A stretch of 64,000 nucleotides of DNA from Citrobacter amalonaticus (GTDB lineage: Bacteria > Pseudomonadota > Gammaproteobacteria > Enterobacterales > Enterobacteriaceae), in NCBI RefSeq assembly GCF_018323885.1, contig NZ_AP024585.1, positions 1,860,001 through 1,924,000 of the forward strand, read 5' to 3'. Below are positions 1-64,000 of this stretch, one piece after another. A model generated the notes under the pieces. That model did no database searches and was not told the DNA's origin. It saw nothing but the letters and a program-made list of their open reading frames with translations. Both the position numbers and the translations under genes were made by a program. Within the stretch, counting starts at the first letter, position 1. Every line of letters begins with the position of its first letter.

Positions 1-175
1 GCGATCGCCGGGGATATAAGTTCAATCAATTTTCATTACGGTATAGGTCTGTTCTATTGATCTGACGCGCTTAACGACTCGCTGCCGTTCGGTATGTTAG
101 TCACACGTAACCTGACAGTGACGCCCGCAGGGGGATCAAGCGGATAATCCCTGCGACATCAAATGAGGAGGGAGT

Positions 176-568
176 ATGTTTTCTTACATCATGCTGGGTA
201 CGAATGATCTGCCACGTGCGATCGGTTTCTACGATCCGTTAATGGAGCTGCTTGGGCACCCGAAAGCAGGCCGCGGCGAAGAGGGCGCATCATGGGGGAT
301 GTTCAGTGAAAACCACACCACCGGATTGTGCGTTGGCAAACCCTTTGATGGCCAGGCCGCAGGTGTCGGAAATGGCACGATGGTGGCGCTGAATGCCCGA
401 TCCGTCGAACATATCCAACAACTTCACGCGCTCGCTCTTCGCCTGGGCGGCACGGATGAAGGCGCGCCGGGTCACAGACCACAGTATGGACAAGGCTTTC
501 ATAGCGCCTATGTCAGAGATCCCGACGGCAATAAGCTGGCGTTTGTCTACTATGCAGACGAATGCTGA
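176..568 (+). CDS. VOC-family (glyoxalase/dioxygenase superfamily) protein
   Basis: A 130-residue protein with the single vicinal-oxygen-chelate fold pattern. The N-terminal strand (FSYIMLGTNDLPRAIGFYD) is the usual start of such domains, and the C-terminal YVRDPDGNKLAFVYY is the hallmark DPDGN strand. Members bind a divalent metal and act as lyases, dioxygenases or resistance proteins; the substrate cannot be told from sequence. A strong Shine-Dalgarno (AGGAGGGAG) ends just before ATG 176. It appears to be a single gene. Ten bases after its stop begins a broken trpA fragment, so the gene sits at an old recombination joint. Confidence 0.85.
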   Translation: MFSYIMLGTNDLPRAIGFYDPLMELLGHPKAGRGEEGASWGMFSENHTTGLCVGKPFDGQAAGVGNGTMVALNARSVEHIQQLHALALRLGGTDEGAPGHRPQYGQGFHSAYVRDPDGNKLAFVYYADEC

Positions 569-577
569 ACATATCTT

Positions 578-783
578 ATGCAACAGGCTCCACCGACACT
601 GCAGGGGTTTGGGGTTTCCACGCCCGATCAGGTGGCGGATGCAATTAACGCTGGTGCGACGGGGGCCATTTCAGGCTCTGCCATCGTCAGGATTATTGAG
701 AAAACAGAGATAATGAGGAAACGATGCTGGCTGAGTTAAAGGCATTTGTGATGAGCATGAAAGCGGCAACGCGTCAGCGGTAA
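578..783 (+). pseudogene. trpA: trpA 3' fragment (tryptophan synthase alpha C-terminus), frameshifted
   Basis: Frame from 578 reads [15 protein letters not shown] then [18 protein letters not shown], the phosphate-binding C-terminal part of tryptophan synthase alpha (PALQGFGISSPEQV and [18 protein letters not shown] in E. coli). After this the frame runs into a stop near 718. The expected ending continues in another frame as [13 protein letters not shown] and MKAATRQR to TAA at 781-783. About 60 residues survive of a roughly 268-residue protein, with one frameshift and no start of its own. It directly follows the VOC gene. I infer a relic of a second or displaced trpA copy cut off by recombination; no trpB is seen. 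Confidence 0.85.
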
Positions 784-1023
784 GTACGTTTCTATTGCCT
801 GTCGGTAGCGGCAGGCAATGGGGGGCGCGACCCTGAATCTGGCGCTCAATCTCGGTTATCCTCATCTTCGCAAATATGGCTTGCGATGGTAAATGAGGCA
901 ATGTCCGCGACGACGGGTGTGATTTCGACGGCGATCACATTTTTCCGACCTGTGCATATCCCTGCTGAAATTACGTGTTACCATTCACCTCGTAAATACC
1001 TTTCAACTCAACCCGAGGCTTTG
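784..1023. other. Stretch between trpA relic and topAI leader, no supported gene
   Basis: There are short open stretches in several frames, but none has a recognisable start, ribosome site or family motif that I can defend. The 3' part must hold the promoter of the topAI leader transcript. It may also contain decayed coding sequence, given the pseudogene just before it. Confidence 0.4.
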
Positions 1024-1047
1024 ATGCTGGAGAATGTAATCATCTGA
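1024..1047 (+). CDS. toiL: Candidate leader peptide ToiL of the topAI operon
   Basis: ATG at 1024 opens a seven-codon frame, MLENVII, ending at TGA 1045-1047, with a purine-rich CCCGAGG just upstream. It lies 116 bases before topAI. In E. coli the topAI mRNA carries a short leader ORF, toiL; ribosome stalling there, provoked by translation-targeting antibiotics, opens the mRNA and relieves repression and Rho-dependent termination of topAI. The position and the hairpin that begins exactly at the stop codon fit this role. That this peptide is ToiL is inference from position plus my memory of the system. Confidence 0.65.
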   Translation: MLENVII

Positions 1048-1088
1048 TAATCAGTTTCCCCGACCTTTTCAGGCCGGACTGATTATCA
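1045..1088 (+). promoter_or_regulatory. Leader hairpin overlapping the toiL stop codon
   Basis: TGATAATCAG (1045-1054) and CTGATTATCA (1079-1088) form a perfect 10-bp inverted repeat, with a 24-base loop containing a pyrimidine run and a GGCC patch. The left arm starts with the TGA stop of the leader peptide, so a stalled or terminating ribosome would occlude the stem. This is the geometry expected of an attenuation switch; no T-run follows, so it is not an intrinsic terminator. Confidence 0.7.
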
Positions 1089-1145
1089 ATGCGCCGAAAT
1101 CGAATGCGGACACCGCTGTGTGTTTGCACGTTTTGCACATGATGA

Positions 1146-1421
<276 letters not shown>

Positions 1422-1431
1422 GGAGAGCGTT

Positions 1432-1983
1432 ATGACAACACGCAACTTCACTATTCATATTACCGATGAAAGTGATACCAACGACATCCGGGAAGTCGAA
1501 ACCCGCGCCTTTGGCTACAGTAAAGAGGCCTGCCTGGTGGCTTCTTTGCTCGAGGACGACACTGCGCGTCCAGCGTTATCGTTACTGGCCAGACAGGAAG
1601 GTAACGCTGTCGGGCATATCCTGTTTACCCGGGCGACATTCAAAGGAGAAATGGATTCCCCTCTGATGCATATCCTTGCTCCCCTGGCGGTCATCCCTGA
1701 ATACCAGGGGAGGGGCGTGGGCGGATTATTGATTCGTACCGGTATAGAACACTTACGTTCGATGGGATGCCAGTGCGTTTTTGTTCTCGGTCATGCCACT
1801 TACTATCCGCGACATGGATTTGAACCCTGTGCAGGAGACAAAGGCTTTCCCGCGCCTTACCCCATTGCGGAGGAACATAAGGCCTGCTGGATGATGCAGT
1901 CCCTCTCCGCACAACCCTTTGATCGTGCCGGCGACATCCAATGTGCGCAGGCCTTAATGAAACCGGAGCACTGGCGTGAATAA
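1432..1983 (+). CDS. yjhQ: YjhQ, GNAT acetyltransferase, antitoxin partner of TopAI
   Basis: A 183-residue protein with a GNAT core: acetyl-CoA-binding motif A at PEYQGRGVGGLLIRTGIEHL (about residues 97-116), followed by CVFVLGHATYYPRHGFEP, the typical beta5/alpha4 region. ATG 1432 is chosen because AAGGAGAG lies just upstream; an in-frame start at 1399 would run into topAI. In E. coli YjhQ neutralises TopAI, and whether it needs acetyltransferase activity is not evident from sequence. It forms one operon with topAI and yjhP. Confidence 0.92.
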   Translation: MTTRNFTIHITDESDTNDIREVETRAFGYSKEACLVASLLEDDTARPALSLLARQEGNAVGHILFTRATFKGEMDSPLMHILAPLAVIPEYQGRGVGGLLIRTGIEHLRSMGCQCVFVLGHATYYPRHGFEPCAGDKGFPAPYPIAEEHKACWMMQSLSAQPFDRAGDIQCAQALMKPEHWRE

Positions 1984-2034
1984 CAATCAGACTGAACGCT
2001 CTGTTACTCGTAACGCAATGAAAGGAATTAACTA

Positions 2035-2781
2035 ATGGATATCCCACGTATTTTTACGATTAGCGAAAGCGAACATCGCATTCATAACCCGTTTACGCCG
2101 GAAAAGTATGCCACATTGGGCCGGGTGTTACGCATGAAGCCGGGAGCGCGCATTCTTGATCTCGGCAGTGGTTCTGGTGAGATGCTCTGCACCTGGGCGC
2201 GCGATCACGGCATTAACGGTACCGGTATCGACATGAGCCAGCTTTTTACTGCCCAGGCAAAACAGCGTGCTGAAGAGCTTGGCGTCAGCGAACGCGTCCA
2301 TTTTATTCATAACGACGCGGCGGGTTACGTCACGGACGAAAAATGCGACGTGGCGGCCTGTGTTGGCGCGACCTGGATTGCCGGTGGCGTAGCCGGAAGC
2401 GTCGGGCTGTTGGCAAAAAGCCTCAAGCCAGGCGGAATGATACTGATCGGTGAACCTTACTGGCGTCAGGTTCCCGCAACGGAAGAGATCGCCCAGGCCT
2501 GTGGTGTTTCGTCGAAGGCTGATTTTATCACCCTTCCTGGGCTCGTCTCTTCTTTCAACGAACTCGGCTATGACGTTGTTGAAATGGTGCTGGCAGACCA
2601 GGAGGGCTGGGACCGATATGAAGCGGCGAAATGGCTGACAATGCGCCGTTGGTTAGAAGCTAATGCAGAGGATGATTTTGCCGATGAGGTTCGCGCGGAG
2701 TTGACGATAGCGCCTGAACGCCATGTCACCTACACCCGGGAATACTTCGGTTGGGGCGTATTTGCGTTAATCGCACGATAA
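2035..2781 (+). CDS. yjhP: YjhP, class I SAM-dependent methyltransferase
   Basis: A 248-residue protein almost identical in layout to E. coli YjhP. Motif I is ILDLGSGSGEML (about residues 40-51), followed by GTGIDMS for the ribose-binding acidic residue and VAACVGATWIAGG for motif IV. The substrate is unknown. It is the third gene of the topAI operon, 51 bases after yjhQ, and its constant linkage to a toxin pair suggests an accessory role, but nothing in the sequence proves that. Confidence 0.9.
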   Translation: MDIPRIFTISESEHRIHNPFTPEKYATLGRVLRMKPGARILDLGSGSGEMLCTWARDHGINGTGIDMSQLFTAQAKQRAEELGVSERVHFIHNDAAGYVTDEKCDVAACVGATWIAGGVAGSVGLLAKSLKPGGMILIGEPYWRQVPATEEIAQACGVSSKADFITLPGLVSSFNELGYDVVEMVLADQEGWDRYEAAKWLTMRRWLEANAEDDFADEVRAELTIAPERHVTYTREYFGWGVFALIAR

Positions 2782-2795
2782 AGTAAGTAATGCGG

Positions 2796-2813
2796 CATAG
2801 CCTGAGGGCTATG
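2796..2813 (+). terminator. Possible terminator hairpin after yjhP
   Basis: CATAGCC, a TGAG loop and GGCTATG form a 7-bp stem 14 bases after the yjhP stop. Only a weak T-rich tail follows, so termination efficiency is uncertain. Confidence 0.4.
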
Positions 2814-3457
2814 TCGTATTCTCTCCAGAAGAGAAGCGTCGTGGCGAAAGCAACGACCGTATTAAATAATTATCACACCTGAAACCTTCTTCCTTTCTGT
2901 CTCACAAAGACGTCCGGCCAGGTGCGTCCACAATTAATCGTTAAAAAAGCGAAAATGGATTGTTTCTGTGACGCGGTTATAATAATTATTTAATAATCCA
3001 TAAAAGGTTAGGGCCTGTTTTTAAATACGTTAAATAATTTCTTGTTAATAATTAACATTCTCTTCTCTTGTGTTTGTAGGATAATTCAGTATTTTCAGAA
3101 GATTCTTAAAATGTATTTTTGATAATTCCTAAGATTGATGCTGATATTTATTTACTTTCCTGGATGGCGATTAAATAATCCTGGTTTTTTTATGATTTAA
3201 CACGTTGTTGTGTTGATTTATTGTTTCTGTTTGTTTTCTGTATTGTTACACCATATGACTTTTTTGTTTTTTGTAACAAATTGATATTTATATAAATATG
3301 TTGGTTTTTGTTAATATTCCGATCTGGTGTGACGATAGAAATAAGAATAGTGATAGTTTTTTCCTATCATGATGTATTAGATTGAACAGTTATATCAATT
3401 GGCAGTTTTTTTTAAGTTAAGTGTATATTTGCGAATAGCGATACAAGGAGGGATAAC
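2814..3457. other. AT-rich non-coding region upstream of the regulator gene
   Basis: About 640 bases, very rich in A and T compared with flanking genes, with long T tracts and no supported reading frame. Such curved, AT-rich DNA in enterobacteria is typical of H-NS-silenced accessory islands. It presumably holds the promoter of the regulator at 3458. I see no clear single promoter or operator. Confidence 0.5.
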
Positions 3458-4042
3458 GTGGTTGTCGATGATAAAATTTCTCCACTGATCGCTCTTGCGC
3501 TGAGTGAAATAAAAAATTGGGCAGCGAGGCCATCAGATCGGAAACCATTCTGCTTTCTTCCTGCAATGTGGGTACAAACACGATGCTGTTGCGCCATAGT
3601 CGCTGAATATACATTAGTGAGTATTTCAGATAAACAAGATAATTTGTTCCTGAAACAACATATAAACTATAGTGATTCTATTAGTCTGATTATTGAAAAA
3701 CTTAAGGATGCGCAGGCTAACAGTGGGGAGCAGACGTGTGAGTTCTGCCAGTTTATGGCGAGGATGAATCGGGCGGATAAACACACGCTCAATGCGATTG
3801 TTTGTCTGGATACCTATGCTGACGCTTCGCAATATCTGGGGTTGAGCCAGAAGTCGATATACTCAAGGTTGTACAGTATTCTTGAACGTATTAACGTAAG
3901 GGATAAGCGGTTATTTTTTCGCTGGTATAAATATATGTTGATTCATTCAACAACATTCCGGCCTCAGGGCCTGAATATTGTCCTTTCTGTGGCGGATTTT
4001 CCACCAGGCTCAGAAGTGAATGAAACGATCAACGGGCACTGA
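3458..4042 (+). CDS. Putative LuxR/RcsA-type transcriptional regulator
   Basis: A 194-residue protein starting at GTG 3458 with a near-perfect AAGGAGG 6 bases upstream. The N-terminal part (with Cys clusters at TRCCCAIV and CEFCQFM) matches nothing I recognise. The C-terminal third, DASQYLGLSQKSIYSRLYSI (about residues 124-143) followed by LERINVRDKRLFFRWY, has the recognition-helix pattern of a LuxR-like HTH as in RcsA- and GadE-type regulators. It lies alone in AT-rich DNA beside the sphingolipid cluster and has its own terminator. I infer a local regulator; target and ligand are unknown. Confidence 0.6.
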   Translation: MVVDDKISPLIALALSEIKNWAARPSDRKPFCFLPAMWVQTRCCCAIVAEYTLVSISDKQDNLFLKQHINYSDSISLIIEKLKDAQANSGEQTCEFCQFMARMNRADKHTLNAIVCLDTYADASQYLGLSQKSIYSRLYSILERINVRDKRLFFRWYKYMLIHSTTFRPQGLNIVLSVADFPPGSEVNETINGH

Positions 4043-4057
4043 AACGTAACAGAAAAG

Positions 4058-4080
4058 GGAATCCTTACGGATTCCTTTTT
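4058..4080 (+). terminator. Rho-independent terminator of the regulator gene
   Basis: GGAATCC, TTAC loop, GGATTCC and TTTTT, starting 15 bases after the stop of the regulator at 3458-4042. Confidence 0.85.
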
Positions 4081-4349
4081 CGCGTGTCCTGTTCAGCACG
4101 TCTATGGCAAGGGAGATCCGGCAGGGGGCACCCCTTGCCGTATCAGACTGATATTCTATACAGATGATAAGCCCTTCCGGGTTACGTCAGGATTGACGTT
4201 CGTGAATTGAATGGCTTTGGCTACCTGATGTGCCATTAAAACCGAACATTTACTGCGACGCCTGTTAGCAGAAAAACATACGTTATGGGTTAAGACCTGC
4301 TTTAGAGAGGGAACTTACTGATACCCGCGTTTGCTTCTTCAGACCGCAG
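4081..4349. other. Intergenic, convergent genes
   Basis: Lies between the end of the regulator and the 3' end of yghO. It contains a loose inverted repeat with GGCAAGG (near 4105) and CCTTGCC (near 4134) arms, possibly the yghO transcription end, but no gene. Confidence 0.4.
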
Positions 4350-5474
4350 TCAGAGTTGTTTTTCGTACAGGCGATAGCGCTTATAGGCAACTCCGCCGAT
4401 GCGTTCCAGGATTGTGCGCATCCCGCTATTAGACTCCAGAATCCAGGACATCTTCAGCGCGTCAATATGGTGTCTGGCAAACGGGTCGCGTAATGCCTCT
4501 ATTAACAGCAGAGCCATGACCGGGCCAATGCGGCTGAACTGATATTCCTGACGAACGCCCATCAGAGGCACCCGCGCGGTGCGCACACCGCTCACTTTTA
4601 GTCGCCAGAGCAGTTTGGCCCAGCCGAAAGGCAACAGCCGACCGTTGAGATCGGCGATCGCCTCATTAATATTCGGCAGGCCAACGATAAAGGCGCAAGG
4701 CACCGAATCTATTTCAGCAATGTGAATCATATCGTCCGGAACAAGGAATTTGAGCTGCTCGCCCATGGAGGCGAATTCGTGTTCCGTGAAGGGGACAAAT
4801 CCCCAGTTGTGCTGCCATCCGGAGTTGAAAATTTCACGCAGAATCTGCATTTCTTCACTAAACCGCTTACGGTTGATGCTGCGAATGGTGACCTTTTGAC
4901 GCACCTGATCCATCAGTCGGACCAGCGACGGTGAGAAAGATAAATCTGTGCGCTGCATCCAATAGGCAAGCAGATCGATTCCTTTGGTGTATCCCAGTTG
5001 TTCCACGTGAGCGCCATAATAGGGTTTCCCGTGTGGCATCAGCGCGCAGGGCGGCGTCTCAAAGCCATCAACCAGCAGGCCGCTTTCCTGGTTAATGTTC
5101 AGGCTAAAAGGTCCGGTGATTTTTTGCGCCCCGGCGGATTTCAGCCATGATTCGGCGGCGGCAAACAGTGCGCTAAAGACCTCAGGGTCGTCGATGGCAT
5201 CGAGCATGCCAAAATGACCCGTGTCGTTGCCATACCGTTTGCGATGCAGGGTGTCAATTTGTGCCGTGATGCGTCCGACGACCCGTCCTGCTTTTTTAGC
5301 GATCCATGCCTGCCAACGAATATGTTCAGAACCCGGATTTTTCGCGGACAGATGCTCTGCACGTTCAAGGTGCAAGGGGTCGATCCAGCTGTCGTCGGCG
5401 CAATAAAGTGAAGAAGGGAAAGAGATAAACGTGTTGAGGTCATGTTTATTCATGACTTTTTGTATCTGAATCAT
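4350..5474 (-). CDS. yghO: YghO, GNAT-fold N-acyltransferase, candidate bacterial ceramide synthase
   Basis: A 374-residue protein of the YghO type. The N-terminal half carries WQAWIAKKAGRVVGRI and GHFGMLDAIDD, typical of GNAT-fold acyltransferases that act on lipids. The second half ends with ALKMSWILESNSGMRTILER, also a conserved signature of this group. In Caulobacter a protein of this class (bCerS) N-acylates the sphingoid base. E. coli YghO has been listed under vague names. The gene is divergent from a run encoding an acyl-AMP ligase, reductase, ACP and serine palmitoyltransferase, exactly the set needed for ceramide. That it acylates 3-ketosphinganine or sphinganine is inference from family and context. 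Confidence 0.8.
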   Translation of the reverse strand: MIQIQKVMNKHDLNTFISFPSSLYCADDSWIDPLHLERAEHLSAKNPGSEHIRWQAWIAKKAGRVVGRITAQIDTLHRKRYGNDTGHFGMLDAIDDPEVFSALFAAAESWLKSAGAQKITGPFSLNINQESGLLVDGFETPPCALMPHGKPYYGAHVEQLGYTKGIDLLAYWMQRTDLSFSPSLVRLMDQVRQKVTIRSINRKRFSEEMQILREIFNSGWQHNWGFVPFTEHEFASMGEQLKFLVPDDMIHIAEIDSVPCAFIVGLPNINEAIADLNGRLLPFGWAKLLWRLKVSGVRTARVPLMGVRQEYQFSRIGPVMALLLIEALRDPFARHHIDALKMSWILESNSGMRTILERIGGVAYKRYRLYEKQL

Positions 5475-5848
5475 AAACAGCCTTAAATAAAAAGTGCAGA
5501 AATAAACATAATTACACTGACTGCCAACTGGTCAGTCGAAACGAAATAAATTACTGAATGTTTCTTTCTCTCTTTTACCACTTAATGCGGTTGGTGATAA
5601 AACAGGACGGTAAAACATAAGGCTGGAGTCGGACAGGGCGTTTAATGATAACTCTCCCTTCGGAGAATGAAATAAAATATTTAGCTGGGTAATATCATAA
5701 TTATTGAAATTGAAATGCAGAAAAACATTTATTTTGCTGATGATCTTTTAGCCAAAAAAGAGATACTGTTTAATGACTATTTAATTTATATTATCACCCG
5801 CCGATTATTTGTTTTGTATATCCATCGATTTTAAATTCAAACATTTTC
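5475..5848. promoter_or_regulatory. Divergent promoter region between yghO and the synthesis operon
   Basis: 374 AT-rich bases that must drive yghO leftward and the acyl ligase-reductase-ACP-SPT operon rightward. ACTGAC (5516-5521) and GTCAGT (5531-5536) form an inverted repeat 42 bases upstream of yghO, a possible operator or 5'-UTR hairpin. I cannot assign promoter boxes with confidence. Confidence 0.5.
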
Positions 5849-7591
5849 ATGGTGTATATGTCCAATAGAATCTCAACTCATTCTCTTCCTATGCGTTATG
5901 CTGACTTTTCAACCCTGGTGGAAGCTCTGGACTATGCCGCTTTGGGAAATGCAGGAATGAATTTTTATGATCGACGCATTCAGCCTGAAGCGGTACTGGA
6001 ATACCGAGAGCTAAAAATGCGGGCTAAAGCCGGAGCCAGACGGTTGCTTTCATTGAATCTCAACAAGGGCGATCGCGTCGCGCTGATTGCGGAAACCAGC
6101 GTCGGTTTTGTCGAAGCCTTTTTTGCGTGTCAGTATGCGGGGTTGGTGGCGGTACCGCTGGCCATTCCTATGGGGGTTGGACAACGCGATTCTTATTCCG
6201 CGAAATTGCAGGGCCTGCTCGCCAGTTGTCAGCCTGCGGCTATCATCAGCAGTGACCAATGGTTGTCGCTGATAAATGTGGTCAACGAGCATGGTGCGGC
6301 AATCCGCATTCTCAGCAATGCGCAATTTAATGCGCTGCCGGAAAAGGATATTGAGTTGCCATTACCGTCGCCAGACGATATTGCTTACCTTCAGTACACC
6401 TCAGGCAGCACGCGTTTTCCTCGTGGCGTCATTATTACTCACCGTGAAGTTATGGCGAATCTGCATGTGATTAGCCATGATGGAATCAAATTGCGAGACA
6501 GTGACCGTTGCGTATCCTGGCTGCCTTTTTATCATGATATGGGGCTGGTGGGCTTTCTGCTTACGCCTGTGGCGACTCAGCTATCCGTTGACTATCTGCG
6601 CACCCAGGATTTTGCTATGCGCCCGCTGCAGTGGTTGAAATTAATCAGTCAGAACCGCTGCACCGTCTCCGTTGCGCCGCCTTTCGGTTACGATTTATGC
6701 CTGCGTCGTATCAATGACAACGAACTTGCCGGGTTGGATCTCTCCTGCTGGCGCGTAGCCGGAGTGGGGGCAGAACCCATTTCCGCCGGACAACTGAATC
6801 AGTTTGGCGAATGTTTCAAGCGCGCGGGATTTGACAGCAAAGCATTCATGCCGTGCTATGGTTTGGCTGAAAATGCGCTGGCGGTGAGCTTTTCTGATGA
6901 AGCCTCCGGCTCACAGGTGAGCGATGTCGATCGCGACGTACTCGAATGCCAGGGTAAAGCGGTTGCGCCGACGAAAAGTACCCGGGCGATATCTACCTTC
7001 GTGAATTGCGGTAAAGCGCTTCCCGGCCACCGCATTGAAATTCGTAACGAAGTTGGGAGCCCATTGCCTGAAAGAGACGTTGGTCATATCTGCATTTCCG
7101 GTCCGAGTCTGATGAGTGGTTATTTTCAGGATCCGGTTTCGCAGAAGGATATCCAGTCAACGGGATGGTTGGATACCGGGGATCTGGGCTATCTTCTGGA
7201 TGGCTACCTGTACGTGACGGGACGTATAAAAGATCTGATCATTATTCGCGGTCGGAATATCTGGCCACAGGATATTGAGTATATTGCAGAACAGGAACCG
7301 GAAATACATTCCGGCGATGCGATAGCATTTGTGACGTCTCAGGAACGGATTATTTTACAGATCCAGTGCCGGGTCAGTTGTGAAGAACGTCGGGCGCAGA
7401 TCGTCCATAGCCTGACCGCACGGGTACAAAGCGAGTTTGGGGTTTCTGTCAGCATCGAACTCTTGCCGCCGCACAGTATTCCACGGACATCATCCGGGAA
7501 ACCAGCGCGTGCGGAAGCAAAAAAACGCTACCTGAATCTCTTTGCTGAGTCGCTTAACTCACCGATCCCTATGCCGGGATACTTGCAATGA
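5849..7591 (+). CDS. Fatty acyl-AMP ligase (FAAL-like), loads fatty acid on the cluster ACP
   Basis: A 580-residue adenylate-forming enzyme. ATP-binding motif YTSGSTRFPRG lies at about 183-193, PFYHDMGLVG near 226, CYGLAEN near 338, TGDLGYL and GRIKDLIIIRGRNIWPQDIE near 450-470, and the catalytic lysine of the last motif in TSSGKPAR near 549. The HDMGLVG pattern and the insertion length fit fatty acyl-AMP ligases rather than acetyl-CoA synthetases. Caulobacter ceramide synthesis also needs an acyl-ACP/CoA synthetase. ATG 5858 is an alternative start. The stop overlaps the next start (ATGA), indicating coupling. Substrate chain length is not visible. Confidence 0.85.
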   Translation: MVYMSNRISTHSLPMRYADFSTLVEALDYAALGNAGMNFYDRRIQPEAVLEYRELKMRAKAGARRLLSLNLNKGDRVALIAETSVGFVEAFFACQYAGLVAVPLAIPMGVGQRDSYSAKLQGLLASCQPAAIISSDQWLSLINVVNEHGAAIRILSNAQFNALPEKDIELPLPSPDDIAYLQYTSGSTRFPRGVIITHREVMANLHVISHDGIKLRDSDRCVSWLPFYHDMGLVGFLLTPVATQLSVDYLRTQDFAMRPLQWLKLISQNRCTVSVAPPFGYDLCLRRINDNELAGLDLSCWRVAGVGAEPISAGQLNQFGECFKRAGFDSKAFMPCYGLAENALAVSFSDEASGSQVSDVDRDVLECQGKAVAPTKSTRAISTFVNCGKALPGHRIEIRNEVGSPLPERDVGHICISGPSLMSGYFQDPVSQKDIQSTGWLDTGDLGYLLDGYLYVTGRIKDLIIIRGRNIWPQDIEYIAEQEPEIHSGDAIAFVTSQERIILQIQCRVSCEERRAQIVHSLTARVQSEFGVSVSIELLPPHSIPRTSSGKPARAEAKKRYLNLFAESLNSPIPMPGYLQ

Positions 7592-8502
7592 GCATCACGG
7601 TTGCGGTGACAGGTGGAACCGGCTTTATCGGGAAGCATATTATTGATGACCTGCTGTCCCGCGGTTTTGCCGTTCGGGTGTTAACCCGAACGATTCGCCA
7701 CGACGTGCGCGATAATCTTGTCTGGATCAGAGGGGCGCTGGAAGACAGTGAGGCACTGGCGCAACTGGTCGCCGGGGCGGAACATGTCATCCACTGTGCA
7801 GGGCAGGTTCGCGGACACACAGAAGCGATCTTCACCCGCTGCAATGTTGAAGGCAGCCAACGGCTGATGCAGGCCGCGAAAGAGAGCGGCAGCTGTCGAC
7901 GCTTTCTGTTTATCTCGTCGCTTGCAGCACGTCACCCGGAACTCTCATGGTATGCAAATTCCAAGTATGTCGCAGAACAACGGCTAACGACGATGGCCGC
8001 AGAAATTACGCTGGGGATTTTTCGACCTACGGCAGTGTATGGACCCGGTGACAAAGAGTTAACACCGCTGTTTCGCGCGATGCTGCGCGGTTACCTTCCG
8101 CGTTTTGGCGCTGCCGAGGCCCGTTTGTCATTTTTGCACGTGAGCGATTTAGCGCAGGCTGTCAGTCAATGGCTCATGGCCGACCAGACGCCGGTTTATC
8201 TGTATGAACTCTGCGATGGTGTTGCCGGTGGCTACAACTGGCAACGCATTCAGGAAATTGCGGCCGCAGTGCGCAACGGACCGGTTCACACCGTAACCAT
8301 TCCGTTACCGTTACTCACATTGTTTGCCGACGCGAGTACGTTAATCAGTCGGTTTGCCGGAAAAGAACCGATGTTAACCCGGAGTAAAGTTTGTGAGTTA
8401 ATCCACTCTGACTGGTCGGCAAATAATAAATCTCTGTGCGAGAAAATAAATTGGTTTCCCCGGGTTAGCCTGGAATATGCGTTACGGCAGGGGTTATTTT
8501 AA
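7588..8502 (+). CDS. NAD(P)-dependent epimerase/dehydratase-like reductase, candidate ceramide reductase (CerR-like)
   Basis: A 304-residue extended short-chain dehydrogenase. The nucleotide-binding TGGTGFIG is at residues 8-15 and the catalytic pair Tyr122/Lys126 in WYANSKYVAE. In Caulobacter an epimerase-like enzyme (CerR) reduces the 3-keto group of the sphingoid lipid. Lying between the acyl ligase and the ACP/SPT genes with a 4-base start/stop overlap, this protein is the obvious counterpart. The direction and exact substrate (ketosphinganine or ketoceramide) are inference. Confidence 0.82.
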   Translation: MSITVAVTGGTGFIGKHIIDDLLSRGFAVRVLTRTIRHDVRDNLVWIRGALEDSEALAQLVAGAEHVIHCAGQVRGHTEAIFTRCNVEGSQRLMQAAKESGSCRRFLFISSLAARHPELSWYANSKYVAEQRLTTMAAEITLGIFRPTAVYGPGDKELTPLFRAMLRGYLPRFGAAEARLSFLHVSDLAQAVSQWLMADQTPVYLYELCDGVAGGYNWQRIQEIAAAVRNGPVHTVTIPLPLLTLFADASTLISRFAGKEPMLTRSKVCELIHSDWSANNKSLCEKINWFPRVSLEYALRQGLF

Positions 8503-8519
8503 TTATTTATATTACAGGT

Positions 8520-8792
8520 ATGTTATTTTCTATGTTAAATCATGAAGAAGTAATGGATTACACCCTTGAGTGTTTACAGGGTATGGTCGAAAGCGGCGTA
8601 GATATCCATCCTGACAGCGATCTGGTTAATGATCTTGGGCTGGAATCGATTAAAGTTATGGATTTATTAATGTTGCTGGAAGATAAATTCGACATTTCCA
8701 TCCCTATTAATATTTTGCTGGATGTCAGAACCCCGGCGCAATTAATGGAAGCGTTAATCCCTTATCTGGAGAGTATCAATGAGTCTCTATGA
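8520..8792 (+). CDS. Acyl carrier protein of the sphingolipid cluster
   Basis: A 90-residue ACP. The phosphopantetheine site is Ser43 in DLGLESIKVMDLL (LES replaces the commoner DSL), preceded by helix I (EEVMDYTLECLQGMV) and followed by DKFDISIP of helix III. It is distinct from the housekeeping AcpP. It overlaps the start of the SPT gene by 14 bases, so the two are co-translated and probably interact. Start is ATG 8520; ATG 8532 is possible but lacks a better ribosome site. Confidence 0.88.
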   Translation: MLFSMLNHEEVMDYTLECLQGMVESGVDIHPDSDLVNDLGLESIKVMDLLMLLEDKFDISIPINILLDVRTPAQLMEALIPYLESINESL

Positions 8793-9951
8793 TAAATTTT
8801 CGCGCCTGGCCTGCGAGCGAGAACAATTTAGCATGGCAGGAATTAACCCATTTGGCACCTGTATCGATGAGGTGTTTTCCGCAACGGAAGGACGGATTGG
8901 CAACCAAAAAATTATTCTGGCAGGTACGAATAACTATCTGGGGCTCACCTTTAATCCACAGGCGATTGCCGAGGGGCAGGCCGCTTTAGCCAGTCAGGGG
9001 ACAGGCACGACCGGTTCACGAATGGCGAATGGCAGCTATGGACCACATTTAGCCTTAGAAAAGGAGATTGCCGAGTTTTTTGAGCGGCCATCAGCCATCG
9101 TATTCTCCACAGGCTATACCGCGAATTTGGGGATAATCAGCACGCTTGCCAGTCACAATGCCGTGGTATTGCTGGATGCTGACAGCCACGCCAGCATTTA
9201 TGATGCCTGCGCGTTAGGTGGAGCTGAAATTATCCGCTTTCGCCATAATGACGCGAAAGATCTCGAGCGGCGCATGATGCGCCTTGGTGAGCGCGCCAAA
9301 GACGCGATCATCATTGTCGAAGGCATTTACAGCATGCTGGGCGACATTGCGCCACTGGTCGATATTGTCGAGATCAAAAAACGGTTGGGTGGCTTTTTAA
9401 TTGTCGATGAAGCCCATTCCTTCGGCGTGATGGGCGCGAAGGGACGGGGACTGGCGGAAGCCGCCGGTGTGGAGCAGGATGTCGATATTATTGTGGGAAC
9501 CTTCAGTAAGAGCCTGGCTTCTATTGGTGGTTTTGCCGTCGGCGATCAGGGCATGGATGTCCTGCGTTACGCCAGTCGTCCCTACATTTTTACCGCATCC
9601 CCATCGCCATCGAGCATTGCAACCGTCCGCTCTGCGTTGAAAACGATCGCAACACAACCGGAGCTGCGCCAAAAGCTGTGGGATAACGCAGCGCGACTGT
9701 ATGAAGGGCTTGAGAAACTGGGCTATGAGCTGAGTTCGCACATCAGCCCTGTGGTGCCGGTGATTATTGGCGCAAAAGAAGAGGGACTGCGTATCTGGCG
9801 AGAACTGATCGCCGCTGGCGTTTATGTGAATCTCATTTTGCCACCGGCTGCCCCCGCCGGGATTACGTTGCTGCGTTGCAGTGTTAATGCCGCGCATACC
9901 TACGAGCAGATTGACGCGATTATTCAGGCATTTGCACAGCTGAAAAAATAA
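8779..9951 (+). CDS. Serine palmitoyltransferase-like alpha-oxoamine synthase
   Basis: A 390-residue PLP enzyme of the alpha-oxoamine synthase family. Key positions: His137 (DADSHASIYD) stacking on PLP, Asp210 and His213 in DEAHSFGVMG, and the Schiff-base Lys244 in GTFSKSLASIGG. KBL, BioF, HemA and SPT share this fold. Linkage to a dedicated ACP, an acyl ligase, a reductase and a bCerS-like acyltransferase argues for SPT, which condenses L-serine with acyl-ACP or acyl-CoA to 3-ketosphinganine. GGAG lies 7 bases before ATG 8779. Activity on serine versus another amino acid is not proved by sequence. Confidence 0.87.
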   Translation: MSLYDKFSRLACEREQFSMAGINPFGTCIDEVFSATEGRIGNQKIILAGTNNYLGLTFNPQAIAEGQAALASQGTGTTGSRMANGSYGPHLALEKEIAEFFERPSAIVFSTGYTANLGIISTLASHNAVVLLDADSHASIYDACALGGAEIIRFRHNDAKDLERRMMRLGERAKDAIIIVEGIYSMLGDIAPLVDIVEIKKRLGGFLIVDEAHSFGVMGAKGRGLAEAAGVEQDVDIIVGTFSKSLASIGGFAVGDQGMDVLRYASRPYIFTASPSPSSIATVRSALKTIATQPELRQKLWDNAARLYEGLEKLGYELSSHISPVVPVIIGAKEEGLRIWRELIAAGVYVNLILPPAAPAGITLLRCSVNAAHTYEQIDAIIQAFAQLKK

Positions 9952-9960
9952 TCTGCTCTG

Positions 9961-9995
9961 CGCAGCAGATATTGTTCCTGAGAATATCTGCTGCG
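9961..9995. terminator. 13-bp perfect inverted repeat between convergent operons
   Basis: CGCAGCAGATATT (9961-9973) and AATATCTGCTGCG (9983-9995) with a 9-base loop. It follows the SPT stop by 10 bases and precedes the end of the oppositely oriented permease operon by 45. Lacking a T-run, it may work as a bidirectional transcription barrier or mRNA-stabilising stem. Confidence 0.55.
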
Positions 9996-10040
9996 ATGTC
10001 TTACTCCTGTCCATCACGCCGTTTGATGAATGTTGCGATA

Positions 10041-11108
10041 TCAGGGTTGGCGATCGAATCGATAAACCAGTATTAATGCCACCGCCAGGAGCAATATTGG
10101 CGGTGCCAGCGTTGTCATTTGCACGTTCAGGGAATAGAGCAGTCCCAGGTTGACGATGATCTGGTCACAGACGTAAGTAAGTAGACCAACGATCACACCG
10201 ACGGCCAGTCGACTCCCGAGTCCGGGAGCGCGGGGGGTGCTAAAGGTGAAAGGGATCGCCAGTAAAATCATCGCCAGGATTAAAAGCGGATGTCCCAGCT
10301 TTAGCCACAACGCCAGCGTAAATTCGAGACTGGGTTGACCTGTACTCTTCAGGTAGGAAATATAATGGCTGAGTTGTTTAACTGAAAAACTGCTGCTGGG
10401 CAGGGTGAGTTCCTCAAGACTCATGTCCGCGAACAAAGATGACCACTCGACGTTCTCTTTCGTCTCGGTTGTCTCCTTACCGTTGGCCCACGCTTTTTGA
10501 TTGACGCCCTCAAGCCGCCAGACGCCGTTATCTGAAATGGTGGCGGTCCGCGCATAGATATACCGTTGCAGAGAGTTGTCCGCCCGGTAGTAAAAGAGCT
10601 CAATGCCTTCTGGTTGGCGATGCGCATCCAGCGATTTTACCGTCACAAACACATTGCCGCGCCGGGCCCACAGAATGTTTCCTGCCGTATCGTGATTGCT
10701 GTAGCGCGTTTTAATCTGCAACGCCTGTTGTTGCATCGGCGAGGCAATCCATTCGTCAATGACGCCGAGGGCAACGATTAGCATCAGTCCCGCGCTTAGC
10801 GTCACTATGGCGATTTTGAAAATTGAGCATCCCGTGGTGCGTATGGCGGTTAATTCCCCGCTTTTCGACAACTGTCCCAATCCGATAATGCCACCGAGCA
10901 AAGCGATAAACGGACCAAGATCGATAAGGGTCCTCGGCAATGTCATCAACACGACCATCACCGCCTGCGTCCAGCGGTATCCGTCTGGACTCACATCATC
11001 GAGTTCGCCGATCAGATTAAAGGTGGTAAACAGGGGAAGCAGTAACCCTGCAGCCGCCGCAAATCCTAAAAAGAGATTGCGTATGATATAGCGACTGAAG
11101 ATTTTCAT
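10041..11108 (-). CDS. LptG-like YjgP/YjgQ family permease, candidate sphingolipid exporter subunit
   Basis: A 355-residue membrane protein with the LptF/LptG plan: N-terminal ISRYIIRNLF-like membrane anchor (KIFSRYIIRNLFLGF), further hydrophobic segments near residues 60 and 100, a periplasmic beta-rich middle, then three C-terminal membrane helices. The coupling-helix region shows GLGQLSKSGELTAIRTTGCS, typical of this family. These proteins pair with the ATPase LptB to push lipopolysaccharide into the periplasmic bridge. The housekeeping lptFG genes lie elsewhere in enterobacteria, so this is an extra copy. Its start overlaps the stop of the LptF-like gene (ATGA). Cargo is probably a sphingolipid by context. 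Confidence 0.82.
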   Translation of the reverse strand: MKIFSRYIIRNLFLGFAAAAGLLLPLFTTFNLIGELDDVSPDGYRWTQAVMVVLMTLPRTLIDLGPFIALLGGIIGLGQLSKSGELTAIRTTGCSIFKIAIVTLSAGLMLIVALGVIDEWIASPMQQQALQIKTRYSNHDTAGNILWARRGNVFVTVKSLDAHRQPEGIELFYYRADNSLQRYIYARTATISDNGVWRLEGVNQKAWANGKETTETKENVEWSSLFADMSLEELTLPSSSFSVKQLSHYISYLKSTGQPSLEFTLALWLKLGHPLLILAMILLAIPFTFSTPRAPGLGSRLAVGVIVGLLTYVCDQIIVNLGLLYSLNVQMTTLAPPILLLAVALILVYRFDRQP

Positions 11109-12175
11109 TTATACGTTTTCCATCGCAGCGTGCCGTCGCGAATCAACAGAATCACCAGACCTGACAGCATGAGCAGGGGGACCAGCCATAGTCCCGGCGT
11201 GACGGGCAACGCACCGTTGGCAACCAGCGTACGGCATATATTACCGCCATAAAAAATGATGACGAATAAGAGCGTGAGCGGGAGCAGTGTGGAAAACCGT
11301 CCCTGGCGCGGCCTGACGCGGCTTAACGGGACTGCCAGCAGCCCCATGAACAACGCGCAGACTCCGCGACTTTCCCGCCATTGCAGTTCAGCGGTATCCG
11401 CCGGTGCAGAGGAACGAGCGAGCGTCTGTATGGATTTCGCCTTGCGTTTGACCTCGTCATTCTGGTCGAACGGTTTCATATTCAGTTTGAGATTGCGGAA
11501 AATTTGCTCGTTATCATCACTGCCCTGATGATCCAGGACATAGCCGGTACCGGAGTGCAACATCACTGAGGGCGTCGTGGAGGAGGGATCAACAACGTCC
11601 ACGCTGTTGGCCCTGAAGATACTGGTTTTACTGGCAGAGGCGGTGTAAATCAGCGCATCATTCAAATGAGCTGCGTCGGGGTCAATCTGACGGGCGAGGA
11701 TCATCCGTCCATTGTTGTTGACGTTAAACTTTCTTGCCTGTAGGTGACGGACATCCAGCTCTGACTGCGACTGTTGTTCTAACTGATAAATTTGCGCGTA
11801 AGCCCAGGGTCTGCCGTACAGAGACAGGAGCAACACCAGAATACTCAATGGAATGGCGAGGAACATCACGGCGCGATAAAGACGTGAAGGCGTGGCACCA
11901 GCGGCGGCTATCGCCGTCATTTCCGAATCGGTATACATCTGGCCAAGGGTGACGCCGACGGAAACATACAGACCGACCGGAAGCAACATCTCCAGCGCAA
12001 TCAAAACTTTATAGAAGACAACATTCAGCACAACGCCGAGGGCTAATGTCCCGTTGGCCGCTTCGGTCAGGTAGCGCTGTGCGCAATAGCAGGCGAAAAT
12101 AAAAATCAGAAAGCCCACAAGTGTCACCACCAGTCGACAAATGCCGGTCATGATGTAGTGTTCAATTAATTTCAT
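11105..12175 (-). CDS. LptF-like YjgP/YjgQ family permease, partner of the LptG-like protein
   Basis: A 356-residue protein with the same architecture as its neighbour: membrane segments in the first 110 residues, the conserved coupling region QMYTDSEMTAIAAAGATPSR (about residues 80-99), a periplasmic jellyroll domain, and three membrane helices at the C-terminus. ATG 12175 overlaps the TGA of the YtfJ-like gene by one base; a GTG three bases earlier is possible. No private LptB-like ATPase is encoded nearby, so the pair may recruit the housekeeping LptB. Export of a sphingolipid is inference from the cluster. Confidence 0.82.
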   Translation of the reverse strand: MKLIEHYIMTGICRLVVTLVGFLIFIFACYCAQRYLTEAANGTLALGVVLNVVFYKVLIALEMLLPVGLYVSVGVTLGQMYTDSEMTAIAAAGATPSRLYRAVMFLAIPLSILVLLLSLYGRPWAYAQIYQLEQQSQSELDVRHLQARKFNVNNNGRMILARQIDPDAAHLNDALIYTASASKTSIFRANSVDVVDPSSTTPSVMLHSGTGYVLDHQGSDDNEQIFRNLKLNMKPFDQNDEVKRKAKSIQTLARSSAPADTAELQWRESRGVCALFMGLLAVPLSRVRPRQGRFSTLLPLTLLFVIIFYGGNICRTLVANGALPVTPGLWLVPLLMLSGLVILLIRDGTLRWKTYK

Positions 12176-12747
12176 CACAGGCCTGGCGATTCGTTAACCA
12201 TCTTTTGTACCATCGCGATGACCTGATGCACCTCTTTCGGCGTCAGATCACCATCCTTAGCCCACGAGACGCGGCCCTCTTTATCCAGCACCAGAATGGT
12301 TGAACTCATCTCATTGAGTTGCCAGGTTTTGCGCCCCAGTCCGCTGCTGTCGATGATAAATTGTGCCCACGGGTAGCGACGTTTGTTTTTTTCTATCTTG
12401 CCAAGGACAAAGAAACCAGAACCAAAGATCACATCATCGGTATTCACGATGGTGGTCGGTTGAAAGCGGTCCAGAGGGAAATGGGCGGCCTTAACGGCTT
12501 TTATCAACATTGCGTTTTTCTTTTTTGCCGATTTTCGCCCGGCAATATACTGAACAATGCGCACCTTTCCTGCCAGTTCACCGCTATTCCAGGTTCGGTA
12601 GCTAAACGTATCGCGATTATCCAGCAGTAATTCGCCGCGATCCGTAATGACAATGGGCTTAACCGGCTGGCCACCGACAAAGTTATGTGCTGACGCCAGC
12701 CATGGCGAGAGCAGAAGTGAAATCATCAATAATCGACGTATCAGCAT
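12175..12747 (-). CDS. YtfJ-family periplasmic protein
   Basis: A 190-residue paralogue of E. coli YtfJ with the same blocks: ITDRGELLLDN, SYRTWNSGELAGKVR, IAGRKSAKKKNA, TTIVNTDDVIFGSG, and VLDKEGRVSWAKDGDLTPKEV. The N-terminus (MLIRRLLMISLLLSPWLASA) is a cleavable signal peptide, so it acts in the periplasm. The fold resembles thioredoxin/peroxiredoxin proteins but no CxxC is present. ATG 12747 is chosen for the AAAGGA ribosome site. It is co-transcribed with the two permeases. The function of YtfJ itself is unknown; here a role in lipid passage or assembly is only suggested by position. Confidence 0.85.
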   Translation of the reverse strand: MLIRRLLMISLLLSPWLASAHNFVGGQPVKPIVITDRGELLLDNRDTFSYRTWNSGELAGKVRIVQYIAGRKSAKKKNAMLIKAVKAAHFPLDRFQPTTIVNTDDVIFGSGFFVLGKIEKNKRRYPWAQFIIDSSGLGRKTWQLNEMSSTILVLDKEGRVSWAKDGDLTPKEVHQVIAMVQKMVNESPGL

Positions 12748-12799
12748 CGCAAATCCTTTATTTCGCTGAGTCGGGATGGAGAATCCTGTGTCGGGCAAT

Positions 12800-13624
12800 C
12801 TACAGAGGATAACGGGCGAGCCATTGCTCTATACGGCCACGAATATCGCCATTCAGTGCGCAGGGCTCGTCGTACGGTGTTCGCATTTCCATTGCATCGG
12901 CCACCATCTCATCATGCCGGTCTCCCATCAGACCGTTAATAGCAGCCAGAAAGCGGGAGATGGCGCGAGCATCGTGATTGTCAGGTTCGAGAGAGCGTAA
13001 CGTATCGAAATAAGAAACCTGCTGACTGATGATTTTTCGCATAGTGTGGAATTCACGTCCTGTCAGTTGCGGTTGGGCCAGCAGGTCCCGTAGCGTGCGC
13101 ATTTGCGCCTGACAATAGGTGGTAAATCCGTTGGCCGTTTCTGGCTGACTGTGGTGCAAGGAATACTGGACAACCCACCAGACGGGAAGGCTCAGGAAAA
13201 GACGCAAGCGCTTTCCATAGGTGGCAATAATCGTTTTATTTCCGTTACGAAACCCGTCCTGGAAGTGGCCGAGAAAAACGGTGGTTTTGCTAAATAAACG
13301 GCCTGCCTGGTGGTTCTTGCGATAGAGACGCAGCGCGAAACGTAAATGCTTATAACGCGCGCGAATGTATTTGTACTGCATCCGTTCGTTATCTGACAGC
13401 TCGCCGCCGCGTAATTGTTTCAGTACCAAATGCAGTAAGTCCGTTCGGGTAAAACCCTCCTCCCAAAACTGCAGGCACAAATCATAACAGCGACGGATAT
13501 TGTCCTCGGTGCAGTAGGTATGAATATGTTCCGGTAGAGTGGCATGGCGATCAACGATGTCGTCTTCTTCCACCGCTGCAAAGAGGCGTTGAAGAACGTC
13601 TGGCGAGAATTTTTCGTGTGTCAT
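12800..13624 (-). CDS. CHAD-like alpha-helical histidine-rich protein
   Basis: A 274-residue, strongly helical basic protein. RYKHLRFALRLYRKNH, FHTMRKIISQQVSYFDTL and ISRFLAAINGLMGDRHDEM recall the repeats of CHAD domains (conserved His and Arg/Lys on paired helices), which bind polyphosphate and similar anions. There is no signal peptide, although one short hydrophobic patch (LSLPVWWVVQY) lies midway. Its ATG overlaps the flippase stop (ATGA), so it is translated from the same mRNA. Assignment to CHAD is by eye and moderate; alternatively it is a new helical family tied to this cluster. Confidence 0.6.
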   Translation of the reverse strand: MTHEKFSPDVLQRLFAAVEEDDIVDRHATLPEHIHTYCTEDNIRRCYDLCLQFWEEGFTRTDLLHLVLKQLRGGELSDNERMQYKYIRARYKHLRFALRLYRKNHQAGRLFSKTTVFLGHFQDGFRNGNKTIIATYGKRLRLFLSLPVWWVVQYSLHHSQPETANGFTTYCQAQMRTLRDLLAQPQLTGREFHTMRKIISQQVSYFDTLRSLEPDNHDARAISRFLAAINGLMGDRHDEMVADAMEMRTPYDEPCALNGDIRGRIEQWLARYPL

Positions 13625-14958
13625 GAGTGAGTCTCTTTGCCTGCGGTAAATGGCAAGCGCTGACGATGGCGATAGGCGTGTAATGTCGGGATCAGGGAAA
13701 GCAGCACATCCAGGCATTGTCCGGCGAAATAAGCAAATGCCGCGCCGATTACGCCAAAGAGATGCGACAGCCCTGGTAGCAGGACTATGTAGGCGATAGA
13801 AGCCAGGGTCTGTGCGGTCAGAAAAGCCCGCTGTTTGCCGGACATAAGCAGCAGCGATTCCTGAGGAAACCCCAACATTGAGACGATAATTGCACCAAGC
13901 ATAATCTGGATGAGGTCATACGCCTGGAGGTATTTGACGCCAAAAACCAGCGAAATAAGCGGCTTACCAACAATCACCACCGCAAGTGCTACGACGATTC
14001 CAATCCCGCCGGCCAGCAACGCGGATTTCATTCCCAGTTGCCACGGCTTTTTGCTGCGCGGATCTAAGCGCATCACTTCGGGATAAAAGCTCTTTGCAAG
14101 CAGCTGCGCTGGCGTTCCTGTCGCATCAAAGAAAGTCATCGCAATTTTAAACAGCCCGGCGGCGGCAGGGCCGAGAACGACACCCACCAATACCGTGCTG
14201 CAGGAGTTTCTCGCAGACCAGATCGTGTGGGCAAAGTTGGTTGCCCAGACAAAATTCCATGCGCCTTCAAGGCGGCGCGCCGACTCAAACAGTCGTGGGC
14301 GTAGCGCACCGTGAATATTCCGGCTACGCAGTTCGCGCGCGGCAAACCACCAGTACATTGTGCCGCCGACCAGGCTGGAGGCGTACCAGGTGATCACAAA
14401 ACCGGCAAACCCAAAATCGCCGAAATACGCGATAACGCTGCCCAGCGCGCGCAGGAAAGGTTTGGTGGCCTGCTGTACGGCAATCAAATCAAAACGGTTT
14501 ACCGCCCGCAAAATCCCCGTCGGGGTTGATGAGGCCATTGATGGGATCAGCGTGCAGTACAGCATTGCCAGCCAAAAGCTGTCTGCATTGAGGCCTAATG
14601 AATGCGAAAGAAACGGCAGTAACCCCATCCCGCAAAGGATCGCCGCAGCACCGCTGGCGATATCCAGGCTAAATGAAAAAGAGATCACATCGCGGAACTG
14701 CTGCTGATTATTATTTTCCAGCGCGGGTGTGCCGTACTGAACGACCAGTTGCCAGGTCTGGAATTTGGCAAAATCGCTAATGGCTTTGGTGTACGACTGA
14801 ACAATGACCAGCACGCCGAACATCGCAGGCGTCATCCCTTTACCGGCGCAGGAAAGCGCCAGTAACCCCAGCAGGGCGCTCACCACATTGCTGGAGCCTA
14901 AATAGGCGCTGTTACGAATGATGGTGCGAAACGCGCCATCAGCAAACCACTTTTTCAT
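13621..14958 (-). CDS. yghQ: YghQ, Wzx/MATE-like lipid flippase
   Basis: A 445-residue polytopic protein with about 12-14 hydrophobic segments and the polysaccharide-export (Wzx/MOP) pattern: N-terminal YLGSSNVVSALLGLLAL and FGVLVIVQSYTKAISDF, an amphipathic loop with ARNSCSTVLVGVVLGPAAAG (about residues 248-267) as in O-antigen flippases, and a C-terminal second bundle. E. coli K-12 YghQ is annotated as a polysaccharide exporter homologue, and gene order with yghR, yghS, yghT and pitB is the same here. In this cluster its cargo could be a sphingolipid or a glycosylated/phosphorylated derivative. No glycosyltransferase is nearby. Confidence 0.85.
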   Translation of the reverse strand: MKKWFADGAFRTIIRNSAYLGSSNVVSALLGLLALSCAGKGMTPAMFGVLVIVQSYTKAISDFAKFQTWQLVVQYGTPALENNNQQQFRDVISFSFSLDIASGAAAILCGMGLLPFLSHSLGLNADSFWLAMLYCTLIPSMASSTPTGILRAVNRFDLIAVQQATKPFLRALGSVIAYFGDFGFAGFVITWYASSLVGGTMYWWFAARELRSRNIHGALRPRLFESARRLEGAWNFVWATNFAHTIWSARNSCSTVLVGVVLGPAAAGLFKIAMTFFDATGTPAQLLAKSFYPEVMRLDPRSKKPWQLGMKSALLAGGIGIVVALAVVIVGKPLISLVFGVKYLQAYDLIQIMLGAIIVSMLGFPQESLLLMSGKQRAFLTAQTLASIAYIVLLPGLSHLFGVIGAAFAYFAGQCLDVLLSLIPTLHAYRHRQRLPFTAGKETHS

Positions 14959-15068
14959 CGGATAAAAACCCGCCAGACCTGTTAATGATCACTCAGCAGG
15001 AGCAAACCCGCCCAGCATAAAATCTCAGGCCAGTGACGCGTACGTGCCTGAGTTCAGAGATTCTTTTG

Positions 15069-15860
15069 CTATGAGTGCTCCCCGATTTCGGGCAGGACGC
15101 TGGCGTGTTGTGATAAAACGCGCCTGCGCTGAGAATCCCGGGCCGTAACGGAGGCGGCTGCCAGCGCTTTTTCCAGCACCTCGCGGTAGGGCGCTCTGGA
15201 ATCCAGATCGAGAATTCTCGAGCCGTTGTAGGTGAGCTTCATCATGACGTCGATTTTGTCGCGCAACTCGTTGTAGTCGTGGTCGGGCTTACGGGAAAAT
15301 GCGGTACCAATATCGATATCAAGACGAATGATGAGTTCAGGACGATATAACGCCATTTCCTGATACAGGCGGGATTCGCGCCTGGCCATGCGGGTTTTCA
15401 CCCAGCCCGTTGCGCGTTCGACGCCAATCCCCGGTCCGTCATAATGAAAACCGGAAATTTCGGCCTGAGGGTAGCGATCGCTAATCACCAGCACGCCGCT
15501 TTGCACCAGTCGCCGGACCTTGCGTAAGTTAGCCATCCGGCGTAGCGAGAACCCGTACATAATTAACGCCGCCCAAAGTGCGGGAGCCCGGGTACTCATG
15601 CTCTGCGTTTTTGACGACTTGGTCGCCAGTCGTCGTTCAAGCCATGTCCCGATAAGCGGCAGACGTTTGATTTTGTCGCCATCTTCTCCGGAAACAAGTC
15701 CCAGATAGCGGCGTTCAGTTACCCACATTTTCTGCAGGTTTTTTACCAAATCCGCCGTCAGCGTGGATTTACCGGTGCCATCACAGCCCACCACGGCAAT
15801 CAGTCCCGGAATATATTCCGGTAATGGCCCGTTCTGGGGGCTTAAGTTCTCTGTGTCCAT
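15069..15860 (-). CDS. yghR: YghR, thymidylate-kinase-like P-loop protein
   Basis: A 263-residue cytoplasmic NTPase. Walker A GCDGTGKST lies at residues 25-33, DRYPQAE at 128-134 corresponds to the DR(Y/F) motif of thymidylate kinases, and RLDIDIGTAFSRKPDHDY near 185-202 contains the family-wide RKPDH. Its two neighbours YghS and YghT share all these motifs, so the three are paralogues. In context they probably phosphorylate a lipid head group, possibly the ceramide or a precursor, but no substrate has been shown. It ends 110 bases after the yghQ start and follows yghS by 11 bases. Confidence 0.85.
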   Translation of the reverse strand: MDTENLSPQNGPLPEYIPGLIAVVGCDGTGKSTLTADLVKNLQKMWVTERRYLGLVSGEDGDKIKRLPLIGTWLERRLATKSSKTQSMSTRAPALWAALIMYGFSLRRMANLRKVRRLVQSGVLVISDRYPQAEISGFHYDGPGIGVERATGWVKTRMARRESRLYQEMALYRPELIIRLDIDIGTAFSRKPDHDYNELRDKIDVMMKLTYNGSRILDLDSRAPYREVLEKALAAASVTARDSQRRRVLSQHASVLPEIGEHS

Positions 15861-15871
15861 GTCGTTCCGTC

Positions 15872-16615
15872 TTAAAAAGGACTCGCAAATCCGATCCGGT
15901 GATCGCGAAGAGAGGTCTGAATTGAGCGTAATGACTCAGTAAGAATTTTATCCGCCGGCTCCCGACCGTTCAGTTCGAGGATTGGTGCTCCGTTGAACGT
16001 CAGATGCGGCGTGACCGCGATCTTCTCGTGGAGCACGGCAAGGGGATGATCAGGCTTACGTGAGAAGGCGGTTTCTTCATCGATATCCAGCCGGATCAAC
16101 AGCAGAGGCCGCCAGGAGGCCATCCACTGGTACAACTGGAGTTCACGGGCTTTCAGGAGTCGTACCCACCGATTACCGCCAGCCGTTTTGGCCAACTGCG
16201 GCCCGTCGAAGCGAAAACCGGGCACTTCCGCCTGGGGATAACGATCGACGATGAACAGCGTGCCTTGCCGACTCTGAATTAGCATGCTGCGGAATTTGTA
16301 CGCTCTCCAGCAAGAGAGCAGGAAGATCACCAGCGCCGTGATGTTTCCTGGCGGCGCAGAAGGACTCTGGTGTACGTGTGCCGCTTTTTTTCGCAGATAA
16401 CGCCCCAACAACGCCCCGACAACAGGCAAATGTTCAATCCATTCACCAATACGACCAGAGGACTGCCCGAGATAAAGCTGTTTTGTTGGCAACTGTAGGG
16501 CGAGATGCGACGTCAGGCTGGCTGCCAGGGTTGATTTACCTGAACCATCGCAACCGACTATAGCAATCACCCGTGCGAAAGGGGGAGGTATAGTGGGAAT
16601 AGTATATTGACTCAC
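15872..16615 (-). CDS. yghS: YghS, thymidylate-kinase-like P-loop protein
   Basis: A 247-residue paralogue of YghR and YghT. Walker A is GCDGSGKST (about residues 22-30). DRYPQAEVPGFRFDGPQL and AFSRKPDHPLAVLHEKI repeat the motifs of YghR, and LTFNGAPILELNGREP is the shared C-terminal block. YghS and YghR are closer to each other in these blocks than to YghT, suggesting local duplication. It is the first gene of the leftward run yghS-yghR-(yghQ) and is divergent from yghT. Likely a small-molecule or lipid kinase. Confidence 0.85.
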   Translation of the reverse strand: MSQYTIPTIPPPFARVIAIVGCDGSGKSTLAASLTSHLALQLPTKQLYLGQSSGRIGEWIEHLPVVGALLGRYLRKKAAHVHQSPSAPPGNITALVIFLLSCWRAYKFRSMLIQSRQGTLFIVDRYPQAEVPGFRFDGPQLAKTAGGNRWVRLLKARELQLYQWMASWRPLLLIRLDIDEETAFSRKPDHPLAVLHEKIAVTPHLTFNGAPILELNGREPADKILTESLRSIQTSLRDHRIGFASPF

Positions 16616-16786
16616 GAAAGATCCAGTTTAAATAATTAATTGAGGGCGGCGGTTGTGTGCCAAGAATATCTGTTCAATAAAGTTGTGACAATGGGTAATT
16701 GTCGTTTTAGTATTAACAATTATATCCGGAAGGAGAGTCGGATAATAAATTATTCATGGTGGGTATTTTTGTTTAAGGGTGTATTT

Positions 16787-17521
16787 ATGCAATCAATTAA
16801 ACCTCCGCTAATAGCCGTTATTGGCAGCGATGGTTCGGGGAAAACAACGGTCTGCGAACATCTTGTTATCTGTTTGCAGAAATATGGCCCGACTGAAAAA
16901 GTTCATCTGGGTAAACAGGCAGGAAATGTAGGGCGCGCCGTGGTTAAATTACCGTTAATGGGTAATTCATTAGGTAACGTTATCGAACGTAATAAAGTTA
17001 AAACTGCAAAAAAATTACCTGGAGTGGTACCTGCATTAGTGATTATGTTTTTCGTTGCGCGTCGGTTATTGCGGTTTCGCCATATGCTGACGTGTCGTCG
17101 GCAGGGCCTCATTGTGTTAGCCGATCGCTACCCTCAGATACAAATCCCCGGCGCTTATGATGGTACCGTATTTCCCGTCAATACAGAGGGGAGTCGCTTC
17201 GTGAGTTGGTTGGCCGAACAAGAACGCTCGGCGTTTCACTGGATGGCCAGCCATAAGCCGGATTTAGTGATAAAACTGAATGTTGATCTCGACGTTGCTT
17301 GTGTACGTAAACCCGATCACCGTAGAGAAGCGCTGGCAAGAAAAATCGCGATAACACCACAACTGACCTTTGGCGGCGCGCCTCTGGTTGATATCGATGC
17401 TAATCAGCCGCTGGATGAAGTGCTGGCGGATGCGGAAAAAGCGATAACCGCGTTTATGGCTGCTCGTGGCTATCATCACACTGACGGTAATCAGCCCGCC
17501 GTTAGCTTTCATCCTCAGTAA
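16787..17521 (+). CDS. yghT: YghT, thymidylate-kinase-like P-loop protein
   Basis: A 244-residue paralogue with Walker [10 protein letters not shown] (about residues 13-21), [28 protein letters not shown] and [19 protein letters not shown] 16787 is preferred because it gives the family's usual length and follows TAAGGG; an open frame extends further upstream without motifs. It is transcribed opposite to yghS from a 171-base AT-rich gap. As with YghR/YghS, a lipid kinase role is inferred from the cluster. Confidence 0.84.
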
Positions 17522-17528
17522 GTATTGA

Positions 17529-17551
17529 TGCCCAGTCTGGCGAACTGGGCA
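17529..17551. terminator. Hairpin between convergent yghT and pitB
   Basis: TGCCCAGT and ACTGGGCA with a 7-base loop, 8 bases after the yghT stop. The T-tail is weak on both strands, so this may be a bidirectional terminator of modest strength. Confidence 0.6.
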
Positions 17552-17590
17552 TTCTCAGGTATATTCCGTTTCGCTAAGCCGGCAGTTGAT

Positions 17591-19090
17591 TTAGATAAGT
17601 AGCAGGGAAGCCCAATACAGAAACCCGGACAGCAAAATCGCCGCTGGTAACGTGAATACCCAGGCCATCGCGATGCTGGTGACGGTTTTCCGCTGTAATC
17701 CGCCGCCGTCGACGATCATCGTTCCTGCGACGGCGGAAGAGAGCACATGCGTAGTAGAAACCGGCATCCCGATATAGCTGGCAAGACCAATGGAGATCGC
17801 CGCCGTGATCTGTGCGGACATTCCCTGGGCATAGGTCATCCCTTTTTTGCCAATCTTCTCGCCAATTGTGGTGGCCACGCGCCGCCAACCGATCATTGTT
17901 CCCATGCCCAACGCCAGCGCGACCGCCATGATTATCCAGATCGGCGCATATTCAATGGTGCTCAGCATGTCGGTTTTCAGTTTTTTCAACAGATGCACGT
18001 CGCTACGACTGATATCCGCTAGTTTTGCCACTTTATCTGCCGTATCGGAGATACACAGCATGATGCGTCGTAACTGACCGCGTTGCGGCACGCTTAATGT
18101 GTCGTAACTCTCCAGGTTTGCTGGTAACAGTGTTTTCACGCGACCCAGGGCATCCATCGTATTCGCCGGATGGCAATGAAATTCGGTGGTTGAGGAGGAA
18201 TTCGCTGTCGGTACAGTAAGCGGTTGAGCCTTATCCACTACCTGTTTTATCACGTCAGGGTGCTGCTGAAAGTAGATTTCAAGATTGCTGACAGCATCAC
18301 GCGTGCGGGTGATTTCGTAGCCTGAAGCGCTCATGTTCACCACGAAACCGGCAGGCGCAATCCCCACCAGTACCAGCATCACCAGGCCGATCCCTTTCTG
18401 ACCATCGTTCGCGCCGTGAGAGAAGGCCACGCCCGCCGCTGAGGAGATGAGCGAAATACGCGTCCAGAATGGGGGTTTCTTTTTACCGCCTTTCTTTTTC
18501 CGTTCTTCAGGAAGACGGTGGATGCGATCGCGTTTTTTAGTGCCGCTCCAGTAGCGGCGTAGCAGGAAGATCAGGCCGCCTGCGATCACCATTCCGACGA
18601 CGGGAGACGCAATCAACGACGCAAAGATATTGACCACCGCCGGGATGTTTAACGCATCGACTACCGAAGTCCCGTTCATCAGTGCGTTGGTGAGCCCAAT
18701 CCCAATAATTGCGCCTATTAGGGTATGAGAACTGGAGGCCGGTAACCCGAAATACCAGGTTCCAAGGTTCCAGATAATCGCCGCCAGTAACAGGGAAAAA
18801 ATCATCGCGAGGCCACGTGACGACCCCATATTGAGCAGTAAATCCGTGGGTAGCATATGCACAATGGCATAGGCAACGCTGAGTCCGCCCAGCAGGACGC
18901 CAAAGAAGTTGAAAACCGCCGCCATCATCACTGCCAGATGGGGTTGCATGGCTCGGGTATAAATGACGGTCGCGACCGCATTGGCGGTGTCGTGAAATCC
19001 GTTTATGGCTTCGTAAAACAGGACAAAGACCAGCGCAAGTAAAAGCATCAAGCCGGTATATAAATCCAGACCAGAAAATAAATGTAGCAT
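17591..19090 (-). CDS. pitB: PitB, low-affinity metal-phosphate:H+ symporter
   Basis: A 499-residue inner-membrane transporter of the Pit family at the exact family length. The signatures [20 protein letters not shown] (about residues 25-44), [31 protein letters not shown] and [16 protein letters not shown] are the duplicated PD001131 motifs that bind metal phosphate. [14 protein letters not shown] in the central loop and the neighbouring yghT point to PitB rather than PitA. PitB takes up phosphate as neutral metal complexes. It seems monocistronic. Confidence 0.92.
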
Positions 19091-19485
19091 AGGGGATATA
19101 CCGCCATTTTGAAGAGACGAACGGGCGCATTATCAGTGACTTTCGTGATTCGGGCAAAGTGAAATATCACCTTTTTTTGATATGACATCCGTATCGCATT
19201 ATTTTTTGGATGATTATTTTTATCTAATTCAACGGGGTAGGAGATAATTTAGAAAGGAGAGGCATGCTTTTCTGGTTTTAATAATGGAGTGAGTGTCGAT
19301 TGAGTCATTAGGCGAATCTGCATATATTCTCAACAATATAAAAACGGAATCTATAAAAGATTTATAAATATTTATTTTATGAATGATTGAAAAAGGGTAA
19401 ATCCTGTTTTGTGGTGAGCTCCTTCAGGTATATAATTATTTTTGCTATGCAGGAATATATCGGATTAGATAAGGAACCGGGTAAA
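19091..19485. other. AT-rich intergenic region between pitB and the lipoprotein gene
   Basis: 395 bases holding the divergent promoters of pitB and the lipoprotein gene. Positions 19200-19390 are AT-rich with long T/A tracts. I see no clear Pho box, RNA gene or repeat. Confidence 0.45.
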
Positions 19486-20268
19486 ATGGATTTCAGGTCA
19501 GTAATATTGTCATGTGTAACCCTCTCTATTTTGTTGGGTTGTGTCACGCATTCCCCCATTGATGCGAAGAAAACCACATCGCAGGTGGAGAGTTCTGGCC
19601 GAAATACGACGTCACCCTCCTGGCTGACGGACAAAGATATTTTTGGTAATGAAACCACGCTGGCGATCTCTGAAGACGATATTCAGGCGGCACTGGCAGA
19701 AGACAATTTTCGCGTACCGCTGAACTCACCCGTCATTCTGGTACAGTCTGGCAATCGGGCGCCAGAGACGGTCATGCAGCAGGAAATGAGCCGCTATTAC
19801 ACGGTTGCGACGTTTTCCGGCATTCCGGACAGGCAAAAAAAAGCGATCTGTAATAAAGACAAAATCAAAGACGAGAACCAGGACGCGGCGGTTGCTGAGA
19901 ATACCAACTGGATGCAGGCGCTACGCTACATTGCGGCGAAAGGGCATCAGAAAGCGATTATCGTTTATCAGGAGACGTTGCAGTCCGGTAGATTTGATGC
20001 CGCGACCAAAAGCATGGTCTGGTCGGATTTTAAAGCAGGGAAACAGCCTGACAGCACATCGCTACGCTATCTGGTGCGTTTCACGCTGGTGGATGTCGCG
20101 AGTGGCGATTGGGCGACCTGGTCACCGTTTAATTATGAGACCAAAATACTAACCCCGCAGCCTGGACAGAAGGCATCCGTAGAGACGGTGACGGAACAGC
20201 AGATTGTGCAACTTAAGCAACAAACGTATGCCGCAATGGTTAAGGACCTGGTGGCGCGTTATCAGTAA
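19486..20268 (+). CDS. Putative lipoprotein of unknown function
   Basis: A 260-residue protein starting at ATG 19486 (AAGGAAC upstream) with a lipoprotein signal: charged start, hydrophobic stretch, and lipobox LLGC with the acylated Cys at about residue 18. The residue after Cys is Val, with no Asp at +2, so outer-membrane sorting is expected. The mature part has [20 protein letters not shown] and [20 protein letters not shown], mixed alpha/beta, not matching a family I know. It is alone between pitB and a transporter gene. Function unknown. Confidence 0.75.
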
Positions 20269-20573
20269 CGCGCGACGTCTGCCATAGGTCATCCTGCTGG
20301 CAGACGGTTGCAGACGCTTCCCTAAACTGACCTGGCGTCCGTCCAGAGAGGCGAAACAGGTGTATTCAAGAAAGACGGGGAGACAGCGGCACTCCCTTCG
20401 TGTGTGCCGCATTCAGCAACCCTTGAGCGAAATGCCAACCCTTTTGGTGAAACAATAAGCACTATCACATTTTGAATGTGAAGTATTGGCTGGCGGTTTT
20501 CGTCTTGTCGGCTTTGTAAAATCCGCAATCAGTCCTATAGTCCACAGAGTTTCTTTGTTTACAGGATCCTCTA
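20269..20573. other. Intergenic region with a GC-rich hairpin
   Basis: 305 bases without a gene. GCGGCAC (20386-20392) and GTGCCGC (20404-20410) form a 7-bp stem with an 11-base loop and no T-run. The promoter of the next gene is presumably near 20500-20550. Confidence 0.45.
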
Positions 20574-21689
20574 ATGCGTTTTAACGGACTGAATAAAGGG
20601 TTTTTCCTCTTTCTTCTCGCCATGGTGACATGGGCTTTCTTCGACGTGCTGTCGCCATACTTTTCCGCCATTTTATGGGCTGCGATTCTGACGGTTATCT
20701 TCTACCCGGTAAAAAATAGGCTGCGTTCGGCGTTAGGGGAGCGTAACGGGGTAGCGTCTCTGCTGACGCTGGGTATCATCTGCCTGATCGTATTCATCCC
20801 GTTAATGCTGATCCTCTCATCACTCGCCGTTGAACTGAATGTGGTGTACACCAAGCTGCAGCATAACGACGCTCAGTTCCCGGAAGTGGTGGCGAGCTTG
20901 TTTGCGCATATGCCGGAGTGGGCGCGTTCGTTTCTTGCCGATCACTCCCTTGATAACGCCGCAAAAATCCAGCAGAAGCTGTCGGATGTGGTGCTAAAGG
21001 GCGGGCAATATCTGGCCGGGAGCGCCTTCCTGATTGGCAAAGGCACCTTTGGTTTCGCGATCAGTTTCGGCATCATGCTCTACCTGCTCTTTTTCCTGCT
21101 CAAGGATGGCCCGTTTCTGGTTCGGCAGATCCTCGACTCGCTACCGTTGTCGAATTTCGTTAAGCAACATCTGTTTGCAAAGTTTGCGGCGGTCTCCCGG
21201 GCGACGGTAAAAGGCACGGTTGTGGTGGCGATCGTGCAGGGGACGTTGGGCGGAATTGCGTTTTACATTGTGGGGATTGATGGCAGCATTCTGTGGGGGG
21301 CGCTGATGGCGTTTCTGTCCCTGATCCCGGCAGTGGGTTCCGCGATCGTCTGGGTGCCAGCCGCCATTTATCTTTTTTCGACGCAGCAACTGTGGCAGGG
21401 CTTTTTCATCGTCGGTTTCTTCGTGGTGGTGGTAGGGCTGGTGGATAATATTCTGCGCCCCATTCTGGTCGGCAAAGATACCAAAATGCCTGATTACCTG
21501 ATTCTTATCACCACGGTGGGCGGAATGGAGATTTATGGCATCAATGGTTTCGTCATTGGTCCACTCGTTGCCGCGCTGTTTATCGCCTGCTGGAACATTC
21601 TTTCCGGGCGCGATCACGCGGGGAATACCGAAGAACTCGATAAAGATTTTATTGAGGATGGCATCGCTGAGGATAATAAAGCCGAGTGA
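20574..21689 (+). CDS. AI-2E family transporter (UPF0118)
   Basis: A 371-residue membrane protein. Hydrophobic pairs at the N-terminus (FFLFLLAMVTWAFFDVL, YFSAILWAAILTVIFYPV), a long soluble loop, and five or more C-terminal helices with VVAIVQGTLGGIAFYIVG, FLSLIPAVGSAIVWVPAAIY and DNILRPILVG are diagnostic of the AI-2E/PerM family. Members export autoinducer-2 (TqsA) or act as sodium/proton antiporters; the cargo here is unknown. It differs from E. coli YdiK as I remember that sequence. Transcribed alone. Confidence 0.85.
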   Translation: MRFNGLNKGFFLFLLAMVTWAFFDVLSPYFSAILWAAILTVIFYPVKNRLRSALGERNGVASLLTLGIICLIVFIPLMLILSSLAVELNVVYTKLQHNDAQFPEVVASLFAHMPEWARSFLADHSLDNAAKIQQKLSDVVLKGGQYLAGSAFLIGKGTFGFAISFGIMLYLLFFLLKDGPFLVRQILDSLPLSNFVKQHLFAKFAAVSRATVKGTVVVAIVQGTLGGIAFYIVGIDGSILWGALMAFLSLIPAVGSAIVWVPAAIYLFSTQQLWQGFFIVGFFVVVVGLVDNILRPILVGKDTKMPDYLILITTVGGMEIYGINGFVIGPLVAALFIACWNILSGRDHAGNTEELDKDFIEDGIAEDNKAE

Positions 21690-21696
21690 TGCAAAT

Positions 21697-21723
21697 CCGG
21701 ATGGCGGCAGATGCCCCATCCGG
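21697..21723. terminator. REP-like hairpin between convergent genes
   Basis: CCGGATGG and CCATCCGG with an 11-base loop, seven bases after the AI-2E transporter stop and just before the 3' end of yccM. The sequence resembles the GC-rich intergenic palindromes common in enterobacteria; it may act as a bidirectional terminator. Confidence 0.6.
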
Positions 21724-21729
21724 TATCCA

Positions 21730-22809
21730 TTAATGACCAATCATTCTCGCTTCCGGGATCAACCGGAAGTAGAGGTGATCCGGCACTGGGCTGTTCCAGA
21801 CGTCCATTAGCATCGCGAATGCGATAAGGGCAAACATTATGCCGAGTACCAGCAGCGTCATCGCCATACCCGATAATGTTCCTCGCCGTATTTCAGCGTT
21901 TCCCGTTGGTGTCCGCAGGGAAAATGTCAGCGTTGAAGCCACCGGACAGGATTCCACACAGGTCATACAGCCAGTGCATTCAACCGTTCGCACCTGAATC
22001 AGCTTATCCACCGGGATTTGCGACGGGCAGTTTTTGGCACATTTCCCGCAATCAATACAGCTTTGCGCATTGCGGCGGATTTTGAATGGTGAGAGCAGGG
22101 AAAGCAGTCCGAGCAAGGCGCCATAGGGACACAGATAACGGCACCACGCGTTGCGAATGAACAAGCTTATGACCACCAGAAGGGCGATGCTCAGCAGGGT
22201 GATTGTGCCGATATTGCGAAAGAAATCGAGCATCTTCACATCGATAATAATCCCGTAGGCCGACATTAAAAAATACTGAATGCCCTGCGCTGGCATTGAC
22301 AGCGAAATGTAGAGAAAAAAGGCCAGCAGCAGATATTTCAGGCTGCGCAGAGGGATATCCAGCCAACGGGGCAACGTAAAATTGCGACCAAACAATCTCT
22401 TACCCACATCGGCGATGAGTTCAGACAACGTACCTACCGGGCACAGCCACGAGCAGAACGACTTTTTGAGCAACAGACTTACCAGCATAAACGCGGCCAG
22501 CAGCAGCATGGCGGCGGCGTGAACAGGGGGAAGGATGCCGGTTTCCAGCGTATAGCGCAGGTTCATCAAGCCTGCGATGGGCAGCCAACCTTCAATGCCG
22601 CCAGGCCGGGAAACGTACAGACTGGTGCCGCCGGTTTCGTAATAACGCACCCAGTAGTAAAACGTCACGCCAATATAAATATTGATCGCCATCAGCAGCC
22701 ACTGCGTAGCTTTGCGCCAGGTAGAGGCATTACGCCAGTCGTTCCATGGCAGTTTACCGCCCGTTGTTCCGGGGCGGCGTTGCCAGCGCTTTCTGCTTTT
22801 TTCGCTCAT
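21730..22809 (-). CDS. yccM: YccM, membrane 4Fe-4S protein (NapH family)
   Basis: A 359-residue membrane protein with CSWLCPVG and CRYLCPYG, the twin CxxxCP motifs of NapH/NosR-type proteins, and two C-terminal ferredoxin clusters, CIDCGKCAKNCP and CTGCMTCVESCP. It is thought to pass electrons from quinol to a periplasmic partner. In E. coli yccM adjoins the TMAO reductase regulators torST; here the next gene is cbpM, so its usual neighbour set is missing. ATG 22809 is chosen (MSEKSRKRWQRRP as in E. coli). Confidence 0.92.
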   Translation of the reverse strand: MSEKSRKRWQRRPGTTGGKLPWNDWRNASTWRKATQWLLMAINIYIGVTFYYWVRYYETGGTSLYVSRPGGIEGWLPIAGLMNLRYTLETGILPPVHAAAMLLLAAFMLVSLLLKKSFCSWLCPVGTLSELIADVGKRLFGRNFTLPRWLDIPLRSLKYLLLAFFLYISLSMPAQGIQYFLMSAYGIIIDVKMLDFFRNIGTITLLSIALLVVISLFIRNAWCRYLCPYGALLGLLSLLSPFKIRRNAQSCIDCGKCAKNCPSQIPVDKLIQVRTVECTGCMTCVESCPVASTLTFSLRTPTGNAEIRRGTLSGMAMTLLVLGIMFALIAFAMLMDVWNSPVPDHLYFRLIPEARMIGH

Positions 22810-22926
22810 TGCCTTCTGACGTCCATAAAATGGCATTTTGAATGCTACTATCGTACGGCTATCCCGTTGAGCCAGCGTTGATTTATATCATTGCCTGATA
22901 ATTAGGCAGCTTACGCTGCCCAATAT

Positions 22927-23232
22927 TTATGGATGAGTCATAAAACGCGCGAGCCGCTGTCGTAGCAGGCGGTTTTCCTGTCGTAAACGTGCGTTCTCTT
23001 CCAGTAGCGTGAGCGCCACGGCGATCCCCGGCCAGTCAAGCGCCAGTTCTTCACGTAACCGCAGGGCGCGCTGTACCACAGTGGCGGCATGATCGTCGAA
23101 CTGCCAGCTGTCCGCCGTTTCGGTGTAAGGTTCGATGACGCCCAGACCCACGATCTCGTTCAGGTCTTCCTCCGTCACGCCGGTGCGCAGGCAAAATTCG
23201 GTAACCGTAAAAGTGATGGTGACGTTAGCCAT
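22927..23232 (-). CDS. cbpM: CbpM, chaperone modulator
   Basis: A 101-residue protein equal in length to E. coli CbpM. It binds the J-domain of CbpA and blocks its co-chaperone and DNA-binding activity. The N-terminal part ([20 protein letters not shown]) is MerR-like; the C-terminus is a short coiled coil ([19 protein letters not shown]). ATG 23232 overlaps the cbpA stop by one base. Confidence 0.95.
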
Positions 23233-24152
23233 TATGCTTTCCCCCAATCTTTGCGCGGATCAAATCCTGACTGTGCCTCTGCCAGTTGCTGCCACAGCGC
23301 AGTCGCACGTTCATCCGGTTTAGGCGGCATCACGATCTTCAGCACGACATACAAATCACCGGTCTGTTTTTTACTGACCAGACCTTTACCTTTGATGCGT
23401 AAACGTTGTCCGGCCTGGCTGCCGGGGGGAATGGTGACCAGAATGCTCTCTTTCAGCGTGGGGACGGCAATCTTTGCGCCCAGCGCGGCTTCCCATGGGG
23501 CGAGCGGGACCACAATTTCCAGATCCTGGTTAACGATATCAAACAGGGGATGTGGCGCGATGTGGATTACCAGCCATAAATCGCCATTCGGTCCACCGTT
23601 TTCACCCGGCGTCCCCTGGCCTTTCAGACGAATACGCTGACCATTGCCGACACCCGCCGGAATTTTCACATTCAGGGTTTTTGGAATTTCACGTTCAATC
23701 ATGCCAAACGCATTGTAGACCGGCAGGTTATAGCTAATGGTTCGGTTGTGTTCAGCGAGTGTTTCTTCAAGAAAAACCGCGACTTCAATTTCAATATCAT
23801 GTCCACGGCTGGCATGGCGCTGGCGAGACTGACGCGCGTGCTGACCAAAAATAGAGGAGAAGATATCGTCGAAGTCTTCGGCGTTGTAACTCTGGTTCTC
23901 TCCCTGCTGGAACTGACGGTTGAATTGCGGGTCATTGCGGTGTTGCCAGAGCTGATCGTACTCCGCGCGTCGCTGCTCATCGCTCAGCACTTCCCAGGCT
24001 TCAGCGACCTCTTTAAAGCGGGCTTCAGCATCGGGTTCTTTACTGACATCGGGATGATATTTGCGGGCCAGTCGGCGGTAAGCGGTCTTGATAGTCTTGA
24101 GATCGTCCGTCGGTTTCACGCCCATGATGGCGTAATAATCCTTTAATTCCAT
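23232..24152 (-). CDS. cbpA: CbpA, DnaJ-like co-chaperone and curved-DNA-binding protein
   Basis: A 306-residue type II Hsp40. The J-domain is residues 1-70 with the HPD motif in KYHPDVSK. A linker with [12 protein letters not shown] follows, then two beta-domains ([17 protein letters not shown] and [17 protein letters not shown] are the paired substrate-binding signatures). No zinc-finger region is present. It works with DnaK and also packs curved DNA in stationary phase. It forms an operon with cbpM. Confidence 0.96.
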
Positions 24153-24333
24153 AGCGTTCTCTCGGGTTAATCAATACAGGCTAAAGGGATCCCTTAAAAG
24201 GTGTCATCGATAAGTGTAGGGTAATCCTGTCGAGGATGAATGCCAACCAGCGAAACAACATATCTTTACAGCCCAGAGGTTGCGTAAAACACGCCAGCCG
24301 CTAAGATAACTCGCGTCAATGAGTGAGGGTGTG

Positions 24334-24696
24334 ATGGCGAAACGTCAACGGATGGGATGGTGGTTCCTCTGCCTGGCATGTGTCGTGGTGATGGTCTGTA
24401 CCGCGCAGCGCATGGCGGGCCTGCATGCGTTGCAGATGGAGACCACCGCGATCGCGGCGACGGCGTCGCCGACGTCCGTGACAGAGGAAGCATCTCCCGT
24501 GACCCCGTGCGAGCTCAGTGCGAAATCGCTGCTTGCCGCGCCACCGGTCGTTTTTGAAGGCGCGATCCTCGCGCTCTGTTTACTCCTTGCCTTGTTAACG
24601 CCGTTCAGGACGGTACGCTTACCGTTCTTCCCACAACGCGTTATTTCTCCCCCCAGACTTCGGGTCCATCTCAGATTCTGCGTTTTCCGCGAATGA
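24334..24696 (+). CDS. scsA: ScsA, suppressor of copper sensitivity protein A
   Basis: A 120-residue small membrane protein: an N-terminal hydrophobic segment (GWWFLCLACVVVMVC) and a second near residue 75 (FEGAILALCLLLALL), joined by a Ser/Thr/Ala-rich loop with one Cys. It is the first gene of scsABCD, which confers copper tolerance and periplasmic thiol control in Salmonella. GAGGG lies 5 bases before ATG 24334; a start at 24319 lacks one. Its molecular role is not known. Confidence 0.85.
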   Translation: MAKRQRMGWWFLCLACVVVMVCTAQRMAGLHALQMETTAIAATASPTSVTEEASPVTPCELSAKSLLAAPPVVFEGAILALCLLLALLTPFRTVRLPFFPQRVISPPRLRVHLRFCVFRE

Positions 24697-24744
24697 CAGA
24701 CTGGCTGTTTCGTACAGTAAGTTAATCATTCATGGAGAAAAATT

Positions 24745-26625
24745 ATGATGTATGCCTTCAGGCAGGGACTGATCTGCCTGTTATTACTCTGGCTGCCCGC
24801 ATCGTGGGCGGCAGAGAGCGGCTGGCTGCGTTCCCCGCAGAACGATCATGCCAGCGTACGACTGCGCGCCGATACGTCAGCACAGGGAGAAACCCGTCTG
24901 CTGATCGACGTCAAACTGGAAAACGGCTGGAAGACGTACTGGCGTTCGCCGGGGGAAGGCGGCGTTGCGCCTGCCATTGCCTGGCAAGGAGAGATGCCCG
25001 TGGTGGACTGGTTCTGGCCGACACCGGACCGTTTTGACGTCGCCGGTATGACCACCCAGGGCTATCACCAACAGGTCACGTTTCCGCTGGCCGTCCGGGG
25101 ACACACTCCCGACCGCATTGCCGGTGTGCTGACGCTCTCTACCTGTAGCAACGTGTGTCTGCTGACCGACTACCCGTTTTCGCTTACGGCCTCTCAACAG
25201 GATGCCGGATTTGCGCATGATTATGCTCAGGCGATGGGACGTGTGCCCTTGGCGCAGGGTCTGACTCAAACCCTGATCGCTGGTGCGCGTGACGGCGAGT
25301 TGGTGATCGAGGCGCAGCGCCGCGGTGGCTGGACCGCACCCGAGCTGTTCCTCGATAGCGTAGAGGACACGGATTTTGCTAAACCGCTGATCCGGGTCGA
25401 TGGCGACAGACTGCACGCGACGGTGCCGGTTCACGATAGCTGGGGGGAAGGGGCGCCGAATTTACGCGGTAAATCGCTCACGCTGGTGCTGGCGGATAAC
25501 GGTGTGGCGCAGGAGAGCCAGCTTATCGTGGGTGATGCGCCGGTGACAGAATCCGCCAGACTCTCGCTCTGGCAGGTGGTTCTTATGGCGCTGATGGGAG
25601 GCGTGATCCTTAATCTGATGCCTTGCGTATTGCCGGTGCTGGGGATGAAGCTGGGTTCGATTTTGCTCGTTGAGGAGAAAAACCGCCACCAGATACGACG
25701 GCAGTTCCTCGCGTCGGTCGGGGGGATTTTGATCTCCTTCATGGCGCTGGCATTACTGATGACTGTGCTACGACTGAGCAATCAGGCGCTCGGTTGGGGT
25801 ATCCAGTTCCAGAATCCGTGGTTTATTGGCGCGATGGTGCTGGTGATGCTGACCTTCAGCGCCAGTCTGTTCGGCCTGTTTGAATTTCGCCTGCCGTCAT
25901 CAATGACCACCCGACTCGCGACTTACGGTGGTAACGGCTTGGCGGGACATTTCTGGCAGGGCGCGTTTGCCACGCTGCTGGCGACACCGTGCAGCGCACC
26001 GTTTCTCGGTACAGCCGTGGCGGTGGCGCTGACGGCATCGCTGCCCGTGCTGTGGGGGCTTTTCTTCGCCCTCGGCGTTGGGATGAGTCTGCCGTGGTTG
26101 CTGGTCGCCCTGCGTCCGGGGCTGGCGCTTCGTCTGCCGCGACCGGGACGCTGGATGAACGGACTGCGACGCTTGCTCGGCTTAATGATGCTCGGTTCTG
26201 CACTCTGGCTGGCAACGCTACTTTTGCCTCATCTGGGTTTTACCTCCCAAAGTGCGGCGAAAGAGAGTGTCCGCTGGCAGCCGCTTAGCGAGCAGGCGAT
26301 CACCGACGCGCTTGCGCAAAATAAGCGCGTATTTATCGATGTGACCGCCGACTGGTGCATTACCTGCAAGGTCAATAAATATAACGTGCTGAACACCGAC
26401 GCGGTGCAGGCGGCGCTACAGCAACCGGATGTCGTGGCCCTGCGCGGCGACTGGACGCTGCCGTCTGATGACATTACGGCGTTTCTGAAATCACGCGGCC
26501 AGGTTGCCGTACCGTATAACCAAATCTATGGTCCCGGCTTACCGAAAGGTCAGGCGCTGCCGACGTTATTAACGCGCGACGGTCTGTTAGAAACACTGGC
26601 TAAAGCGAAAGGAGAAACGCCATGA
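24745..26625 (+). CDS. scsB: ScsB, DsbD-like membrane thiol:disulfide reductase
   Basis: A 626-residue protein: signal peptide (1-22), periplasmic alpha domain with CSNVCLLTDY (Cys pair near residue 132), a central eight-helix membrane domain containing NLMPCVLPVLGMKL and TPCSAPFLGTA, whose two Cys carry electrons across the membrane, and a C-terminal thioredoxin domain with ADWCITCK. It passes electrons from cytoplasmic thioredoxin to periplasmic ScsC. The stop overlaps the ATG of scsC, showing coupling. ATG 24748 is an equal alternative start. Confidence 0.93.
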   Translation: MMYAFRQGLICLLLLWLPASWAAESGWLRSPQNDHASVRLRADTSAQGETRLLIDVKLENGWKTYWRSPGEGGVAPAIAWQGEMPVVDWFWPTPDRFDVAGMTTQGYHQQVTFPLAVRGHTPDRIAGVLTLSTCSNVCLLTDYPFSLTASQQDAGFAHDYAQAMGRVPLAQGLTQTLIAGARDGELVIEAQRRGGWTAPELFLDSVEDTDFAKPLIRVDGDRLHATVPVHDSWGEGAPNLRGKSLTLVLADNGVAQESQLIVGDAPVTESARLSLWQVVLMALMGGVILNLMPCVLPVLGMKLGSILLVEEKNRHQIRRQFLASVGGILISFMALALLMTVLRLSNQALGWGIQFQNPWFIGAMVLVMLTFSASLFGLFEFRLPSSMTTRLATYGGNGLAGHFWQGAFATLLATPCSAPFLGTAVAVALTASLPVLWGLFFALGVGMSLPWLLVALRPGLALRLPRPGRWMNGLRRLLGLMMLGSALWLATLLLPHLGFTSQSAAKESVRWQPLSEQAITDALAQNKRVFIDVTADWCITCKVNKYNVLNTDAVQAALQQPDVVALRGDWTLPSDDITAFLKSRGQVAVPYNQIYGPGLPKGQALPTLLTRDGLLETLAKAKGETP

Positions 26626-27254
26626 AATCCCTGATCATCCTGTTATTAACCCTGTTCAGCGCGTTCAGCGCGTTCAGCCATGCCAAAGATGTCGCGCCGT
26701 TTACCCCGGAGCAAGAAAAACAGATCGAAGCCCTCATTCAGGAGGCGTTGTTTAACGATCCGGCCAGTCCGCGATTTGGCGCAAAACAGGCAAAACTGAC
26801 GCTGGTGAATTTTACCGACTACAACTGTCCGTACTGCAAACAGCTTGATCCGCTGCTGGAAAAACTGGTGGCGAAATACCCTGACGTGGCGGTGATTATC
26901 AAACCGCTGCCGTTTAAAGGCGAAAGCTCGGTGCTCTCTGCGCGGACGGCGCTCACCACCTGGCGTGAGCATCCACAGCAGTTCCTCGCACTGCATGTAA
27001 AGCTGATGCAAAAGAAGGGATACCACACTGACGTCAGCATTAAACAGGCGCAGGAAAAATCGGCGGCCAGCCCGGTCATACTGGATGAAAAAAGCAATGA
27101 AACGCTACGTACCAATCTGCAACTGGCGCGACTCGTCGGCGTTCAGGGAACACCCGCGACGATCGTTGGTGATGAGCTGATCCCGGGGGCCGTCTCCTGG
27201 GAGGTGCTTGAAGAAGTTGTTAAAGAAAAACTGGCGGTGGCAAATGGTCAGTAA
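26622..27254 (+). CDS. scsC: ScsC, periplasmic DsbA/DsbC-like thioredoxin-fold protein
   Basis: A 210-residue exported protein. Residues 1-21 are a signal peptide with an unusual FSAFSAFSH repeat. The active site is NCPYCKQ near residue 67, and VQGTPATIVG contains the cis-proline loop. ScsC is kept reduced by ScsB and shields or refolds copper-stressed proteins. The N-terminal helix EQEKQIEALIQEALFND could support oligomerisation, as in trimeric ScsC relatives; state cannot be told here. Confidence 0.93.
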   Translation: MKSLIILLLTLFSAFSAFSHAKDVAPFTPEQEKQIEALIQEALFNDPASPRFGAKQAKLTLVNFTDYNCPYCKQLDPLLEKLVAKYPDVAVIIKPLPFKGESSVLSARTALTTWREHPQQFLALHVKLMQKKGYHTDVSIKQAQEKSAASPVILDEKSNETLRTNLQLARLVGVQGTPATIVGDELIPGAVSWEVLEEVVKEKLAVANGQ

Positions 27255-27750
27255 GTTGCGGAGATGGCTGCGCGAAGGTGTGTTTTTTTTGCTCCTGTTG
27301 GCTGGTGGAATGTGGCTAATGGATGCCTGGCGCGCGCCACAGGCACCAACGGCTTTCGACAGTACACCGCTTTACACGCTGGATGGCGAACGGGTAACGC
27401 TGGCGGCATTAAGTGAGGAAGAGCCGCTACTCATCTATTTTTGGGCCACCTGGTGTGGCGTTTGCCGCTATACCACACCGGACGTTGCCCGCTTGCAGGC
27501 ACAAGGGGAGAAGGTGCTGACCATCGCGCTGCGTTCGGGAGATGAACAGACGATTGCGCGCTGGCTGGCGCGTAAAGGGATCTCTTTTCCCGTGGTCAAC
27601 GATGCTAATGGCGCACTTTCCCGAAGTTGGGATATCAGCGTCACCCCCACGCTGATTGTGTTGTCAAAAGGGCAGGTGGTTTCTACGACCAGCGGCTGGA
27701 CCAGCTACTGGGGGATGCGCCTGCGGCTAGGGTGGGCGAAAATCAGTTGA
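27244..27750 (+). CDS. scsD: ScsD, membrane-anchored TlpA-like thioredoxin
   Basis: A 168-residue protein with an uncleaved N-terminal anchor (VFFLLLLAGGMWLMDAW) and a thioredoxin fold with ATWCGVCR (CGVC active site near residue 65) and SVTPTLIV as the cis-proline loop. It overlaps scsC by 11 bases, starting at ATG 27244. Last gene of the scs operon, followed by a strong terminator. Confidence 0.92.
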   Translation: MVSKLRRWLREGVFFLLLLAGGMWLMDAWRAPQAPTAFDSTPLYTLDGERVTLAALSEEEPLLIYFWATWCGVCRYTTPDVARLQAQGEKVLTIALRSGDEQTIARWLARKGISFPVVNDANGALSRSWDISVTPTLIVLSKGQVVSTTSGWTSYWGMRLRLGWAKIS

Positions 27751-27753
27751 GTC

Positions 27754-27778
27754 AAAACCGGGGAAACCCGGTTTTTTT
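27754..27778 (+). terminator. Rho-independent terminator of scsABCD
   Basis: An A/C/G-rich left arm (AAACCGGG), a GAAA tetraloop and CCCGGTTTTTTT form a textbook stem with a T-run right after scsD. Confidence 0.92.
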
Positions 27779-27941
27779 ACACCATAAAATAGCCGTAACA
27801 CTATGTGATTTAAATATTTAAGGCAGAAAGTAAACGGGTTGAATCTATATTTTCGCGGTTTTTATCATTGCAAATGACAAGGAGTAATGGCATATCATAT
27901 AGCGATATAACGATGTTAATGCTTACAGGGATTATAAATAA

Positions 27942-28694
27942 ATGCGCAAGGGTAAAGTTATTATTGCATCAATGATGGTGCTTTGTGTTCTTATTTTTCT
28001 AATTGCGATCGCCTGGTTTATGTTGTTTCAGGGGGAAATGACGGCGCCGACGGAAGAAGAAAAAAAAACTGCTGTTTTACAGGCTGCGGGCTTACTTAAG
28101 ACGGATGCTCAGGATAAAAAACCGATTGAGAGTTTATATCAGCGTGCGATTATCGTGCGCACGGTGAATCTCGATTCCGGCGAGTGGGTGACGGATAAAA
28201 CGGCCGCACAAGGATGTAAAAAACTCGCTCCGGAGCAGGACCCTGCACAGATTCGTCAACGCTGTTCGCTGGCGGAAGTTTATCTGGTAAAAGATAAGTA
28301 TAATAAGATTCAGCAGGTTATCATTCCTGTTTCGGGCAAAGGAGCGAAATCGATGATGCATGCATTTCTCTCTTTGGGACTGGACGGTCGTACGGTGAAC
28401 AATCTGTATTATTATCAGCAGCGGGAGACGCCATTTCTGGGGGCCAGAGTGAAAGATGAAAGCTGGCGTCAACAATGGCCGGGAAAAAAGGTGGCTGATG
28501 ATAATGGAACGCCGGCGTTGAAAATAGTTCAGGAGAAATCAGGGAAGTATAATGAATATACCGTTGATGGTATTTCTGGTGCGACGCTGACGTCAACGGG
28601 CGTTGAAAAGAGTATTAACTACTGGATCAGTGAGCAGGGTTATGGCCCATTTTTGCAGCGACTGAAACAAGACCCGGAGATGTTGTATCGCTGA
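27942..28694 (+). CDS. Orphan NqrC-like FMN-binding protein
   Basis: A 250-residue protein with one N-terminal membrane helix (VIIASMMVLCVLIFLIAIAWFM without cleavage site) and the domain order of NqrC, the flavoprotein subunit of the sodium-pumping NADH:quinone reductase. DGISGATLTSTGV (about residues 208-220) carries the Thr to which FMN is covalently linked (SGATLTS). NqrC's GLWGPI-like block appears weakly as GLDGRTVNNLYYYQQRETPFLGARV. No nqrABDEF lies in the window, nor an ApbE flavinyltransferase. It may flavinylate and donate electrons to a periplasmic partner, e.g. ferric reduction for the next operon. No obvious ribosome site precedes ATG 27942. Confidence 0.78.
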   Translation: MRKGKVIIASMMVLCVLIFLIAIAWFMLFQGEMTAPTEEEKKTAVLQAAGLLKTDAQDKKPIESLYQRAIIVRTVNLDSGEWVTDKTAAQGCKKLAPEQDPAQIRQRCSLAEVYLVKDKYNKIQQVIIPVSGKGAKSMMHAFLSLGLDGRTVNNLYYYQQRETPFLGARVKDESWRQQWPGKKVADDNGTPALKIVQEKSGKYNEYTVDGISGATLTSTGVEKSINYWISEQGYGPFLQRLKQDPEMLYR

Positions 28695-28918
28695 ATTAAG
28701 TGTACCTGCGGATAATTTACTTTAAGCCTGTAGGCGCAGTATCACTCATTTTTTACGGATTTACGCAACGTAACATTTAATTCCTGACGGTCGGGGGCGT
28801 ATATTACCCGCCGTCAGATTTCGCCCTCCATCACATATCAATGAAATAAATTTACATAACTTGTCACCCGTTGACATTTTTATGATCCAGGTCATGTACA
28901 ACGCCAGCAAAAATCGAT

Positions 28919-28937
28919 AATGATAATAATTATCATT
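28919..28937. promoter_or_regulatory. Fur box upstream of the FetMP-like iron operon
   Basis: AATGATAATAATTATCATT is a near-perfect match to the Fur consensus GATAATGATAATCATTATC and almost fully palindromic. A likely -35 TTGACA is at 28871-28876. The box lies just before the permease start, so repression by Fur-Fe(II) is expected. Confidence 0.88.
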
Positions 28938-28957
28938 TGTGTTATTTGGTGCGTATC

Positions 28958-30895
28958 GTGCGTAAGTTTTGCCTCTCACTGCTGGTAACTCTCTTCAGTC
29001 TGCTCATAAGCGTTAGCGTATGGGCCGCGACAAACTATGCTCCGTTTATTGAGGATATTGAGCAACGCCTTGATAAAACAGCAGAACTTTATTCTCAACA
29101 GCGCACCGATGAGGCGCGCCGCACGGTACAAATGGCCTACTTTGAGGTGTTTGAAAATCTCGAAGGCCCCATCCGCATCAACATCTCCGCCAGTAAAAGT
29201 TACGAAATGGAGAGCGCCTTCGGTGAAATCCGGCGGATGATTGGCGAGAAAAAACCGCTCGCTGATGTGCAGTCGAAAATCGACTGGCTGAAGGCATCGC
29301 TACGAGAAGTCGAACCGGTGCTGGACGGCGGACACCGACTGGTGGCGGAAGAGCAGCACAGCGCGCTCACCCGAACGGATATCGCTGTTCACTGGCAAGA
29401 GAGCGTCCGTATTATCGACGATCTGCTGGCCCAGGCGGTGAATGACTATCAGGCCGGGAACTACGCTACGGCCAGTCAGCATGTCCAGCAGGCGCACTAT
29501 CAGGGATTCAAAAACTCTGAGATGGAAATGTCGGTCAGGCAGAATCGCTCAGCCAAAGATGCCGCAGCCATCAACCAACAGTTTTCCGCGCTGATTGCAC
29601 TTGCCGCTCAACCCGATCGCCTCAACGACGTCTCTTATCAGGTCACCACGCTCTTACAGGATATTGAGGATATTCTGCCAGGCTTACCGACAACCCGCGA
29701 CGATCAGCTGATTGCAGCCCCACAAACCGCAGACAACGGTCCGGCGGCGGAGGAGAGTACGCGGACAAACTGGGGTGAAGTGGCGGGCGGAATCAATCAG
29801 AGCATTCAGGACGCTATTGCGCGGTATCAACGCGGCGAGACGCAGAATGCCATTCTGGATGTTCAGGACAGCTATTTCGATCGCTTCGAAGCCAGCGGCA
29901 TGGAAAACAAAATCGGCTCCCGTGATTCGGCGTTCAAAACCACGCTGGAAGCCTACTTCACCCGTCTGGTCAGCTTGATGAAGGCTGGTCAACCGGCAGA
30001 AAGACTCCAGTCAGAAGCGAGCGCGCTCGAGCAGGATCTGCAAAAAGCGGTGACGATGCTTGGCGAAGGAGAAGAGACGCAATGGAGTCTGCTGCTTTAC
30101 AGCCTGATGATCATCGTCCGTGAAGGGTTGGAAGCCCTGCTGATCGTGGCGGCGATTGTCGCCTACATGGTGAAAAACAATCATCAGGATAAGCTGCCGC
30201 TGATTCGCCAGTCAGTGATCGTAGCCCTGGTCGCCAGCGTAATCACCGCAGTGATTTTCCAGTTGCTGTTCACCAACTCGGGCGCCAGTCGGGAACTGCT
30301 GGAAGGCATCACGATGTTGATTGCAGTCGTGATGCTGTTCTTCATGAGCTACTGGCTGCTGTCCAAAGTGGAAGCCCGACACTGGAAGGCCTGGCTGGAA
30401 GGCAAGCTGTCCCACTCGCTGACGACAGGGTCGCTGGTGGGGCTTTGGCTGACTAGTTTCCTCGCGGTCTATCGCGAAGGCGCCGAAACGGTTCTGTTCT
30501 ACTACGCCCTGATCGGCGATGCCAAAGATGTCGCCGGACACATGGCGATTGGCGCGGGCTTTGTTATTGGCTGTGTCGTGTTACTGGCGGCGTGGCTGGT
30601 CATGCGTTATTCGGTGGTGCGTTTGCCGCTGAAACCCTTCTTTATGTTTACCGGCAGTTTCATGTACCTGATGGCCTTCGTGTTTGCGGGCAAAGGTGTA
30701 CTGGAGCTGGTGGAAGGCAAACTGTTCCAGCCAACGTTGATTAACGGTTTCCCGGAAATCAGCTGGCTGGGGATTTATCCCTATGTGGAAACGCTGTTAC
30801 CGCAGGCCGTATTGCTGCTCGCTGCGCTGGTTGCGCTGTGGGTTATGCGGCGAAAAAGCGCCGTTCCTGGGGAAACAATAAAAAACACTCTGTAG
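28958..30895 (+). CDS. fetM: FTR1-family iron permease with large periplasmic N-domain (FetM-like)
   Basis: A 645-residue protein from GTG 28958. A signal peptide (KFCLSLLVTLFSLLISVSVWA) leads to about 360 residues of helical periplasmic domain made of related repeats (RRTVQMAYFEVFENLEGPIR, HVQQAHYQGFKNSEME, ILDVQDSYFDRFEASGME), then a seven-helix FTR1 permease with REGLEALLIV and YREGAETVLFY, the two REGxE motifs that move iron. FetM partners with P19/FetP in uropathogenic E. coli. No better ribosome site exists; GTG 28949 is an alternative start. The Fur box lies immediately upstream. Confidence 0.87.
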   Translation: MRKFCLSLLVTLFSLLISVSVWAATNYAPFIEDIEQRLDKTAELYSQQRTDEARRTVQMAYFEVFENLEGPIRINISASKSYEMESAFGEIRRMIGEKKPLADVQSKIDWLKASLREVEPVLDGGHRLVAEEQHSALTRTDIAVHWQESVRIIDDLLAQAVNDYQAGNYATASQHVQQAHYQGFKNSEMEMSVRQNRSAKDAAAINQQFSALIALAAQPDRLNDVSYQVTTLLQDIEDILPGLPTTRDDQLIAAPQTADNGPAAEESTRTNWGEVAGGINQSIQDAIARYQRGETQNAILDVQDSYFDRFEASGMENKIGSRDSAFKTTLEAYFTRLVSLMKAGQPAERLQSEASALEQDLQKAVTMLGEGEETQWSLLLYSLMIIVREGLEALLIVAAIVAYMVKNNHQDKLPLIRQSVIVALVASVITAVIFQLLFTNSGASRELLEGITMLIAVVMLFFMSYWLLSKVEARHWKAWLEGKLSHSLTTGSLVGLWLTSFLAVYREGAETVLFYYALIGDAKDVAGHMAIGAGFVIGCVVLLAAWLVMRYSVVRLPLKPFFMFTGSFMYLMAFVFAGKGVLELVEGKLFQPTLINGFPEISWLGIYPYVETLLPQAVLLLAALVALWVMRRKSAVPGETIKNTL

Positions 30896-30924
30896 TTGTG
30901 ATTTTAGACGAGAGGATATGTCTG

Positions 30925-31452
30925 ATGACCATGAAGAAAACCCTGATTGCCAGCGCAGTGATGGCCGGAATTTTCACCGCACCGGCAGCGTTCGCCTTTA
31001 AAGAGTACCCGGCGGGCGAGCCTGTCGTGATGAATGAAATGGAGCTGGCCGCCGTTTATCTGCAGCCGATTGATATGGAGCCGCGCGGCATGGGCTTACC
31101 GGCAGCCAAAGCCGATATTCACCTTGAGGCGGATATTCACGCGGTCGAAGGCAGCAAAAACGGCTTTGGCGCAGGAGAGTGGATCCCTTATCTGACCATC
31201 AGCTACACCCTGGTCAACAGCGATACCGGTGAAAAACAGGAAGGAACGTTTATGCCGATGGTCGCCAGCGATGGCCCTCACTATGGCGCGAACGTCAAGA
31301 TGATGGGCGTGGGCAACTACAAAGTGACTTACCACATTGAACCGCCGTCAAAAGCGGGGATGCACCGTCACACCGACAGTGACACTGGTGTCGGTCGCTG
31401 GTGGAAACCGTTTGATGTGAGCTACGAATTTAAATACGTCGGTCTGAACTAA
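30925..31452 (+). CDS. fetP: P19/Tp34-type periplasmic iron/copper-binding protein (FetP-like)
   Basis: A 175-residue exported protein: signal peptide to about residue 25 (AAFAFKEYP cleavage region) and an Ig-like fold with metal ligands in NEMELAAVYLQPIDMEPRGM (Glu, Met) and HIEPPSKAGMHRHTD (His residues), as in Campylobacter P19 and E. coli FetP, which bind Cu and Fe and feed the permease. ATG 30925 has AGAGGA 8 bases upstream. Cotranscribed with the permease. Confidence 0.93.
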   Translation: MTMKKTLIASAVMAGIFTAPAAFAFKEYPAGEPVVMNEMELAAVYLQPIDMEPRGMGLPAAKADIHLEADIHAVEGSKNGFGAGEWIPYLTISYTLVNSDTGEKQEGTFMPMVASDGPHYGANVKMMGVGNYKVTYHIEPPSKAGMHRHTDSDTGVGRWWKPFDVSYEFKYVGLN

Positions 31453-31518
31453 GAAAACCGATGCGCCGGGATGCTAACTCATCCCGGCCGAGTCAATCCG
31501 CTGTTCTGAGTCGATGTC

Positions 31519-32898
31519 ATGAGTTACTTTTTCGTCACCACGTTACAGGTCTTTTTCTGCATCGCGTTACTCTCCGGCGTTCTCTGGAGTCGAAACGATC
31601 CCCCTTCCTTACGCCCTCTGGGCTGGACGCTGCTTATTGGTCTGGCGGCCGGCGTGCTGGCAGGACTGACGCTGCGCGGTTCACAACCGGTACAGCTGTT
31701 ACTGGTCGGAACGGAAGTGATGGTCACGTTGCTGTTTGTGCTCAGCTTCTGGTGGGCGGGAAACCGTGTGCGCTATTTGTGGCAAGGGATTCTGGTCTTT
31801 GGCGCAGCGCGTCACTGGGCGCTCGATCCGAATCTCGGTGGCTTAACCAGCACGCATGTCCTGAATACTGAACTGCTGCTGAATTTGACGGCAGTGGTGC
31901 TCGCCTTCGCGATCCTTTGTCTGGCTGGCGTGCTTTGCGCCATGCTGCTGCGCCGAATCCGCGTGCTGTACTGGCCATTCACCCTCATTCTGCTGGTCAT
32001 GCTGTGGCTGCCGTTAAGCGGTAATTTGCTGTTGCTGTTGATGAAGCTACAGGTACTGCCGCTGGCGAAATCGCTGCTGAGCTTTGTGGCGAAAGTGACC
32101 AATAATGCGCCAGCCTATAACTGGATGGCGGTGGGATTACTGCTGCTCCTGGCGCTGTGCTGGCTGCCGTCGTTGCTGAGCGCCCATCGTCAGACGCGGG
32201 CAACAGAAGAACCGATTGCACATCGCCTGGCGCTGGCGCAGCGGCGTAATGCGCTACGGCTTTGGCTGGTCACCCTCGGCTGTGCCGTGGTAGTGATTGC
32301 CGGGCAACTGTGGTGGGACAACGTCGCGTCTCAGCCGCCGCAGCTTTCGCAAGCCATCCCGGTAACGCTCGCCAGCGACGGCAGTGTCCATCTGCCGGTT
32401 GAACAACTGCGGGACGGTAAGTTGCATCGCTTTGTCTGGGTGGCTGACGATGGCAAAGCCGTGCGCTTTTTCATCATCAACCGTTATCCCGACAAACTGC
32501 GCTTTGGCGTGGTGTTTGATGCCTGTCTATTGTGCGGCGATCAGGGCTATGTGATGGAAGGCAATCAGGTCATTTGCGTCGCCTGTGGGGTACATATTTT
32601 TATCCCTTCCATTGGCAAACCCGGCGGTTGCAATCCGGTACCGATTGAAAACTGGCACAACGATGAAAAAGAGTTAGTGATCCCCGGTAAAGAACTGGCC
32701 GCTGGCGTGAACTACTTCTCGACGGTGATGACCATTCAGGTGACCGATCCGGTTGATGGTTCAACGCTGACCAATACCTCGGCGGACTTCAAGTACAGCT
32801 ACGGCGGTAAGACCTGGTTCTTTTCCTCCGAAGAGAACTATGACCGTTTTCGTCAAACGCCGGAACAGTTTGTTCCTGCTGAACTGAGGGAGGAGTAA
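31519..32898 (+). CDS. DUF2318 membrane protein with Cys-rich C-terminal domain
   Basis: A 459-residue protein. The N-terminal 260 residues hold seven or more membrane helices. The C-terminal domain DACLLCGDQGYVMEGNQVIC (about residues 334-353) followed by VACGVHI and GGCNPVPIE is the DUF2318 Cys cluster, which probably binds a metal or Fe-S centre. Proteins of this type accompany P19-type iron systems and are thought to help ferric reduction or transfer; direct proof is lacking. Confidence 0.87.
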   Translation: MSYFFVTTLQVFFCIALLSGVLWSRNDPPSLRPLGWTLLIGLAAGVLAGLTLRGSQPVQLLLVGTEVMVTLLFVLSFWWAGNRVRYLWQGILVFGAARHWALDPNLGGLTSTHVLNTELLLNLTAVVLAFAILCLAGVLCAMLLRRIRVLYWPFTLILLVMLWLPLSGNLLLLLMKLQVLPLAKSLLSFVAKVTNNAPAYNWMAVGLLLLLALCWLPSLLSAHRQTRATEEPIAHRLALAQRRNALRLWLVTLGCAVVVIAGQLWWDNVASQPPQLSQAIPVTLASDGSVHLPVEQLRDGKLHRFVWVADDGKAVRFFIINRYPDKLRFGVVFDACLLCGDQGYVMEGNQVICVACGVHIFIPSIGKPGGCNPVPIENWHNDEKELVIPGKELAAGVNYFSTVMTIQVTDPVDGSTLTNTSADFKYSYGGKTWFFSSEENYDRFRQTPEQFVPAELREE

Positions 32899-32900
32899 CG

Positions 32901-34184
32901 ATGCTGTGGCGAATGTTACGACAATCCTGGGGACGCAACCTGCGGCGTAAAGGGCTGGCGATTATCACGGTCTTTCTTGCAGCCAGCCTGATCTCGGCGC
33001 TGCTGGCGGTGTCGATCGATATCGGTGACAAAATGTCGAGGGAGCTCAAATCCTACGGCGCAAACATCCTGATTGAGCCTGCCGGACAAGCGGCATTGCC
33101 TGCGCTGTTTAGCGAAAGCAGTAATCCGCTCTCTGGGCAGGATTTCCTTGATGAAGCTGAATTGCCGAATATCAAAGATATTTTCTGGCGCAATAACATT
33201 GTCGGTTTTGCGCCGATGCTGGGCGGTGAAGTCACCGTGAACGATAACACGGTGCGCATTCTCGGGACGTTCTTCAGCCAGCTGGCCGATATTCCGGATG
33301 AAGAGGGATATGAAACCGGACAGAAAACGGTTAGCCCGTTCTGGCAGGTGACCGGCGACTGGCCGCAGGAAGGCGAGAACAGTCCACCGCAAACGCTCGT
33401 GGGGCATGCGCTGGCGCGACAAACAGGATGGAAAGCGGGTGATACGCTGGTATTAAACAACGCGGATACAACAGTGCCTGTCACCGTCAGCGGGATCCTA
33501 TCCAGCGGCGGCGAGGAAGATAACCAACTGGTGATGCCGCTCGCGATAGCGCAGACGCTATTGGGGTTGCCCGGCAAGGTGCAGGCCATTCGTGTTTCGG
33601 CGCTGACGGTACCGGAAAATGAGCTTTCACGTCGCGCGCGGGAAAATCTGGATGCGCTTAATGCGGAAGAGTACGACCTCTGGTACTGCACTGCTTATGT
33701 TTCTTCTATCGCCCACCAACTGGAGGAGGCGATCTCCGGGGCGGAGGTGCGCCCGGTCTGGCAAGTCGCCGCCTCTGAAGGGGTGGTGATTGACAAAATT
33801 CAGTTGCTGATGGCGGTGGTGACGATTGCCGCGCTGGCGGCATCGGCAATGGGGATCGCCTCGCTGATGACCAGCACCATTATGGAACGCGCCAAAGAGA
33901 TCGGTCTGATGAAGGCGCTTGGCGCGCGTCAGTGGCAGATCATGCTGCTGTTCTACCTCGAAGCCGCTTCCAGTGGGCTGGCTGGCGGGGCGCTGGGATG
34001 CGTTGCCGGATGGGGGCTGGCGAAAGCGATTGGCGTGATGCTGTTCGACGCACCGCTTGAATTCGCGTGGATTGTGGTGCCGTGTGTACTGGTGGTTGCG
34101 ATATTGATTGCCCTGATCGGAACCTGGTTCCCGGCGCGGCGCATTGCGCGACTGTATCCCGTGGAGGTGCTGTATGGCCGCTAA
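32901..34184 (+). CDS. MacB/FtsX-type ABC permease of the iron operon (first)
   Basis: A 427-residue permease. The first membrane helix (GLAIITVFLAASLISALLAV) is followed by a periplasmic domain of about 240 residues, then three C-terminal helices with TIMERAKEIGLMKALGARQW, the cytoplasmic loop signature of MacB/FtsX permeases. It starts 2 bases after the DUF2318 gene and overlaps the second permease by 11. Together with the second permease and the ATPase it forms an ABC complex unlike import-type iron ABC systems; mechanotransmission or efflux-like action is likely. Confidence 0.9.
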   Translation: MLWRMLRQSWGRNLRRKGLAIITVFLAASLISALLAVSIDIGDKMSRELKSYGANILIEPAGQAALPALFSESSNPLSGQDFLDEAELPNIKDIFWRNNIVGFAPMLGGEVTVNDNTVRILGTFFSQLADIPDEEGYETGQKTVSPFWQVTGDWPQEGENSPPQTLVGHALARQTGWKAGDTLVLNNADTTVPVTVSGILSSGGEEDNQLVMPLAIAQTLLGLPGKVQAIRVSALTVPENELSRRARENLDALNAEEYDLWYCTAYVSSIAHQLEEAISGAEVRPVWQVAASEGVVIDKIQLLMAVVTIAALAASAMGIASLMTSTIMERAKEIGLMKALGARQWQIMLLFYLEAASSGLAGGALGCVAGWGLAKAIGVMLFDAPLEFAWIVVPCVLVVAILIALIGTWFPARRIARLYPVEVLYGR

Positions 34185-35304
34185 ACGGACAATGCTCTGG
34201 CTGCTGGTGTGGCGGGCGCTGCGCCTGCGTTTTCAGCGGGTCAGCGTGGTTTTTGCCGCGCTGATGGTGGGGGCGACCATCGTGACGGCGCTGAGCGCGG
34301 TATGGTTCGACATCAATACTAAAATGAGTGAAGAGTTACGCACCTTCGGCGCCAACTTCTACATCGGGCCGGGGCACGGCGCGAGTATGCCACAGCGGGA
34401 GCTACAGACCCTTCTGGATGATGCGCCAGCGGGGCTGGTTCACGGTGCCAGTCCGTGGTTATACGGCATGGCGCGTACCGAACTGGAAAAAGTGGTGATC
34501 GTCGGCGTCTGGTTTGAATCGTTGCAAAAACTGGTGCCTTACTGGCAGGTTCAGGGGAGCTGGATTGGCGTCAGCTTCGACGATCGCAACGCGATGATTG
34601 GCGTCAAGCTGGCGGAGCGCCTCAACGTTCAGCCCGGCGATAACGTCACGCTGGTCGATCATAACCAGCGGAAAAACCTGCAGATTAAAGGCATTGTCGA
34701 AGCCGGTGACGCCACGGACAACATGCTGATCGTCAGCCTCGACGTGGCGCAAGCCTGGCTGCATCAGCCGGGGAAAATCAGCCACGGCCTGTTGAGCGTC
34801 AGTAATGATGTTGGCCAGGTTGATCGCTATGCCAGCCGGTTGCAAAGCCAGTATCCGGATCTGGAGATTCGCCCGGTGCGTAAAGTCTCCGCCTCAGAAG
34901 GACAGGTGCTGGATAAGATCAAAGGGCTGATGGGACTGGTATCGCTGGTGATTCTGGCGCTCTCTTCCCTGTGCGTGAATACCACCCTGATGGCGATAGT
35001 CGGCGAGCGTGCCCGCGAGTTCGCTCTGCAAAAAGCGCTGGGTGCCAGCAATGGCGACATCGTACGGCAAATCTTGCTGGAAACCTGCATTATCGCCCTT
35101 GCGGCCGTAGTGTGCGGCTGGTTGTTGGGGTATTTGCTGGCGCAACTGTTGGGACTGACGGTATTCAACGCGGCGATCTCGCTGCGTCTGCCGGTGCTGC
35201 CCATCACCCTCGTATTGTCTTTACTGGTCGCCATTCTGGCGGCGATTGTTCCGGTACGGCGTGCGGTCAGCGTCGAACCCGCTAACGTGCTGAAAGGAGA
35301 GTAG
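34174..35304 (+). CDS. MacB/FtsX-type ABC permease of the iron operon (second)
   Basis: A 376-residue partner permease with the same plan: N-terminal helix (VVFAALMVGATIVTALSAVW), periplasmic domain, and VGERAREFALQKALGASNGD ahead of the three final helices. ATG 34174 is picked because GGAGG lies 7 bases before it. The two permeases are diverged paralogues, so the complex is probably heterodimeric. Confidence 0.9.
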   Translation: MAAKRTMLWLLVWRALRLRFQRVSVVFAALMVGATIVTALSAVWFDINTKMSEELRTFGANFYIGPGHGASMPQRELQTLLDDAPAGLVHGASPWLYGMARTELEKVVIVGVWFESLQKLVPYWQVQGSWIGVSFDDRNAMIGVKLAERLNVQPGDNVTLVDHNQRKNLQIKGIVEAGDATDNMLIVSLDVAQAWLHQPGKISHGLLSVSNDVGQVDRYASRLQSQYPDLEIRPVRKVSASEGQVLDKIKGLMGLVSLVILALSSLCVNTTLMAIVGERAREFALQKALGASNGDIVRQILLETCIIALAAVVCGWLLGYLLAQLLGLTVFNAAISLRLPVLPITLVLSLLVAILAAIVPVRRAVSVEPANVLKGE

Positions 35305-35308
35305 CGCC

Positions 35309-36004
35309 ATGTCCGTGACGCAGATTCCACAGGTGGCGATCGAAACACGTCACCTCTATAAACGGTTTGGCGACGTTACCGCCCTGGATGATATTAACCT
35401 GCGAATTACGCAAGGGGAGTTTGTCGCCATCATGGGGGCCTCCGGCTCCGGGAAAACGACGCTGATGAACATCCTCACCTGTCTGGATACCGCAACGGAA
35501 GGTCAGGTGTTTCTTGAGGGTACGGACGCCGCCGCGCTGGATGAAGAGGGACGGCGTCGTTTTCGCGCCGAGAAGATTGGCCTGGTGTTCCAGCAATTCC
35601 ATCTCATTCCCTTTTTAACCGCGCTGGAAAATATCATGCTGGCGCAGCACTACCACAGCGTGGTGGACGAGGCAGCAGCCAGAAAAGTACTGGAACAGGT
35701 CGGCCTTGGGCACCGCGTCACCCATTTACCCAGCCAGCTTTCCGGTGGGGAGCAGCAGCGTGTCTGTATTGCGCGGGCGCTGGTGAATGAGCCGCCGGTC
35801 ATTTTCGCGGATGAACCGACAGGTAACCTCGATGAAGAGAATGAACAGCGGGTGTTGGATTTGCTTACCGATTTGCACCGCCAGGGGCGCACGATAGTCA
35901 TGGTGACGCATAACCCGGCGCTTGGGCAGTTTGCCGATCGCATTTTGCGTCTGCAACACGGAAAGTATCTGGGAGAGGAGGCGATGCAACATGCGCTGGC
36001 TTAA
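35309..36004 (+). CDS. ABC transporter ATPase of the iron operon
   Basis: A 231-residue LolD/MacB-type ATPase: Walker [10 protein letters not shown] (about residues 45-53), Q-loop VFQQFHL, signature LSGGEQQR, Walker B VIFADEPT and H-loop VTHN. It pairs with the two preceding permeases. It overlaps the next gene by 14 bases. Confidence 0.93.
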
Positions 36005-36476
36005 CGTTTTCATTCTCTCACTGGCGGTATTGCTCAGTGGCTGTAAAGAGGAAAAGCTGGCTGTCGGCGAAACGGCTCCGGCGCTGGCGGCCTTCGATTT
36101 ACAAGGCCAGGAGTCCGGACTGGATCGCTGGCAGGGAAAATCCATCTACCTCAATTTCTGGTCGGCAGGCTGCGGTGGTTGTCTGGCGGAGATGGATTCG
36201 CTGGAAACGCTCAGCCAGAAATGGGGCGATAGCGTGGTAGTGGTGGCGGTGAATACCGATCCGGGTACGGTCAACCTGGATGCGCTACTGGCGAAGCACC
36301 AGGTGTCGTATCCGGTCCTTCGCGATCAGATGAAAATCACTCAGGAACGATACCAGGTCATCGGCACACCGACCTCGGTCCTGATTGATCCACAAGGCCG
36401 GGTGCTGGAGTGGCATCAGGGAATGCGTAAACCGGCGGAATTAGCCGCCACGTTCGCCCGTCTCGCGGGGCAATAA
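35991..36476 (+). CDS. TlpA/ResA-like thioredoxin lipoprotein
   Basis: A 161-residue lipoprotein: signal [18 protein letters not shown] with the modified Cys at 18, then a thioredoxin domain with [13 protein letters not shown] (CGGC active site near residue 62) and [11 protein letters not shown] as the cis-Pro loop. It is the seventh gene of the Fur-boxed operon, and probably reduces a thiol or haem/metal centre in the periplasm, for example the DUF2318 Cys cluster. Confidence 0.9.
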
Positions 36477-36500
36477 GTTTTCGGTGGAGGGATACCGCTG

Positions 36501-36989
36501 ATGGCATTTATCTGGAACGACGAGAGCCTGGCTCTCCTGCGTGAAAACGCGGGCGTCCTCTCGACGCAACACATTGCGCAGATGCTGTGCACCAATGTGA
36601 CGGTGGTGCGCAATATGGCTTACCGGCTGAAACTCAGTTTGCGTGTGTCGGCGTATAGCCAGAAGAGAATTCAACAGGTTCAGGCATTGTATGAATCCGA
36701 TGAACCGCTGACCATGAAGGAGATTGCCGTGCGAACCGGGCTTACGTTCAGCACGGTGCAGTACATCGTCTATGTCAAACTGAAACATAAGCCCTATGCC
36801 ACCCGCGAGTTTATCGCGTTCGAAACACAGGATGCGGTGCATTACCGCGTGCAAAAAGAGTTTGTCGATACCGAGCGTACGCGACTGCAACAACCGATGG
36901 ATAACAGCCGTTTTCAGGAACTGTATCTCAAAGACGGGACAGCCTACTGCGCGCGTAACATCCGCCATGAAGTCATTATCTCTGAATAG
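36501..36989 (+). CDS. Putative DNA-binding protein with two helix-turn-helix motifs
   Basis: A 162-residue protein. STQHIAQMLCTNVTVVRNMAY (about residues 21-41) and MKEIAVRTGLTFSTVQYIV (about 77-95) both read as helix-turn-helix units, each in phage-like or GcrA-like style. It lies 24 bases after the TlpA-like gene and may be the last gene of the iron operon or a separate regulator. I know of no named homologue. Confidence 0.65.
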   Translation: MAFIWNDESLALLRENAGVLSTQHIAQMLCTNVTVVRNMAYRLKLSLRVSAYSQKRIQQVQALYESDEPLTMKEIAVRTGLTFSTVQYIVYVKLKHKPYATREFIAFETQDAVHYRVQKEFVDTERTRLQQPMDNSRFQELYLKDGTAYCARNIRHEVIISE

Positions 36990-37075
36990 CGGAAACCACA
37001 TTTCGTTCGCTGACGAAGCAAGCATCGTCGCAAGCATTCAGGATAGGTCATCTTCTCCTTACAGGACGCTGAAGC

Positions 37076-37834
37076 ATGACCCTTCTTTTTGCATTCGACC
37101 CCGACCAGGTTGTGATGATTGCCTTAACCTTTGTTCTTGCTGGGATGGTGAAAGGCGTCACCGGCATGGGGCTGCCTACTGTGGCAATGGGGATCCTCGG
37201 CTCGCTGATCTCTCCGGTTGCGGCGGCGGCTATGCTGTTGTTACCTTCGCTTATCAGCAATCTGTTTCAGTTTGGCGGCGGTGGAAATACCCGGATGTTG
37301 CTGAAGCGACTCTGGCCTATGCTGCTAACGGTGGTGATTGCCACACTGTTGGCCAGCGTCTGGATCACCGGTGGCGAGACTTCCCGCACACAGTTTGCGC
37401 TCGGGCTGGCGCTGATGGTGTATGCGCTCTGGACCCTGGCGGGAAAACGAATTGCGATCGCACCGCGGCGTGAAAAACCGCTCTCACTGGTTGTCGGATT
37501 CGCTACCGGCTTGTTGACCGGCGGAACGGGCGTCTTTGTGATGCCGGCGGTGCCGTGGATCCAGTCGCTGGGCTTTGAGAAGGATGAACTGGTTCAGGCG
37601 CTCGGTATCTCTTTTACCTTTTCCACGCTGGCGTTAGCACTGGGTCTGTGGTGGCACGACGCGCTCCCCGTGCAGTCGCTGAGCTTATCGGCATTCGCCA
37701 TCGTTCCGGCGCTGCTCGGCCAGTGGGCAGGCACTCGTATCCGACGGGTCATCTCACCCGTTGTCTTTAAACGTTGCTTTCTGTTTTGTCTGCTGGGGCT
37801 AAGTATCGAAATGATGCTCCGTGCTGTGACTTAA
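37076..37834 (+). CDS. TauE/SafE family anion exporter
   Basis: A 252-residue membrane protein with about seven to eight helices. The internal duplication GMVKGVTGMGLPTVAMGILG near residue 22 and FATGLLTGGTGVFVMPAVPW near residue 142 is the TauE/SafE (DUF81) signature. Such proteins export sulfite, sulfoacetate or other organic anions. It is paired with an ArsR-like regulator 49 bases downstream, which likely controls it. Confidence 0.88.
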   Translation: MTLLFAFDPDQVVMIALTFVLAGMVKGVTGMGLPTVAMGILGSLISPVAAAAMLLLPSLISNLFQFGGGGNTRMLLKRLWPMLLTVVIATLLASVWITGGETSRTQFALGLALMVYALWTLAGKRIAIAPRREKPLSLVVGFATGLLTGGTGVFVMPAVPWIQSLGFEKDELVQALGISFTFSTLALALGLWWHDALPVQSLSLSAFAIVPALLGQWAGTRIRRVISPVVFKRCFLFCLLGLSIEMMLRAVT

Positions 37835-37883
37835 TGACAAAATCGTGCCATGGTTAACTCCTCCCCGAGGCTGAGAGGTCAGT

Positions 37884-38591
37884 ATGACGTCAATAGTCGT
37901 AAATGAAGAAGACGGCGAACTCGAATCACGAATGGCGCTGACGGCGGCGGTGATGGCGGACAAATCGCGATCCCGGATGCTGTGTGCGCTGATGGATGGC
38001 CGGGCATGGACGGCGACGGAACTGAGCGCGGTGGCGGATATCTCGCCGTCTACCGCCAGTGCGCACCTGGCCCGTCTGTGCGAGCAGCGGTTCGTGGTTT
38101 CTCTCGCCCAGGGGCGGCACCGCTATTTTCGCCTTGCAAGCGCAGACATTGCGGAACTGCTGGAGCGTCTGATGGGCGTCGCCTGGACATCAACGGCATC
38201 GCGGAAAATCACTACGCCTTTGAGTTTGCGTCAGGCGCGGACCTGTTATGACCATCTGGCCGGAGAAGTGGCGGTGAGACTGTTTGATACGCTGGTTTCC
38301 CGACAGTGGCTGACGGCAGATGGCGAAACCCTGACGCCTCTGGGTGAGGAGAAACTGGCGGATCTGGGCATTGTGGTACAGGCCAGCGTGTCGCGACGCA
38401 AATTTAGCTGCGGCTGTCTGGACTGGAGCGAGCGACGTTATCATCTGGGGGGGGTACTTGGCGCGGCGCTACTGACCTGGCTTACCGGGCAGCGGTGGAT
38501 CAAAACAGCACCGGGAAGCCGCCAGGTCACCTTCACGCCCTCCGGGATCCGCAAGCTGCAAATGATATTTGGCATCAATATGATGCGCTGA
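37884..38591 (+). CDS. ArsR-type winged-helix transcriptional regulator
   Basis: A 235-residue protein. The N-terminal winged helix shows WTATELSAVADISPSTASAH and RHRYFRLASADIAELLERL. The C-terminal half contains FSCGCLDWSERRYHLGG, which offers a possible thiol or metal sensor, and a second winged-helix-like end (FTPSGIRKLQMIFGI). Same direction and close to the TauE/SafE gene, so autoregulation of the pair is likely. Confidence 0.82.
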   Translation: MTSIVVNEEDGELESRMALTAAVMADKSRSRMLCALMDGRAWTATELSAVADISPSTASAHLARLCEQRFVVSLAQGRHRYFRLASADIAELLERLMGVAWTSTASRKITTPLSLRQARTCYDHLAGEVAVRLFDTLVSRQWLTADGETLTPLGEEKLADLGIVVQASVSRRKFSCGCLDWSERRYHLGGVLGAALLTWLTGQRWIKTAPGSRQVTFTPSGIRKLQMIFGINMMR

Positions 38592-38678
38592 ATCCCTGTT
38601 TTTGCGGTCTCGTTCCCAAAAATGTGTCATATATCTGTCACACTTATGAATGACGAATAACAACACGAGGTCGTAGGG

Positions 38679-39920
38679 ATGAACAAATCGTTAATTGCCG
38701 CCGCTGTGGCAGGGGTTGTGATGGTGTCTTCTGCCGCGCAGGCACAAACGGTGCCGGAAGGCTATCAGCTACAGCAAGTATTGATGATGAGTCGACATAA
38801 CTTACGTGCGCCGCTGGCGAACAATGGCAGCGTGCTGGAGCAGTCCACTCCGAATAAATGGCCTGAATGGGATGTGCCGGGCGGACAGCTCACCACCAAA
38901 GGTGGCGTGCTGGAAGTGTATATGGGCCATTACATGCGTGAATGGCTGGCAGAGCAGGGGATGGTGAAATCCGGCGAGTGCCCGGCACCGGATACGGTCT
39001 ATACCTATGCCAACAGTCTGCAGCGTACGGTCGCGACCGCCCAGTTCTTTATCACCGGTGCGTTCCCTGGCTGCGATGTTCCGGTGCATCACCAGGAAAA
39101 AATGGGCACCATGGACCCCACCTTTAACCCGGTGATCACCGATGATTCGGCGGCTTTCCGCGAGAAAGCCGTACAGGCGATGGAAAAAGAGCGCGGCCAG
39201 ATGCAACTTGATGACAGCTACAAGTTGCTGGAACAGATGATCAACTACAAAGACTCGCCATCATGCAAGGAAAAACAGCAGTGTTCGCTGACTGACGCTA
39301 AAGATACCTTTAGCGCGAACTATGAGCAGGAGCCCGGTGTCTCCGGACCGCTGAAAGTGGGGAACTCGCTGGTGGACGCCTTCACGCTGCAATACTACGA
39401 AGGATTCCCGATGGATCAGGTGGCCTGGGGCGAAATTAAATCCGATCAGCAATGGAAGGTGTTGTCGAAACTGAAAAATGGCTATCAGGACAGCCTGTTT
39501 ACCTCTGCGGAGGTCGCACGTAACGTGGCGAAACCGCTGGTGAAATACATCGACAAAGCGCTGGTGACCGAACAGGCGAAAGCGCCGAAAATTACCGTGC
39601 TGGTGGGGCATGACTCAAACATCGCCTCACTGCTTACCGCACTGGAATTCAAACCCTATCAGTTACATGATCAAAACGAACGTACGCCGATTGGCGGCAA
39701 AATTGTCTTCCAGCGCTGGCATGACACGAAGGCCAACCGCGATCTGATGAAAATTGAGTATGTGTATCAGAGTTCAGAGCAGCTGCGTAATGCGGATGTG
39801 CTGACGCTGAAAGCCCCGGCGCAACGCGTGACTCTGGAGTTGAAAGGATGCCCGATTGATGCGAACGGTTTCTGTCCGATCGACAAGTTTGACGCGCTGC
39901 TGAATGAGGCGGCGAAATAA
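38679..39920 (+). CDS. agp: Agp, periplasmic glucose-1-phosphatase
   Basis: A 413-residue histidine acid phosphatase, same length as E. coli Agp. The signal peptide ends near Ala22 (SAAQAQT). The catalytic SRHNLRAPL (RHxxxR, about residues 38-46) and GHDSNIA (HD, near 310) are present. It hydrolyses glucose-1-phosphate and has weak phytase activity. Six Cys in the mature protein fit periplasmic disulfides. Confidence 0.97.
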
Positions 39921-39927
39921 ATGAGGT

Positions 39928-39950
39928 TCCCCCGCGCAAGCGGGGGATTT
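39928..39950. terminator. Bidirectional terminator between agp and yccJ
   Basis: TCCCCCGC, GCAA loop, GCGGGGGA plus a short T-run rightward, eight bases after agp and just before the 3' end of yccJ. Confidence 0.85.
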
Positions 39951-39956
39951 AACGGC

Positions 39957-40184
39957 TTAAACGTTTTTACGTTCGATGGTCTGTTCGCCCCAGAAGAGCG
40001 CGTCTTTATCTGTCTTATCAAAGGCTTTGATGAGCACTTCATCGCTGCCTTCTTCCCAAATTTTTTCTGCCAGCTTTTCGTCATATCCGGCAACTTCAAA
40101 TATGGCTTCGGCTATTTCCGGCGATGTATTGCGCAGACTTGCCCACTCACCGACGTGATGAGCCTTCGCTTCTTGAGTTGGCAT
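39957..40184 (-). CDS. yccJ: YccJ, small conserved protein
   Basis: A 75-residue acidic protein identical in plan to E. coli YccJ ([20 protein letters not shown] start, [16 protein letters not shown] in the middle). Function unknown. It lies 20 bases after wrbA and shares its transcript. Confidence 0.95.
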
Positions 40185-40204
40185 TCTTATCCTCCCGTTG
40201 AAGA

Positions 40205-41184
<980 letters not shown>

Positions 41185-41358
41185 ATGGCAAACCATCGAG
41201 GCGGTTCCGGTAATTTTGCCGAAGACCGTGAAAGAGCATCAGAAGCAGGTAAGAAAGGTGGTCAGCACAGCGGGGGGAATTTTAAAAATGACCCGCAGCG
41301 TGCCTCTGAAGCAGGTAAAAAAGGGGGCAAGAGCAGTGGTGGTAGCCGTAACAGCTAG
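41185..41358 (+). CDS. ymdF: YmdF, KGG-repeat stress protein
   Basis: A 57-residue glycine- and lysine-rich protein with two repeats: GNFAEDRERASEAGKKGG and GNFKNDPQRASEAGKKGG. This is the YciG/con-10 (KGG) family found with general stress genes. GGAGG precedes ATG 41185 by 7 bases. The protein is probably intrinsically disordered; its role may concern motility or stress tolerance. Confidence 0.95.
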   Translation: MANHRGGSGNFAEDRERASEAGKKGGQHSGGNFKNDPQRASEAGKKGGKSSGGSRNS

Positions 41359-41418
41359 CATTGCCGCACTTGTCGATCATCATGTTCAGCCTCCCCTTAC
41401 TGCGTGATGACGCCACCG

Positions 41419-41445
41419 CCGCCGGATACTCCGGCGGTTTTTTTT
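41419..41445 (+). terminator. Rho-independent terminator after ymdF
   Basis: CCGCCGG, ATACT loop, CCGGCGG and eight T residues. Confidence 0.93.
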
Positions 41446-41521
41446 GCCCGTCAGGTTGAACTGAAAGGAAACGCCACGCAGACTATGCGCCACTGACAGA
41501 TTCACCGAACAAGGAAAGGGC

Positions 41522-42160
41522 ATGGCCGAACGTGCTGAGAAAAAAACAGGTAAACGCTCGCAGGCGGTCAGCGCGAAACGCGAAGCGATTCTGACAGCCG
41601 CATTAAATACGTTTTCACAATATGGTTTTCACGGCACCCGTATTGAACACATTGCCGAGCAGGCCGGCGTCTCCAAAACCAATCTTCTTTATTACTACCC
41701 GTCAAAAGAGGCGCTGTATGTCGCCGTGCTACGTCAAATTCTGGATATCTGGCTGGCGCCCTTAAAAGCGTTTAGGGAAGATTTTGCGCCATTGGCTGCC
41801 ATTAAAGAGTACATCCGGCTGAAGCTGGAAGTGTCCCGTGATTACCCGCAGGCCTCGCGTCTTTTTTGCATGGAGATGCTGGCCGGTGCGCCGCTGTTGA
41901 TGGATGAATTGACCGGCGATCTGAAAACGCTGATTGATGAAAAGTCCGCCCTGATTGCCGGTTGGGTGAAGAGCGGCAAACTGGCGCCGATCGACCCGCA
42001 TCATCTGATCTTCATGATTTGGGCTTCAACACAGCATTACGCCGATTTTGCGCCTCAGGTTGAGGCGGTGACGGGCGCAACGCTGCGTGACGAAACCTTT
42101 TTTAATCAGACGGTTGAAAACGTTCAACGCATGATTATTGAGGGAATTCGCGTTCGTTAA
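41522..42160 (+). CDS. rutR: RutR, TetR-family pyrimidine-responsive regulator
   Basis: A 212-residue TetR regulator, equal in length to E. coli RutR. The N-terminal HTH is IEHIAEQAGVSKTNLLYYYPSKEAL (shown here only by its start IEHIAEQAGVSK and end YYYPSKEAL). The ligand domain retains IWLAPLKAFREDFAPLAAIK as in E. coli. RutR senses uracil/thymine and represses rutABCDEFG, also acting at carAB and gadAXW. In E. coli the rut operon is transcribed divergently from rutR; here the upstream neighbour is ymdF and no rut gene is present. Confidence 0.95.
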   Translation: MAERAEKKTGKRSQAVSAKREAILTAALNTFSQYGFHGTRIEHIAEQAGVSKTNLLYYYPSKEALYVAVLRQILDIWLAPLKAFREDFAPLAAIKEYIRLKLEVSRDYPQASRLFCMEMLAGAPLLMDELTGDLKTLIDEKSALIAGWVKSGKLAPIDPHHLIFMIWASTQHYADFAPQVEAVTGATLRDETFFNQTVENVQRMIIEGIRVR

Positions 42161-42552
42161 TTGGCAGGCGGCAGTGGGCAGCTCATATCGCCTTCTTCGC
42201 ACTGTAGCAGCGAGGCGAGAAACGCTTCACGCTCGGCGGTTTTATCCGCCAGACACTGATTGGCGATCATCACCTGAGCACTTCCCCCCTCGGTGCCGGA
42301 GCTGATAAGCGCGCAGTCGGCATCGCGCATGGCGATCCACGCGGTCTGCGCCTTTTTCAGCAGTTCCTGCTGTGGCGGGGCTGCGCGTTTCAGCGCATTC
42401 TGATACGTTTCATTCAGTTCTTTGTCTGCCGTCTGATACTGGGTGACGGCACAGGTATTCATTTCCGCTTGCGTGCTGGCATTTGCGCAGTCATCGGCCA
42501 GCGCCTGACCGCTGAGCAGCAGCGTAGCGCAGGTGAGTAGTATTCGTTTCAT
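42157..42552 (-). CDS. DUF1311 / LprI-like exported protein
   Basis: A 131-residue exported protein: signal peptide (KRILLTCATLLLSGQALA) followed by DDCANASTQAEMNTCA, WIAMRDADCALISSG and NQCLADKTAEREAFL, the Cys pattern and WxxxRDxxC block of the DUF1311/LprI domain seen in lysozyme-inhibitor-like proteins. Six Cys suggest three disulfides. ATG 42552 is preferred for spacing to GAGG; ATG 42555 is adjacent. It is convergent with rutR, overlapping it by 4 bases. Confidence 0.85.
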   Translation of the reverse strand: MKRILLTCATLLLSGQALADDCANASTQAEMNTCAVTQYQTADKELNETYQNALKRAAPPQQELLKKAQTAWIAMRDADCALISSGTEGGSAQVMIANQCLADKTAEREAFLASLLQCEEGDMSCPLPPAN

Positions 42553-42570
42553 CATTCCCTCTGGCTCCAT

Positions 42571-42598
42571 AAAAAAAGGCCCCGTTTCCGGAGCCTTA
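42571..42598 (-). terminator. Rho-independent terminator of putA
   Basis: Read leftward: AAGGCTCCG, GAAA loop, CGGGGCCTT and a T-run of seven, beginning 14 bases after the putA stop. Confidence 0.88.
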
Positions 42599-42611
42599 AT
42601 TAACCACAGCC

Positions 42612-45600
42612 TTAGCCAATTGTCATCAGGCTTGCGTTACCTCCGGCGGCTGCCGTGTTCACGCTTAACGAACGCTCGACGTACAGTCGCTCCAGCAGAA
42701 TATTGCTTTCACCACGGGCGAAACCTTGTACCGAGACAATCGCGCCTTCACGGGCTGCTACCGCTTCACACAGGGCACGAAGCTGATCGGAATCGCCGTG
42801 GAAGATCACCGCATCAAAAGGCTGCGTTGTCAGGCTGTCGGTTTTCGCAAACGCAATGCGGGCAGCAACCGCTGCCGGCAGGCGTTTCGCCAGATCACGG
42901 TGGAAAGCATCGTCAGTCCACAAAATCTGACTCCCGACCGAAGTGACGGCGGCAAGTTGCACCAGCGCATCCTGTTCATCATCCGCGATACACAGTACGC
43001 GCTCACGCGGTAACAGTGTCCAGGTGTTACGCTCCCCGGTAGGGCCAGGCAGCAGACGCTGCGTACCGGCCTGCGCCAGTTCGCCAAACTGTTGGCAAAG
43101 TTGACGTAACACAGGGCGATCGGCCGCCCACTCGCTGAGCGCTTCCAGCGGCTGGATCAGCGCGGCTTTCAACTGGGCGTCTACCGGATAGTCCGCATCC
43201 TGACGCGCCAGAGTGATGGCCAGCGCATTTTCCGGACGATTTGCCAGCAGACGGTAGAGATAGAGCGGCCCACCGGCTTTTGGGCCGGTCCCCGAGAGTC
43301 CTTCGCCGCCGAACGGCTGTACGCCGACGACCGCCCCCACCATATTCCGGTTAACGTACAGGTTGCCTACGTGCGCCGAACCGGTGACCTGGGCAATGGT
43401 TTCATCAATACGGGTGTGGACGCCCAGCGTCAGACCGTAGCCGGAGGCGTTGATTTGGTCAATCAGCGCGTCCAGGTTGTTGCGGTTGTAGCGTACAACG
43501 TGCAGAACCGGACCAAAGACCTCTTTTTGCAGCTCGTCAATGCTTTCCAGTTCGATCAGCGTTGGCGCAACGAATGTACCGCTTTGCCATTCACGGACAT
43601 CTTCACTGTTTTCACGCGCCGCCTGGAATACCGGACGACCTTTCGCCCGCATAGCCTGAATATGCTGTTCAATATTGGATTTGGCTTCACTGTCGATCAC
43701 CGGACCGATATCGGTGGTCAGACGCCCCGGGTTGCCCATCCGGCATTCGGCCATCGCGCCGCGCAGCATTTTCAGCGTGTGGTCGGCGATATCATCCTGT
43801 AGACAGAGTATGCGCAGCGCGGAGCAGCGCTGTCCGGCGCTGTCAAATGCCGAGGACAGTACGTCGACCACCACCTGTTCGGTGAGGGCAGACGAGTCAA
43901 CGATCATCGCGTTCATGCCGCCCGTTTCGGCGATCAGGGGAATCGGACGTCCCTGTGCATCCAGACGCGTCGCGATGTTACGTTGCAGCAGCGTCGCCAC
44001 TTCGGTAGAACCGGTAAACATCACGCCGCGCACGCGGCTGTCGGCGGTCAATTGCGCGCCCACCGTTTCACCCCGGCCAGGCAGCAGTTGCACCACGCCC
44101 GGCGGTACGCCAGCTTCCAGCAAGATGGCAATGCCCTGGGCTGCGATAAGCGGCGTCTGTTCCGCGGGTTTTGCCAGTACGCTGTTGCCTGCAGCCAGCG
44201 CGGCGGCGATTTGTCCGCTGAAAATGGCCAGCGGGAAGTTCCACGGGCTGATGCAAACAACCGGACCGAGCGGGCGGTGGGTCTCATTATCAAAATCGTC
44301 ACGCACCTGACCGGCGTAATAATGCAGGAAGTCTACTGCTTCACGCACTTCGGCAATGGCGTTGGCGAAGCTCTTACCGGCTTCACGCACCAGAATGCCG
44401 ATCAGCTGTTGCATCTGGCCTTCCATCAACACGGCAGCGCGATGGAGGATGGCGGCACGTTCATGCGGCGGCGTCGCAAACCAGATAGGAGCATTGTTCA
44501 CCGCGCTTTGCAGCGCCTGTTCGACTTCAGTTTCACTGGCTTCACGGACATAACCGACGATGTCTTTCGGTTCTGCCGGGTTGACCACCGGGCTCATTTC
44601 GCCCTCGGCAACCGGTGTCTCGAGCATCGGCAACGCTCGCCATTTTTGCAGCGCGCTGTTGAGCAGGGCAGAGGAGAGTGAGGCCAGACGATGTTCGTTG
44701 GAAAGATCCAGACCGGCAGAGTTTTCGCGCCCTTTGCCGTACAAATCGCGCGGCAGCGGAATTTTCGGATGCGGCAGACCGGTCTGACCTTCCTGCTGCG
44801 CCAGTTTTTCAACGGCCTCGACCGGATCGGCCACCAGTTCGTCCAGCGGCAGCGTGGTATCCGCGATACGGTTAACAAAGGAGGTGTTCGCCCCGTTTTC
44901 CAAGAGACGACGCACCAGGTACGCCAGCAGCGTTTCATGGGTGCCAACCGGTGCATAAATGCGGCACGGACGGTTAAGTTTGCCATCCGTCACTTTACCG
45001 GTGACCTGTTCGTACAGCGGCTCACCCATTCCGTGCAGGCACTGGAACTCATACTGACCTGGATAGTAGTTCTGCCCGGCCAGCTGATAAATGGCTGCCA
45101 GCGTATGGGCGTTGTGGGTCGCAAATTGTGGGTAGATCAAATTCGGTACGGCGAGCAGCTTTTTCGCGCAGGCGAGATAAGAGACATCGGTGTAGACCTT
45201 GCGCGTGTAAACCGGGTAGCCTTCCAGACCGTCCATCTGGGCGCGTTTGATCTCGCTATCCCAGTAGGCGCCTTTGACCAGGCGGATCATCAGGCGGCGA
45301 CGGCTGCGGGTGGCTAGATCGATCAGGTAATCGATGACGAACGGGCAACGTTTCTGGTACGCCTGAATGACGAAACCAATACCGTTCCAGCCAGACAGTT
45401 CAGGTTCAAAACACAGTTTTTCCAGCAGATCGAGGGAGATCTCCAGACGGTCGGCCTCTTCGGCATCGATATTGATGCCGATATCATACTGGCGCGCCAG
45501 CAGCGTCAACGACTTCAGGCGCGGATAGAGCTCTTCCATCACACGATCGTACTGGGCACGGCTATAACGCGGATGCAGGGCGGAGAGCTTGATAGAGATC

Positions 45601-46574
45601 CCCGGACCTTCATAAATCCCGCGTCCGTTCGACGCTTTACCAATCGCATGAATCGCCTGCTGATAGGAGACCATATAGGCCTGCGCATCAGCTGCGGTCA
45701 ACGCGGCTTCACCCAGCATATCGTAGGAGTAGCGGAAGCCTTTTTCTTCCAGCTTACGGGCATTCGCCAGCGCTTCGGCAATGGTTTCTCCGGTCACGAA
45801 CTGTTCGCCCATCAGACGCATCGCCATATCGACGCCTTTACGGATCAGCGGCTCACCGCTCTTACCGATAATGCGGTTCAGGGAGCGAGAAAGGCTGGCT
45901 TCGTTATGGGTGGAGACCAGACGACCGGTGAACAGCAGACCCCAGGTCGCCGCGTTGACGAACAACGACGGACTACGACCAATGTGCGACTGCCAGTTAC
46001 CGTTGCTGATTTTGTCGCGGATTAAGGCATCGCGCGTGGCTTTATCCGGAATACGCAGCAGCGCTTCCGCCAGACACATCAGCGCCACCCCTTCCTGCGA
46101 AGAGAGAGAAAACTCCTGCAGCAAGCCTTGCACCATACCGGCACGGCCGCTGGCTGTTTTCTGATTACGCAGTTTATCCGCCAGTTGGTAAGCCAGCTTA
46201 TGGGCCTGTTCGGCTACCGGCTGCGGCAGACGCGCCTGTTCCATCAGCATCGAGACCGCGTCAGTTTCAGAGCGACGATACGCGGCGGTAATGGCGGAAC
46301 GCGAGACCGACTGTGGGAGGATCTGCTCGGCAAATTCCAGGAAAGGTTGATGGATCTCTTCCTGCGGTGCCGTGGATTCATCGCCTTCGTTGGCGGCTCC
46401 GGCCAATAGCGCAGGAATTTCTGGCAGCGTGTCATCGTTTTCCAGTTTTTCCAGGTAATTAAAGATTGCCTGCTTAATCAACCAGTGCGGGGTGCGATCA
46501 ATTCGCGTTGCCGCTGACTTAATGCGCTCGCGCGTTGCGTCATCCAGTTTAACCCCCATCGTGGTGGTTCCCAT
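42612..46574 (-). CDS. putA: PutA, trifunctional proline dehydrogenase / P5C dehydrogenase / repressor
   Basis: A 1320-residue protein as in E. coli. Residues 1-47 are a ribbon-helix-helix DNA-binding domain (TTTMGVKLDDATRERIKSAA). The proline dehydrogenase barrel follows at about 260-570 (GPGISIKLSALHPRY, RLVKGAYWDSEIKRAQ, and FATHNAHT bind FAD and substrate). The P5C dehydrogenase domain has the Glu of ETGGMNAMIVDSSAL and the catalytic Cys of SAGQRCSALRIL. It oxidises proline to glutamate at the membrane when reduced, and represses put when proline is absent. Transcribed divergently from putP. Confidence 0.98.
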   Translation of the reverse strand: MGTTTMGVKLDDATRERIKSAATRIDRTPHWLIKQAIFNYLEKLENDDTLPEIPALLAGAANEGDESTAPQEEIHQPFLEFAEQILPQSVSRSAITAAYRRSETDAVSMLMEQARLPQPVAEQAHKLAYQLADKLRNQKTASGRAGMVQGLLQEFSLSSQEGVALMCLAEALLRIPDKATRDALIRDKISNGNWQSHIGRSPSLFVNAATWGLLFTGRLVSTHNEASLSRSLNRIIGKSGEPLIRKGVDMAMRLMGEQFVTGETIAEALANARKLEEKGFRYSYDMLGEAALTAADAQAYMVSYQQAIHAIGKASNGRGIYEGPGISIKLSALHPRYSRAQYDRVMEELYPRLKSLTLLARQYDIGINIDAEEADRLEISLDLLEKLCFEPELSGWNGIGFVIQAYQKRCPFVIDYLIDLATRSRRRLMIRLVKGAYWDSEIKRAQMDGLEGYPVYTRKVYTDVSYLACAKKLLAVPNLIYPQFATHNAHTLAAIYQLAGQNYYPGQYEFQCLHGMGEPLYEQVTGKVTDGKLNRPCRIYAPVGTHETLLAYLVRRLLENGANTSFVNRIADTTLPLDELVADPVEAVEKLAQQEGQTGLPHPKIPLPRDLYGKGRENSAGLDLSNEHRLASLSSALLNSALQKWRALPMLETPVAEGEMSPVVNPAEPKDIVGYVREASETEVEQALQSAVNNAPIWFATPPHERAAILHRAAVLMEGQMQQLIGILVREAGKSFANAIAEVREAVDFLHYYAGQVRDDFDNETHRPLGPVVCISPWNFPLAIFSGQIAAALAAGNSVLAKPAEQTPLIAAQGIAILLEAGVPPGVVQLLPGRGETVGAQLTADSRVRGVMFTGSTEVATLLQRNIATRLDAQGRPIPLIAETGGMNAMIVDSSALTEQVVVDVLSSAFDSAGQRCSALRILCLQDDIADHTLKMLRGAMAECRMGNPGRLTTDIGPVIDSEAKSNIEQHIQAMRAKGRPVFQAARENSEDVREWQSGTFVAPTLIELESIDELQKEVFGPVLHVVRYNRNNLDALIDQINASGYGLTLGVHTRIDETIAQVTGSAHVGNLYVNRNMVGAVVGVQPFGGEGLSGTGPKAGGPLYLYRLLANRPENALAITLARQDADYPVDAQLKAALIQPLEALSEWAADRPVLRQLCQQFGELAQAGTQRLLPGPTGERNTWTLLPRERVLCIADDEQDALVQLAAVTSVGSQILWTDDAFHRDLAKRLPAAVAARIAFAKTDSLTTQPFDAVIFHGDSDQLRALCEAVAAREGAIVSVQGFARGESNILLERLYVERSLSVNTAAAGGNASLMTIG

Positions 46575-46634
46575 GCCATCTGCTCCTGTTGTTCGGTGAG
46601 GTACTGCTTATCGTTATCGAGAAATATCTACTAT

Positions 46635-46809
46635 GTTGCAACTTTGTGCAACCACGTTAAATGTGACCTGTATAACAAGCTTAAAAATGAATGAAATGTT
46701 AATAAAAGAAAGATGTATGACGTTGGGAAAAATAATAACGCTATCTTTTTCTCTGCGGCAGTTAACACTTTTAAAAGGTGCAACCGCGAAAAATGTGAGA
46801 GAGTGCAAC
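46635..46809. promoter_or_regulatory. put control region with PutA operator motifs
   Basis: The 397-base gap between divergent putA and putP contains four copies of the PutA recognition hexamer GTTGCA in either orientation: GTTGCA 46635-46640, TGCAAC 46647-46652, 46779-46784 and 46804-46809. PutA binds a cluster of such sites in E. coli to repress both genes when proline is low. The rest of the gap is AT-rich and holds the two promoters. Confidence 0.8.
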
Positions 46810-46971
46810 CTGCCAGAAAATAGTGTTCATCTGCATTTAAATTTGATGTAAATGATGTGTTAAATCGATTGTGAATAAATCGCGCTTCCGGCAGGATACG
46901 GTCGCCCGGGAAATACAACAGGCTTTGCCACGTTCCGGCAGAGCAATAAAACAGAAGAGTCTGGAGATTTT

Positions 46972-48480
46972 ATGGCAATTAGCACACCGATGCTGGTGAC
47001 GTTCTGTGTCTATATTTTTGGCATGATACTGATTGGTTTTATCGCCTGGCGTTCAACCAAGAACTTTGATGATTATATTTTGGGGGGCCGCAGTCTCGGG
47101 CCATTTGTCACCGCATTATCTGCGGGCGCGTCGGATATGAGCGGCTGGCTGCTGATGGGCTTACCGGGCGCGATTTTCATTTCCGGGATTTCAGAAAGCT
47201 GGATTGCCATCGGCCTGACGTTAGGGGCGTGGATCAACTGGAAGCTGGTGGCCGGGCGCCTTCGCGTGCACACCGAACATAATAATAACGCCCTGACGCT
47301 GCCGGACTACTTCACCGGGCGCTTTGAAGACAAGAGCCGGGTTCTGCGCATTATCTCCGCGCTGGTAATTCTGCTGTTCTTCACTATTTATTGTGCATCC
47401 GGCATCGTGGCAGGGGCGCGTCTGTTTGAAAGCACCTTTGGCATGAGCTACGAAACCGCACTGTGGGCAGGCGCGGCGGCCACCATCCTCTATACCTTTA
47501 TTGGCGGATTCCTCGCGGTAAGCTGGACGGATACCGTACAAGCCAGTCTGATGATTTTTGCACTGATCCTGACGCCGGTGATTGTCATCATCAGCGTTGG
47601 GGGCTTTGGCGATTCGCTGGAAGTCATTAAACAGAAGAGCATTGAGAACGTTGATATGCTCAAAGGGCTAAATTTCGTCGCCATCATTTCCCTGATGGGC
47701 TGGGGCCTGGGCTACTTCGGTCAGCCACACATTCTGGCACGTTTTATGGCGGCGGATTCCCACCACAGCATCGTTCATGCCCGCCGTATCAGCATGGCCT
47801 GGATGATCCTCTGTCTGGCAGGTGCGGTCGCGGTCGGTTTCTTCGGCATCGCTTACTTCAACAACAATCCGGCGCTGGCGGGTTCGGTGAATCAGAACGC
47901 GGAGCGCGTGTTCATCGAACTGGCGCAAATCCTGTTTAACCCGTGGATTGCCGGTATCCTGCTGTCTGCGATTCTCGCGGCGGTAATGTCAACGCTGAGC
48001 TGTCAGTTGCTGGTATGTTCCAGCGCCATTACCGAAGATCTGTACAAAGCGTTCCTGCGCAAAGGTGCCAGCCAACAGGAGCTGGTTTGGGTAGGGCGCA
48101 TTATGGTGCTGGTGGTCGCGCTGGTGGCGATCGCCCTGGCGGCGAACCCGGATAACCGGGTGCTGGGTCTGGTGAGCTACGCCTGGGCTGGTTTCGGCGC
48201 CGCGTTTGGTCCGGTGGTACTGTTCTCGGTGATGTGGTCGCGTATGACTCGCAACGGCGCACTGGCCGGGATGATTATCGGTGCCGTGACGGTGATCGTC
48301 TGGAAACATTTCGGTTGGCTGGATCTGTACGAAATCATTCCGGGCTTTATCTTCGGCAGCGTCGGTATCGTCGTCTTCAGTCTGTTGGGTAAAGCGCCAT
48401 CATCGGCGATGCTCAAACGCTTTGCTGAGGCTGACGCGCACTATCATTCCGCACCGCCGTCGCGTTTGCAGGAAGGCTAA
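46972..48480 (+). CDS. putP: PutP, sodium/proline symporter
   Basis: A 502-residue inner membrane protein of the sodium:solute symporter family with 13 predicted helices. LSAGASDMSGWLLMGLPGAI (about residues 44-63) has the sodium-site Asp55, and GWGLGYFGQPHILARFMAA (about 243-261) lies in the conserved core. It imports proline for use by PutA. Divergent from putA and controlled through the shared operators. Strong terminator downstream. Confidence 0.98.
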   Translation: MAISTPMLVTFCVYIFGMILIGFIAWRSTKNFDDYILGGRSLGPFVTALSAGASDMSGWLLMGLPGAIFISGISESWIAIGLTLGAWINWKLVAGRLRVHTEHNNNALTLPDYFTGRFEDKSRVLRIISALVILLFFTIYCASGIVAGARLFESTFGMSYETALWAGAAATILYTFIGGFLAVSWTDTVQASLMIFALILTPVIVIISVGGFGDSLEVIKQKSIENVDMLKGLNFVAIISLMGWGLGYFGQPHILARFMAADSHHSIVHARRISMAWMILCLAGAVAVGFFGIAYFNNNPALAGSVNQNAERVFIELAQILFNPWIAGILLSAILAAVMSTLSCQLLVCSSAITEDLYKAFLRKGASQQELVWVGRIMVLVVALVAIALAANPDNRVLGLVSYAWAGFGAAFGPVVLFSVMWSRMTRNGALAGMIIGAVTVIVWKHFGWLDLYEIIPGFIFGSVGIVVFSLLGKAPSSAMLKRFAEADAHYHSAPPSRLQEG

Positions 48481-48504
48481 CGTCTCAGTTCACTGACTAA
48501 TCAG

Positions 48505-48527
48505 GCCCGCTTCGTGCGGGCTTTTTT
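48505..48527 (+). terminator. Rho-independent terminator of putP
   Basis: GCCCGC, TTCGT loop, GCGGGC and six T residues. Confidence 0.93.
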
Positions 48528-48628
48528 GTCCTTTTCAGCTATCGCTTCCTGCCACAATCATTAACCCGCTAAGTGTTTACATTCTGACATCATTATCATT
48601 ACATTCTGCTTGAGTTTTCTCTTGCCGT

Positions 48629-48647
48629 AATGATAATCACTATCACT
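48629..48647. promoter_or_regulatory. Fur box upstream of efeUOB
   Basis: AATGATAATCACTATCACT matches the Fur consensus closely and lies 57 bases before efeU. A second short CATTATCATT is at 48591-48600. Fur repression of efeUOB is known in E. coli. Confidence 0.82.
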
Positions 48648-48703
48648 GTAATTTACCTTTCTTTGCATCAGTTGACTAAGAATAACGTTTAAGGGTGTCT
48701 GGC

Positions 48704-49537
48704 ATGTTTGTTCCGTTTCTAATTATGTTGCGTGAAGGGCTGGAAGCCGCGCTGATAGTCAGCCTGATAGCCAGTTATCTGAAGCGTACACAACGAGGCC
48801 GTTGGATTGGCGTGATGTGGATTGGTGTATTTCTGGCGGCGGCGCTGTGTCTGGGCCTTGGGAGCTTCATCAACGAGACCACCGGTGAGTTTCCGCAGAA
48901 GGAGCAGGAACTGTTTGAGGGTATCGTTGCGGTGATTGCTGTGGTGATCCTCACCTGGATGGTGTTTTGGATGCGTAAGGTTTCGCGCAACGTCAAAGTC
49001 CAACTGGAGCAGGCGGTCGACAGCGCATTACAGCGCGGTAATCACCACGGCTGGGCACTGATTATGATGGTCTTTTTCGCCGTGGCGCGTGAAGGGCTGG
49101 AATCCGTTTTTTTCCTGCTGGCGGCCTTTCAACAGGATGTTGGGATCTGGCCGCCAGTGGGGGCCATGCTGGGGCTGGCGACTGCGGTTGTTCTCGGTTT
49201 CTTACTCTACTGGGGCGGTATCCGTCTGAACCTGGGTGCTTTCTTTAAGTGGACCAGCCTGTTCATTTTGCTGGTGGCAGCCGGTCTTGCTGCAGGCGCG
49301 ATTCGCGCCTTCCACGAAGCGGGATTGTGGAATCACTTCCAGGACGTGGCATTTGATATGAGCGCTATTCTTTCGACGCACTCGCTGTTTGGCACTTTGA
49401 TGGAAGGCATTTTTGGCTACCAGGAAGCTCCGAGCGTCAGTGAAGTTGCGGTCTGGTTTATCTATCTGATACCGGCGCTGGTGGTGTTTGCATTGCCGCC
49501 GCGCACAGGCACAACCGCGTCCCGCGCAGCGCCTTGA
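48704..49537 (+). CDS. efeU: EfeU, ferrous iron permease (FTR1 family)
   Basis: A 277-residue seven-helix permease. [15 protein letters not shown] (residues 7-21) and [15 protein letters not shown] (about 126-140) carry the two REGxE iron-binding motifs. ATG 48704 has AAGGG 8 bases upstream. With EfeO and EfeB it takes up ferrous iron at low pH under aerobic conditions. The gene appears intact, unlike in E. coli K-12, where efeU is frameshifted. Confidence 0.96.
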
Positions 49538-49593
49538 CGCTTCGCGACGCAAACTCTTATGTAGTTACAACATACTTATTTAAAGGGATGGTC

Positions 49594-50721
49594 ATGACGA
49601 ATCACTTTCGCCGTAGTGCGCTGCAGCTTGGCATGGCTGCACTGTTTGCTTCTGCTTTTACTGCCCATGCTGCGGATATTCCGCAGGTTAACGTCACGGT
49701 AACGGATAAACAATGTGAGCCGATGAGCATTACGGTTAATGCCGGCAAAACCCAGTTCATCATTCAAAACCACAGTCAGAAAGCGCTGGAATGGGAGATC
49801 CTGAAGGGGGTGATGGTGGTTGAAGAACGCGAAAACATCGCGCCGGGATTCAGCCAGAAGATGACTGCCAATCTGCAACCGGGCGAATATGACATGACCT
49901 GTGGCCTGCTGACGAACCCGAAAGGGAAGTTGATTGTTAAGGGCAGCGCGACGGCCGATGCCGCGCAGAGTGACGCTTTGCTGAGTCTGGGTGGCGCTAT
50001 CACCAACTATAAAGCCTATGTGACCGAAGAGACCGCGCAGCTGGTGGCGGGAACTAAAGCCTTCACCGATGCCATTAAGGCGGGCGATCTGGAGAAAGCG
50101 AAGTCACTGTATGCGCCAACTCGTCAGCATTACGAACGTATCGAGCCGATTGCTGAGCTGTTCTCCGATCTTGACGGCAGCATCGATGCCCGTGAAGACG
50201 ATTACGAACAAAAAGCCGCCGACCCGAAATTTACCGGCTTCCACCGTCTGGAAAAAGCGCTGTTTGGCGATAACTCGGTCAAAGGGATGGAGAACTACGC
50301 CGATCAGTTAAATACCGACGTTCTGGATCTGCAAAAACGCATCAGTGAATTGGCATTCCCACCGTCAAAAGTGGTTGGCGGTGCAGCAGGACTGATTGAA
50401 GAAGTGGCGGCCAGTAAAATCAGCGGCGAGGAAGATCGCTACAGCCATACCGATCTGTGGGATTTCCAGGCGAACGTTGACGGAGCGCAGAAGATCGTAA
50501 ACCTGCTGCGTCCGCAACTGCAAAAAGAGAACCGCGAGCTGTTAGCAAAAGTGGATGCGAACTTCAAAAAAGTGGATACCATCCTCGCGAAATATCGCAC
50601 CAAAGACGGTTTTGAGACTTACGATAAACTGACCGATGCAGATCGCAACGCGCTGAAAGGCCCGATTACGACGCTGGCGGAAGATCTCGCGCAATTACGC
50701 GGTGTACTGGGTCTGGATTAA
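49594..50721 (+). CDS. efeO: EfeO, periplasmic iron-binding protein
   Basis: A 375-residue exported protein. The signal peptide ends near residue 26 (FTAHAAD). An N-terminal cupredoxin-like domain ([18 protein letters not shown] to [14 protein letters not shown]) precedes a C-terminal M75 helical domain with [11 protein letters not shown] (HxxE metal site). It is believed to oxidise or bind ferrous iron before transport. ATG 49594 is favoured by AAAGGG seven bases before it. Confidence 0.96.
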
Positions 50722-50726
50722 GCACC

Positions 50727-52010
50727 ATGCAGCATGATAATAAAAACGGCGTGAGCGAACCGTCACGCAGACGTTTGTTGAAAGGAATGGGCGCGCTCGG
50801 CGGCGCGCTGGCGTTGGCCGGCGGTTGTCCGGTCGCCCATGCGCAAAAGCCGCAAAGCGCGCCGGGAACCTTGTCGCCGGATGCTCGTAGCGAGACTCAG
50901 CCTTTTTACGGTCCCCATCAGGCGGGTATTTTGACGCCGCAGCAGGCTTCAATGATGCTGGTGGCATTTGACGTTCTGGCATCGGATAAAGGTGAGCTCG
51001 AACGATTGTTTCGCCTGCTGACGAAACGTATTGCTTTCCTGACCACTGGCGGCCCGGCACCGGAAACGCCGAACCCGCGAATGCCACCAATGGACTCCGG
51101 GATCCTCGGCGCCTTCATCGCGCCGGATAACCTGACCATGACGCTGTCGGTGGGGCATTCGCTGTTCGATACGCGCTTTGGCCTACAGGCGCAGATGCCA
51201 AAGACGTTGCAGAAAATGACCCGTTTCCCGAATGACTCTCTGGATGCGGCGTTATGCCATGGCGATGTGTTGCTACAGATTTGCGCTAACACCCAGGACA
51301 CGGTGATCCATGCCCTGCGCGATATCATCAAACATACGCCGGATTTGCTCAGCGTTCGCTGGAAGCGAGAAGGGTTTATATCCGACCATGCGGCGCGCAG
51401 TAAGGGTAAAGAGACTCCGGTCAATTTACTGGGCTTTAAAGACGGTACGGCGAATCCGGACAGCAGCGATGTAAAGCTGATGCAGGACGTGGTGTGGGTG
51501 ACGGCGGAGCAGGGGGAACCGGCGTGGGCCATTGGCGGATCTTATCAGGCTGTTCGTCTGATTCAGTTTCGCGTCGAATTCTGGGATCGCACGCCGCTCA
51601 AAGAGCAGCAAACCATTTTTGGCCGCGATAAGCACACCGGCGCTCCGTTGGGGATGCAGCACGAACATGATGTGCCGGATTACGCCAGCGACCCGGACGG
51701 CAACGTCATTGCGCTGGACAGCCACATTCGTCTGGCGAATCCACGCACGGCGCAGACGCAGTCGAGCCTGATGATGCGTCGTGGATACAGCTACTCCCTT
51801 GGCGTGACGCCATCCGGACAGCTTGATATGGGATTGCTGTTTGTCTGCTATCAACACGACCTGGAAAAAGGGTTCCTGACCGTGCAGAAGCGGCTAAACG
51901 GCGAAGCGCTGGAAGAGTACGTTAAGCCGATTGGCGGCGGCTATTTCTTCGCGCTACCGGGAATCAAGCAGGCCGATCGCTATCTGGGCCAGTCTCTGCT
52001 TGAAGCCTGA
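50727..52010 (+). CDS. efeB: EfeB, Tat-exported dye-decolorizing (DyP) peroxidase
   Basis: A 427-residue haem enzyme. The N-terminus has a twin-arginine signal ([20 protein letters not shown]). GFKDGTANP (about residues 233-241) carries the DyP catalytic Asp, and [12 protein letters not shown] lies near the haem side. It completes the efe operon, six bases after efeO, and is exported folded. It supports iron uptake at low pH. Confidence 0.97.
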
Positions 52011-52528
52011 CAGTGATACCCCGTCTGTGGGCGGGGTATGTTGCGTCTCACGCGGCTGAAAATATTCTTTTTTTATATGATCCGTTTTTTGAAATAATTT
52101 TGTAATATCTCCGTAAGAGACTGTTGCCAACAGAAATGAGAATTTAGTTAACGTCAGGTAAAAATATTGTTGCGTTATTGCTAAGTTCTGATGTAATTAT
52201 ACGTAATAGCGGTAGTTCCCGGCAGTGATGGTTATTCACTATGGAGATCGCGAATGGTAAAGTCCTCTCGTGGACACGTTTCTGACAGTTTTTGCAGCCT
52301 ATTACGCGGAAGTCTCTCCTCCGGTAGCCATCTCGTCACCGCTAAATTTCTCTCATTTTCCCCTCTTCTTCGTGTTACTGACGCCATATTCGGTGCGCGT
52401 AGCCGTGTGTGGCGTCTATTCGAAAGGCAAGCAATGGCTTACAAGGAAGCCAACCCGCAGATGTTCGTGCGCATAATCGCGCTGCCAACGGCGCGTGTGA
52501 TGAATACCAACAACTCAAGGTGCTATCC
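52011..52528. other. phoH upstream region
   Basis: 518 bases. ATACCCC (52016-52022) and GGGGTAT (52033-52039) form a hairpin right after efeB, a possible terminator with a late T-run near 52069. An AT-rich stretch follows (52060-52200) that probably contains the phoH promoter. An open frame at 52254-52550 has no family match and overlaps the phoH start, so it is not annotated. Confidence 0.5.
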
Positions 52529-53317
52529 ATGGGAAGACAAAAAGCAGTGATCAAAGCTCGTCGTGAAGCAAAACGTGTGCTGAGACGGGACTCACGCAGT
52601 CATAAACAGCGTGAAGAAGAATCGGTCACCTCGCTTGTGCAGATGAGTGGCGTAGAAGCGATTGGCATGGCGCGCGACAGTCGCGACGCCACGCCAATCA
52701 TGGCGCGCAATGAGGCTCAATCGCACTACCTGAATGCTATCGAGAGTAAACAACTGATTTTCGCTACGGGCGAAGCCGGGTGTGGCAAAACCTGGATCAG
52801 TGCGGCAAAAGCAGCAGAGGCCCTGATACATAAAGATGTAGACAGGATCATTGTCACCCGTCCAGTTCTGCAGGCTGATGAAGATCTCGGCTTCTTACCT
52901 GGAGATGTATCGGAGAAGTTTGCTCCCTATTTCCGGCCGGTTTATGACGTGCTGGTTAAACGACTCGGGGCATCTTTTATGCAGTATTGCCTGCGACCTG
53001 AAATCGGTAAGGTGGAAATCGCGCCGTTCGCCTACATGCGCGGACGTACATTTGAAAATGCAGTGGTCATTCTTGACGAGGCTCAGAACGTCACTGCTGC
53101 GCAAATGAAGATGTTTTTAACGCGCCTCGGGGAGAATGTGACGGTAATCGTCAACGGGGACATTACCCAGTGCGATTTACCCCCTCATGTTCAGTCAGGG
53201 CTCAGTGACGCGCTGGCCCGCTTTAAAGAAGATGAAATGATAGGGATTGTTCGCTTCAATAAAGATGATTGCGTTCGCTCGGCGCTCTGCCAACGAACGC
53301 TGAATGCGTACAGTTAA
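52529..53317 (+). CDS. phoH: PhoH, phosphate-starvation-inducible ATPase
   Basis: A 262-residue P-loop ATPase. Walker A GEAGCGKTW is at about residues 83-91, Walker B VVILDEAQN near 184-192, and VTRPVLQADEDLGFLPGD between them is the PhoH signature. In E. coli it is PhoB-dependent and linked to RNA metabolism. ATG 52529 is chosen because homologues of this length begin MGRQKAVIKARREAKRVL; an in-frame start at 52409 adds residues without conservation that I can see. Confidence 0.94.
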   Translation: MGRQKAVIKARREAKRVLRRDSRSHKQREEESVTSLVQMSGVEAIGMARDSRDATPIMARNEAQSHYLNAIESKQLIFATGEAGCGKTWISAAKAAEALIHKDVDRIIVTRPVLQADEDLGFLPGDVSEKFAPYFRPVYDVLVKRLGASFMQYCLRPEIGKVEIAPFAYMRGRTFENAVVILDEAQNVTAAQMKMFLTRLGENVTVIVNGDITQCDLPPHVQSGLSDALARFKEDEMIGIVRFNKDDCVRSALCQRTLNAYS

Positions 53318-53338
53318 GTTAGCAATCTTTGTGCTCAG

Positions 53339-53367
53339 AGCCCGGGAAAACCGGGCTTTGTTTTTTA
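53339..53367 (+). terminator. Rho-independent terminator of phoH
   Basis: AGCCCGG, GAAAA loop, CCGGGCT and a T-rich run at 53357-53366. Confidence 0.92.
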
Positions 53368-53395
53368 GGCGAATGTCACATAGGGTGGTGAGGGA

Positions 53396-53653
53396 GATTG
53401 ACTGGCTGCGCCCGTTGTCGACCCCCGGTCGGGGATTCTCATCCCCCCATTGGGGAATATAAAAGAAAAGAGCCGATACATAAGTACCGGCTCTTATCTG
53501 AAATATGGCGGTGAGGGGGGGATTGACTCGCTTCGCTCGCCCGTTGTCGACCCCCGGTCGGGGATTCTCATCCCCCCATTGAGGAATATAAAAGAAAAGA
53601 GCCGATACATAAGTACCGGCTCTCATCTGAAATATGGCGGTGAGGGGGGGATT
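53396..53653. repeat. Two 129-bp tandem repeats downstream of tRNA-Ser, each ending in the tRNA 3' end
   Basis: Units 53396-53524 and 53525-53653 are nearly identical. Each has GTCGACCCCCGG, CATCCCCCCATT, a tRNA-type terminator stem (AGAGCCG/CGGCTCT) and, at its right end, TGGCGGTGAGGGGGGGATT, which is the last 19 bases of the serine tRNA read on the minus strand. Only the rightmost copy continues into the full tRNA. A weaker third copy starts near 53383. The layout resembles the tyrT repeats of E. coli, where each repeat also carries the tRNA 3' end. Confidence 0.9.
53598..53623 (-). terminator. Terminator of the tRNA-Ser transcript
   Basis: Read leftward: AGAGCCG, a 12-base loop, CGGCTCT and a T-rich tail. 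The same structure recurs 129 bases further left (53469-53494). Confidence 0.8.
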
Positions 53654-53722
53654 CGAACCCCCGATACGTTGCCGTATACACACTTTCCAGGCGTGCTCCT
53701 TCAGCCACTCGGACACCTCACC
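53635..53722 (-). tRNA. serX: tRNA-Ser, anticodon GGA (serX)
   Basis: An 88-base class II tRNA read on the minus strand: 5' GGTGAGGTG at 53722, D-arm GTCCGAGTGGCTGAAGGAG, anticodon GGA at 53686-53688, a long variable arm (TGTGTATACGGCAACGTATC), T-arm GGTTCGAATCC, and 3' end ACCGCCA with encoded CCA (53635-53637). Position between phoH and ghrA matches E. coli serX. It reads UCC and UCU. Confidence 0.97.
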
Positions 53723-53956
53723 ATATTGTTGTTCCTCAACGACTGGAACGGGCGCTAATTTAGGGAAATACGCCGCCTGCGTCAATCAACTTTTCCAAAA
53801 AATCGTGCGTTTATACAAACTTCAAGCAACCTGTAGGTTAATTAGGCGAAAACTGCTTTTTTTGCCAGCGCCAGCGAATTTGCTATGCTGATGATCCCTT
53901 TGAAAACGATGATAATAAGTGCGAAAAATTCCGCACAACAACCCGCAGGAGTCAAT

Positions 53957-54895
53957 ATGGATATCATTTTCTATCACCCTACGTTTGATACCCCCTGGTG
54001 GATCGCTGCCCTGGAAAAGGCTATTCCGCGTGCCAGAGTCCGGGAGTGGAAGCAGGGCGATACCGATCCGGCAGATTATGCGCTGGTCTGGCATCCACCG
54101 GTAGAAATGTTGGAAGGGCGTAAACTTAAGGCGGTGTTCGCACTTGGGGCGGGTGTAGATTCGATCCTGAGCAAACTGAAAGCCCATCCCACGATGCTGG
54201 ATCCTGCCATTCCTCTCTTTCGTCTCGAAGATACCGGTATGGGCTTGCAGATGCAGGAATACGCGGTCAGTCAGGTGCTGCACTGGTTCCGCCGTTTTGA
54301 TGATTACCAGGCGCTAAAAAACGAGAGCCAATGGCGACCGCTGCCGGAATATACGCGCGAGGCGTTTACCGTGGGAATAATGGGGGCTGGCGTACTGGGC
54401 GCGAAAGTGGCTGAAAGTTTGCAGGCCTGGGGTTTCCCGCTGCGCTGCTGGAGTCGCAGTCGTAAAACCTGGCCAGGCGTTGAGAGTTTCGCTGGCACTG
54501 AAGAGTTAGGCGCATTCCTTAGCCAGACTCGTGTGTTGATAAATCTGCTGCCCAATACGGCGGAAACGGTCGGCATTATCAATGGCAAACTGCTTGACCA
54601 ACTGCAGGATGGGGCGTATCTGCTGAATCTCGCGCGTGGCGTGCACGTTAATGAAGATGATCTGCTCGCCGCACTGAACAGTAATAAACTCAAAGGGGCG
54701 ATGCTGGATGTCTTCAGCCGTGAACCGCTGCCAGCGGATAGTCCGCTGTGGAAACATCCGCGTGTGGCGATGACGCCGCATATTGCGGCAGTCACGCGTC
54801 CTGCTGAAGCCGTCGCCTATATTTCCCGCACGATTTCGCATCTGGAAAACGGCGAAGCGGTGACCGGGCAGGTCGACCGTCAGCGCGGTTACTAA
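53957..54895 (+). CDS. ghrA: GhrA, glyoxylate/hydroxypyruvate reductase A
   Basis: A 312-residue D-2-hydroxyacid dehydrogenase of the same length as E. coli GhrA. The Rossmann motif [16 protein letters not shown] is at about 139-154, [19 protein letters not shown] follows, and the catalytic His lies in [11 protein letters not shown]. It reduces glyoxylate and hydroxypyruvate with NADPH. ATG 53957 has CAGGAG upstream; the longer frame from 53885 lacks one. Confidence 0.96.
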
Positions 54896-54897
54896 GG

Positions 54898-54921
54898 GAA
54901 ACCCGGCATCTGCCGGGTTTC
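54898..54921 (+). terminator. Terminator hairpin after ghrA
   Basis: GAAACCCGGC, ATCT loop, GCCGGGTTTC: a perfect 10-bp stem with a short T-run inside the right arm. Confidence 0.8.
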
Positions 54922-54981
54922 GACTAATAAACGCAGGCGATTCCTGCTATCCTTGTCGAAAAATGACCACAGGAGAGAGAC

Positions 54982-55719
54982 ATGTATCCCGTTGACCTGC
55001 ATATGCATACCGTCGCCAGCACCCATGCTTATAGTACTCTGAGCGATTACATCGCCCAGGCGAAGCGTCAGGGACTGAAACTGTTCGCAATTACCGATCA
55101 CGGTCCGGACATGGCGGATGCTCCACACCACTGGCATTTCATCAATATGCGTATCTGGCCGCGCGTGGTGGATGGGGTCGGGATCCTGCGAGGCATTGAG
55201 GCAAATATCAAAAATATCGAAGGTGAAATCGACTGTACCGGGCCGATGCTCACCTCACTGGATCTGATCATCGCGGGCTTCCATGAGCCGGTTTTCGCCC
55301 CCCACGATGAAGCCACCAATACGCAGGCGATGATCGCCACCATGGCGAGCGGCGTTGTGCATATCATTAGCCACCCTGGAAACCCGAAGTATCCCGTTGA
55401 TATCACGGCAATTGCTGAGGCTGCGGCAAAATACAATGTTGCACTGGAGATTAACAACTCTTCCTTCCTTCATTCACGCAAAGGCAGTGAAGCAAACTGT
55501 CGCGCGGTAGCGGCAGCGGTACGCGATGCTGGCGGCTGGGTGGCGTTGGGTTCAGATTCTCATACCGCCTTTACAATGGGCGATTTCGGTGAGTGTCTGA
55601 AAATTATCGAAGAAGTGAATTTCCCGGAAGATCGTATTTTGAACGTGACCCCGAAGCGATTACTCAATTTCCTGGAATCACGCGGAATGGCGCCGATTCC
55701 TGAATTTGCTGAACTTTAA
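54982..55719 (+). CDS. ycdX: YcdX, PHP-family zinc phosphatase
   Basis: A 245-residue PHP domain protein. DLHMHTVAS (residues 5-13), [19 protein letters not shown] and GSDSHT supply the His/Asp ligands of the trinuclear zinc centre. E. coli YcdX is a phosphatase linked to swarming. GGAGAGA lies 8 bases upstream. It is followed at 23 bases by ycdY, its activator. Confidence 0.96.
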
Positions 55720-55742
55720 CTACCACGAGCTGGAATATTTTG

Positions 55743-56297
55743 ATGAACGAGTTTTCAATCCTGTGCCGCGTACTGGGATCGCTGTATTACCGTCAACCGC
55801 AGGATCCTTTGCTGGTTCCGCTTTTTACCCTAATTCGCGAGGGTAAACTCCAGGCGAGCTGGCCGCTTGAGCAAGATGAACTGTTAGCGCGTCTGCAGAA
55901 AAGCTGTGATATGACCCCGTTGGCGGCGGATTACAACGCGCTGTTTGTCGGTGCGGAGTGCGCGGTGCCACCGTATCGCAGCGCGTGGGTGGAAGGGGCG
56001 ACAGAATCAGAAGTGCGCTCCTTCCTTTCTGCACGGGGTATGCCGCTTGGCGAAACGCCAGCCGATCATATTGGTACGTTGCTGCTGGCCGCCTCCTGGC
56101 TGGAAGATCAGTCTGCGGAGGATGAAAGCGAGGCGCAGGAAACTCTGTTCGCGGACTACATCATTCCGTGGTGTGATACCTTCCTCGGTAAAGTGGAAGC
56201 GCACGCCGCAACCCCTTTCTGGCGAACGATGGCGCCGTTAACACGCGATGCCATTGGCGCGATGTGGGATGAACTGGAAGAAGAGACTGATGAATAA
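55743..56297 (+). CDS. ycdY: YcdY, TorD-family chaperone for YcdX
   Basis: A 184-residue all-helical protein of the TorD/DmsD family, with ECAVPPYRSAWVEG and PADHIGTLLLAASWLEDQ as the conserved blocks. E. coli YcdY increases YcdX activity, probably by helping zinc loading. ATG 55743 replaces an upstream TTG. Cotranscribed with ycdX. Confidence 0.95.
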   Translation: MNEFSILCRVLGSLYYRQPQDPLLVPLFTLIREGKLQASWPLEQDELLARLQKSCDMTPLAADYNALFVGAECAVPPYRSAWVEGATESEVRSFLSARGMPLGETPADHIGTLLLAASWLEDQSAEDESEAQETLFADYIIPWCDTFLGKVEAHAATPFWRTMAPLTRDAIGAMWDELEEETDE

Positions 56298-56397
56298 TTG
56301 TGATACGCATCACTTTTGTATGCAACTTGATTCAATCATTGCATAAATTGTGTGCGTGATCTCATTCATATTGTCGTTTTCTGCTATCATGCGCGGC

Positions 56398-56889
56398 ATG
56401 AACATACTTCTTTCCATTGCAATCACAACGGGCATTCTCTCCGGTATCTGGGGATGGGTGGCCGTGTCTCTTGGCTTACTCAGTTGGGCTGGCTTTTTAG
56501 GCTGTACCGCCTATTTCGCCTGTCCGCAGGGTGGGTTAAAGGGGTTGGCCATTTCGGCCTCCACGCTGTTGAGCGGCGTGGTGTGGGCGTTGGTCATTAT
56601 TTACGGTAGCGCGTTGACGCCGCATCTCGAACTGGTGGGTTATGTGATTACCGGCGTGGTGGCCTTCCTGATGTGTATCCAGGCAAAGCAAGTTTTACTG
56701 TCATTTGTGCCAGGCACATTTATCGGTGCATGCGCCACGTTTGCCGGGCAGGGAGACTGGAAACTGGTCTTGCCTTCACTGGCGGTCGGTTTGCTCTTTG
56801 GCTATGCCATGAAAAATAGTGGACTGTGGCTGGCGGCCCGGCGAGAAAGACACAGTACGCGAACCGTTGCGGAAAATAAAAAAGCGTGA
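56398..56889 (+). CDS. ycdZ: YcdZ, DUF1097 inner membrane protein
   Basis: A 163-residue protein with five hydrophobic segments (e.g. LLSIAITTGILSGIWGWVAV and VGYVITGVVAFLMCIQA). TAYFACPQGGLKGL and FIGACATFAG are typical of the DUF1097 family. The start matches E. coli YcdZ (MNILLSIAITTG); an upstream frame with other starts is not favoured. In E. coli it is induced under certain fermentative or acid conditions; function unknown. Confidence 0.93.
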   Translation: MNILLSIAITTGILSGIWGWVAVSLGLLSWAGFLGCTAYFACPQGGLKGLAISASTLLSGVVWALVIIYGSALTPHLELVGYVITGVVAFLMCIQAKQVLLSFVPGTFIGACATFAGQGDWKLVLPSLAVGLLFGYAMKNSGLWLAARRERHSTRTVAENKKA

Positions 56890-56911
56890 GGAAATCCTCA
56901 CGCTTTTTTTT
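56884..56911. terminator. Bidirectional terminator between ycdZ and csgG
   Basis: GCGTGAGG, AAAT loop, CCTCACGC with T-runs on both sides (A-run left, T-run right), so it can end both ycdZ and the csgDEFG transcript. Confidence 0.93.
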
Positions 56912-56921
56912 ATCCTGATCA

Positions 56922-57755
56922 TCAGGATTCCGGCGGTACCGACATATGACGATATTTCACCAGAATGTCGTTCTGGCGATCGGCTTTATTCTGCAAATCC
57001 CACAACCCACGATCGATACCATCGTTGATGAGGAAGATGACGCCCGTCTCAATGGCGGACATCAGGCACAACATCACCGGTTCGTTGGAAGTGTAGCCAA
57101 TTTCACCTTCCAACAGTCTCTGATAATCGATAAAGCGGAACACCCCAGCCTGCACTTCATAAGACAGAATGGTTTTACTGGTGTTGACCGAGGAGAGGAT
57201 CTCACCGGTGCTGACGTTGACTACGCGCAGGTTCACCGCAATCTGGTCAAGCTGGTATTGCGTGTCTGCGCCGATACCGAAGTAACGCGCACCGACGCCG
57301 CCGGATTTCACGTTACTTTCGTAGCCGATAATCGACCCTTCAACCATGATGTTTGCCGCCGTCAGCGACTGTAGCGGGATTCGGTTGTTGATGGCGACAG
57401 TCCCGTTTTCCTGAGCGGCACGAATGATCTTACGTTCATTCAGCAAGTTTTGCAGTCCCTGGCGCTCCAGTGGAACAAACCAGCGGGAATCTTTCAGTGC
57501 GGTGACCAGCATCGCAGTGGCGCTTTGTGGGACGGCTGTTGAGAAGTTACTGGCCGGGTAGGGTTTAAACTGCCCGGTTTCATCCTGAATGTTATACACC
57601 GAGACAAAAATTTTACCCGTTGGAATCGGTAAATGCGTTAAATCCTTATAACTTTGCGCACGGGGCATTAAGGTCGGTTTAGCGGCTTCTTTTGGCGGGG
57701 CGGTTAAGCATCCGCTCAGTAAAATGACGGCGACGAATACAAGTAAGCGCTGCAT
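56922..57755 (-). CDS. csgG: CsgG, curli secretion pore lipoprotein
   Basis: A 277-residue outer membrane lipoprotein. Signal with lipobox LSGC (Cys16), the pore-constriction region containing SYKDLTHL and VSVYNIQDETGQFKPYPASN, and FIDYQRLLEGEIGYTSNEP in the barrel. Nine copies form the channel that exports CsgA and CsgB. Last gene of csgDEFG; length as in E. coli. Confidence 0.98.
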   Translation of the reverse strand: MQRLLVFVAVILLSGCLTAPPKEAAKPTLMPRAQSYKDLTHLPIPTGKIFVSVYNIQDETGQFKPYPASNFSTAVPQSATAMLVTALKDSRWFVPLERQGLQNLLNERKIIRAAQENGTVAINNRIPLQSLTAANIMVEGSIIGYESNVKSGGVGARYFGIGADTQYQLDQIAVNLRVVNVSTGEILSSVNTSKTILSYEVQAGVFRFIDYQRLLEGEIGYTSNEPVMLCLMSAIETGVIFLINDGIDRGLWDLQNKADRQNDILVKYRHMSVPPES

Positions 57756-57780
57756 GATGATTGTCCTTACGTGGCGGTAC

Positions 57781-58197
57781 TTAGAAATCGGTAGATTGCG
57801 ACTGTAAACCCGACACTTCGATCGTCGATGTTTTGCCCGTTTTCCTGTCCGTGACGTTTAGCTGCAACTGACCATCCCGGTTAGCAATGTCCACAATGAA
57901 ATCATTGGTCACCATCCTGCCGGGTTTCCCCGTGTTAATATTGGTCAACAGCCCACCTAATATTTGTGACTGAATGGCCTGAGTGAAGTTATCCAACGCG
58001 GAGGGAGTTTCAATTCCGTAATCGTCGTTATAACTGGGATCTTTATAAGAGTTTTGCGCCTGGGCGCTATTCAGTAAAAAAGAACCGTTATTGGGGTTTC
58101 CACCAAAGTTAGGGTTACGGAACTGGAAGGTCATATTTCCGGCCCAACTTAATGGCGAAATAAGCATGAGTACTACTACTGCATGTTTGACACGCAT
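57781..58197 (-). CDS. csgF: CsgF, curli assembly factor
   Basis: A 138-residue exported protein. The mature N-terminus [20 protein letters not shown] is the part that plugs into the CsgG pore; the C-terminal half ties CsgB nucleation to the cell surface. The signal ends near residue 19. 26-base spacing to csgE and csgG on either side. Confidence 0.97.
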
Positions 58198-58223
58198 TAC
58201 AGCCTCCGGACAAAAATCATTTT

Positions 58224-58613
58224 TTAGAATTCGTCATGCGTTAAATCGCCGGTGCTCAATAGCGTTTTATCTATTTGCCGTCGGTTTAAGGCATCCTCAG
58301 TTTGTGCCAGCGCGAAGACAACAGTTTTTTCGAAGTCTCTTTTCGTTGGAAATAAAAAAGTCTGGAATATAACGTCCTGATTAACCGTTATTGTGATCCA
58401 ACTTCCCCAACGTGCACTGGGTCGCTCATTGATGGTCAAATTGCCTGGATAATCACTTTCCCATTTGTCGCTAAACGCACGATAAAAATCGTGGCCAATA
58501 GACGAAACCGTGTGGTCAGTTAAGAGCCCAGGAACTTCAACTTCTACAGCCAGCGTCGTGCTGGCAGCGAACAGCAACTGCGCCGCTGCAAGCCAGGTTA
58601 AATAGCGTTTCAT
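58224..58613 (-). CDS. csgE: CsgE, curli secretion specificity chaperone
   Basis: A 129-residue periplasmic protein. Signal peptide ([20 protein letters not shown]), then [20 protein letters not shown] and [17 protein letters not shown] as in E. coli. It caps CsgG and selects curli subunits. ATG 58613 corresponds to the known length. Confidence 0.97.
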
Positions 58614-58617
58614 GGCG

Positions 58618-59268
58618 TTATCGCCTGAGGTTATCATTTGCCCACGAAACCGCCTGGGTACGGTTTTTGACAGCTATCTTTTTGAAAAGATTATAAAGAT
58701 GCGTTTTGACCGTGTTTTCACTGATAAACAGTGAACGTGCGATTTCGATATTAGAGGCGCCGATACGCAGCTTATTCAGGATCTCTTTTTCGCGATGAGT
58801 CAGGAGGGCTGACTCACTGCTGTTGTAGCGATAATTACCTGAGTGAGTGATCAGATAACTGGCCAGTTTCTGTGAGAAGTAACATTCTCCCCGCAGGATC
58901 CCTTGCAAACCGTTTACGACACGCTCTTCGTCATCCGCTACGTAAAAAACGCCATTGATATGCGGCCAGTTTTCAATATCCCGGTAGGGATAATCATCAG
59001 GCGTGTTCAACAATAACGTCTTTAAATTATTGTTTTTCCGACTTAAGTTATCCTGCCAGTAATGGATGAGCTTTTTATCCGCTTCCATCATATCGACTAA
59101 AACAATGCAGCTGGAGGAGATATCATCCAGAGAACGCTGAATATTATGCAGTTTTCCGGAGAGGGCCAGAGATTGTTTTAAATGCTGCAATAATGCTGTA
59201 GCTTGCAGGGATGGTTTGGTGATCAACAATAATGTATGACCATGAATACTATGGAATTCATTAAACAT
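58618..59268 (-). CDS. csgD: CsgD, LuxR-family master regulator of curli and biofilm
   Basis: A 216-residue regulator: an N-terminal receiver-like domain lacking the phospho-acceptor pattern ([20 protein letters not shown]) and a C-terminal LuxR HTH ([20 protein letters not shown], then [15 protein letters not shown]). It activates csgBAC and adrA. ATG 59268 gives the E. coli length. The 5' region is shared with csgBAC and carries the known long control area. Confidence 0.98.
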
Positions 59269-60030
59269 GATGAAACCCCACTTTTTTAGTCGCACATCTG
59301 ACAGTTGCCTGCAGAAATGAGGCACCAGAAGTACTGACAGATGTTGCACTGCTGTGTGTAGTAAAATAAGAATCAGCCCGAACGGGGCAAATATTAATAC
59401 AAATGAACTACAACTGATTTCAATCTAGCCATTACAAATCTTAAAGCAAGTGTTAAACATGTAACAGAATGTAAAAATATATATTAATTTATTATCTTAA
59501 GGCTTTTTTTAAGTTTAGATTTGATAGTAAAGTTGTACATCCAGCCTTTACTGCACAGATTTAAAAAATCATACAAATTATATTAATTAATTGAATTTAA
59601 AGTAATAAACACTATTCTCTCTGGTACTTCATCGGTGTGGGAATTGCTCAGTGATGACATTCGCCGGCGTCGTGCATTTTGATGACGAAAAAAACGAGCC
59701 TTGTCACGACTTGCTCATCTCTCTCTTCTTCGAGCGTACAACATAGCCTGGAAAGTCCACTTTACAGCCTGCTGACTGACGGCGAGAAAAAGCACGACCG
59801 ATAATCATGAAGAAAATAAAATAAGCGCAAATAACAGGCTATTCCTGCCCTGTTTAGTACTTTGGTGTGAGCGAAAATATAAAAATACCACTGGCGGGTG
59901 AGTTATTTAAAATGTTTCCGCAGACATACTCTTCATCGTAACGCGACGTTAACAAATTACGTTTAGCGTTAACAGGCAAATTGATGAGAACGTTATTTTC
60001 TCGATGTGCGACCAGGTCCAGGGTGACAAC
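59269..60030. promoter_or_regulatory. csgD-csgBAC intergenic control region
   Basis: 762 bases, AT-rich (especially 59400-59620), about the same size as in E. coli. It holds the divergent csgD and csgBAC promoters. In E. coli OmpR, IHF, H-NS, CpxR, RstA and MlrA act here. The stretch around 59510-59540 resembles the conserved OmpR zone, but I do not assign exact operators except the CsgD box below. Confidence 0.8.
59895..59905 (+). promoter_or_regulatory. CsgD-binding box of csgBAC
   Basis: CGGGTGAGTTA fits the published CsgD consensus CGGGKGAGNKA exactly, 126 bases before csgB ATG, a position expected for activation of csgBAC. Confidence 0.85.
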
Positions 60031-60486
60031 ATGAAAAACAAATTGTTATTTATGATGTTAACAGTACTGGGTGCGCCTGGAATTGCTTCCGCAACAAGTT
60101 ATGATTTAGCGCATTCCGAATATAACTTTGCGGTAAATGAATTAAGTAAGTCTTCATTTAATCAGGCAGCCATTATTGGTCAAGTGGGCACGAATAATAG
60201 TGCAAAGATACGCCAGGAGGGCTCTAAACTTTTGTCGGTAGTTTCACAAGAAGGTGGAAGTAACCGGGCCAAAGTTGACCAATCAGGAGCTTATAATTTT
60301 GCGTATGTTGCTCAGTCGGGTCATTCCAATGATGCCAGTATATCGCAAAGTAATTACGGTAATACTGCGATGATTATCCAGAAAGGTTCTGGAAATAAAG
60401 CAAATATTACTCAGTATGGTACGCAAAAAACAGCAGTTGTAGTGCAGAGACAGTCGCAAATGGCAATTCGCGTTATTCAACGCTAA
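60031..60486 (+). CDS. csgB: CsgB, curli nucleator subunit
   Basis: A 151-residue exported amyloid with signal peptide (KNKLLFMMLTVLGAPGIASA) and five imperfect 22-residue repeats with QAAIIGQVGTNNSAKIRQ, RAKVDQSGAYNFAYVAQ and so on. The final repeat ends QRQSQMAIRVIQR, basic as in E. coli, which anchors nucleation. Starts csgBAC. Confidence 0.97.
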   Translation: MKNKLLFMMLTVLGAPGIASATSYDLAHSEYNFAVNELSKSSFNQAAIIGQVGTNNSAKIRQEGSKLLSVVSQEGGSNRAKVDQSGAYNFAYVAQSGHSNDASISQSNYGNTAMIIQKGSGNKANITQYGTQKTAVVVQRQSQMAIRVIQR

Positions 60487-60526
60487 TCCATTGACGACGC
60501 TTAAATCAATCCGATGGGGGTTTACC

Positions 60527-60979
60527 ATGAAACTTTTACAAGTGGCAGCATTTGCAGCAATCGTGGTTTCTGGCAGTGCTCTGGCTGGTTCTGTTCCGCA
60601 ATGGGGCGGCGGCGGCGGTGGCGGCGGCGGGAGCAGTTCCGGCCCGGAATCGACCCTGAGCATTTATCAGTCAGGGGTCAACAACGCCGCGCTTGCGCTG
60701 CAAAGCGACGCTCGTAAATCTGATACGACCATTCATCAGAATGGCTTTGGTAACGGCGCCGACGTGGGCCAGGGCTCAGATAACAGCACCATCGATCTGA
60801 CTCAAAACGGCTTCAAAAACAACGCCACCATCGATCAGTGGAACGGCAAAAATTCGGACATTACTGTGAGCCAGTATGGTGGACATAACGCCGCGCTGGT
60901 GAACCAGACTGCGTCCGATTCCAGCGTTCTTGTGCATCAGGTTGGTTTTGGCAACAACGCCACCGCTAATCAGTACTAA
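60527..60979 (+). CDS. csgA: CsgA, major curli amyloid subunit
   Basis: A 150-residue secreted amyloid: signal peptide (1-20), the N22 secretion region, then five repeats of S-x5-Q-x4-N-x5-Q: STLSIYQSGVNNAALALQ, SDTTIHQNGFGNGADVGQ, STIDLTQNGFKNNATIDQ, SDITVSQYGGHNAALVNQ and SSVLVHQVGFGNNATANQ. The N22 zone has a run of nine Gly (WGGGGGGGGGSSSG), more homopolymeric than the GGGGNHGGGGNN type of E. coli. 40 bases after csgB. Confidence 0.97.
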   Translation: MKLLQVAAFAAIVVSGSALAGSVPQWGGGGGGGGGSSSGPESTLSIYQSGVNNAALALQSDARKSDTTIHQNGFGNGADVGQGSDNSTIDLTQNGFKNNATIDQWNGKNSDITVSQYGGHNAALVNQTASDSSVLVHQVGFGNNATANQY

Positions 60980-61000
60980 TTCAGTTTATGTGCTGACGAT

Positions 61001-61026
61001 AAACAGGGCGAAAGCCCTGTTTTTTT
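61001..61026 (+). terminator. Terminator between csgA and csgC
   Basis: AACAGGGC, GAAA tetraloop, GCCCTGTT and a T-run. It likely lowers csgC relative to csgA. Confidence 0.9.
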
Positions 61027-61039
61027 TCGGGAGGACATC

Positions 61040-61372
61040 ATGAACACCTTATTACTCCTTGCGGCGCTCTCTAATCAGATAACGTTTGCAACCACCCAGC
61101 AAGGCGACATTTACACGATTACGCCGCAGGTCACCCTGACACAACCCTGTGTGTGCCAGGTGCAGATTTTAGCCCTTCGTGACGGTGTGGCGGGGCAAAG
61201 TCAGTCACGACAGAAAAAGACCCTGTCTCTACCCGCTAATCAGGCCATTGATTTGACCAGACTCAGTTTAAATATCTCTGCACAAGACACCGTCAAAATC
61301 GTGGTTACGGTTTCTGACGGCCAGTCTCTGCATTTATCGCAACAGTGGCCGCCCTCTGTGAAATCGTCATAA
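61040..61372 (+). CDS. csgC: CsgC, periplasmic inhibitor of curli amyloid formation
   Basis: A 110-residue Ig-like protein. The N-terminal signal is short (NTLLLLAALSNQITFA), the mature part contains a CxC (QPCVCQVQI) as in E. coli. It keeps CsgA from polymerising in the periplasm. Preceded by GGGAGGA at its ATG. Confidence 0.96.
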   Translation: MNTLLLLAALSNQITFATTQQGDIYTITPQVTLTQPCVCQVQILALRDGVAGQSQSRQKKTLSLPANQAIDLTRLSLNISAQDTVKIVVTVSDGQSLHLSQQWPPSVKSS

Positions 61373-61517
61373 CTGACTGACAATTAATGCGTCGATGCTG
61401 GCAGAAGCGAGGTGGCTGAACTATGAATAGAGTGACGCGGAATGCGTGACTCCCGGGCCTGTCGCCGTCAGGGAATACATCACCCCTCAAGGATGAATAC
61501 TCATTGAGGAAAGCATC

Positions 61518-61841
61518 ATGCTGTTATCTGTCACGCGTAAAACAAGCCTTCCGCTGCTCGCGCTTCTTGCCCTGTTTTCTTTTACCGCAATGGCGGATGC
61601 GGGAGGACAGGGCGGGGTGATTCACTTCACCGGTCAAATCGTAGAACCGCCCTGCAATGTGAGTCTGGAGCAACAGCGCCTTGCAATGTCGTGCTATAAC
61701 ACGGGGCGCACGCAAACCCGCTATTACTCACCCCAGGAACTGCTAAAAGCACCACAGCACTTCAAACAGATCGCCGCAGTTAACTTGCACTATCTGGATG
61801 AGAAGAAAAAACTGGCGGTGATGAACATCAGCTACCGCTAA
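61518..61841 (+). CDS. ymdA: YmdA, small exported protein
   Basis: A 107-residue protein with signal peptide ([16 protein letters not shown]) and a mature part that starts [20 protein letters not shown], a beginning that resembles fimbrial-type subunits but lacks the rest. Two Cys suggest a disulfide. Same place as E. coli ymdA, between csgC and ymdB. Function unknown. Confidence 0.93.
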
Positions 61842-61930
61842 ACAGGTCATTCAGACAAACAGACGAAAAAAGCGATTTCAGGGTATCCCCTGCTGTACAC
61901 TTACAGAATAGAGTGACGCAAGGAGGTTCT

Positions 61931-62464
61931 ATGGAATCGCGTATTCATGTTATCCAGGGGGATATCACCACAGTCGTGGTTGATGTCATCGTCAATGCCG
62001 CAAACGCCTCGCTGATGGGGGGCGGAGGTGTTGATGGGGCAATCCATCGCGCTGCGGGCCCCGCCTTACTGGAAGCCTGCATGAAAGTCAGACAGCAGCA
62101 GGGCGAGTGCCCGACGGGCCATGCGGTGATCACGCTTGCCGGAAACCTCCCCGCTAAAGCGGTCATTCATACCGTCGGCCCGGTCTGGCGTGGCGGCGAG
62201 CATAACGAAGCGCAACTGCTACAGGATGCGTACGTTAATAGCCTGAATCTGGCGCTGGCCAATGGCTACGCGTCCATTGCCTTTCCGGCAATCAGTACCG
62301 GAGTTTACGGCTATCCGCGAGCCGCCGCCGCAGAAATTGCGCTAAAAACCGTTTCGGAATTTATTACCCGCCGCGCTTTGCCTGAGCAGATATACTTTGT
62401 CTGTTATGATGACGAAACAACCCGACTCTACCAGCGTCTACTTACCCAACAAGGCGATGAATGA
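61931..62464 (+). CDS. ymdB: YmdB, macrodomain O-acetyl-ADP-ribose deacetylase and RNase III regulator
   Basis: A 177-residue macrodomain. [20 protein letters not shown] (residues 7-26) and [16 protein letters not shown] contain the ADP-ribose-binding Asp/Asn and Gly loop; [13 protein letters not shown] is the second phosphate loop. E. coli YmdB deacetylates O-acetyl-ADP-ribose and inhibits RNase III. AGGAGG lies before ATG 61931. It overlaps clsC by 8 bases. Confidence 0.96.
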
Positions 62465-63887
62465 GCTGACTCGCCTCGCCCGCGCCACGCGTCCTCTGTG
62501 CGACAATCACCCCGGAGAGTGCGGCATTCTTGCGCTCGATAACAGTCTGGACGCCTTTGCCGCCCGTTACCGGCTGGCGGAAATGGCGGAGCGCACGCTG
62601 GATGTTCAGTACTATATCTGGGAAGACGACATGTCCGGGCGACTGCTGTTCGCTGTTCTTCTGGCGGCGGCGAAACGTGGTGTCCATGTGCGCCTGTTGC
62701 TTGATGACAACAACACGCCAGGGCTGGATGACACTCTGCAACTGCTCGATGCCCATCCCAACATTGAAGTTCGCCTGTTTAATCCTTTCTCTTTTCGCAT
62801 GCTACGGATGCTGGGTTATCTGACCGATTTCGCCAGGCTAAACCGACGGATGCATAACAAAAGCTATACCGCAGACGGTGTTGTCACCCTGGTAGGCGGG
62901 CGAAACATTGGCGATGCCTATTTTGGCGCGGGCGAGGAGCCGCTGTTCTCCGATCTGGACGTGATGGCCATCGGACCCGTCGTCAGGGAGGTTGCTGAGG
63001 ATTTTGAACGCTACTGGCATTGCGCGTCGGTTTCGACGTTGAAATCGGTACTGGCACTTTCCGAGCAAGAGATCACCGAACGCATTGAGCTACCCGACGC
63101 CTGGTACAACGATCCCATCACCCGTCGATATCAGCATAAACTGAAAACCAGCCCGTTTATGACCCATCTCGATCGCGGAACGCTACCGCTTATCTGGGCG
63201 AAGACCCGGCTGTTAAGTGACGATCCCTTAAAAGGCCAGGGGAAAGCGCAGCGCCACTCTATACTGCCACAACGACTGTTTGACGTGATGGGTTCGCCGA
63301 CGGAGCGGATTGACATTATTTCTGCCTATTTTGTCCCGACCCGTGCAGGCGTCGCGCAGTTGCTGAAACTGGTGCGTAAAGGCGTCAAAATTGCGATTCT
63401 CACCAATTCATTAGCCGCCAATGATGTCGCGGTGGTACATGCCGGATATGCGCGCTGGCGGAAGAAACTACTGCGTTATGGTGTCGAGCTCTATGAACTG
63501 AAGCCGACGCGTGAACGTCAGGTGGTACTGCACGACAGGGGGCTTACGGGGAACTCCGGTTCCAGCCTGCATGCCAAAACGTTCAGTATTGACGGGCGTA
63601 AGGTGTTTATTGGTTCACTGAATTTTGATCCCCGTTCCACGTTGCTGAACACGGAAATGGGATTTGTGATTGAAAGCGAGACGCTGGCGACGCTTATCCA
63701 TAACCGGTTCATTGAGAGTCAACGCGATGCGGCCTGGCAATTACGCCTCGATCGCTGGGGGCGAATTAACTGGGTGGATCGGCAGCAGGACGAAGAACTG
63801 GTGTTAAAAAAAGAACCCGCCACAGGATTCTGGAAGCGGGTTCTGGTGCGACTGGCGACGCTATTGCCTGTCGAGTGGCTGCTTTAA
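62457..63887 (+). CDS. clsC: ClsC, cardiolipin synthase C
   Basis: A 476-residue phospholipase D-superfamily enzyme. The two HKD motifs are [12 protein letters not shown] (near residue 135) and [11 protein letters not shown] (near 375), each followed by GG/GSxNFD. Its C-terminus LLPVEWLL is the E. coli end. It makes cardiolipin from phosphatidylglycerol and phosphatidylethanolamine, with YmdB as co-factor in E. coli. ATG 62457 fits the usual length; ATG 62406 is another option that overlaps ymdB further. Confidence 0.95.
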
Positions 63888-63901
63888 CGTGGTCGCAGGC
63901 A

Positions 63902-64000
63902 TTAGCCGGTCACTTTTTTGCTTTGTTCCTGTCTGACCGGCGGTTTGCCGGAGAACAGGAATTTAAGCAGCGGAATGCGCAAATGAATCTCATACAATAC
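63902..64000 (-). CDS. opgC: OpgC (MdoC), C-terminal end only, cut by the window edge
   Basis: 33 codons read leftward from the right edge, starting [20 protein letters not shown] and ending KKVTG at TAA (63902-63904). This is the C-terminus of OpgC, the membrane protein that succinylates osmoregulated periplasmic glucans, and gene order clsC-opgC is as in E. coli. Partial because of the window boundary, not broken. Confidence 0.88.

Follow-up and report, generated by a model that had tools for sequence, protein, structure and literature searches.

The closest described system is the five-gene ceramide cluster of Escherichia coli BL21(DE3) (ECD_02850–02854), published in 2022 (PMC9386255). 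The accessible text of that paper reports tests of three of the orthologs, AasR, AcpR and SPT. The E. coli B SPT ortholog uses L-serine in extracts, and SPT with acylated AcpR and labelled serine yields a product migrating like 3-oxo-sphinganine. The second system is CC_1168–CC_1152 of Caulobacter crescentus, which, in the accessible text of PMC11324152, shares five ceramide genes, a second LptF/LptG and a potential flippase with the locus described here. LptC2 and six CPG/CPG2 genes are also found in Caulobacter, one of the six being that for a DAGK-type ceramide kinase, CpgB/CC_1160. The present locus has instead three P-loop kinases, a CHAD-like protein and a YtfJ-family protein, and no LptC2.

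The window analysed here is a stretch of 64,000 nucleotides of Citrobacter amalonaticus DNA. The initial annotation had placed in it a Caulobacter-type ceramide gene set of five genes. All five open reading frames are where they had been located, and the accessible text of PMC9386255 assigns the same five genes in BL21(DE3), yghO included, in support of the set. Gene order and orientation are also the same. The five-gene set, described there, is not new as such. The two clusters belong to different species, the Spt proteins are 86% identical, and the eight other genes of the block are not discussed in the accessible part of that paper. The extent first proposed was too small: the five genes are real, but eight further conserved genes had been missed, and by gene content the five make up one end of a larger module, 13 genes long, at 4350–17521. 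We consider it likely that this is a sphingolipid module for ceramide synthesis, a head-group step by kinases, flipping by YghQ and export by LptF2-LptG2.

The ceramide genes

All five members of the Rhodobacterial dihydroceramide set (aasR, acpR, spt, cerR and cerS) were found by open reading frame analysis, profile searches and comparison with other loci, and they correspond to the dihydroceramide set already known from Proteobacteria. AasR (5849–7591, plus strand) is a predicted fatty acyl-AMP ligase/acyl-ACP synthetase, which matches NF006624 with 854 bits (cut-off 600) and PDB 3pbk, "Fatty Acyl-Adenylate Ligase", with 1042 bits. CerR (7588–8502, plus strand) is a predicted SDR/epimerase-type ketoreductase of the epimerase/dehydratase kind (PF01370, 91 bits). 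Its GGTGFIG glycines and YxxxK are kept in 25 of 25 homologs, and it is 36% identical to the gene adjoining acp-spt in Sphingomonas parapaucimobilis. AcpR (8520–8792, plus strand) is a private acyl carrier protein (PF00550, 47 bits) with an uncertain start codon and orthologs of 82–87 residues. The serine proposed at position 43 is Ser in all 25 homologs.

Spt (8779–9951, plus strand) is an alpha-oxoamine synthase. It matches the curated serine palmitoyltransferase model NF047599 with 608.7 bits (cut-off 500) and PDB 2x8u with 392 bits. Among the 11 families matched, NF047599 is the only one whose cut-off is passed; the scores for BioF (338 against 426), KBL (300 against 460), ALAS (221 against 339) and CqsA-type synthases (224 against 428) all fall below, as do those for two other SPT models (438 against 670 and 348 against 640). 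The initial annotation had named glycine or alanine chemistry as the outcome that would overturn its reading, and these cut-offs disfavour that outcome. The two next-best NF047599 matches of the genome are located elsewhere, away from the cluster, and are probably its KBL and BioF.

Lys244 of Spt, proposed earlier as the PLP lysine, corresponds to position 265 in the alignment with Sphingomonas SPT (chain 2jg2), and all 41 aligned homologs, some of which are not SPTs, have Lys there. H137, D210, H213, K244 and R366 all align with their 2jg2 counterparts and presumably provide the stacking His, the Asp/His contacts, the PLP lysine and the carboxylate Arg. Leu354 stands where the Sphingomonas enzyme has Arg378, a position that is Arg in only one of the 41 homologs; this difference counts against the main reading.

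YghO (4350–5474, minus strand) is the candidate N-acyltransferase CerS (bCerS, or "aca"). Its Caulobacter counterpart, bCerS/CerS, we take to be CC_1154. YghO alone gives no significant match in Pfam, NCBIfam or PDB sequences. Of three distant homologs that were scanned, two reach the cut-off of Pfam Acetyltransf_1. Its AF2 model has a pLDDT of 79, with residues 123–149 below 50, and the top Foldseek matches are tandem GNAT proteins (2wpx, E 3.3e-13, TM 0.59), bearing out the GNAT fold proposed at the outset. Its place in the ceramide set is taken from the assignment of E. coli yghO, listed as aca/yghO, in the accessible part of PMC9386255.

Overlaps of 4 bases (7588–7591) and 14 bases (8779–8792) join neighbouring genes as described before, but the joint translation of all five genes that had been deduced from them does not hold. 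The yghO gene is divergent and lies on the opposite strand; thus only aasR, cerR, acpR and spt can form one operon. The yghO-aasR gap of 374 bases (5475–5848) is a putative divergent promoter region, AT-rich, with a GC content of 31.6% against 52.7% for the whole window. It displays little conservation across genera, an alignment of 12 loci revealed no conserved operator, and its one sigma-70-like match, compared with 2.5 expected by chance, is not above chance. A terminator-like stem on both strands (9951–9970) lies between two convergent blocks.

The putative export genes and the kinase genes

The second block begins with a second LptG, LptG2 (10041–11108, minus strand; TIGR04408, 279 bits, cut-off 240), and a second LptF, LptF2 (11105–12178, minus strand; TIGR04407, 295.6 bits, cut-off 230). 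They are 27% and 26% identical to the genome's other LptG and LptF, respectively, and both retain a Glu in the coupling region. The genome holds two LptF/LptG pairs, with one LptB over the cut-off and one LptC. The single Pfam LptC match in the genome (C1:554348) is far from the window. The missing second LptC, unlike in Caulobacter, counts against the main reading.

A YtfJ-family protein follows (12175–12798, minus strand; TIGR01626, 222 bits, cut-off 151). Its start is uncertain, an N-terminal signal is apparent by eye only, and it has no match among PDB sequences. The next protein (12800–13624, minus strand) is all-helical and may be CHAD-like, a resemblance suggested by fold comparison only. 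When 16 members were searched up to E 10, CHAD was not among the 12 Pfam families listed, and a PDB profile search found nothing. YghQ (13621–14958, minus strand) is a predicted MOP-type polysaccharide/lipid flippase (PF13440, 37 bits, cut-off 23).

YghR (15069–15860, minus strand) is a P-loop kinase of the thymidylate-kinase superfamily by its P-loop, DR and RK(P)DH motifs, and scores 25.1 bits to Thymidylate_kin, under the cut-off of 27. By sequence comparison and motifs, YghS (15872–16615, minus strand) and YghT (16787–17521, plus strand) are paralogous P-loop kinases. The three score 30.2, 22.5 and 28.3 bits to the curated dTMP kinase model, below its cut-off of 83.25. The PGAP label "dTMP kinase" of YghS and YghT is therefore unsupported, since the NCBIfam cut-off is not reached. 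The resemblance to thymidylate kinases is weak, and the three kinases may act on substrates other than lipids, which counts against the main reading. In the papers naming these genes that a limited literature search covered, no link of the yghR/yghS/yghT set to sphingolipids was seen.

Distribution in Enterobacterales

In each of the 20 named Enterobacterales loci that do not run off a contig end, all 13 genes are matched, and three gene orders occur; a match does not imply an intact gene. One and the same group of 16 among 198 family genomes carries Spt and YghO (each above 600 bits), the CHAD-like protein and exactly three kinases. Because the 13 genes are linked, their joint occurrence does not amount to independent gains. 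Among 5426 complete E. coli genomes, 4023 hold at least 80% of the ceramide part, and BL21(DE3) carries the entire 13-gene block. E. coli K-12 has lost eight genes, the ceramide part among them, with IS5 at the gap, and keeps yghO, yghQ, yghR, yghS and yghT, whole or as remnants.

A possible though unlikely reading is that of a cryptic, horizontally acquired locus, rarely or never expressed, whose lipid is irrelevant to the life of most strains. The narrow distribution agrees with it (by Spt alone, five of eight genomes of the genus), as do the plasmid-borne copies in Klebsiella and Pseudomonas, the AT-rich control region, the losses in K-12 and a ligase gene with an internal stop in one E. 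coli strain among nine loci read. In the accessible text of PMC5797941, yghS of K-12 is H-NS-associated and rises 3.1-fold on SlyA overproduction. However, dN/dS between BL21(DE3) and NC101 is 0.03–0.20 for 12 genes, which indicates purifying selection, and the ACP is unchanged between the two strains. The frequency in complete E. coli genomes and the retention of all 13 genes despite rearrangement also argue against a cryptic locus.

Expression of the cluster is probably off in ordinary culture. In the accessible part of PMC9386255, BL21(DE3) with empty vectors served as the negative control though the whole cluster is present, which counts against the main reading of a working 13-gene module.

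Predicted pathway and head group

Following the published biochemistry of the E. coli orthologs, AasR would load AcpR with a fatty acid, and Spt would convert acyl-AcpR and serine to 3-oxo-sphinganine. By orthology with Caulobacter, YghO would attach the second acyl chain and CerR would reduce the ketone to give dihydroceramide. The later steps are predicted from gene content. One or more of YghR, YghS and YghT would add phosphate to the ceramide or to its head group. YghQ would then flip the lipid over the inner membrane, and LptF2-LptG2 would borrow the cell's single LptB to move it on towards the outer membrane. The CHAD-like protein may bind polyphosphate or a head group rich in phosphate, and YtfJ may work in the periplasm. 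The 13-gene set thus probably adds phosphate to ceramide and ships the product to the outer membrane.

A different head group is conceivable but improbable: the kinases would supply nucleotides or activated sugars, and YghQ would flip a glycosylated ceramide. YghQ does resemble polysaccharide flippases, the kinases are thymidylate-kinase-like, and a glycosyltransferase lies near the Klebsiella plasmid copy. Yet the 13 conserved genes include no glycosyltransferase or nucleotidyltransferase, the joint retention of three paralogous kinases would be odd for nucleotide supply, and the CHAD-like partner, should it be genuine, speaks for phosphate.

The 13-gene phosphate pathway has a bolder extension, which we regard as quite doubtful. 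The carriers of the cluster, most E. coli and many other enterobacteria, could make a ceramide with several phosphates (an oligophosphate ceramide) as a second anionic lipid of the outer membrane. The three thymidylate-kinase-like enzymes would add phosphates in turn and the CHAD-like protein would bind the phosphate chain; YghQ would flip the lipid, and LptF2-LptG2 with the borrowed LptB would use the LPS route. Such a lipid would have been overlooked because K-12 lacks the cluster core, where IS5 marks the gap, and because the remaining genes are silenced in cultured cells.

Compared with loci of other families, the 13-gene cluster is, as judged by its genes, a known system in a variant form that differs in the head-group set. 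None of 20 such loci has the kinase set, and 17 of them carry instead a nucleotidyltransferase resembling the one in the Caulobacter phosphoglycerate head-group pathway; in 16 of the 20 fetched, LptF and LptG share a stretch with yghO. In the YghO tree the kinase type is all on one side of one branch. A Sphingomonas SPT scoring 907 bits to the solved SPT 2jg2 sits on an S. parapaucimobilis plasmid with cerR, acp, lptF, lptG and a yghO homolog, the acp and lptG matches being weak (25%). There aasR is outside the stretch read, and no kinase or CHAD-like match was found. A Pseudomonas veronii plasmid locus looks intermediate between the two types. Like the window it has the ceramide genes, LptF/G, YghR/S/T and a CHAD-like relative (30%); it adds a DAGK_cat kinase, an MsbA-like ABC exporter, an Asp/Asn hydroxylase and a fourth kinase, and has no YtfJ or YghQ match.

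A Caulobacter-style ceramide phosphoglycerate as the product is very unlikely. The ceramide genes and the second LptF/LptG are common to both systems. Six Roseomonas genes were taken as the phosphoglycerate-type set by annotation, three also by Pfam, and none of the six proteins (CpgB-type kinase, CpgD-type nucleotidyltransferase and CDP-alcohol transferase among the functions sought) has a match at E 1e-3 in the window or the enterobacterial loci searched, whereas two Stutzerimonas loci match three each (L027 and L029). The genome's one DAGK_cat protein is also far from the cluster, and gene content speaks against the CPG head group. That the synthase uses glycine, alanine or cysteate in a pathway unrelated to sphingolipids is scarcely credible: the fold is common to BioF, KBL and cysteate acyltransferase, but the curated model cut-offs, of which only that of NF047599 for SPT is passed, speak against this, and the E. 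coli B ortholog takes L-serine in extracts.

If the 13-gene reading is true, sphingolipid synthesis and export would be patchy but widespread in Escherichia, Citrobacter, Serratia and relatives, an ability masked because K-12 became the model strain. BL21(DE3), a harmless laboratory strain with the whole cluster, is a place to test it. The reading would also suggest that ceramide genes can swap their head-group set as a block, and it would give testable roles to yghO, yghQ, yghR, yghS and yghT, genes of unknown function.

Ceramide genes and their published counterparts

All five genes assigned to ceramide synthesis by the initial annotation, yghO, aasR, cerR, acpR and spt, are found as full-length frames in the window (4350–9951). 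The SPT-like synthase scores 608.7 bits against NF047599 (serine palmitoyltransferase; cut-off 500). A BioF, KBL, ALAS or CqsA-type identity was rejected, as Spt lies below all four family cut-offs. Two further strong Spt relatives elsewhere in the genome (314 and 242 bits, both under the SPT cut-off) are probably KBL and BioF. Residues K244, H137, D210, H213 and R366 align with those of Sphingomonas SPT, and presumably play the roles assigned there. Leu354 sits where Sphingomonas SPT has Arg378; arginine is absent from this position in 40 of 41 aligned homologs. NCBIfam and Pfam agree with the other assignments, giving a fatty acyl-AMP ligase (AasR; NF006624, 854 bits), an SDR/epimerase-type reductase and an acyl carrier protein. 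YghO has no significant match in Pfam, NCBIfam or PDB sequences; its predicted structure is a tandem GNAT fold, and two of three distant relatives scanned pass the Acetyltransf_1 cut-off. In a plasmid search, YghO-like proteins of 24–34% identity were also seen in records of Streptomyces, Rubrobacter, Bacteroidota, Chloroflexota, rhizobia and Vescimonas.

The ceramide gene set is thus present, but its novelty for an enterobacterium is not upheld, since the accessible part of PMC9386255 assigns the same five genes, including yghO, in E. coli BL21(DE3). According to that part, BL21(DE3) AcpR bears phosphopantetheine and AasR is able to charge it. The SPT yields a product from labelled serine that co-migrates with 3-oxo-sphinganine, and uses palmitoyl-AcpR (of Caulobacter) much better than palmitoyl-CoA. 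The negative control there is BL21(DE3) with empty vectors; its native reductase and acyltransferase, the authors propose, may process the product once the first step is supplied. The first half of the module is an ordinary, published ceramide set.

The 13-gene module and its distribution

Downstream of spt and convergent to it lie lptG2, lptF2, ytfJ, the gene for a 274-residue CHAD-like protein (12800–13624, minus strand), yghQ, yghR and yghS, with yghT divergent beyond yghS; the module spans 4350–17521. An Spt scan of 84,980 species genomes gave at least 80 pattern matches and at least 39 loci, which were searched by tblastn with the window genes, together with L001 from enterotoxigenic E. 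coli. All 13 genes were matched, in three different gene orders, in each of the 20 Enterobacterales loci that do not run into the end of a contig (Escherichia, Pseudocitrobacter, Pluralibacter, Serratia, Mangrovibacter, Pantoea, Citrobacter and Rosenbergiella); locus L009, which is cut, matched ten. Among 198 genomes of the family, the same 16 contain Spt and YghO (each >600 bits), the YghR family, with exactly three matches per genome, and the 274-residue protein; these are not independent gains, because the module genes are linked, and the count leaves out Spt-search matches of up to 223 bits, which are relatives of BioF and KBL, as well as YghO matches at 37 and 41 bits. Some strains carry second copies of module parts, with a second Spt (668 bits) in one genome of the family and a second YghO (660 bits) in another. 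Five of the eight genomes of the genus pass the SPT cut-off.

A PitB-like phosphate transporter gene (17591–19090) adjoins the module, as it does in Escherichia, Pseudocitrobacter and Citrobacter youngae and, on the opposite side, in Pluralibacter; tblastn gave no match for it in the remaining named Enterobacterales loci. A 194-residue frame (3458–4042), without a Pfam or NCBIfam match, adjoins an AT-rich stretch (3001–3500, 28.6% GC) and is possibly a regulator.

With the yghO–spt stretch of L001 as the query, 4541 of 5426 complete E. coli genomes contain some match, and 4023 cover at least 80% of it in a single place. Gene intactness was judged in nine annotated loci: L001, the query source; L050–L056, chosen among full-stretch genomes; and BL21(DE3) (L069). 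Only L001 has a ligase flagged as broken, and the other 12 genes are unflagged in all nine; BL21(DE3) has all 13, none flagged. The L001 ligase (7110–8801) has an internal stop flagged between unflagged neighbours. yghO is also present at 9846–10967 of NZ_MG591698.1, an E. coli plasmid record of 354 kb. In K-12 MG1655 (L057, 12001–15366), IS5 lies between the remnants of yghO, whose 5′ end no longer matches, and yghQ, which has lost its C-terminal end. All eight intervening genes are absent, which we read as an IS5-linked deletion, and K-12 therefore has no pathway.

In Klebsiella michiganensis the whole set is also carried on an IncFIB plasmid that is conjugative (L058, 548–15710), where a small DgkA-type kinase adjoins yghO and a glycosyltransferase lies beyond lptG. 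On a Pseudomonas veronii plasmid (L059, 4053–19781) the ceramide genes are surrounded by those for four YghR-family kinases, a DAGK_cat kinase, an exporter resembling MsbA and an Asp/Asn hydroxylase; a weak CHAD-like relative is present too.

Kinases, head-group types and transport

YghR, YghS and YghT have in common a P-loop, a DR motif and R-K-x-D-H; identity to the window YghR is 38–42% for YghS and 27–33% for YghT. They resemble thymidylate kinases, but at 22–30 bits against a cut-off of 83. LpxK provides a precedent for a lipid substrate in a P-loop kinase. The Caulobacter ceramide kinase CpgB, described with a GGDG motif and conserved sphingosine kinase regions in the accessible part of PMC10331486, belongs to a different kinase family.

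YghO was found (E 1e-30) in 24 of 369 genomes of the class, which we take as possibly including Betaproteobacteria; this sample informs on other families, because no other genome of the window's family is among the matches listed. High-scoring YghR/S/T kinases occur in the window's own genome only; four other class genomes, none among the 24, give matches of 63–71 bits in frames of 490–548 residues. The surroundings of yghO were taken from 20 of the 23 other genomes, the three weakest being left out, and contig ends cut some of these stretches. In 17 of these 20 loci (all but L102, L104 and L119) a nucleotidyltransferase resembling the yghO neighbour of Roseomonas or Stutzerimonas lies nearby, LptF and LptG are in 16, and YghR/S/T, CHAD-like or YtfJ proteins are in none at E 1e-4. 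We take the nucleotidyltransferase to be CpgD-like, since Caulobacter ccna_01210, a CPG2 gene, encodes one (PMC12275187, in part). Six Roseomonas head-group genes have no match in the window or the enterobacterial loci. Caulobacter has six CPG/CPG2 genes with LptC2, LptF2, LptG2 and a potential flippase; the authors of that study state that they did not pursue transport (PMC11324152).

In a YghO tree of 51 rows, six of them unlabelled, a single branch (support 100/99) has all 26 kinase-type loci on the same side; the Pseudomonas veronii plasmid is at their base, and they adjoin Stutzerimonas, labelled as the other type. The simplest story is that the head-group set was exchanged once; the tree gives no direction of change, because it has long branches, one gene and midpoint rooting.

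The genome has two LptF/LptG pairs, only 26–27% identical, one LptC and one LptB over the cut-off (398.6 bits; next ABC protein 172.8). LptF2 and LptG2 retain a Glu in the region coupling to LptB, which presumably serves that coupling, and we infer that they share the cell's single LptB.

Selection, expression and standing of the module

Between BL21(DE3) and NC101, dN/dS is 0.03–0.20 for 12 module genes, with the ACP unchanged. Values against the window are rough because most genes are close to saturated at synonymous positions, and spt and lptG gave none. In the accessible part of PMC5797941, overproducing SlyA raises K-12 yghS 3.1-fold, and two data sets list H-NS binding for this gene; together with the AT-rich promoter gap, this suggests silencing.

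The second half of the module is a conserved enterobacterial set with predicted head-group and export roles, unstudied as far as our searches reach, and it is here that the real interest of the cluster lies.
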